From the IMG/VR virus record IMGVR_UViG_3300043119_000116, positions 1-26,354 of that record: DNA of 26,354 nucleotides; one strand, given 5' to 3'. The notes under the pieces are model-generated. The model was not told the origin of the DNA. It ran no database searches and saw only the letters and a program-made list of their open reading frames with translations. A program made the translations under genes and the position numbers. The stretch comes from a virus. Positions 1-26,354 of this stretch are shown one piece after another. The stretch's first letter is position 1. Every line of letters starts with the position of its first letter.

Positions 1-2
1 AC

Positions 3-179
3 ATGGAAAAGTGGGATAAGAACAACAAGATTCTTGCCCTGCAAGACCCAACGGCACGTGTTCTTGAAGAACAAAGAATTCGCCAACAAATCTATGCAAG
101 TGCCGGAGTTAAACCTATAATGGCGCAACAGGCGGCACCTGCGGGTGTCGGAGACTTTAAATTAGTCGGGGTGCGATGA
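3..179 (+). CDS. C-terminal part of an unidentified phage protein
   Basis: The frame is open from the left edge and ends with TGA at 177-179. The first ATG inside the window is at 3-5, but no upstream sequence is available to judge a ribosome binding site, so this is probably the tail end of a longer gene. From that ATG it reads 58 residues, starting MEKWDKNNKI and ending GDFKLVGVR. It is hydrophilic, with an Ala/Gln/Gly-rich stretch near the end. It lies 26 bp before the giant virion-type gene on the same strand, so it is probably a structural gene of the same late operon. I do not recognise the family. Confidence 0.6.
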   Translation: MEKWDKNNKILALQDPTARVLEEQRIRQQIYASAGVKPIMAQQAAPAGVGDFKLVGVR

Positions 180-205
180 CCCCATAACAATTAGGACGTG
201 CAGCA

Positions 206-3200
206 ATGCCCATTTACAGCGTACAAGGCCCCGATGGCCGCATATATGACGTAGAGGGGCCTGCTGGCGCTTCTGAAACTCAAATTGTTGCTTTTGTTCG
301 GGCAAACTACCAGCAGCTAAAACCCAAAGAGGGCCTTGGCGCTGCAGTTGGTAAAGGGCTTGAGTCCTTAATCTCTTCTGGGCGTACCGCTGTTGGTGCG
401 CTTACTGGCTCCGCAGAAGAAGCCGCGCAAGAAGGTCTTGAGCGCGGGGAAAAGATTTCCAAAAAGTACGCTGACCAAGTCAGCCTTGACAAGGTTAAAA
501 AGGCGTATGAAGAACGTGGCCTGTTGCCAGCCGCTGGCGAAGCCATCAGTCAAATCCCTGCGGCAATCGCCGAACAAGCACCTAATCTTGCCGCCACATT
601 TGGTACTGCCCGTGCCGGTGCGGCACTTGGCTCGTTTGCCGGTCCCGTTGGTACAGTTGTTGGCGGTCTTGCAGGCGCTGCAGTTCCTTCTTTATTCCAA
701 CAGTTCGGCGGTAACGTTGAGCGTCAAGCCGCAGAGCAAAAAGCCCGTGGCGAAGAAATCAAAATTGACACCGGGGCTGCCGGAGCTGCAGCCGTTCCTC
801 AAGCTGCCTTAGACGTTGCAGGTACGTTAATTCCCTTGGGTGGCCGCCTTGTTAGTAAGCTCACAGGCATCCCGGAAAAAGCATTGGTTGGGCGGTCTGC
901 CGCAGAAGCTACAAAACTGGCCGATGAAAGACTGCTGGCCACCTTGGCCAAAGGTACGGCAGTAGGTGCCCTTGCTGAAATTCCAACAGAGATTACCCAG
1001 CAGATGCTTGAGCGTGCACAAGCAGGCTTGTCTTTGTCTGATGCAGACGCTTTAAAAGAATACGGCGAAACCGCTTACCAAGTCGGTCTGCTTGCCCCGA
1101 TAGGTGCGGCGGGTCGTTTGTCTGAGCGTGCTGGTGCACGTGGTGAAGTCATGGCGCGCAAGCAGGAAGAAGCTCGCGTACAGAGGGAAGAAGAAGCCAA
1201 ACAAAAAGCTGAGGCCGATGCCAAAGACGCAGAAGCTAAAGCGGCTGAAGATGTGCGTAAACAAACGCCTGCCTATGCCATCGAGTTTGGCCAACAGTAC
1301 GACGACTTGCTGGCGCAGTATCAGGAAAAACGCAAGGGATTGAAGACCCCCGGCAAGGATGCAACGCCTGAAGAAAAAGCCGAGTACGCAGAGCGTCAGG
1401 CAGAGGTCAAGGCTCTGTACAAACAACTGAACGAGCAAACACCTGAGTACCGCCGTACTAAAGGACTGCGTGCAGAAGCTGCGGCAAAAGCGGCAGAAGA
1501 TGCTGAGAAAGCACGTATCGCTGGCATGTCTCCCGAAGAGTACGCGCTTGAGCAAGCTAACGCGCAAAAGCAAGTTGAAGGTGTGTCTGGCACAGCCAAA
1601 CCTACCGATGTTGGTATTGAAAGCCCGTTTGCCCCCGTGCCCGGCGAAGCCGACAAGTACATACAAGAGCGCATGGCGCTGGCTAAACAGCAAGTGCCGG
1701 AACAAGGGATTAACGGTATTTCCGACTACTTGATGTCAAACCCTTTGATGGCCAGACACTTAGTAGAAACCCGTACACCACTGCCCGGGCTAAAAGCCGC
1801 AGAGCAACGTGCTGTGTTGGGCGGTCTGGAATTACAACTGAAAGAGTTGGAAAAGAAACGCGCTGCTGCCGGCCGTGCCGCTACTGGCGTAGCCCAACAA
1901 CGTTTGAGCACTGTTGAGGCTGAAGAGCAAGCCGCCCTTGACGCCCAGCGTGCGGATGATGCGCGGCTTGCAGAAGAGACAGCTAAGCGAGACGAGCTGG
2001 CTCCCGAAGTTGCGGCACTGCAAGGTATGGCCAACAAGCCATCGCCAATGATTGACCAGTTCAGTTTGTTTGAAGGTCAACCAAACGTTCAAGGTTCTGC
2101 CGCCATGGGCCAAGCCAAGCAACAACTGCTTGGGGAAGATGTCACCGCTACTGCGGACGAGAATGCTGCGGACGTTAAGCGTGACTTGCGCCGCGTCCCC
2201 GGTGCTGAATTTAAACTGCGTGCCCGTAAAGAAGGCGCTGCCCCCGTCACCCGTGATGAAGTTGCTGACCGCTTGAACCGTGTCTTGAGCACCTATGAGT
2301 TGTCTCCTGAAGCGTCTGCGTTCTTGCGCCGTGCAGAGCAAGTTATGCCACAAGCTGGCCAAGATTATTTTGATTTGTTAGATGCCCAGCTCGACAAAAT
2401 TGAGAGCGGCCAAGAGGGCGTTCCACGTAAAGGCGAGAGCCGTACACTAACAGCAAAGACCGCTCCAACAACGGCTGAACAACAAGCCCAAGCCAGCACA
2501 ACTCCCGGCACTGAAGGCGCTAAGATCGACATGCGTGAGCGCCGTGATGCGCAGCCCGGCCAGCCTAGCCCACTGAAGACACCTATTGCCCAGCCTGCGG
2601 AAGCTGAGCGTAGCGCGGGACTACGTGGCAAAGCCGAGCAAGCTGTTCGCACTCCTGCAAATAAGCCCACCACACTGCGCGGTGCAAGTGCTAAAGCCGC
2701 AGACTTGTCTTTGCAAGGCGATCTTGAACCGTTGGTCCGTCAATCTGAACGCGCCGCCGATGAGCAAGCCGGACAGCTTGGCCTGTTCCCCGAAGAAGAA
2801 AAGAAGCTTGGCTACGTCAAGCCTGACCGCGAAGCTTTCAACCGCTTCATGCGCAGCCCGTTTGTCAATAAACTTCGTAAAGACTTGCGTGCAAACGAGG
2901 AAACCCTCAAGCAAGCCGCACGTATTCCTGCGCTGAAGAATCGCATCAACGAGTTGACATCCAAGATTATTGGTGTTCTGAGCGACTTCCAAGAGTACAA
3001 GACAGCCGACAAGTTGGTACGCGCCAACAAGGACATCACAGTATCAGAACGCGGTCTTGACCAGCTCAAAGGTGCAATGACCAAGAACGTTGTCGACCGG
3101 ATGGAGTTGGCTGGCGCAATTGAATCGTTGCAACAACAACGCGCCCAGTTTTTAGAAGAATCCCAGAAGACCGGTATTGCGCCAGATGCAGAAACAATTG

Positions 3201-6200
3201 CTCAACTAGACAATGTAGAAGAGCAGATGCAGCGGTTCAATAATGAGTTGTCCTTGCTTGATGGCGCGGTTAACACATTGGATGGACAGATTCGCGTTGC
3301 CCAGTCGCAGTCACGCATGATGGAGTTGGTTGAGAAGTCACCTTCTCTCGAAGAATTGGCAGATTCTAAAGAACAACTGCGTGCGGCACAAACGGAACTT
3401 GCAGATCTGCAGTCACGCATCAGCGCCTTGGAGACCGAAAGGAAAACCAAAGCTGCCGAGGATGCTCGTACAGCCGCCGCAGTTGCCGCTGCTGAAAGAG
3501 CCAAAGCCACTGAAGCACTGGCCACTAAAGCGTCTGAAGCGCCTATTCAAGGTGCACGTAGAGGCGAGCTTGACACTACTGTTGTTCCGGCTATGTCTTG
3601 GGCAGAACGTGTGGCTCGTCGTTGGGCTGAACGCGGCAAGACTCCTATCAGTGCTACTGAAAAGCAAGAGATCCAAGGCAACCCAGAAAGAGTTTTGGGC
3701 GGCTTCAAAGCCATCGTTACCGGTCTTGAGAAAAAGATCAACCAGAACCAGCTGTCCGCTAAGCGTGCGCTTGAGACTGAAGTTGTTGGCCCCGCACTAG
3801 CCGCACGTGACAAGCTAGACGCTCAGTACAAAGCCGCCAAGAGCTCCGCTCAACGTGCCGAAATTGGCACAAAGCTAGATGCCGCTGAGTCAGCACTGAC
3901 CAAAGCCAGAGAAGATGCGCGTAAGCCCCTTGAAGAAATGGTGTGGAAAAGCAAAGCTGGCGACACCAAGAAACTTGCGGAAGCAATGCGTAAAGTCGAT
4001 TGGCTTGAGAGTTTGATTGCCGAAGGCCGTGTTGAGATTGCGCCGCCTAGGAGTGTTCAAGTTATCTCCAAAAAGAACCAAGAGATTCTGACAGCGGAGT
4101 CTAAGGCCAAGGCGCAAGCTCAAGCCGCAGAGCGTCTGAAGTCCCCCGCTACATCTGGCGAAGCTCTGACACGTACCCAAGCTAAGCAAGCCGCGCAGCC
4201 TCAGAAGACTCAGTTTGAAGGCAAAGGCGTGCCCGGCGGTACAGCTACAGAAATCAAACCAGAGCCCAAGCGTTTAACTGGCGCAGAGATTTTGGCGGCT
4301 ATGCAGCAGAGCACTCCGCAACGTCTGAAGAAAGACGTACTGCCGCAACTGGCAGCCACAGCGTCCCAAGGCCCTGCGCTCAAAGAGGAAGTTGATACGG
4401 AACAGAGTGCGGCTGCAATCATGCAGAACATCAGCACAAGCACTAACGACGAGATTAACAGAGCTGTGGCTGAGCGCTTGAAGATGCTGCTTGGCAACAC
4501 TGAAGTTCGTTTGGTAGATGACTTGCGCAGTGATGACGGCCAAGCTGTGTATGGAACTGCTGCGTCTGACGGCTCATTCATTGAACTAGACAAGACCTAT
4601 GGTTTGAATGAGCAAACAGCTTTGCACGAAGGTGTTCACGCCGGTGTTGAGCGCACGCTTAGTTTGCCCGAAGACCAGTTGACCCCTGAGCAGTTGGCTG
4701 CTAAGAGAGAACTTACAGACATCTACAACGCGCTCAAAGAAGACAAGGACATGCCCTATCCTGAGTTGGTGACCAACTTAAGCGAGTTTGCGGCAGAAGC
4801 GTTGACAAGTCCCAAGTTGCGCACCTACATGCAGTCTAAGCCTTGGACGCTTAAATACATGTGGGATGCTTTCAAGAGCGTTATCTTGCGCTTGCTTGGC
4901 GTGAAGACACCTAGCAACATGAGTGAAGCGGCTATTGCGGCTGTCGACCGCATGATGACCAAAGTGCCCCGCGCTACCGAAGCAGACATGACGCTGGACC
5001 AGCCAAGGCTGAACCGTGCGCGTGACTCTGAGTTTGATGACATTGTGGACATCTCCAACAAGATGGTGGCCCGTCAAAAGACTTGGAGCGAAAAGATTAA
5101 GGTCAACGCTACAGGTTTGGCGTTTGAGACACAGTTGGTTGATCGCTTCGCTGGCTTTGAGCGTCTGTCTAAAGTTATGGACAAGCTCAAAGGCATCCAG
5201 ATGATGTACTACTTGCGCATGTATGACCAGCGCATGAACTTTGTGGCGCAGTCTGCGGCTAACGGTGCTCTGCAGCTTGTAGAAAAGGTGCGGGCTGATG
5301 GCCAGAAAGAGTACCTGATTGAGAGCCGCCCCGGTGCAAGCCTGCGTGGTGTGTCCGAGATTCTCAAAGGAGCCTCCGATGCTATGGGCGGTGTCGACAA
5401 TGCCAGCCGTACGTTTACTTCCTACATGGCGGCGCTCCGTGCGAAGCGTGTGGGCTTAGATAAGCTGAACTTCAGCGGCACAATCACTCAAGCAGAACTT
5501 GACCGCGTACTGGCCACAGTCAACGGCAACAAGACAATCAAGGATGTGTTTGAGCGTGCCCGTGAAGAGTACAACACGTACAACAGAGGGCTGGTAAATT
5601 TTGCCGTTTCTGCTGGCGCTATTCGCAAAGCCGATGCAGAAGCGCTGTTAAAAAGCGACGACTACATTCCGTTCTATCGTGAGCGCAACGGCGTTGTTGA
5701 GTTGATGATTGGTGGTGAAAACCCCATCCGTATTGGCAACATCAAAGAGCAGCCCTACTTGCAAGAGTTGGTGGGCGGTGACGCCCCTATCATGGACTTC
5801 ATGGTCAGCTCTGTGCAAAACACCAACATGATGGTGGATATGGCACTGCGCAACTTGGCCACAAAGAACGCTGTGTTTGAGTTGAAGAACATGGACATGG
5901 CAAAAATTACGGACAAGGCTATCTCTGGCCCTGACGTCATCAAGTTTAAGGTGGACGGAGAAGACCGCTTCGCAATGGTTGATACCGATGCTGCCGGAGT
6001 CCCTGCTGACATCTTGGTCAAGGGCATGGAAGGTATCCCAACACAGATGCCGTTTGCCTTGCGTGTACTGGCTGCCCCCGCTTCCTTCTTGCGCAAAGCT
6101 GTGACAGCTACGCCTATATATGCAGCTCGTCAGTTGTTCCGTGACTCGGTGGCTTCCCCCTTGTTGTCTGGCGCTGATTTTGTCCCTGTTATTGGAGCGC

Positions 6201-7558
6201 TTAGACAAATTGGCAGCGCAACCAAAGGCACGCTTGAGAGCCGAGGCATTACCGGCGGGCAGGTGTTCACGGGTGGTGCGGCAGATATTACCGACATCAT
6301 GCGCCGCATCGCCTCTGGCAAGAGCGGCTGGTCTGACTTCGTGTCTAAGGCCGAGAGCATCTCCATGGAAGCTGACGCGCTGACACGCCGTGCCCAGTAC
6401 AACAGCTACATCAAGCAAGGCTTGTCCGAGATGGAAGCCACGTACATGGCGCTTGAGTCAATGAACTTTACCAAGCGCGGTGCGTCTCCTAGCATCCACA
6501 TGGCTAACTCGTTGATCCCGTTCTTTAACGCACAGATTCAAGGTCTGAACGTGCTGTACAAAGCGTTGGCCGGCAAGATGCCTTTCAATGAGCGCTTGAA
6601 GATTCAGGAGAAACTGCTGACCCGTGGCTTGATGATTGCTGCCGGTACGCTTGCGTATGCGGCCATGATGCAGGACGACGAAGCCTACCAGAACGCTACA
6701 CCTGAGCAGAAGTATGGCAACTGGTTTGTGCGTATCCCCGGTGTGGAAGAAGCTATCCGTCTGCCCATCCCATTTGAGATTGGTTACATCTTCAAGGCAT
6801 TGCCCGAAGCGCTGTACAACTCGATGGTCAATGAGCGTGGCGGTGAGCAGGCTGTGCAAGCCTTCCGTCAAATCTTGCTCAACACAATCCCCGGCGGTTC
6901 TTCTTACGGCATCCCACAAGCCATGCGCCCAGCCATCGAAGCTGGCCTTGGCAAGTCGTTCTACACAGGGCGCGACATCATGTCTCCCCACGAGCAGAAG
7001 TTGTTGCCTGAAGCCCAGTTCCGTGAGAACACATCACAGATCGCTAAGACTGTTGGCGCGGCGGCGGGCGTATCCCCGATTGTCCTTGAGCAGTTGGTGC
7101 AGGGCTATACCGGCAGCGTAGGCTTGGCGTTTTTGCAGGCAGTCAGTATGCCGTTTGGTAAGTCCGACTCACCTGAAAAAGCGTTTAAGCGTTTGTCAGA
7201 GATGCCTGTGGTAGGTACTGCGTTCCAGCCGAACGATGCTGGCGGCATTATCAACATGGCTTACGACCGGATGAACGAGTTTTCCAAAGTTAAGTCTACT
7301 GTGGATGATCTGATTGAGCGCGGTGAAAAGGCCAAGGCACTGGAGCTCATCAATACCAAAGCCAATGAGTATGCGGCGGGAGAGATTGCGCACGACTTCA
7401 CATCGACTATGGGAGAGTTGACCCAGTACGAGAGAGCCATCCGTGCATCTAACCTGACCCCTGAGCAAAAGCGTGAACGTCTTGATGAGATTCGCAAGAT
7501 CAAAATCAGGTACGCGGATACGATGCGCGGGGCCGTCGATAAAACCATACCCCAGTAA
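206..7558 (+). CDS. Giant phage polyvalent / internal-virion-type protein with metallopeptidase motif
   Basis: This 2450-residue protein starts at ATG 206, with AGGA at 193-196 as ribosome binding site. In order: a small N-terminal module (about 1-40, PIYSVQGPDGRIYDVEGP); Ala/Gly-rich hydrophobic helices (about 110-310) of the kind seen in membrane-active internal virion proteins; long charged coiled coils (about 310-460, 1000-1130 and 1200-1400); a zinc-metallopeptidase motif HEGVH at 1474-1478 with downstream SEFAAEA (1526-1532) supplying a likely glutamate ligand; a helical core with YIPFYRERN near 1820 and a PIYAARQLFRD segment near 1970; and IPFFNAQIQG at 2104-2113, typical of LPD38. Known biology: phage polyvalent proteins string together peptidase and other effector domains and are thought to enter the cell with the DNA. 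Inference: it is packaged or ejected and may cleave a host or virion protein. The domain order is read by eye, and the middle third has no recognisable enzyme. Confidence 0.93.
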   Translation: MPIYSVQGPDGRIYDVEGPAGASETQIVAFVRANYQQLKPKEGLGAAVGKGLESLISSGRTAVGALTGSAEEAAQEGLERGEKISKKYADQVSLDKVKKAYEERGLLPAAGEAISQIPAAIAEQAPNLAATFGTARAGAALGSFAGPVGTVVGGLAGAAVPSLFQQFGGNVERQAAEQKARGEEIKIDTGAAGAAAVPQAALDVAGTLIPLGGRLVSKLTGIPEKALVGRSAAEATKLADERLLATLAKGTAVGALAEIPTEITQQMLERAQAGLSLSDADALKEYGETAYQVGLLAPIGAAGRLSERAGARGEVMARKQEEARVQREEEAKQKAEADAKDAEAKAAEDVRKQTPAYAIEFGQQYDDLLAQYQEKRKGLKTPGKDATPEEKAEYAERQAEVKALYKQLNEQTPEYRRTKGLRAEAAAKAAEDAEKARIAGMSPEEYALEQANAQKQVEGVSGTAKPTDVGIESPFAPVPGEADKYIQERMALAKQQVPEQGINGISDYLMSNPLMARHLVETRTPLPGLKAAEQRAVLGGLELQLKELEKKRAAAGRAATGVAQQRLSTVEAEEQAALDAQRADDARLAEETAKRDELAPEVAALQGMANKPSPMIDQFSLFEGQPNVQGSAAMGQAKQQLLGEDVTATADENAADVKRDLRRVPGAEFKLRARKEGAAPVTRDEVADRLNRVLSTYELSPEASAFLRRAEQVMPQAGQDYFDLLDAQLDKIESGQEGVPRKGESRTLTAKTAPTTAEQQAQASTTPGTEGAKIDMRERRDAQPGQPSPLKTPIAQPAEAERSAGLRGKAEQAVRTPANKPTTLRGASAKAADLSLQGDLEPLVRQSERAADEQAGQLGLFPEEEKKLGYVKPDREAFNRFMRSPFVNKLRKDLRANEETLKQAARIPALKNRINELTSKIIGVLSDFQEYKTADKLVRANKDITVSERGLDQLKGAMTKNVVDRMELAGAIESLQQQRAQFLEESQKTGIAPDAETIAQLDNVEEQMQRFNNELSLLDGAVNTLDGQIRVAQSQSRMMELVEKSPSLEELADSKEQLRAAQTELADLQSRISALETERKTKAAEDARTAAAVAAAERAKATEALATKASEAPIQGARRGELDTTVVPAMSWAERVARRWAERGKTPISATEKQEIQGNPERVLGGFKAIVTGLEKKINQNQLSAKRALETEVVGPALAARDKLDAQYKAAKSSAQRAEIGTKLDAAESALTKAREDARKPLEEMVWKSKAGDTKKLAEAMRKVDWLESLIAEGRVEIAPPRSVQVISKKNQEILTAESKAKAQAQAAERLKSPATSGEALTRTQAKQAAQPQKTQFEGKGVPGGTATEIKPEPKRLTGAEILAAMQQSTPQRLKKDVLPQLAATASQGPALKEEVDTEQSAAAIMQNISTSTNDEINRAVAERLKMLLGNTEVRLVDDLRSDDGQAVYGTAASDGSFIELDKTYGLNEQTALHEGVHAGVERTLSLPEDQLTPEQLAAKRELTDIYNALKEDKDMPYPELVTNLSEFAAEALTSPKLRTYMQSKPWTLKYMWDAFKSVILRLLGVKTPSNMSEAAIAAVDRMMTKVPRATEADMTLDQPRLNRARDSEFDDIVDISNKMVARQKTWSEKIKVNATGLAFETQLVDRFAGFERLSKVMDKLKGIQMMYYLRMYDQRMNFVAQSAANGALQLVEKVRADGQKEYLIESRPGASLRGVSEILKGASDAMGGVDNASRTFTSYMAALRAKRVGLDKLNFSGTITQAELDRVLATVNGNKTIKDVFERAREEYNTYNRGLVNFAVSAGAIRKADAEALLKSDDYIPFYRERNGVVELMIGGENPIRIGNIKEQPYLQELVGGDAPIMDFMVSSVQNTNMMVDMALRNLATKNAVFELKNMDMAKITDKAISGPDVIKFKVDGEDRFAMVDTDAAGVPADILVKGMEGIPTQMPFALRVLAAPASFLRKAVTATPIYAARQLFRDSVASPLLSGADFVPVIGALRQIGSATKGTLESRGITGGQVFTGGAADITDIMRRIASGKSGWSDFVSKAESISMEADALTRRAQYNSYIKQGLSEMEATYMALESMNFTKRGASPSIHMANSLIPFFNAQIQGLNVLYKALAGKMPFNERLKIQEKLLTRGLMIAAGTLAYAAMMQDDEAYQNATPEQKYGNWFVRIPGVEEAIRLPIPFEIGYIFKALPEALYNSMVNERGGEQAVQAFRQILLNTIPGGSSYGIPQAMRPAIEAGLGKSFYTGRDIMSPHEQKLLPEAQFRENTSQIAKTVGAAAGVSPIVLEQLVQGYTGSVGLAFLQAVSMPFGKSDSPEKAFKRLSEMPVVGTAFQPNDAGGIINMAYDRMNEFSKVKSTVDDLIERGEKAKALELINTKANEYAAGEIAHDFTSTMGELTQYERAIRASNLTPEQKRERLDEIRKIKIRYADTMRGAVDKTIPQ

Positions 7559-7721
7559 GACCGTTAAGGATGCCCGCTTCAGCGCGGGCGTCTACGATTT
7601 TGCTGAGTACGGCTTTCTTCAGACCTAGTTCACGCACAGCATCCGTGTCAAGGCAGGGGACAAAGAACCCCTGCCCCTTTTCAACTTTCGTCCACGGGAA
7701 CTGGATTGAGGATACTCTCAT
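7506..7721 (-). CDS. Possible small phage protein at the convergent junction
   Basis: This 71-residue ORF starts at ATG 7721 inside the 3' end of the primase gene, in another frame. GGAAG (complement of 7728-7732) lies six bases upstream as ribosome binding site. Its stop at 7506 lies inside the 3' end of the rightward giant gene, so it overlaps coding sequence on both sides. The residues look protein-like: GFFVPCLDT, then an Ala/Leu/Lys-rich helix, then NGLTGVWFYRRP. This resembles a short phage ORF type I have seen, which I cannot name. Against it, the two hairpins at the junction lie within it. The alternative is non-coding terminator DNA. Confidence 0.5.
   Translation of the reverse strand: MRVSSIQFPWTKVEKGQGFFVPCLDTDAVRELGLKKAVLSKIVDARAEAGILNGLTGVWFYRRPRASYPRT
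7572..7589. terminator. GC-rich hairpin at the convergent junction
   Basis: GCCCGC (7572-7577) and GCGGGC (7584-7589) form a 6-bp stem with a 6-nt loop, 14 bases after the stop of the giant rightward gene. No strong T tract follows at once; a short run of four Ts comes about nine bases later. It may be a weak terminator or RNA-stabilising hairpin. It also lies within a leftward ORF (7506-7721), where it encodes ARAEAG, so the symmetry could be incidental. Confidence 0.3.
7652..7681 (+). terminator. Probable rho-independent terminator of the rightward module
   Basis: GGCAGGGG (7652-7659) pairs perfectly with CCCCTGCC (7668-7675) around an 8-nt loop. The sequence then runs CC and four Ts to 7681. 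This is the expected place for termination of rightward transcription, at the meeting point of two convergent modules. The last T is the first base of the complementary stop codon of the leftward primase gene. The same bases would encode GQGFFVPCL in the small leftward ORF 7506-7721, so the region may do two jobs. Confidence 0.55.
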
Positions 7722-10578
7722 CTAAGTCTTCCACTTTGCGCCTGATCTTCATCACAGCCACCCGCATCTGGGGACCTTTGGTCTTTGCCATCATGTCCTT
7801 CTTGACCAACTCAACCTGAAAGATGTCCTGAAGCTGGCGCTTGAATGAAGTGTAGCCAAAGCTCATGGATGCGCAATACGCCTTGAGTAAGTTTTCTTCA
7901 ATAAAGTAGTCAATGTACTTGGGCGTCAACTCATGCTCAACCCTGCCAAGCACCTTGTTACGGGTGATGGAGATGTCGATCTCCTTGCCGCTACCGAGCT
8001 CTGCCATCAAGCCGCCAGTGCTAGGACGGATCACAACGAAGTTGCCGTAGCTGTCGCGGGTGTAGGCATTGAGTACGTCTTCCGCTGTGCGCACACTGCT
8101 CTTCATGCTGGCACGCATGTTCTCCACAACCTTCTTGAAGGCATTGATGATGGGGCGGTAAGGAATCTCAATCACGCCAAGCTCTTTGAACGCTTTGAGT
8201 GCACATACAGTAGCGCCGATACCTGCCATCCAGAAGCGCTCATCGTTGGTAGCGTTGAACTCTTTGTACATGGCGGCCACAGCACTGCTAACCAACTCAG
8301 GCAGACCCGCGACATTGTCGGCAAGGTACTGCGCCAACTGATAGCCAGCTACGCCATAGTTGTGTTGCAAAGACTTGATGATCTCAATCTCATGGGGCTC
8401 CCACGTCAACTCGTCCTCGAGCACAAACTCCAGCAAGCGGCGCAGTTCACCCTCCGATGAGTGGTTGCGGCCACCTGTCAGATAGTCCACGATGTGCGTG
8501 TTGGAAGACATGATCGCGTTGGTCATCCATGTGGACAAGTTCAAACGCTCTTTGTTGGAGCCGGACTCCATACGCTCCTTGCCTCGGCCCTCAGTCATGT
8601 CGAGGAGGAATTCAGGCAACCACTCGAAGTCCTTGCGGTTCTTCGCGGTGATCTCATCGGTGATGAGTGGATGGCTGTTGAGCAAACCAAGGCGTTGTTG
8701 CATGGCCACAGGGGATGTGCTCTTGCCTGTGCGGTAGTGTGTTGGGTGACCCCAGACAGATGCGGCGGCTTCCAAGGACAGTGACTTGCCTGTACCGGAC
8801 TCAGTTGATGCGCAGTGGTACGTCATGCCGTAGATACCGGTGAAGCGCATAAATGGCGCTCCAGCACCGACAAGCAAAATGGCCAAGTGGTTCCACATCT
8901 TCTTGGCAATCAGCATGTTGACAAACGCTCTCCAGTTGTCCATCGTCCCCTTGGGCTCGGTGTTGACTGTAATGTTCTCCAGACCCGGCATCGGCACTTT
9001 GATTGGTGGCATGCCCTTGGAGAAGATACGCCCTGCATACACGTATGTATTGTCTGGTTGCCAGCCGTAGCTGTCGGGGACCTTGACGGCCACTTTGTTT
9101 GTACTAGAGTCTTCCACGCATGCCCTCACATATTCAAATAGGTTTTTGTCATTGTTGGAGCCAAAGGCTGCCACCACGTTCTGACTTGCCAGTGCTTTGA
9201 CTGTCTCGTCCTTACTGACCACGGCCTTCTGCGCCATCGTCACGGTAACTGCGCCTTCAGGTTTGAGCGCAACCATGTGCACAGTGTGATCGTTGTTGCT
9301 GTTGAGGATGTCCACTACAAATAGCTCGTAGGGCAACAACATGATTTGTTTCTTGGTCTTAGCCCCATCATCGTCTTCAACTGTGCGCTCCATGAAAATG
9401 CCGCCATTGGTGCCATAGGCATAACCACGGGGCGGTGTTGGGCGCATAACCTTGAGCGTCTCTTTCGCTGTGACTGGGCTGGCACTTGCAATTTCTATTT
9501 CAATTTCTTTCTCTTGCACATCAACTTCGATCTCCCGACCGAGGAGCAGCGGGTTGGTGATCTTGCCCCAATGTGTACATGATGGGCATATACCGGGGTT
9601 CTCGCTGTCCATTTTGATGCAGGGGTACGGACCCTTGATGCTTTGCAGCTTCTGGTTCATACGCTCTGGCTCGTACGGGTGCAGCTTACTAAGCCATGCT
9701 GACGCCTTGTTGCCATCCTCACAGACCTTAGTCCATGACAGCAGACCACGCCAGAGCGGCTCCATGCCTTCTTCGGTTGCGTGTTCAACGTAGTGCGCAA
9801 GCTGGCTGCAACCCCGATCGTTTTGCGTGGCCAGCCAAATTGGTTTGAACTTGGTCACGCTGTTTTCAAAGAGCTTGACACTGGTTGCCGTGGCAGAAGA
9901 AGCCGCCGAAGGACGGGAGCCGGGCAAGTCCAGCTTGGGCACTTGCGCCTCATACACTGAGCCGACAAGCTTGTCCCTGATGGCCGTGGCCATAACATCG
10001 AAGTCAAACGTGTCGCCCTCAGACAGTATGCGCACGGGGCGCGGCGTCGCGTATTTCTTCTTGAAGTTGGTCGTGCCGGGGACACGCAAAACACGTGACG
10101 CATCAGCCGTCACAGTCATGTCGATCGCCAAGCTCTCTTGCTTACACAGACGCTTGAAGTTCTCAGCCACAGGTTTCCATGACTCAATAGGCTGTGACTG
10201 GGTCAGCGGCCAGTAGCAGTGCAACCCACCACCAGAGGCCACCACGTAGGGCGTACCCAAGGCATCGAGGCCAGTCTTCTCCAAAAACGCATTGAGCGCA
10301 AGTGCGGCGTCTTTTCTCGTAGCGTAGCCGTCCATGTCGATGAACAGGGACTTCACATACTGGGCGTTGGCCGCAGTCCGGTTGTCTTCCGTGCCAAAGG
10401 TAGCCAAGGCAAAGTAAACATCTTGCTTGCTGTCATGCCAACGTGTAGTCGGCATTGTTGTCTGATCGAGCGCATCCACAAACACGTGCTCTTTCATCTT
10501 CGTCGAAAGTTCTGCTACGCAGTACCGACCATATTCTGGCGGCGGCAGAACAACCGCTAAAAAATCAAGCGGAGTCAT
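7681..10578 (-). CDS. Bifunctional primase-helicase (AEP primase fused to DUF927-like helicase)
   Basis: This 965-residue replication protein should prime and unwind phage DNA. The N-terminal part (about 70-200) carries archaeo-eukaryotic primase motifs: LFIDMDGY (78-85, metal-binding D81 and D83), GGGLHCYW (116-123), AIDMT (D153), and RVLRVPGTTNFKKK (162-175). A Cys group (C320, C331, C334) may bind zinc in the linker. The C-terminal half is a P-loop ATPase with Walker A STESGTGKS (591-599) and a Walker B-like LITDE (638-642), as in the DUF927/superfamily 3-type helicases of mobile elements. The start ATG has AAGGA six bases upstream. It is the last large gene of the leftward module, and 17 bp separate it from the small gene before it. 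I am sure of a primase-helicase; the exact helicase clade is less certain. Confidence 0.88.
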   Translation of the reverse strand: MTPLDFLAVVLPPPEYGRYCVAELSTKMKEHVFVDALDQTTMPTTRWHDSKQDVYFALATFGTEDNRTAANAQYVKSLFIDMDGYATRKDAALALNAFLEKTGLDALGTPYVVASGGGLHCYWPLTQSQPIESWKPVAENFKRLCKQESLAIDMTVTADASRVLRVPGTTNFKKKYATPRPVRILSEGDTFDFDVMATAIRDKLVGSVYEAQVPKLDLPGSRPSAASSATATSVKLFENSVTKFKPIWLATQNDRGCSQLAHYVEHATEEGMEPLWRGLLSWTKVCEDGNKASAWLSKLHPYEPERMNQKLQSIKGPYPCIKMDSENPGICPSCTHWGKITNPLLLGREIEVDVQEKEIEIEIASASPVTAKETLKVMRPTPPRGYAYGTNGGIFMERTVEDDDGAKTKKQIMLLPYELFVVDILNSNNDHTVHMVALKPEGAVTVTMAQKAVVSKDETVKALASQNVVAAFGSNNDKNLFEYVRACVEDSSTNKVAVKVPDSYGWQPDNTYVYAGRIFSKGMPPIKVPMPGLENITVNTEPKGTMDNWRAFVNMLIAKKMWNHLAILLVGAGAPFMRFTGIYGMTYHCASTESGTGKSLSLEAAASVWGHPTHYRTGKSTSPVAMQQRLGLLNSHPLITDEITAKNRKDFEWLPEFLLDMTEGRGKERMESGSNKERLNLSTWMTNAIMSSNTHIVDYLTGGRNHSSEGELRRLLEFVLEDELTWEPHEIEIIKSLQHNYGVAGYQLAQYLADNVAGLPELVSSAVAAMYKEFNATNDERFWMAGIGATVCALKAFKELGVIEIPYRPIINAFKKVVENMRASMKSSVRTAEDVLNAYTRDSYGNFVVIRPSTGGLMAELGSGKEIDISITRNKVLGRVEHELTPKYIDYFIEENLLKAYCASMSFGYTSFKRQLQDIFQVELVKKDMMAKTKGPQMRVAVMKIRRKVEDLDESILNPVPVDES

Positions 10579-10595
10579 TAAAATCCTTGGTGGGG

Positions 10596-10781
10596 TTACA
10601 GGAACAGGTCGAGCTGCTTAGGGTCCCGAGACTGGTGCTCGTTATCGGGAGCCAGCACAGTCAAGCGACGCAGTACTTCTAACTGCCAGTCCTTAGGCAA
10701 GCCTGTATCCAGTTCAATGAGTTCCGCGCTGAAACGAATCAGTTCTTGCGTGGTGAGGGATCGAGGTTGTATTCCGTACAT
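10596..10781 (-). CDS. Small phage protein of unknown function
   Basis: This 61-residue ORF is read from ATG 10781 because GGAG lies six bases before it. An in-frame ATG four codons upstream (10793) has GAGG only one base away and is less likely. The protein has two likely helices, a Leu/Glu-rich one (TTQELIRFSAELIELD) and one with LPKDWQLEVLRRLTVLAP, and ends PKQLDLFL. Similar helical phage ORFs occur, but I know of no function. Its start lies inside the 3' end of the upstream HTH gene, so the two are probably translationally coupled, and the primase follows it closely. Confidence 0.7.
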   Translation of the reverse strand: MYGIQPRSLTTQELIRFSAELIELDTGLPKDWQLEVLRRLTVLAPDNEHQSRDPKQLDLFL

Positions 10782-11032
10782 ATTTTTCTCCATGCCTCGT
10801 CTGCTGTGCGAGAGGTCTGCATTATTTTGGTTAAGAATTCGACGCGGTTACGATAGGCCACAAACACTTCCGTGCCTGTAAACCAGTTGTATACAGTCTG
10901 TCGGGAGACACCGAGCGCAAAGGCAATCTTCGTGACGGGGAAGTCAAGATGGATCGCCCAACGCCCAAGCTGGTTGCCCAGAGACTTGGGTGTCTTCGCT
11001 ACGTCGTCAATGATTTTTTGTGAATAGGCCAT
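10739..11032 (-). CDS. HTH DNA-binding protein (Cro/C1-type fold)
   Basis: This 97-residue protein has a clear helix-turn-helix at about 32-52 (PVTKIAFALGVSRQTVYNWF), with the typical Ala, Gly and Val positions and a recognition helix SRQTVYNW. It is likely a phage regulator binding DNA as a dimer. The ATG at 11032 is the only possible start after an in-frame TGA upstream, yet I see no Shine-Dalgarno sequence; the preceding bases read CACCTAACACT. It lies next to a 9-bp GC-rich inverted repeat (11043-11115), which may be its operator or a control structure for its own translation. Its role in the phage programme cannot be told from sequence. Confidence 0.8.
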   Translation of the reverse strand: MAYSQKIIDDVAKTPKSLGNQLGRWAIHLDFPVTKIAFALGVSRQTVYNWFTGTEVFVAYRNRVEFLTKIMQTSRTADEAWRKICTEYNLDPSPRKN

Positions 11033-11042
11033 AGTGTTAGGT

Positions 11043-11115
11043 GGGGGCGGGGCATGGGATGCTGGCTTACAGATTCAGTTCCATGACCACCTTGGTTGCC
11101 GGGTTACCCGCCCCC
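11043..11115. promoter_or_regulatory. GC-rich inverted repeat upstream of the HTH gene
   Basis: GGGGGCGGG (11043-11051) and CCCGCCCCC (11107-11115) are perfect inverted 9-mers separated by 55 bases, filling the 90-bp gap between the ssDNA-binding candidate and the HTH gene. A smaller CGGG-TTA-CCCG hairpin overlaps the outer arm. On the minus strand the loop holds a five-codon open frame (ATG 11084 to TAA). No T tract follows in the leftward direction, so this is not a standard terminator. Possible roles are an operator, an attenuator or a replication element. Confidence 0.4.
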
Positions 11116-11122
11116 GATTCAA

Positions 11123-12103
11123 TTACTCGTCGTCCCAATCAGCAACGATGTCGGCCAGCTTGCCCTTCTTGGCAGGTACTGACTCAACCTTGGCTGGCGC
11201 TTTGCGAACTTCGGGCTCCTCTTCGGCTTCCACTTCAACAGGCTTGGCTTTCTTGGGCTTGGGTGCTGGCGCTGGGGCTTCTTCCTCGTCCTCTTCAGGT
11301 GCGGGAGCAGGGGCGGCTTTGGGCGCAGGGCGCTTGCCTTCAATGGCCAACGGTGCAGGAGCGGAAACGCCATCAGCAGAGGCAGGGGTAACAGCCACGG
11401 CCTTCTCCGCATCCTTGGAAGCGGCTTGCTCTTGTGCTGTCTCGTACTCTTCGTCAGTCAACCAACGCTGTGGGCTGAAGAACAACTTGGGAGACTCGGC
11501 CTTGGTGTCGAACTTCATGCGGGTCACGATGGCGTCCAAGTTCACTGGAGGAGTCTGAGCCGCCATGTAGCGGGCGTATGCCTGCAATGGGCGCTTCTCA
11601 CCGTCTTCCTTGCCGAAGATAGATGTCGCAGGCAACGTCACTTGCAACACATCACCATCGGGGTTATTGGCCAACACCACAGCCAAACGCTGTTGATAAC
11701 GGCAAGCACGGCTCTGACCTGTACCAGACCCAGCGATGTTCTGTGGGCATGTGGTGCAACTTGAGGACTGCTTGTTCTTCACACCGGCATCAGGCTTCTC
11801 GCCATCCGCAGATGTGCAGTCAGGGGCAGCTGCAGCCGCGTCTTTGTCATAGCCACCAGCGTAGAAAATACGGCTGACCTTGGGGGCAGCTTTCACAATG
11901 ATGACGTCCAAGTGGCGGTCTTCAATTGAGGCGATCTCCTTGCCGCTTGAGAGCAGGCGGAACACACCGCCCTTGATTGAGACGCGCTTCATGCCGCCAC
12001 CGGCGTTCACGTTACCGGCCAGAGCCAAGGTGGTTGCAGACAATTCCGCATTCTTAGCAAATGCAGGAACGTTAGAGGGGCTGAACATTGTTAAATTACT
12101 CAT
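11123..12103 (-). CDS. Putative single-stranded DNA-binding protein (gp2.5-like) with four-Cys cluster
   Basis: This 326-residue protein has three parts. The N-terminal half (about 35-215) is beta-rich (MKRVSIKGGVFRLLSSGKEI, DVIIVKAA) with four cysteines at C96, C116, C119 and C134 that could hold a zinc ion. A low-complexity linker of Ala, Pro, Lys and Glu (about 235-310) follows. The end is a short acidic tail, DIVADWDDE. An acidic, aromatic-containing tail is the hallmark of phage ssDNA-binding proteins such as T7 gp2.5, where it contacts the polymerase and helicase. The location between the primase-helicase and SNF2 helicase genes fits. The assignment rests on architecture and context, not on a recognised motif. 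The start has a weak GGAAAA upstream. Confidence 0.7.
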   Translation of the reverse strand: MSNLTMFSPSNVPAFAKNAELSATTLALAGNVNAGGGMKRVSIKGGVFRLLSSGKEIASIEDRHLDVIIVKAAPKVSRIFYAGGYDKDAAAAAPDCTSADGEKPDAGVKNKQSSSCTTCPQNIAGSGTGQSRACRYQQRLAVVLANNPDGDVLQVTLPATSIFGKEDGEKRPLQAYARYMAAQTPPVNLDAIVTRMKFDTKAESPKLFFSPQRWLTDEEYETAQEQAASKDAEKAVAVTPASADGVSAPAPLAIEGKRPAPKAAPAPAPEEDEEEAPAPAPKPKKAKPVEVEAEEEPEVRKAPAKVESVPAKKGKLADIVADWDDE

Positions 12104-12115
12104 TTTGTTTTCCGA

Positions 12116-12517
12116 TTAAGTAGGTTTGCGTACAGAGATGTCATACTCAGATGCTGAGTTGAGTCCGGGCGGTACGACCCCGGGGTTTTCTTCCAAGAAC
12201 TGAGCCATGTTGGATTGCGCAATGCGCTTCTCAAGTAGGTCAATGGCCTCGTGCTCAATCATGAACTTCTTGAACGAGTCCCAGTCTTGTGTGGTGTAGC
12301 GAGTCTTCACGGACATGACTGCCGTGCCCTCGGTAGTGCGTACAGATGTGACCCCCATGGCCTTCATCTGATCCTTAATGGCGTGCTTGATTTCTTCCTG
12401 TTGTGCCTTGAGTACTTCCGCTTGGGTGTCGTACTCTTGGGTCAGTTCGGTCAAGCGCCCACGTAGCTTGCGGTAAATTTTTACCAGTTTGTCGAGCGGT
12501 ATCGCATCGTCTTCCAT
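12116..12517 (-). CDS. Conserved phage coiled-coil protein of unknown function
   Basis: This 133-residue protein starts at ATG 12517 with a strong AGGAGAA six bases upstream. Residues 5-55 are a charged heptad-rich helix (LVKIYRKLRGRLTELTQ), likely a coiled coil. It is followed by a beta-hairpin-like stretch (VRTTEGTAVMSVKTRY) and a helical C-terminal part ending in GVVPPGLNSASEYDISVRKP. I have seen this arrangement in phage replication regions without an assigned function. Its layout (coiled coil, then small beta unit) loosely recalls Gam-like DNA-end proteins, but I cannot show that. It sits between the SNF2 helicase and the ssDNA-binding candidate, 12 bp before the latter. Confidence 0.8.
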   Translation of the reverse strand: MEDDAIPLDKLVKIYRKLRGRLTELTQEYDTQAEVLKAQQEEIKHAIKDQMKAMGVTSVRTTEGTAVMSVKTRYTTQDWDSFKKFMIEHEAIDLLEKRIAQSNMAQFLEENPGVVPPGLNSASEYDISVRKPT

Positions 12518-12545
12518 TTGCTTCTCCTGTTGTTTTGTTGTCTAA

Positions 12546-12581
12546 GGTTGGACAGTTTACATGTATTTTCTAGCGTTGCAA
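12546..12581 (-). promoter_or_regulatory. Possible leftward promoter with GGTTGGACA motif
   Basis: In the 71-bp gap after the SNF2 gene, the minus strand carries TTGCAA (12576-12581) and TAAACT (12554-12559) spaced 16 bp apart, a weak sigma-70-like pair, upstream of the gene starting at 12517. Just downstream is the 9-mer GGTTGGACA (plus strand 12546-12554), found again at 22563-22571 in another gap before a leftward gene. Recurrence in two promoter positions suggests a shared control element. Confidence 0.35.
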
Positions 12582-12588
12582 CCCCCTT

Positions 12589-14148
12589 TCAAGATTTAAT
12601 TTCAGTTTCGAACATGTCAGTCAGGAGTAAGTTGTCACTAACTTTCCCTTCCAACGCTTTAAACATCTTCTTTTCGATCGGGCTACTCTGAATGTGAATC
12701 ACAGTAACTTTGTCGGAGTCCTGCCCCTTGCGGTCAGCACGGGCACAGCACTGGATGTACTGCTCAACGCTCATGAGAGGGCCGTAGAACACCACGGTAT
12801 CAGCGGCAGTCAGCGTAATGCCATGGGCAGAAGCGGCGGGCTGCATCACCAACACACGGGGGTTTGGCTCGGTCTGGAAGCGGTTGATAGTTATACCGCG
12901 CTTGCTTGGCGTGATGTCTCCGTGAATGCACTCGTTGACAATGCCCTTCTTCGTGAGGTAGTTGCTGATCGTGTCGATGGTGCTACGGAACAGGGCGAAG
13001 ATGATGACCTTGCGATCAGTCTCTTCCAAGATTTCCTCAAGCACAGCAAGGCGCGGCGCTGAGTCGAACTCAACAACTTCCCTGTCGTCTGTGTATGCCG
13101 CACCGCAACTGATTTGCAATAGCTTGGATACGCCAGCGGCGGCGTTGACTGCCGTGATGGTCTCTCCTGCAGCTTGCACCAGCATGCGCTCCTTGAGCAG
13201 GGAGTAGTACTTGTTCTGCTGTGGAGTCATGGGCACCTCACGCACCATCGTGATGACAGGCGGTAAGTCAAGGCACTGTGCTTTGGTAAAGCGTATCGCA
13301 GGCTGGAGCGCCTCGTGCACCTTGTCTTTGGCATCCGCCTTAGCCGCCCACTTGAACATCGTTACCTTGTTCATCACCTGATCGCGCCATGCCGTGAAGA
13401 ACTTGGGCACACCCTCGGGGTTAACCAACTTGGCTAGACCGTACGCATCGACAGGCGACTGTGACGCCGGCGTTCCCGTCATCATCCACAGGTATGTGTT
13501 GGGGTGGAGGATGGAGTTAAGCGATTTCCATCTGCGTGTGGTGACGGTCTTGTATGCGTTGGCTTCGTCAACAATCACGAGGTCAAAGCGGCCATCGTTC
13601 TTCACTTCGTCTGCGATGAGGTTCAGCCCTTCGTAGTTGGTGATGACGATCTCGTAGTCACGCTGGATCATCTCAATGCGGCGACTAGCCTGCGCATGGT
13701 GCGCGATAACGGCCGAGCGATGTATCACGCTGTTGTTGATGTCACCCATCCATGCGCTGTGCATGATCGACAGGGGGCACAGGATGAGAACCCTACGCAC
13801 CTTCTTGAGCTTCATCAAGTAGTCAGCCGCCCACAATGCTGAGAGCGTCTTGCCCGTGCCGGGTTCTGAAAACACGAAGGCTCTGCGATACATCGTGAGG
13901 AATGCCGCAGTCTCGATCTGGTGAGCCATGGGCTTGTAACGCCCCGGCCAGTCATAGCGCCTAGTGATAGGCGATGGCACATCTTTGACACCTAGGTTAC
14001 GCAAGACCCGCGCTTCGTCAAGACCCCAGTAAACAGCGACATCGTAGCCACCGTCTGCACGGGGCATTGCCTTGCTCTTAGGGATGATTGAGTACTTGTG
14101 CGGGTTCCTTGTGCGTAAGATAAGTGCTTTGTCTTCTACGATTTCCAT
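12589..14148 (-). CDS. SNF2-family DEAD/DEAH-box helicase
   Basis: This 519-residue superfamily 2 ATPase has Q-like YKPMAHQ (71-77), Walker A SEPGTGKT (94-101), the Walker B/DExx box VIVDEANAYK (191-200), motif III TGTPA (224-228), and motif VI QCCARADRKGQ (466-476) with its arginine fingers. These are SNF2-type motifs; the usual DEAH is DEAN here. Such phage proteins translocate on duplex DNA and are thought to remodel forks or assist recombination. The start ATG is preceded by GGAG within GGAGAAGCA. The length matches compact single-module phage SNF2 proteins with no extra accessory domain. It follows two HNH-type genes and precedes the coiled-coil gene. Confidence 0.92.
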   Translation of the reverse strand: MEIVEDKALILRTRNPHKYSIIPKSKAMPRADGGYDVAVYWGLDEARVLRNLGVKDVPSPITRRYDWPGRYKPMAHQIETAAFLTMYRRAFVFSEPGTGKTLSALWAADYLMKLKKVRRVLILCPLSIMHSAWMGDINNSVIHRSAVIAHHAQASRRIEMIQRDYEIVITNYEGLNLIADEVKNDGRFDLVIVDEANAYKTVTTRRWKSLNSILHPNTYLWMMTGTPASQSPVDAYGLAKLVNPEGVPKFFTAWRDQVMNKVTMFKWAAKADAKDKVHEALQPAIRFTKAQCLDLPPVITMVREVPMTPQQNKYYSLLKERMLVQAAGETITAVNAAAGVSKLLQISCGAAYTDDREVVEFDSAPRLAVLEEILEETDRKVIIFALFRSTIDTISNYLTKKGIVNECIHGDITPSKRGITINRFQTEPNPRVLVMQPAASAHGITLTAADTVVFYGPLMSVEQYIQCCARADRKGQDSDKVTVIHIQSSPIEKKMFKALEGKVSDNLLLTDMFETEIKS

Positions 14149-14163
14149 TGCTTCTCCAAGCTA

Positions 14164-14403
14164 TTATTTTCCGTTGTCGCTTTGGTTAGCGCTCTTGTTA
14201 CGGAGTCGGGTGTTACCTGTCGTTGACTTGCCGCCTGCACGCAAAGGTTTGATGTGGTCAATGTCTTTGCCTGCTCTGTTGACGCCTTTCTTGTCGTACG
14301 CTCTACGCGCCTTTTGACGCTCGATCTGGTCGGCTGTCTCGCCCGTTTTCTTTTGCAGTTTGTATGCGTGTTTGTAGTCACGCTTGCCATTAGTCTGTGT
14401 CAT
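14164..14403 (-). CDS. HNH endonuclease-like protein
   Basis: This 79-residue protein is read from ATG 14403, which has AGGGA about seven bases upstream; the frame stays open further upstream but there overlaps the preceding gene. The N-terminal half is a Lys/Arg-rich helix region. The C-terminal half has the HNH pattern: DIDHIKPLRAGG (47-58) with D49-H50, then GNTRLRNKSANQSDNGK (63-79) with N64 as the middle asparagine. Small HNH enzymes nick or cut DNA in phage packaging, recombination or homing. No CxxC zinc pair is present. It lies between another HNH-like gene (14-bp overlap) and the SNF2 helicase, so a role in DNA processing is likelier than homing. Confidence 0.72.
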   Translation of the reverse strand: MTQTNGKRDYKHAYKLQKKTGETADQIERQKARRAYDKKGVNRAGKDIDHIKPLRAGGKSTTGNTRLRNKSANQSDNGK

Positions 14404-14953
14404 GTTTAGTCCCTTTCTTTGAATTACATGAACGGCAAAGTATCTGGTAATCAGCATGGCGTTTGTGAAACGCTTGCCACGCATCTAATACTTGCGAACT
14501 TTTAATAACCCAACCTGCACCAGTTGCATCGTTGGTAAGCTCAACTGTACCCTGCTCTTCACAAAAAGCCATAGCAATCTTTTTGAATGGTAGCTTCTTG
14601 TGATCGACTGTGATGAGAGAAGTCGTGCCGCACACCGCACAGAAACGCGTGGCCGTACCCTTGTACTCTGCCATCTGGTCAGCTACTGACACACGCAATG
14701 CACGCATCAAGCTGTTGTCCGGTGTAAGTGCTCTGTTCCATGACCATACTTGAAACGTCTCACCGTCTTCTGAGTTGGCAATACAGCGCGGGTCAGTTGG
14801 AAAGGTGGGGTTAACGATTCGTTTATAGAAAGGAAAACTCCAGCCTGTCAGTTCATTGAACTGCGCTACATCCTCGGCGTTAAAAAGTACACCATGTAGC
14901 TGCCGATCAATCAGCGCTTGAATCTGCACCTTGCGTTCTTTGATGGTTGCCAT
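14390..14953 (-). CDS. Zinc-binding HNH-like (treble-clef) protein
   Basis: This 187-residue protein is read from ATG 14953, two bases after the upstream stop (TGATATG on the minus strand), which suggests reinitiation. Longer starts in the same frame would overlap the nuclease gene by over 100 bp. The N-terminal 100 residues are an unknown domain (VLFNAEDVAQFNELTG, then Trp-rich QVWSWNRAL). The C-terminal part has C105-x2-C108, VDHKKLPF (D117-H118) and ILCRSCNSKKG (C173, C176, N177), the zinc-knuckle plus DH plus CxxCN pattern of treble-clef HNH nucleases. The region between DH and CxxCN is long and carries conserved-looking Trp and His residues. The family name is uncertain; DUF3223 is one possibility. 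Confidence 0.7.
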   Translation of the reverse strand: MATIKERKVQIQALIDRQLHGVLFNAEDVAQFNELTGWSFPFYKRIVNPTFPTDPRCIANSEDGETFQVWSWNRALTPDNSLMRALRVSVADQMAEYKGTATRFCAVCGTTSLITVDHKKLPFKKIAMAFCEEQGTVELTNDATGAGWVIKSSQVLDAWQAFHKRHADYQILCRSCNSKKGTKHDTD

Positions 14954-14954
14954 A

Positions 14955-15620
14955 TCAATGTTTGGGATTGAACTCGCATCCGGTGACCTGACACCATCCG
15001 CATAGTGGGGTTTGATTGGGGTTCCATACATCGTTCTCAAAGCATGCTTCAAGACGCGCAGTACGCTCACGGTACTTCCACCAAAATGCTTCAGCTTGGT
15101 CGCGTGTCATCTGCATCTTGACCATATCATCTTTGACAATGAACAGCAACGCAGAGTTAACTTTGCGGATGTGCGGGAAGTGCGCGAATACCATGAGCGA
15201 CATGAGCACAAGCTGATCCCTGTCGGGGTACTTGTTGTTGCCCGTCTTCCAGTCACCCACCCAAGCTGTAAGGTTCTCGTCATCTACGATCAGGATGTCG
15301 GCAATGCCTCGAACCCAAACATCGGGAGCCTTCCAGTTGGTAGGCCGCAAGTCCACAGTCAGCGCCATCTCGTACTCAGCTAACGCTCTGCCGGGTTTCT
15401 TAAGCATGGCGTCCACTACAGGCTTGAACTGCGCGTACTCAGGCGGTATTGGCTTCTTGTCCCTGATGTAGAACTCGATGGCTTCATGCACCTGATTGCC
15501 GTACCGTGTGGCCTCAGTCTCTTGGAAGGGGTACTTCTTCAGGACCTTGACCTCGTGGTATCTGCGTTGGCAGCCTTCAAAATCTTTGAGGCTACTGTGT
15601 GACCATGCTGGCTTTTTCAT
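14955..15620 (-). CDS. PD-(D/E)XK exonuclease, Cas4/RecB-like, with probable Fe-S cluster
   Basis: This 221-residue nuclease has all core motifs: SLKDFEGCQRRY (10-21), YGNQVHEAIE (40-49, catalytic H45), GIAD (D108), GDWKTG (122-127, D123 and K125) and a later Q136. C17 near the N-terminus together with C207, C210 and C215 (CGWCQVTGC) matches the four-cysteine Fe-S layout of Cas4 and AddB-type nucleases. The likely job is end resection for recombination, or degradation of host DNA. The start ATG 15620 overlaps the stop of the upstream HExxH gene (ATGA), so the two are coupled. No cas1 or cas2 is nearby, so a CRISPR role is unlikely. Confidence 0.88.
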   Translation of the reverse strand: MKKPAWSHSSLKDFEGCQRRYHEVKVLKKYPFQETEATRYGNQVHEAIEFYIRDKKPIPPEYAQFKPVVDAMLKKPGRALAEYEMALTVDLRPTNWKAPDVWVRGIADILIVDDENLTAWVGDWKTGNNKYPDRDQLVLMSLMVFAHFPHIRKVNSALLFIVKDDMVKMQMTRDQAEAFWWKYRERTARLEACFENDVWNPNQTPLCGWCQVTGCEFNPKH

Positions 15621-15922
15621 TCGAACTTCGCAGTCTTGATTGCTACTGTTAATCGGTTGGCGAACTGGGTGACGAATGCTTCGTTCTTGTTAAGCTCGTG
15701 CTGTCCCATGTCCTCCAGTATGGCGTGTGTGACTTCGTGCCAGAAGGTGTCGGCCATCTCGTCCTTGGTGAACTTGCGTCCTGTGACGTTGCTGGCCTTG
15801 CCAAGGCGGATACAGCTCTCGGGATAGAACGTACGCCCCATGTCCTTGCGGTGGAGCATGGCTTCCACCACCTCCACGCTGTACCACTTTCTGCCCACAC
15901 GCATTCGTGTTGGTAACTTCAT
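15617..15922 (-). CDS. Small HExxH zinc metallopeptidase-like protein
   Basis: This 101-residue protein carries FWHEVTHAILEDM with H62, E63 and H66, and a downstream NEAFVTQFANRL in which E81 is a plausible third zinc ligand. This is the compact minimal-gluzincin layout found in phage relatives of ImmA/IrrE or SprT. Possible substrates are a regulator, as for ImmA, or protein stuck on DNA, as for SprT. The position, coupled to a nuclease by ATGA and 9 bp after the polymerase stop, slightly favours a DNA-linked role. The start has GGAG within GGAGAAGCA, a leader also used by the SNF2 gene and the 74-residue gene at 26261. There is no signal peptide or membrane segment. Confidence 0.75.
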   Translation of the reverse strand: MKLPTRMRVGRKWYSVEVVEAMLHRKDMGRTFYPESCIRLGKASNVTGRKFTKDEMADTFWHEVTHAILEDMGQHELNKNEAFVTQFANRLTVAIKTAKFE

Positions 15923-15931
15923 TGCTTCTCC

Positions 15932-17917
15932 TTAATTTTTAGCTAACCCATACCTACGGTGTGCACCACCGTCAGCGTCCAATGGAATGCCCGGCATGTA
16001 AGGCGGCTCCATAGTCATCTGTGCCAAGACCCAAGTCTTAGCTTCCGCTACTTCAGCGTCAGGAACCACAACGATCTGCTCGTCATGTACTGTCCCCGCC
16101 ACAAAGTATCTCTTTGCAGTACGCACCATCCCATCAGTCATCACGCATCTCGCTACGCCCTGCGTGACATTGTTGGTTATTTTTCCTGCATATATCTTAG
16201 TACGATCTGGCCCATATGTCCACTCTGTTTGATCTTTATTTGTAGCCGGATCTTTGAAGCGCCTGATGTTGAGGTCTGGATACAACAGCTTCATGCCGGA
16301 CGGCAGCTCAATCTCCCCCTTGCGGTACGTCAAACACTTGTGCTTGTACTCCTTGCCCTTGTACAGCGACTCGTGGATAAGCTCAGTGTTGAGGCTCCAG
16401 AAGTCAACCACAGGCGTGGCCGTTGCCCTGTACTTGTCGATGATGGCTTTGGCCGCGAGACAATGAATGACTAGCTCCTTGGTTGTACAGGTGTGCGGTA
16501 TGGATTGGAGCTTCTCAACGTTCACTTCCCAGTCGAGGAACTTCTTGGCGGCTTGTTGCGTGACCCCCAGTTTCTTTGCAAAGGCAAGGTCGTACCGCTG
16601 AGGCGGCGCCCCGAGGAACCCTGTAAGTAGTTGGGACGCAAAGGCAGCCCAACCGAGTCCATAGCCGCACCCAAGCAACGCGCTCTTTGCCGACTGCCGG
16701 AGATCAGGATGGGACTCTTTGGTGAGATTGGGGATGTTGAACATCTGCGCACCGAACGCGGCATAAGGGTCACCCCCAGCCCTGAAGATGTCAAGCATAT
16801 CTGTATAGTCAGAAAGCCACGCAAGGACTCGCGGCTCAATCTGTGACAGATCGCCCACGACGAGTTGGTGGCCAACGGGAGCCATAATCGCTTTGCGTAA
16901 GAACGAGCCTCGCTTGAGGTTCTGCATGTTGATGGCCGAGCCTTTCGACGCTGTCCAGCGGCCTGTCTGTGCACCGTAGTACGAAAGCGGAACTGGAAGC
17001 GAGCCACGTTGGCTGATGTCCAAGAAGCGCTGTGCACGGGTGCGCTCAGTGGTAGATTTAACCTTAAGACGCGCTTCACAAAGAAGGGCAACGTCCTCAC
17101 GTTCACCATTGAGTAGCGCTTGAAATAGGGCATCGTTTTTAGCGAGGGCGAGTGTCTCTTTCCCAGTCGTCTTACTTGTCTTGGTTGGCGGAACCACATT
17201 GAGTTTCTCAAGTAGTGCAGCAAACTGCGGGTTCGACGCCAGAGCAGTTTCGTCCACGCCGAGTTTCTGTAATAGGGCTTCACGTTTTTCCTTTTCGTCT
17301 AGTATGGCGTCGGTCAGCATGTTGGGGTCAAGCTCAAGGCATGCACGGGTGTACATCTTGAGGGTCATGTCGATGAGCCTGAGTTCTTTAGCGGGATACC
17401 CAACAGCCAAGCGGGTAAAGATTTGCTCGCACAGGTACACATCATGCGCACAGTACTCGGCTAGTTCTTTCTCCATGGCAGGGGTGAGTTCTGTGTAACC
17501 GTTGGTGTTGTACACAGCGTTGCCCTTGGGTGGCAGGCCGAAGTCCTGCGCCAGCTTCATCAATGAGTTTCCCACCTCGACGCCCCGTAGAGCACGACCC
17601 ATAGAAAGAGAATCAAAAATAAAGCATGGTCGCCAGTTACATATCCACTCCAGTATAGAAACATCGAACTGAGCGTTATGAGCCAGAACAGCAGTGGTCT
17701 TAGGATCATAGCAAGCAAGGATGCGCGGGAGCTCATCTCCTCTGTACCACTGGGTTGGCTTGTCTGATCCGTACTCATGGATGCAGGCTCCAAATGCTTT
17801 GAATCGTGGGTCACGTATGTACTCCTCGGTTGTCATCTTGCTCAGGGTGTAACCTTCCTTGGTGTCCCAGTAGGTCTCGAAGTCGATCGTGATGATCTGT
17901 TTATATGGGGCGCTCAC
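15932..17917 (-). CDS. polA: Family A DNA polymerase with 3'-5' exonuclease
   Basis: This 661-residue replicative polymerase is complete. The exonuclease domain has DFETYW (D12, E14), HNAQFD (N81, D85) and YCAHD (Y155, D159). The polymerase domain has motif A GDLSQIEPR (D356), motif B RQSAKSALLGCGYG (R407, K411, Y419) and motif C VHDE (H611, D612, E613). There is no 5' nuclease domain, as in T7 gp5. Aligned to E. coli Pol I, position 762 (Phe in E. coli) falls on L415, a variant linked in viral surveys to temperate or slower phages. The start is GTG at 17917, with GAGG upstream and a GTGA overlap with the 56-residue gene before it. The stretch between motifs B and C is long (about 190 residues). 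Confidence 0.95.
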   Translation of the reverse strand: MSAPYKQIITIDFETYWDTKEGYTLSKMTTEEYIRDPRFKAFGACIHEYGSDKPTQWYRGDELPRILACYDPKTTAVLAHNAQFDVSILEWICNWRPCFIFDSLSMGRALRGVEVGNSLMKLAQDFGLPPKGNAVYNTNGYTELTPAMEKELAEYCAHDVYLCEQIFTRLAVGYPAKELRLIDMTLKMYTRACLELDPNMLTDAILDEKEKREALLQKLGVDETALASNPQFAALLEKLNVVPPTKTSKTTGKETLALAKNDALFQALLNGEREDVALLCEARLKVKSTTERTRAQRFLDISQRGSLPVPLSYYGAQTGRWTASKGSAINMQNLKRGSFLRKAIMAPVGHQLVVGDLSQIEPRVLAWLSDYTDMLDIFRAGGDPYAAFGAQMFNIPNLTKESHPDLRQSAKSALLGCGYGLGWAAFASQLLTGFLGAPPQRYDLAFAKKLGVTQQAAKKFLDWEVNVEKLQSIPHTCTTKELVIHCLAAKAIIDKYRATATPVVDFWSLNTELIHESLYKGKEYKHKCLTYRKGEIELPSGMKLLYPDLNIRRFKDPATNKDQTEWTYGPDRTKIYAGKITNNVTQGVARCVMTDGMVRTAKRYFVAGTVHDEQIVVVPDAEVAEAKTWVLAQMTMEPPYMPGIPLDADGGAHRRYGLAKN

Positions 17918-18084
17918 GTAATTTCCTCAAATGTGGGGTGTTGTAATGCTCGTGCAAAAAAGTGTGCGCGTTCGTAAGCGTCGTCGCTATGAAATGAGGC
18001 TTCCCATTGCCAACGCAATTGATACCAGCGTTTGCTTTCAACATACCAGTAATTATGTGGATTAAATACAACTCGTATTCTCAT
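17914..18084 (-). CDS. 56-residue micro-ORF coupled to the polymerase gene
   Basis: From ATG 18084 the minus strand reads 56 codons to TGA 17916-17914. It fits exactly between its neighbours: its ATG overlaps the upstream stop (ATGA) and its stop overlaps the GTG start of the polymerase (GTGA). AGGAG lies about nine bases upstream of the ATG. The protein is rich in aromatic residues: MRIRVVFNPHNYWYVESK, then WYQLRWQWEASF, then a helix DDAYERAHFFARAL. It is soluble, without Cys, and I do not recognise it. The gapless fit makes it very likely expressed; translation through it should set polymerase output. Confidence 0.82.
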   Translation of the reverse strand: MRIRVVFNPHNYWYVESKRWYQLRWQWEASFHSDDAYERAHFFARALQHPTFEEIT

Positions 18085-18116
18085 GTGTTCTTCTCCTTTA
18101 GTTTTGCTTCAATGGC
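18081..18116 (-). repeat. RBS-tail cassette, copy 1
   Basis: This 36-bp segment matches the segment at 18534-18569 at 34 of 36 positions. It encodes the C-terminal AIEAKLKEKNT and stop of one gene, and in the same bases the AGGAGAAG ribosome binding site and ATG of the next gene, the 56-residue ORF before the polymerase. Confidence 0.8.
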
Positions 18117-18314
18117 GTTATAGAAACTACCCCAACCATCCATGTTGTGTTGTTTGTAAATCTCAAGCTGCTCATCATCAGTCAGACCCACCCACTCACG
18201 CTTGGGTGCGTACACATACGGCTGTCCCATGTCACGCAGTATCTGCTTGCCAAGGTTGCTGTTCTTCTCAACGTCGTTGAAGGCTTCGTCTTCTTCGGGT
18301 GTCCAGTCAGTCAT
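18081..18314 (-). CDS. Small acidic phage protein with WVGLTD motif and KLKEKNT tail
   Basis: This 77-residue protein starts at ATG 18314 with AAGGAG about nine bases upstream. It has an acidic N-terminus (MTDWTPEEDEAFNDVEK), a middle segment REWVGLTDDEQLEIYKQ, and the tail NAIEAKLKEKNT. Both the WVGLTD segment and the tail recur in the 91-residue gene two places upstream, and the tail again in the 35-residue gene. WVGLTDEE and AKLKEKN segments are familiar in small phage proteins, with no known function. The DNA for the tail includes the AAGGAG used by the next gene, whose ATG overlaps this stop. Confidence 0.8.
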   Translation of the reverse strand: MTDWTPEEDEAFNDVEKNSNLGKQILRDMGQPYVYAPKREWVGLTDDEQLEIYKQHNMDGWGSFYNAIEAKLKEKNT

Positions 18315-18537
18315 TTGTTTTGCTCCTTATTTTTAATCTGTTTTTGATGCGCTCCATAGGACGATGGTCAACATCAAACATATCAGCTTCTATCGCCAGT
18401 TCAAAAAGCTTAGGCCAACTACCTTCTTCAGAGAACCATCGGCGTATCGTTCTATCATCTACACCAATGAACCTGCCAACTTCCCGCTGACTAATGCCTT
18501 TATTGGAAAAGTATTGCCGTACCTCAGTTAACGTCAT
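18307..18537 (-). CDS. HTH DNA-binding regulator
   Basis: This 76-residue protein has a HTH at about 15-35 (ISQREVGRFIGVDDRTIRRWF), in which GVDDRTIRRW looks like the turn and recognition helix of Cro/C1 or plasmid-replication-type regulators. The rest is a short helical tail with a basic end (RIKNRLKIRSK). It starts at ATG 18537 inside the second copy of the RBS-tail cassette and overlaps the next gene by eight bases. A single compact HTH with no effector domain suggests a Cro-like phage switch or middle-gene regulator. The window does not show its target sites; the dyads at 26011 and 26326 are candidates. Confidence 0.8.
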   Translation of the reverse strand: MTLTEVRQYFSNKGISQREVGRFIGVDDRTIRRWFSEEGSWPKLFELAIEADMFDVDHRPMERIKNRLKIRSKTND

Positions 18538-18569
18538 GTGTTCTTCTCCTTGAGTTTGGCTTCAATGGC
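18534..18569 (-). repeat. RBS-tail cassette, copy 2
   Basis: This copy is 34/36 identical to the copy at 18081-18116. It encodes the AIEAKLKEKNT tail and stop of the 91-residue gene plus the ribosome binding site and ATG of the HTH gene. The identity extends beyond what a ribosome binding site needs, into the AIEA codons. Confidence 0.8.
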
Positions 18570-18809
18570 TTTGATAAGAGACTTAAGATCGCCTCCGTCC
18601 CAATCAATTTCATCTTCATCAGTCAGCCCTACCCAAGGGCGCTTCTGCTTGTCAAGCATCCATTGCATAGCTTCTAGCACCTTCTTTGCGGCCTCAGTCA
18701 CTTCAACACCCTCATTAACTTCAATGCGTCTGTCTGCTGTGATACGCATCACCCAACCATCCATCAATGTGTTGCTTGTAGTTTTAAATTCAATTGTGTT
18801 TGGTGTCAT
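18534..18809 (-). CDS. Small phage protein with WVGLTD motif and KLKEKNT tail
   Basis: This 91-residue protein has a beta-rich N-terminal half (IEFKTTSNTL, GWVMRITADRRIEVNEGV), a helix EAAKKVLEAMQWMLDK, then RPWVGLTDEDEIDWDGG and the tail KAIEAKLKEKNT. The second half is related to that of the 77-residue gene at 18081-18314, although the first halves differ, so the genes look like mosaics of a common end and exchanged beginnings. The ATG 18809 overlaps the stop of the 35-residue gene (ATGA) and lies within the third cassette copy. Function unknown. Confidence 0.8.
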   Translation of the reverse strand: MTPNTIEFKTTSNTLMDGWVMRITADRRIEVNEGVEVTEAAKKVLEAMQWMLDKQKRPWVGLTDEDEIDWDGGDLKSLIKAIEAKLKEKNT

Positions 18810-18832
18810 GTATTCTTCTCCTTGAGTTTGGC
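18806..18832 (-). repeat. RBS-tail cassette, copy 3 (short)
   Basis: Twenty-six of 27 bases match copy 2. It encodes AKLKEKNT and stop of the 35-residue membrane ORF and the ribosome binding site plus ATG of the 91-residue gene. Identity stops at the Ala codon, after which the upstream gene is unrelated. Confidence 0.75.
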
Positions 18833-18913
18833 AAAAACGTAATCAACAATGCGAACGCAAACCACAGCAAAAAGCCCAATGCCAACACCAACCATCAGTG
18901 ATTCAAAATTCAT
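18806..18913 (-). CDS. 35-residue single-span membrane micro-protein
   Basis: From ATG 18913 the minus strand reads 35 codons to TGA 18808-18806. GGGGGA lies seven bases upstream. It has a short N-terminus (MNFESL), one hydrophobic helix (about 7-20, MVGVGIGLFAVVCV), a charged turn RIVDY and the tail AKLKEKNT, so it should be a single-span inner-membrane protein with a basic end. Its start overlaps the upstream stop (ATGA) and its stop overlaps the next start (ATGA), so no base is spare. I cannot assign a role. It is short even for a holin or spanin component, and no endolysin is adjacent. Confidence 0.78.
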   Translation of the reverse strand: MNFESLMVGVGIGLFAVVCVRIVDYVFAKLKEKNT

Positions 18914-19248
18914 GCTTTCCCCCTTGCTCGGATGGCTTCTGCACAGGCTTCAGCCAAGTTGTAAGGCGTTCCATCATTTGTCTGCTCACACACCTTTGCA
19001 CACGCCTCACGCTCGGCTAAGATTGCATCATCAAGGCGCTGTTTAAACGCCCCAATAACCCAATCTACAAATATTTTCCCGCTTTCAGTAAGCTCGCCTT
19101 CAAAGTGCATCTTGCCTTCGTTAAAGTCAAACGAGCCAACTTCTTTGCCTTCTTTGTGAAAGTGCAACATATAGTTTGGGTGTGTATTTCCAACCAACAA
19201 GCCAACTTTACTTGTTGGGTAAATAATTTCAGTAGATTCTTGTGTCAT
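18910..19248 (-). CDS. Phage protein of unknown function with AEREACA motif
   Basis: This 112-residue protein starts at ATG 19248 with GGAG in AAGGAGAAGGT upstream. The N-terminal part is beta-rich (KVGLLVGNTHPNYMLHFHKE). A central segment GSFDFNEGKMHFEGELTESG is followed by a helix FVDWVIGAFKQRL. The end, AEREACAKVCEQ to AEAIRARG, is a common C-terminal element of small phage proteins; its two cysteines (ACAKVCEQ) plus another in AEACAEA could bind metal or just be buried. It is part of the overlapping small-gene chain. Function unknown. Confidence 0.8.
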   Translation of the reverse strand: MTQESTEIIYPTSKVGLLVGNTHPNYMLHFHKEGKEVGSFDFNEGKMHFEGELTESGKIFVDWVIGAFKQRLDDAILAEREACAKVCEQTNDGTPYNLAEACAEAIRARGKA

Positions 19249-19258
19249 ACCTTCTCCT

Positions 19259-19555
19259 TTAGTTAAAGTTTTCTTTTGGTGGTGCGTCTAACAGGTTTAG
19301 AAAGCCGAAAAAATCGTTTGCCGCCAGCATGAGCTGCGACGCCTCCATCTCGTTACAGTTTAGGGTAACGACTCCTGCCAGTTGATCTTCAGCGCGGCCA
19401 ACGATGACCACGCCCTGTGCCTTGCCTTCTCCGTAGCACATCACCAGTTTGTGGATCAGTAGCTTGAAGTGGGCTTGCTCTTCGTCTGACATGGCCGTCA
19501 CCCTGCTGTGTAGCTCCGCTTCAGACATCGAGCCGTCAAAGTCCTTGTATTTCAT
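19259..19555 (-). CDS. Phage protein of unknown function
   Basis: This 98-residue protein starts at ATG 19555; GGAG lies about 11 bases upstream, a loose spacing. It overlaps the end of the VRR-NUC gene by 20 bases. The first half is helical (SEAELHSRVTAMSDEEQAHF and LLIHKLVMCYGEGKA), followed by two strands (GVVIVGRAEDQLAGVVTLNC) and a helix with a Leu/Phe-rich end. The strand pair with acidic residues could form a small alpha/beta sandwich. I do not recognise it. Confidence 0.75.
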   Translation of the reverse strand: MKYKDFDGSMSEAELHSRVTAMSDEEQAHFKLLIHKLVMCYGEGKAQGVVIVGRAEDQLAGVVTLNCNEMEASQLMLAANDFFGFLNLLDAPPKENFN

Positions 19556-19847
19556 ATCGTTTGAGCTCCAGTAGTGTTTTCAGCTCATCGAGGTTGTGCT
19601 CACGGGCAATGAACACAGTGCCCCATGCATTGCGGATGGCGTCGAGTTCTCTGTCTTGAAGAGCTGTGGTCTGCCCTTTGCCTGCTTTGCACTCGATGGC
19701 GATGAAGTGTCCGTCCATGCAGCCAACGATGTCAGGTATACCCGCTCGGCCAAAACCATTAGCGGGGGGCATGAAGTGGTAGATTTTGAGTTCATCAAGT
19801 AGTTTCCGTACGTTTTTCTTTACAAGATTCTCAGGTGTCGAAGCCAT
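19536..19847 (-). CDS. VRR-NUC domain nuclease (PD-(D/E)XK fold)
   Basis: This 103-residue protein is read from ATG 19847, with GAGGGG six bases upstream; in-frame ATGs at 19874 and 19883 have weaker sites and lie deep in the neighbouring gene. It shows the compact VRR-NUC pattern: helix ENLVKKNVRKLLDE, then GRAGIPDIVGCMDG (33-46, D39), AIECKAGKGQTT (50-61, E52 and K54) and Q64. Such phage enzymes are structure-specific nucleases related to Holliday-junction resolvases. The protein is a stand-alone domain, the usual length in phages. With the Cas4-like and HNH proteins it makes four nuclease-type genes in this module. Confidence 0.87.
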   Translation of the reverse strand: MASTPENLVKKNVRKLLDELKIYHFMPPANGFGRAGIPDIVGCMDGHFIAIECKAGKGQTTALQDRELDAIRNAWGTVFIAREHNLDELKTLLELKRYEIQGL

Positions 19848-20097
19848 CGCGTCCCCTCGTTTGCGTTCTTCCATTCGCTTCAACGTACCTTGTCAGGTTG
19901 ACCTCTGGATGCCCAAAAGTTTTGCCATCGTTGGCGATCTCTCGGTTGAGTAACTCAAACGCTTTCAGTATGGTGCGCATGCCGTACAGATCAACTGTCT
20001 TCTGCACATCAGGCAACACAGCAGCGCTTGGGTCTGACGCCAGTATGAGGTACAAGAGCCGCAACGCGACCCAGTCTTTCTTCTTAAGATTTTCCAT
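19831..20097 (-). CDS. Small helical phage protein of unknown function
   Basis: This 88-residue protein is read from ATG 20097 with GAGGTG four to five bases upstream; the frame extends four more codons to a TTG without a better site. Helices dominate: KKKDWVALRLLYLILASD, VQKTVDLYGMRTILKAFELL, and a polar end (VNLTRYVEANGRTQTRG). The first helix is amphipathic rather than clearly membrane-spanning. It overlaps the DUF3310 gene by 14 bases and the VRR-NUC gene by 17. I do not recognise it. Confidence 0.75.
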   Translation of the reverse strand: MENLKKKDWVALRLLYLILASDPSAAVLPDVQKTVDLYGMRTILKAFELLNREIANDGKTFGHPEVNLTRYVEANGRTQTRGRDGFDT

Positions 20098-20395
20098 CTT
20101 GCACCTCAATCAGTTTGTCAAGGTAGTGACGCGCCTTCTTCAAGTCATCAAGGCCGCCCTTGTCTTTCCAGCGGGACACGTACTTTACAATGTTTCCTTC
20201 AAGGTAGCCGAGGTTGTTGTCCACAATGTAGTCCCATGGTTGGATGCTCTTGTTTTTGTAGTGAGTGCCTGCTACCTGTACATCATTGGCTTTAAGCGCT
20301 TCTAACTGCTTGCGCTGTTCTTGGATGATGGCCCTCGTGGCATCGTGAAACAAATCAAGGTCTAATTGATTCTCTGTTGGTATGGGTTTAGTCAT
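20084..20395 (-). CDS. DUF3310 protein (T7 gp1.7-like nucleotide kinase family)
   Basis: This 103-residue protein has an Asp/Glu/Gln-rich N-terminal helix region and the DUF3310 core at about 38-97: VAGTHYKNKSIQPWDYI, then LGYLEGNIVKYVSRWKDKGG, then DDLKKARHYLDKLIE. The core matches T7 gp1.7, reported to phosphorylate dGMP and dTMP, so a role in dNTP supply fits its place in a replication module. No Walker motif is present, as expected for that family. The start ATG overlaps the previous gene by eight bases, so translation is probably coupled. Confidence 0.85.
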   Translation of the reverse strand: MTKPIPTENQLDLDLFHDATRAIIQEQRKQLEALKANDVQVAGTHYKNKSIQPWDYIVDNNLGYLEGNIVKYVSRWKDKGGLDDLKKARHYLDKLIEVQDGKS

Positions 20396-20609
20396 TCTCT
20401 TCTCGCTTTCGTTTTAAAAATATAGCGTCTGCGGGGTGTTGCAAACGCTCAAGCTCGTTGTCGTAGAACTTCTTGGGCATGGGCGCTTTCTTCTCAAGCA
20501 ACTCACGCAACCAATCCAGTCCCCCTAGCTGTTGCAAAATCATCCACTGCCTGTCACTTAAACGTACGTATCGTACCTTTAGGGGGGCGGGGGGTTTTGG
20601 TCTTGGCAT
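20388..20609 (-). CDS. Small phage protein of unknown function
   Basis: This 73-residue protein is read from ATG 20609 because AAGGAG lies nine bases upstream. Earlier in-frame starts (20627, 20660) lack a site and increase the overlap with the neighbouring gene, which is 56 bases even so. It opens with a Pro/Lys-rich stretch (MPRPKPPAPLKVRYVRL), continues with a helix DRQWMILQQLGGLDWLRELL and ends with a basic KRKREEND. It may be a small nucleic-acid or protein adaptor, but nothing identifies it. Confidence 0.65.
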   Translation of the reverse strand: MPRPKPPAPLKVRYVRLSDRQWMILQQLGGLDWLRELLEKKAPMPKKFYDNELERLQHPADAIFLKRKREEND

Positions 20610-20814
20610 GTTCAAGTACTCCTTCATGCTTATTGGGTTGTCTTTCTTTGGCACGGGCAAACGTGCCGAACTGTTTGTAGCCTAGGCCTTCTTCGTTCTT
20701 GATCTGGTTGCTTGGGTTCTTTGCACGAAAGTAGGGGTCGGCCATGAAGATACTCGGCCTGTCTACTTGAGCAAGTTCTTCCCACGGGTTAAGCACCTTG
20801 GGTTTGTCGGTCAT
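20554..20814 (-). CDS. Small phage protein of unknown function
   Basis: This 86-residue protein starts at ATG 20814, overlapping the upstream stop (ATGA), with AGGAAGG upstream. It is hydrophilic and likely largely disordered: PWEELAQVDRPSIFMADPYF, then charged Lys/Asn/Pro-rich sequence to KTKTPRPPKGTIRTFK. There is no Cys and no membrane segment. Its 56-base overlap with the next gene is the longest same-strand overlap here. Both frames look protein-like, but one start could be misassigned. Confidence 0.65.
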   Translation of the reverse strand: MTDKPKVLNPWEELAQVDRPSIFMADPYFRAKNPSNQIKNEEGLGYKQFGTFARAKERQPNKHEGVLEHAKTKTPRPPKGTIRTFK

Positions 20815-21197
20815 ACACCTTCCTTTAATTGCGTCGCCAGCGATTCACACTCATCAATGCAGAAGTCCAGTGATCTAATCACATCACCTTCGAACCGCAA
20901 CGACAACGCGCTTATGCTTTTGTACTCGGGGGCCATCAACTCAGGGTCACGTGCATCGCCAAGGTGTGCGCAGTCATAGCCGAACCACCACAAGTCGTCA
21001 GCTTCAACAGGGTATTTGCCGTTGCCCCCTGCAAAGGTCAGGCCGCCATGTACATCAACGTCAGCATCATCATACGCAACGCCGTAAAGCTTATGCCCTA
21101 TCGGTATTGCCACGTACCCACAGCGGTGTCCCATGGGGGTAGCGCACACCACAGCGCGGTAGCCTGCCTTTGTTACCCAATCTTTTTCTGTAGTCAT
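20811..21197 (-). CDS. Conserved phage protein of unknown function
   Basis: This 128-residue protein has a recognisable conserved layout: HRCGYVAIPIGHKLYG (24-39), VDVHGGLTFAGG and WWFGYDCAHLGD, then a helical tail. Proteins with this His/Cys/Trp pattern occur in many phages, including actinobacteriophages, with no known function. The conserved His and Cys residues suggest a metal site or an enzyme. The start overlaps the glutaredoxin stop (ATGA), and its own stop overlaps the next start. Confidence 0.82.
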   Translation of the reverse strand: MTTEKDWVTKAGYRAVVCATPMGHRCGYVAIPIGHKLYGVAYDDADVDVHGGLTFAGGNGKYPVEADDLWWFGYDCAHLGDARDPELMAPEYKSISALSLRFEGDVIRSLDFCIDECESLATQLKEGV

Positions 21198-21445
21198 AGT
21201 GACACAGCCCCCAATTGTTTAAGCGCGGCTTGCAGTCCAGCCAAGCCACCCACGCGTTGGTCATTGAAGAATATCTGCGGCATCTGACGCGCATCAGGGA
21301 ACTCTTTGAGCAGGTTGGCAAGGCGGTCGCCCACCTCGACGTCCACATCCGAATACTTCAGCCCAAAGCTGTCCAATACCATCTTAGCTGTCGTACAGTT
21401 GGGGCAGTTGGCCTTGGTGTACATGGTGATGTTTATTTCTTTCAT
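21194..21445 (-). CDS. grx: Glutaredoxin
   Basis: This 83-residue thiol oxidoreductase has CPNC at 14-17 (YTKANCPNCTTAK), the cis-proline loop RQMPQIFF (P56) and the glutathione-binding GG (RVGGLAGL). The size is typical for a class I glutaredoxin such as T4 NrdC, which donates electrons to ribonucleotide reductase. No reductase gene is in the window, so it may serve a host or distant phage enzyme. The gene is coupled on both sides by ATGA overlaps, with GAGAG five bases before its ATG. Confidence 0.92.
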   Translation of the reverse strand: MKEINITMYTKANCPNCTTAKMVLDSFGLKYSDVDVEVGDRLANLLKEFPDARQMPQIFFNDQRVGGLAGLQAALKQLGAVSL

Positions 21446-21657
21446 TGTTCTCTCGCTTTCATCATTGCGTCTGCCAATTCATAGGCGGTATTTGCCAATG
21501 TGCTTTCTCCTACTAATCTCAGCACTTGGCCATCGGCCATCATTCCCTGCATAGCCTTAGCCGCAAAGTAGTCACGCAGGGTCATGCCTTTATTGCCCGT
21601 CACTGTTTTGCCATCGTCAACCATCCATGGAAATGCTGATGGGTTTTTATCTGACAT
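21442..21657 (-). CDS. Small conserved phage protein of unknown function
   Basis: This 71-residue protein is read from ATG 21657 with GGGGG five bases upstream; an in-frame TTG four codons earlier is less likely. The sequence is SAFPWMVDDGKTVTGNKGMT, then LRDYFAAKAMQGMM, then a helical AYELADAMMKAREQ. The GMTLRDYFAA segment is a very common signature of short phage proteins, with unknown role. It starts right after the winged-helix gene (one-base gap) and overlaps the glutaredoxin start (ATGA). Confidence 0.8.
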   Translation of the reverse strand: MSDKNPSAFPWMVDDGKTVTGNKGMTLRDYFAAKAMQGMMADGQVLRLVGESTLANTAYELADAMMKAREQ

Positions 21658-21658
21658 C

Positions 21659-22312
21659 TTAACCCCCAAACATCTGCTTCAAGTGCACATACAACTCACG
21701 CGCTTGATACACAGTCAGGTTGCCAACGATGTCTTCGGGCGTCTTTGTACGTACAAGGGTCACCATGCGTTTGGGCGCAACCTCAACCCCACCCATAGCG
21801 TATGCAGCCGCATCAAGCGCATCTTGGCTAGGCATAGGCGCTGCTTCTATCTTCTCTCTCAACAGCGCACCGATACCTGTTACGGGCTTCTTCTGTACCT
21901 TGGCTTTCTTTTTCTTCTTGTAGTTTACGCCCTTGATGGGTACATACTCGTTTACGTCTGCGTACCACAGGCCGTTGGTTTCGTGCACCATATAACTTCT
22001 GCGCATCTGCGCTATCAATGATGACACTGACCCTTTGGCGAAGCCCTTGTGCTCAAGACCTTTAATGATCTCCATGCGCGTGGAGCCGGGGTTGTTCTTG
22101 ATGTAGCTGAAGGTTTCGCGTGAGACGTTGTTGGTGATTTTGTGTTGATTAAGCATGGCTGGTTTTTGGTTTGAAGTTGAGGGAAAAGAAGATGACACTG
22201 GTTGGATAGAAGCAGGAATAGGAACAGGGACAACTGTCCCCTCGTCATCGTCATCCCACTGCTGTAAGGTTCTACTGAGGGCAGAAGTAAGGGCGGTTTG
22301 CATGTCAGGCAT
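21659..22312 (-). CDS. Winged-helix DNA-binding-like phage protein
   Basis: This 217-residue protein is read from ATG 22312, preceded by a near-consensus AGGAGG ten bases away; the 42 codons upstream in frame overlap the membrane-protein gene and are Cys/Arg-rich, unlike the rest. Residues 16-50 are acidic then Pro/Ser-rich. Residues 60-120 form a winged helix: VSRETFSYIKNNPGSTRMEI, GFAKGSVSSLIAQMRRSYMV, then the wing ETNGLWYAD. A poly-Lys stretch (132-143) and a helical C-terminus (LTVYQARELYVHLKQMF) follow. It is probably a phage transcription or DNA-binding factor. One dyad copy (22227-22241) lies inside its coding region. Confidence 0.75.
   Translation of the reverse strand: MPDMQTALTSALSRTLQQWDDDDEGTVVPVPIPASIQPVSSSFPSTSNQKPAMLNQHKITNNVSRETFSYIKNNPGSTRMEIIKGLEHKGFAKGSVSSLIAQMRRSYMVHETNGLWYADVNEYVPIKGVNYKKKKKAKVQKKPVTGIGALLREKIEAAPMPSQDALDAAAYAMGGVEVAPKRMVTLVRTKTPEDIVGNLTVYQARELYVHLKQMFGG
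22227..22241. promoter_or_regulatory. Dyad site copy 3 (GGGACAACTGTCCCC), intragenic
   Basis: This exact 15-mer is also found at 26327-26341. It lies about 70-85 bases inside the winged-helix gene and encodes Thr-Val-Val-Pro on the minus strand. The dyad is GGGAC-N4-GTCCC. It could be an internal operator or chance coding sequence, but a 15-base identity is unlikely by chance in 26 kb. Confidence 0.35.
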
Positions 22313-22314
22313 TT

Positions 22315-22524
22315 TTAGTTTCCTCCTAGTACGAGCATGACAAAAACAATTGCGGCAAGAGCCGCGAGGGAAAGCACGCAGGTGCGTGTATCTTCTGACC
22401 ATCCCTGCTTGTCGCCTAACAGGGCAGCTTGCACCCAAGTTTCCTCGGGCGTAGGTATGGGGGGCGGGGGTGTGTAGAGCAAGCCTATCTTGACCTTGCC
22501 CGTATCGTAAGGTGTGTGTTTCAT
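22315..22524 (-). CDS. Small membrane protein with C-terminal transmembrane helix
   Basis: This 69-residue protein is read from ATG 22524 with AAGGAG about ten bases upstream; the 16 codons before it lie in the promoter-like gap. It begins MKHTPYDTGKVKIGLLYTPP, has a Pro-rich region and a helix EETWVQAALLG, and ends with one hydrophobic helix (about 47-67, CVLSLAALAAIVFVMLVLGG) running nearly to the C-terminus. This is a tail-anchor topology, with the N-terminal 45 residues probably cytoplasmic. Similar small phage proteins occur, role unknown. It is the first gene after a probable promoter at 22550-22579. Confidence 0.78.
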   Translation of the reverse strand: MKHTPYDTGKVKIGLLYTPPPPIPTPEETWVQAALLGDKQGWSEDTRTCVLSLAALAAIVFVMLVLGGN

Positions 22525-22549
22525 GTAGTTATTTCTCCTTGGGGTTGAA

Positions 22550-22579
22550 ATTATTTGTACAGGGTTGGACAAAAGTCAA
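22550..22579 (-). promoter_or_regulatory. Probable sigma-70 promoter
   Basis: On the minus strand TTGACT (22574-22579) and AATAAT (22550-22555) are spaced 18 bp apart, each one mismatch from consensus. Transcription would start near 22543, giving a leader of about 19 bases with AAGGAG before ATG 22524. The -35 element overlaps the stop of the 30-residue ORF. The motif GGTTGGACA (plus strand 22563-22571), shared with 12546-12554, lies in the spacer, a good place for a repressor. Confidence 0.6.
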
Positions 22580-22668
22580 TAGGGTCTCCAGTAAAAAAGA
22601 TCGGCCATAAGTACTATTACCGCTAACAAAAGTATTACTCTTTCGAATTTTTCATAGCGTGTCATCAT
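22576..22668 (-). CDS. 30-residue single-span membrane micro-protein
   Basis: From ATG 22668 the minus strand reads 30 codons to TGA 22578-22576. AAGGAG lies eight bases upstream, and the ATG overlaps the stop of the 41-residue gene (ATGATGA). The protein is MMTRYEKFER, then a hydrophobic helix VILLLAVIVLMADLFYW, then RPY. This is a typical single-span topology with a basic cytoplasmic N-terminus. No function is assigned; very small holin-like or regulatory membrane peptides are possible. The ribosome binding site and coupled start make expression likely. Confidence 0.72.
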   Translation of the reverse strand: MMTRYEKFERVILLLAVIVLMADLFYWRPY

Positions 22669-22790
22669 TCTTCGTCTCCTTGATTTAGTTCTTCCTCGAG
22701 CTCGGCTTGTTCGTCAAGCGCTGCTTGCTCATCTATCTTGCGTTGATGCTCGGCCAGCAGGCCGTCGTAGTAAGCGTCTAGTCCTTGCAT
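22665..22790 (-). CDS. 41-residue acidic micro-protein
   Basis: From ATG 22790 (GAGGAG upstream, inside the 3' end of the preceding gene) the minus strand reads 41 codons to TGA 22667-22665. It is a single charged helix: MQGLDAYYDGLLAEHQRK, then Glu/Gln/Asp/Ala-rich sequence to GDEE. The upstream stop codon ends directly before this start. It is probably a genuine short gene; it could form a coiled coil. Its DNA ends with the AAGGAG serving the 30-residue membrane ORF. Function unknown. Confidence 0.72.
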   Translation of the reverse strand: MQGLDAYYDGLLAEHQRKIDEQAALDEQAELEEELNQGDEE

Positions 22791-23042
22791 TTAATTCTCC
22801 TCGTTGAAGTGTTTGCGTGCGCCATCAATCGCCGAAGCACTGTTCTCGATCATCTCCCAGTACTCAGCGTCATCGAAGTCGTCGTATACCATCCAGCGCT
22901 CGGTCTCATAGAACTGCAACACCTTGTTAATCGAGCCGAATGATTTGCCCAGTGCCTCGTATATTTTTAGTGCGTGGTCGTAGTCTTTGACCATTGATAC
23001 CGCTTGTAGGACGGCGCACGCTCTTGCTGATTTACTTTTCAT
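22791..23042 (-). CDS. Small acidic phage protein of unknown function
   Basis: This 83-residue protein starts at ATG 23042 with AAAGGAGAG upstream. A basic N-terminus (MKSKSARACAVLQAVSMVKD) leads into helices HALKIYEALGKSFGSINKVL and an acidic aromatic stretch (FYETERWMVYDDFDDAEYWE). It is soluble and has no recognised motif. It lies 21 bp after the exopeptidase gene. Confidence 0.72.
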   Translation of the reverse strand: MKSKSARACAVLQAVSMVKDYDHALKIYEALGKSFGSINKVLQFYETERWMVYDDFDDAEYWEMIENSASAIDGARKHFNEEN

Positions 23043-23063
23043 TTACTCTCTCCTTTTGGTTGG

Positions 23064-24245
23064 TTATGCTTCACAGTGAATCGCATCGAACAATGTGCAC
23101 AGCACAGTTGATGCATCGTAGGCACGAGCCATTTGTTTGGCTTCTTCTAGTAGGTCATCGGTCAGCTTGCGCTTGTTCAGGAACTTGACCGCCATGTCTG
23201 GGTCTTCGGGGTACACACACTCAGCGATCATGTTGATAAGGTCATCGTAGTAGCCAGCTTGCGCATCGTAAATAGCGTCGTACAGCATCTCGGTTGCGAA
23301 GTACTCGTCATCGTCTGGCCAGTTGTATAGGGCTTCCTTGCCATCGGTGGGCTTGCCGTCCTTGTCATCCTTGTACACGCCATAGCCTGACCACCATGCG
23401 GTGTCGTACTTACTGTCGTACTTGTATGTCTTGTAGTCATCGACAGTGGGGTCACGATCAGTAGGCAGTGCGTCCCAGTCAACCTTGGATGCAGCAATGG
23501 CAAGCGCGGCGAAGTGCACGATGTCAAGGTTCTCACGATCGCCGTGCTCGTTGTAGTAGCCCACGCTGATGTTGGTGCACTCGGGGATGATGTCGGTGAA
23601 CTCAGCGGTGTCTGTGTACACACCCGTGTCGTCTGGCGAGTACATGAGGTTGTCATTGTGCTCATTGAGCGCAGATGCAAGGGTCTGACAGAAGCTGTCG
23701 GATGCACAGCGCCCCATACCTTGATGACTGATGACGCTGTCGATACCGCGCCTGTCGAACGCAATGGCACGATTGAACTGCTTGAGTAAGTCCTTGTTGT
23801 TAGCCTCGATGAACTTGGCACCGATACCGCCGCACTCCTCGCCTTGGCTGAAGATGTAGTAGCCTGCGACACCTGAGTGGATCAAGTGCATGAGCATGGC
23901 CACACCTGCACCATCGTCAGCACCGAGAGGAGCGCCATCTGCATGCCAGTGGGTCTGTGTCTTCTTGATCTTGTTGGGGCCTGTGTCTCTGTGTACTGTG
24001 TCCACATGGGCGATGAACAGCGTCTTGCTGCCCTTGACTCGGTTGTCCACGTGCAGGTTGCCCGCGCCATCCACGGATGTGAAAGACTTAAGCTCGGCAG
24101 GTAGGTTGACGAACAGCCATGATGTGAAGTCGGATACCTCATGTGTATTGTGTGGACGTTTGTGTGAGAGTGCCCGTTCAAGTGTGCGCACGATGATGGG
24201 CTGTTGTGTGGCTTGTGTGGTTTGTTTTGATTTGCGTTTAGTCAT
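23064..24245 (-). CDS. Di-zinc exopeptidase (M20/M28/M42-type)
   Basis: This 393-residue protein shows a complete co-catalytic zinc site: IAHVDTVH (H80 ligand, D82 catalytic), LGADDGAGVAM (D110/D111 bridging region), FSQGEECGGIGA (E136 general base, E137 ligand), AIAFDRRG (D164) and SVGYYNEHGDRENLD (H234). The family comprises aminopeptidases and dipeptidases or deacylases that hydrolyse peptide or amide bonds. Residues 255-393 are an acidic, Tyr/Asp-rich extension not usual for the family. There is no signal peptide, so it should act in the cytoplasm. ATG 24245 has AAGGAG seven bases upstream, 11 bp after the Cys-rich 575-residue gene. The substrate is unknown. Confidence 0.88.
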   Translation of the reverse strand: MTKRKSKQTTQATQQPIIVRTLERALSHKRPHNTHEVSDFTSWLFVNLPAELKSFTSVDGAGNLHVDNRVKGSKTLFIAHVDTVHRDTGPNKIKKTQTHWHADGAPLGADDGAGVAMLMHLIHSGVAGYYIFSQGEECGGIGAKFIEANNKDLLKQFNRAIAFDRRGIDSVISHQGMGRCASDSFCQTLASALNEHNDNLMYSPDDTGVYTDTAEFTDIIPECTNISVGYYNEHGDRENLDIVHFAALAIAASKVDWDALPTDRDPTVDDYKTYKYDSKYDTAWWSGYGVYKDDKDGKPTDGKEALYNWPDDDEYFATEMLYDAIYDAQAGYYDDLINMIAECVYPEDPDMAVKFLNKRKLTDDLLEEAKQMARAYDASTVLCTLFDAIHCEA

Positions 24246-24256
24246 GATTGATCTCC

Positions 24257-25984
24257 TTAGATTGTGTCGGTTGCTTCGAGTGTCAGGTTAGCGTTGATAG
24301 ACGCTACGTACATCAGCTCTGTGCTGATTAGTCTGCGCATGTTGATGCGTGTGTTGTCAAGGCCAAAGACAGCGATGTGATGTGTGGGCACATCACGATG
24401 AGCGAACAGCTTGTTGCCGTCATGCAGTATGGTCATGCTGAAGCGAACGATGTCCCCCTCAATGCCGTAGTCCTCGAACAGCGCTAGCTGATCTAGCATC
24501 GACATGGTGAGCAGCGTTGCGTCTGGCTTAGTAGCGACAGGGGCAACAGCCACGGCTGTGTCGCCATCCTCGTCCTCATCGTCAGTAGCAGGGGCATGGT
24601 CAGGGTGATACTTGCATCCATCAACCTCAACGTACTCAGTGTCATCGGTGTACCAGTTGCACGACTCCTCGCACTGCCAGCCGTCCTCGGTCAAGCCGTA
24701 CTCATCGGTGTCCTCGAACCTGCAGATGCGGTCATCGTCAATCGAATACCAGTCACCATTGATCTCGATGGCTTCCTCCATCTTCTCGTACTCGCCGTTC
24801 TCAAGCGACACGATCTCGTTGTCACCGAGGTAGTCCTCGTCATAGTAATCATTGCATGAGTCCACATACACCGCATTGTCCTCGTGTACATAGTACTGAT
24901 TGCCCCGCCTGCCGTACACATAGCGGTAGTTGTCTCGGCATGACTCACAGACCTGAGCGTCCTCGTGCCTACCGACCCAGTAGCCGTCATCGTTGCTGGT
25001 GCTGTCACCGCAGTCATCGCAGTCGAAGTAGTCATCGTCCTCACAGGTCGGTATACCTCCCGTCTGATCGCAGATGTACTCACCATCGCTGTCGATGACA
25101 AAGCATTTGTTGGTGCTGTCAACACTCACACGCTTCTCACCGCCGTCAAGGTAGGGCGCAAGGAAATGCTCGCCCGTTGGGTGATACGCCAGTCGCTCGC
25201 CGTCCTCCCAGTAGGCGTGCTTGGTGTAGCCCTGCTCCTTGAGCCAGTTCTCCATGCCGTTGTCTGTCTCGCTGTACCCGCCGTTGCTGGCAGGGCGAGC
25301 GTACGTCCTGACATAGTACTTCTTGCCATCTGTGGGCTGAGTCATACACAGCGCACGGCCAACAGTCTCATCGCCCTCGATGCGAACAGCCATGTGCCAG
25401 CCATACTTGGGATCGTACGCCTCGTATGGGTGACGGGTCACGCCATCAGAACAGCGGATGCCCCTGTCATCACGCCAGACCATGCAAGAGCCTGGCCCCT
25501 TGTGCAGATGGTAGATCATCTCGGCTGTGGTGTGCACGAACTTGAACGAGGCGGCTGTGCCGTGACGGGCAACAAGATCGCGGATGGTGTGGTCAGGCAG
25601 ATTGAAGTGGCGCGTCAGGTACTTGCCCACCGAGGTGACAGTCTGCAGGTTCTTCTTGCCCTTGGCCTCGTTCTGGGTGTAGGCGATGCGGGTGCGGTCG
25701 CCTTGGGATATGTGTGGGTGCTCAAGCAGCAGTTGATGCCAGTCGATGGGACGCACGAGCTTGATGGCCGCCTCGGTGGCGGGGTGTACTGGGTAGCTGT
25801 CGAACTCACGAATGATCCAGTACCGCTCTTCACGCTTGGCACTGATCTCCTGCATCTCGTCCTCATCGTCCGAGAGATGCCATGCCCGTCTGAGGACGCG
25901 GTCGACATTGCGTATCGCAGTGGCCGCTTGAGCCATGATGGACACCATGTCTTGCCAGTCGTATGTGTTGTTAGATGTAGTCAT
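24257..25984 (-). CDS. Cys/Asp/Tyr-rich conserved phage protein of unknown function
   Basis: This 575-residue protein has AAGGAG before ATG 25984. Residues 1-160 are helical; 160-290 form a conserved beta-rich unit (SCMVWRDDRGIRCSDG, HPYEAYDPKYGWHMAVRIEG, a RTYARP motif, YLDGG). Residues 300-460 are an acidic aromatic region with cysteines C305, C314, C322, C325 (CDDC), C346, C349 (CESC), C377, C421, C438, C442 and C457, embedded in repeated Asp/Tyr motifs such as DYYDEDYLGDNE. This suggests several zinc knuckles or a beta-repeat surface. A linker (465-490) and a 90-residue C-terminal domain follow. Similar proteins exist in many unrelated phages without known function. It lies next to the exopeptidase, downstream of a dyad site at 26011. 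Confidence 0.85.
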   Translation of the reverse strand: MTTSNNTYDWQDMVSIMAQAATAIRNVDRVLRRAWHLSDDEDEMQEISAKREERYWIIREFDSYPVHPATEAAIKLVRPIDWHQLLLEHPHISQGDRTRIAYTQNEAKGKKNLQTVTSVGKYLTRHFNLPDHTIRDLVARHGTAASFKFVHTTAEMIYHLHKGPGSCMVWRDDRGIRCSDGVTRHPYEAYDPKYGWHMAVRIEGDETVGRALCMTQPTDGKKYYVRTYARPASNGGYSETDNGMENWLKEQGYTKHAYWEDGERLAYHPTGEHFLAPYLDGGEKRVSVDSTNKCFVIDSDGEYICDQTGGIPTCEDDDYFDCDDCGDSTSNDDGYWVGRHEDAQVCESCRDNYRYVYGRRGNQYYVHEDNAVYVDSCNDYYDEDYLGDNEIVSLENGEYEKMEEAIEINGDWYSIDDDRICRFEDTDEYGLTEDGWQCEESCNWYTDDTEYVEVDGCKYHPDHAPATDDEDEDGDTAVAVAPVATKPDATLLTMSMLDQLALFEDYGIEGDIVRFSMTILHDGNKLFAHRDVPTHHIAVFGLDNTRINMRRLISTELMYVASINANLTLEATDTI

Positions 25985-26010
25985 TTTGTTTTCTCCTTGG
26001 GTTTAAGAAT

Positions 26011-26026
26011 GGGGACGGCTGTCCCC
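26011..26026. promoter_or_regulatory. Dyad site copy 1 (GGGGAC-N4-GTCCCC)
   Basis: GGGGAC and GTCCCC flank GGCT in the 52-bp gap upstream of the 575-residue gene (start 25984). The arms are the same as at 26326-26341, while the centre differs (GGCT against AACT), as expected for an operator with degenerate middle bases or an RNA hairpin with variable loop. Confidence 0.5.
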
Positions 26027-26036
26027 GTTTGGGTTG

Positions 26037-26261
26037 CTACTTGTTGCGGTTGTTGATAGCTTCCAGTGCCTCGTCAGCACAGGCACGCCATGACGCCTCG
26101 CTGATGAATCCTTCGTTCGCCCACTTGGGCGACAGCTTTGTCTGGTCTGCGTAGTGGCGTATGGCCTCGATCAAGAACGCCTGCATGAGAGGCCCCTGCT
26201 TGCTGTGTGACATGAGCCCGTTGATTAGCTCAGCGTTGGTTTTGTGTTTGACCTTGGTCAT
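26037..26261 (-). CDS. Small conserved phage protein of unknown function
   Basis: This 74-residue protein starts at ATG 26261 with AAGGAGAAGCA upstream. It is helical: TNAELINGLMSHSKQGPLMQ, then AFLIEAIRHYADQ, then GFISEASWRACADEALEAIN. This matches a short phage family common in replication regions, with no assigned function. It is the first gene of the leftward module in this window, and a leader with a dyad and a hairpin lies before it. Confidence 0.8.
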   Translation of the reverse strand: MTKVKHKTNAELINGLMSHSKQGPLMQAFLIEAIRHYADQTKLSPKWANEGFISEASWRACADEALEAINNRNK

Positions 26262-26300
26262 TGCTTCTCCTTGTGGTTAATTTAGTGTGCGCATGGTGCG

Positions 26301-26341
26301 CGGCGCTGAATAAGCGCCGAAGATCGGGGACAACTGTCCCC
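26301..26341. promoter_or_regulatory. Leader region: dyad site copy 2 and GC hairpin
   Basis: GGGGACAACTGTCCCC (26326-26341) is an imperfect palindrome with arms identical to the 26011 site. Toward the gene lies CGGCGC (26301-26306) paired with GCGCCG (26314-26319) around a 7-nt loop, and a smaller GCGCA/TGCGC pair follows. This is the upstream region of the 74-residue gene at 26261, possibly an operator plus a transcribed leader hairpin. I could not find a clear sigma-70 promoter in the 93 bases available. Confidence 0.45.
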
Positions 26342-26354
26342 ATCGAAAGACACT

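Follow-up and report, generated by a model that had tools for sequence, protein, structure and literature searches.

The window analyzed here, a 26,354-base virus record from IMG/VR, carries two neighboring genes on its minus strand. The peptidase open reading frame (ORF; 23064..24245, minus strand) starts with ATG and encodes 393 amino acids, and its coordinates agree with those of an earlier reading made from the DNA sequence alone (the sequence-only reading). A partner gene of 575 amino acids (24257..25984, minus strand) precedes it on the same strand, with a gap of eleven bases between the end of the partner gene and the peptidase start codon. The Shine-Dalgarno sequence of the peptidase, AAGGAG (24253..24258, minus strand), was read directly and overlaps the TAA stop codon of the partner (24257-24259). 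Because the ribosome-binding site of one gene overlaps the stop codon of the other, both proteins are probably translated from a single transcript. Around the pair, patterns of promoters and terminators were no more frequent than in shuffled sequence, and no RNA elements or tRNA were found in the window.

The pair is located ahead of replication genes encoded on the same strand: a family A DNA polymerase (15932-17917, minus strand), a SNF2-type helicase (12589-14148, minus strand), and a DUF927 protein resembling primase-helicases (7681-10578, minus strand). The sequence-only reading had assigned the peptidase to an early region, and the gene order agrees with this assignment, the label "early" being read from position. 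The homologous peptidase of the Autographiviridae belongs to a set of six conserved ORFs that precede the primase, and in PhiM1-like phages, a 2018 paper lists the peptidase among six conserved early ORFs (PMC6115819). Elsewhere in the window, a single 2450-amino-acid ORF (206-7558, plus strand) with an LPD38 domain near its C terminus encodes a very large polyvalent protein, and a small protein that has a thioredoxin domain (glutaredoxin-like) and a CPNC motif is encoded at 21194-21445 (minus strand). The closest relatives of the DNA polymerase are found in Rhizobium phages RHph_TM and Pseudomonas phage KPP25 (~30-33% identity); these phages, with genomes of 61-64 kb, are absent among the peptidase matches listed.

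The catalytic domain of the peptidase (residues ~20-262; 23460..24188, minus strand) contains the clan MH ligand set H80-x-D82, D110, E136 (general base), E137, D164, and H234. None of the seven di-zinc residues varied among the 279 relatives that exceed 250 amino acids. D110 is contained in two of the three alignment-based retrieval patterns, so its invariance is partly selected for; the other six residues are contained in none of these patterns and are unaffected. The window protein matched PHROG 4191 "peptidase" (E = 4.6e-69; protein residues 19-343 against positions 6-329 of the 342-position profile). By tblastn, relatives were detected in at least 364 phage records, mostly of Klebsiella, Pectobacterium, and Vibrio phages, many of them already labeled peptidase, Zn-peptidase, or aminopeptidase. 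The family profile also matched PepT-type structures (E = 4.7e-19; PDB 3rza and 3gb0). An AlphaFold model built from 96 sequences reached a mean pLDDT of 89.4, and its nearest solved structures were PepT (3gb0, E = 9.4e-11), TET/M42 enzymes, PahZ2, carboxypeptidase G2 (CPG2), and the DapE catalytic domain. The predicted fold, modeled without metal, resembles that of di-zinc enzymes. The sequence-only reading had stated that the metal and catalytic positions are complete and that the enzyme should be active, and had named ligand loss in relatives as one observation that would speak against it. The complete set is confirmed and no ligand was lost in the 279 relatives; activity is likely, given the invariant catalytic residues and a model that matches di-metal peptidases. 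We conclude that the window peptidase is likely to be a clan-MH di-zinc hydrolase and is probably active. The same reading had regarded an exopeptidase as exceptional for a phage, an idea that the named PHROG, the number of phage records with relatives, and the listing in the 2018 paper do not support. The family is thus already known in phages, and what is new is its placement as a lid-less relative of PepT.

This placement comes from a comparison of the peptidase family profile with six Escherichia coli enzymes. PepD and PepT matched best, followed by Iap (M28), FrvX, and YpdE (M42), and DapE was unmatched by the profile. The PepT match consists of two blocks, in which profile positions 61-134 correspond to PepT residues 71-181 and positions 211-244 to residues 367-400, the second block being weak (domain E = 0.097). 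Between the blocks, 185 PepT residues (182-366) stand against 76 profile positions, which indicates that the M20 lid/dimerization domain is missing from the phage family. In the window peptidase itself, the distance from D164 to H234 is 70 residues, with no inserted lid, and that from H80 to D110 is 30 residues, the M42 insert after the first ligand being absent. A weak Pfam M28 match was detected in 89 of 96 family members. The window protein falls below both the Pfam M28 gathering score (18.8 versus 21.3 bits) and the cutoff of the NCBIfam PepT-like model TIGR01883 (20.5 versus 274.25 bits) and is therefore filed in neither. The ligand layout that had been described broadly as M20/M28/M42 is present and can be narrowed to a nearest relationship with PepT and PepD, both the M20 lid and the M42 insert being absent. 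A lid-less, PepT-related di-zinc peptidase or amidohydrolase is the most economical description of the window enzyme.

The catalytic domain is followed by a C-terminal extension (residues ~263-393; 23064..23459, minus strand) of ~131 amino acids, which contains 31 D/E versus 14 K/R residues. In the model, the extension comprises an acidic linker of low pLDDT (~280-312) and then a confidently predicted helical part (~313-390). It could be aligned in close relatives only and not in distant ones, so conservation of the enzyme does not extend to it. Described previously as a 140-residue acidic extension, it does include an acidic linker; the length, the helical part, and the lack of alignment in distant relatives depart from that description. 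Long N- or C-terminal extensions were also observed in peptidase paralogues of 508-673 amino acids at six loci in huge phages, and no adjacent same-strand gene of the partner family was found for these paralogues.

As a tblastn query, the window partner retrieved one phage record only. The aligned neighbor genes of peptidases in other phages form one divergent family, referred to here as the SCM family. Residues S165, C166, M167, P185, R209, Y227, P276, and D279 (numbered without the initial Met) were invariant in 15 diverse members, and S-C, Y190, R210, P277, and D280 (numbered with Met) were invariant across 87 members. The conserved core of the window protein (residues ~141-290; 25115..25564, minus strand) contains S166-C167-M168, Y190, R210, R226, Y228, P277, Y278, and D280 and is GNAT-like in the model. 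A Cys/Tyr/Asp-rich beta-repeat region (residues ~320-460; 24605..25027, minus strand) carries CxxC pairs at 322 and 346; partners in huge phages have no CxxC pair and lack the Cys-rich repeats. The sequence-only reading had pointed to a Cys/Tyr/Asp-rich neighbor and had taken the adjacency to be meaningful. The neighbor is indeed present (24257-25984) and its family is conserved beside the peptidase, but the Cys-rich part is lineage specific and the conserved part is another domain, the SCM core.

The partner families, PHROG 6980 and PHROG 13313, are annotated as having unknown function. Searches by sequence of Pfam, NCBIfam, and the PDB gave nothing useful for the partner, with no match to GNAT, FemAB, or any other Pfam family, and querying viral contigs with single sequences brought up almost no new SCM proteins. 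The AlphaFold model of the partner (mean pLDDT 90.4, pTM 0.54) is confident for the domains and not for their arrangement. In a Foldseek search of the PDB, nearly all of the 50 matches listed were GNAT folds, with FemX first (E = 0.013, probability 0.99); the others listed included aminoglycoside acetyltransferases, RimI-like enzymes, A-PGS, MprF, and an aminoacyl-tRNA-dependent peptide synthase. None of the matches listed fell below an E value of 0.001, and the rmsd was poor. The nearest viral structures were uncharacterized homologues. On the strength of the model, we consider it rather probable that the partner has a GNAT-like fold. The acetyl-CoA loop Q/R-x-x-G-x-G/A is not conserved, any such string occurring in 17 of 87 SCM members. 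A classical acetyltransferase was rejected on this ground, and the partner might resemble GNAT proteins without being catalytic. The chance that it is a catalytic transferase appears evenly balanced.

Several other identities for the pair were considered. In a viral fold library, the partner weakly matched phage proteins named "Amidoligase enzyme," "LIM domain," and "metallothionein," matches that may stem from its Cys-rich repeats. Amidoligase (PF12224) is not part of the module, since nothing exceeded the cutoff in 31 module-bearing records, in which one sub-threshold match was detected. A known anti-phage defense or counter-defense system was rejected, as PADLOC matched neither window protein nor any of four homologues.

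The SCM family adjoins the peptidase in Autographiviridae, in the window's 62-kb phage group, in huge phages, in Cellulophaga and Thermus phages, and on plasmids, in either gene order. In the first locus sets, the partner was adjacent and on the same strand at 106 of 120 peptidase loci, and 10 of the other 14 had no room upstream. With a combined profile, 151 of 283 peptidase ORFs had a same-strand partner next to them, which lay upstream in 130 cases and downstream in 21. Within the window's own group, once identical peptidases had been removed, 69 had the partner upstream, 3 did not, and 8 had no upstream sequence. Peptidases without an adjacent partner occurred mostly in sets rich in huge phages, whose genomes hold several paralogous copies. 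At the level of whole genomes, 31 of 33 peptidase-bearing records contained at least one SCM gene; the exceptions were a partial contig and a Bacillus phage, in whose record no SCM gene was detectable. The peptidase of phage P23-45 has no adjacent partner, and the sole SCM gene of that genome lies elsewhere. Peptidase and SCM numbers by host genus, compared as counts of phage records rather than as accession lists, nearly coincided, at 230 and 231 for Klebsiella, 42 and 42 for Vibrio, 51 and 51 for Pectobacterium, and 10 and 10 for Escherichia.

Further occurrences extend this range. The Cellulophaga and Thermus loci were reached via an SCM protein of a huge phage, not via the peptidase, and both show the order opposite to that of the window: in Cellulophaga phage phi38:1, gp038 "peptidase" is followed by the SCM gene gp037, and in Thermus phage TSP4, a "metal-dependent hydrolase" is followed by the SCM gene. 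A scan of genomes for cellular relatives outside mobile elements returned 15 matches, several with an adjacent partner and some on short contigs; some of the 15 may be prophages. The pair was present on Limnohabitans, Sphingopyxis, and Methylobacterium plasmids and also in Mesorhizobium, with two tandem pairs on Methylobacterium plasmid pVL1_2 (locus L295, 1-7614) and two on a Mesorhizobium contig (locus L283, 5535-12284). In the 735-kb phage LR756501.1, an SCM-SCM-SCM-peptidase-SCM array lies on one strand (locus L299, 2458-9100), and the whole record contains 15 SCM and 5 peptidase genes. Upstream of the pair in huge phage LR756502.1, ORFs that resemble, by eye, a metallopeptidase, a nucleic acid ligase, and a Nudix protein were observed (locus L034, 4657-6638). 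In Pseudomonas phage Ep4, the annotated peptidase and partner overlap by 241 bases (locus L031, 4692-4932), and one annotated end may be wrong. Linkage between the peptidase and SCM families is strong across elements of very different kinds. Without a functional link, it would be hard to account for pairing in both orders, across phages of Proteobacteria, Bacteroidota, and Deinococcota as well as plasmids, and this pairing suggests that the two proteins work together. We found no literature describing the pair, in a searched collection that is thin in subscription journals.

From the zinc site present in the sequence, the pairing, and the conserved candidate active site, we infer a function for the partner, a donor, a target, and a direction of reaction. 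The two proteins would form a module of writer and eraser, with the SCM protein, as a GNAT-fold transferase, adding an acyl or aminoacyl group that the zinc enzyme removes. Like FemX-type enzymes, the SCM protein would work without acetyl-CoA and would attach this group to an amine of a target from the host or the phage, and the lid-less PepT-type enzyme would hydrolyze the amide so made. Co-translation and a position ahead of the replication genes point to action early in infection, where the pair might, for example, commandeer or shield a component of the host or the phage. We advance this module tentatively, at somewhat less than an even chance. In its favor, we count the invariant zinc ligands, the fold matches of the peptidase, the pairing and co-occurrence of the two families, and the Foldseek GNAT matches, led by FemX and including A-PGS, MprF, and the peptide synthase. 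Against it, we count that the GNAT fold comes from one predicted model with a best E value of 0.013 and no sequence match, that the acetyl-CoA loop is not conserved, and that some peptidases (the huge-phage paralogues and those of P23-45 and the Bacillus phage) have no adjacent partner.

In a rival explanation, the peptidase, the only clearly enzymatic member of the pair, is an effector that trims N-terminal residues from, or cleaves an amide in, a host or defense-derived peptide or signal. The SCM protein would then be a non-catalytic adaptor, inhibitor, or targeting subunit, whose zinc-ribbon-like repeats bind the target. The peptidase can occur without an adjacent SCM gene, such repeats are found in some lineages, the partner has no CoA loop, and the 15 SCM genes to 5 peptidase genes of LR756501 fit many adaptors serving few enzymes. 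The strict invariance of S-C-M, R, and D in very divergent partners nevertheless resembles that of an active site rather than that of a surface for binding, and we consider this explanation unlikely.

Less likely again is a toxin-antidote or counter-defense pair, in which the SCM protein modifies an essential component, such as aminoacyl-tRNA or a ribosomal protein, and the peptidase reverses the modification. GNAT toxins are known to act on aminoacyl-tRNA. Paired genes on plasmids and tandem copies would fit such a pair, as would the finding that almost every SCM-bearing record found has a peptidase while the peptidase can stand apart. However, PADLOC gave no match, and addiction modules are seldom found in lytic phages such as Drulisvirus. 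When hypothetical proteins of Drulisvirus fHe-Kpn01 were screened for toxicity, three toxic proteins were reported, of 69, 182, and 146 amino acids; none is of the partner's size, although the screened set may not include the partner (PMC7291057).

Nutrient salvage, in which an intracellular aminopeptidase recycles amino acids from degraded host proteins and its neighbor is unrelated, draws on the complete catalytic set and on the closest cellular relatives being the di- and tripeptidases PepD and PepT, but it is the least probable of these explanations, leaving the conserved partner, both gene orders, the plasmids, and the spread of paralogues in huge phages unexplained when hosts already possess such peptidases. 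As candidate roles, the sequence-only reading had suggested amino-acid recycling, hydrolysis of a defense-linked or signaling amide, and release of a host modification. The conserved GNAT-like partner favors acyl or aminoacyl turnover over plain recycling.

In its strongest form, which we regard as doubtful, the preferred module of transferase and hydrolase would be an unrecognized system of phages and plasmids for the reversible attachment of an amino acid or acyl group to a component of the host or the phage. It would be distributed among plasmids and among phages ranging from 43-kb podoviruses to one of 735 kb, with the SCM proteins as a new class of acetyl-CoA-independent GNAT-fold transferases alongside a lid-less PepT-type hydrolase. 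A "peptidase" of no known role occurs in at least 364 sequenced phages, including many that infect Klebsiella. Seen as half of a conserved pair, which is also found on plasmids and has multiplied in huge phages, this unexplained annotation becomes a testable two-component system. For the partner (PHROG 6980 and 13313), the model provides a candidate fold, and the alignments a candidate active site that is conserved.

Among known enzymes, PepT and PepD (M20B and M20C) share the HVDT and GADD motifs with the phage family, and the end motif of PepT, TD-x12-N-x3-G-x4-H-x3-E, recurs with identical spacing; the lid/dimerization domain, residues 182-366 in PepT, is absent from the phage family. M28 aminopeptidases share the single-domain, lid-less layout, but the match to Iap is weaker than those to PepT or PepD. 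In the M42 enzyme FrvX, ~109 residues lie between the matched blocks, versus 26 profile positions in the phage family. The partner model shares the strand-helix order b1-a1-a2-b2-b3-b4-a3 with FemX and other GNAT-fold aminoacyl transferases; it differs from FemX in having a single degenerate domain and the invariant SCM motif, with no sequence-level match and an E value of 0.013. The closest counterparts of the window pair are the PHROG 4191 members of Autographiviridae (Drulisvirus KpV71 gp12, Phimunavirus Peat1 gp09, and Maculvirus OWB gp07). These belong to a different phage group and differ from the window peptidase at the C-terminal end, with 34-42% identity over the catalytic domain. They have the same ligands and the partner directly upstream, and the placement of the window pair before the replication genes matches that of its homologues in this family.
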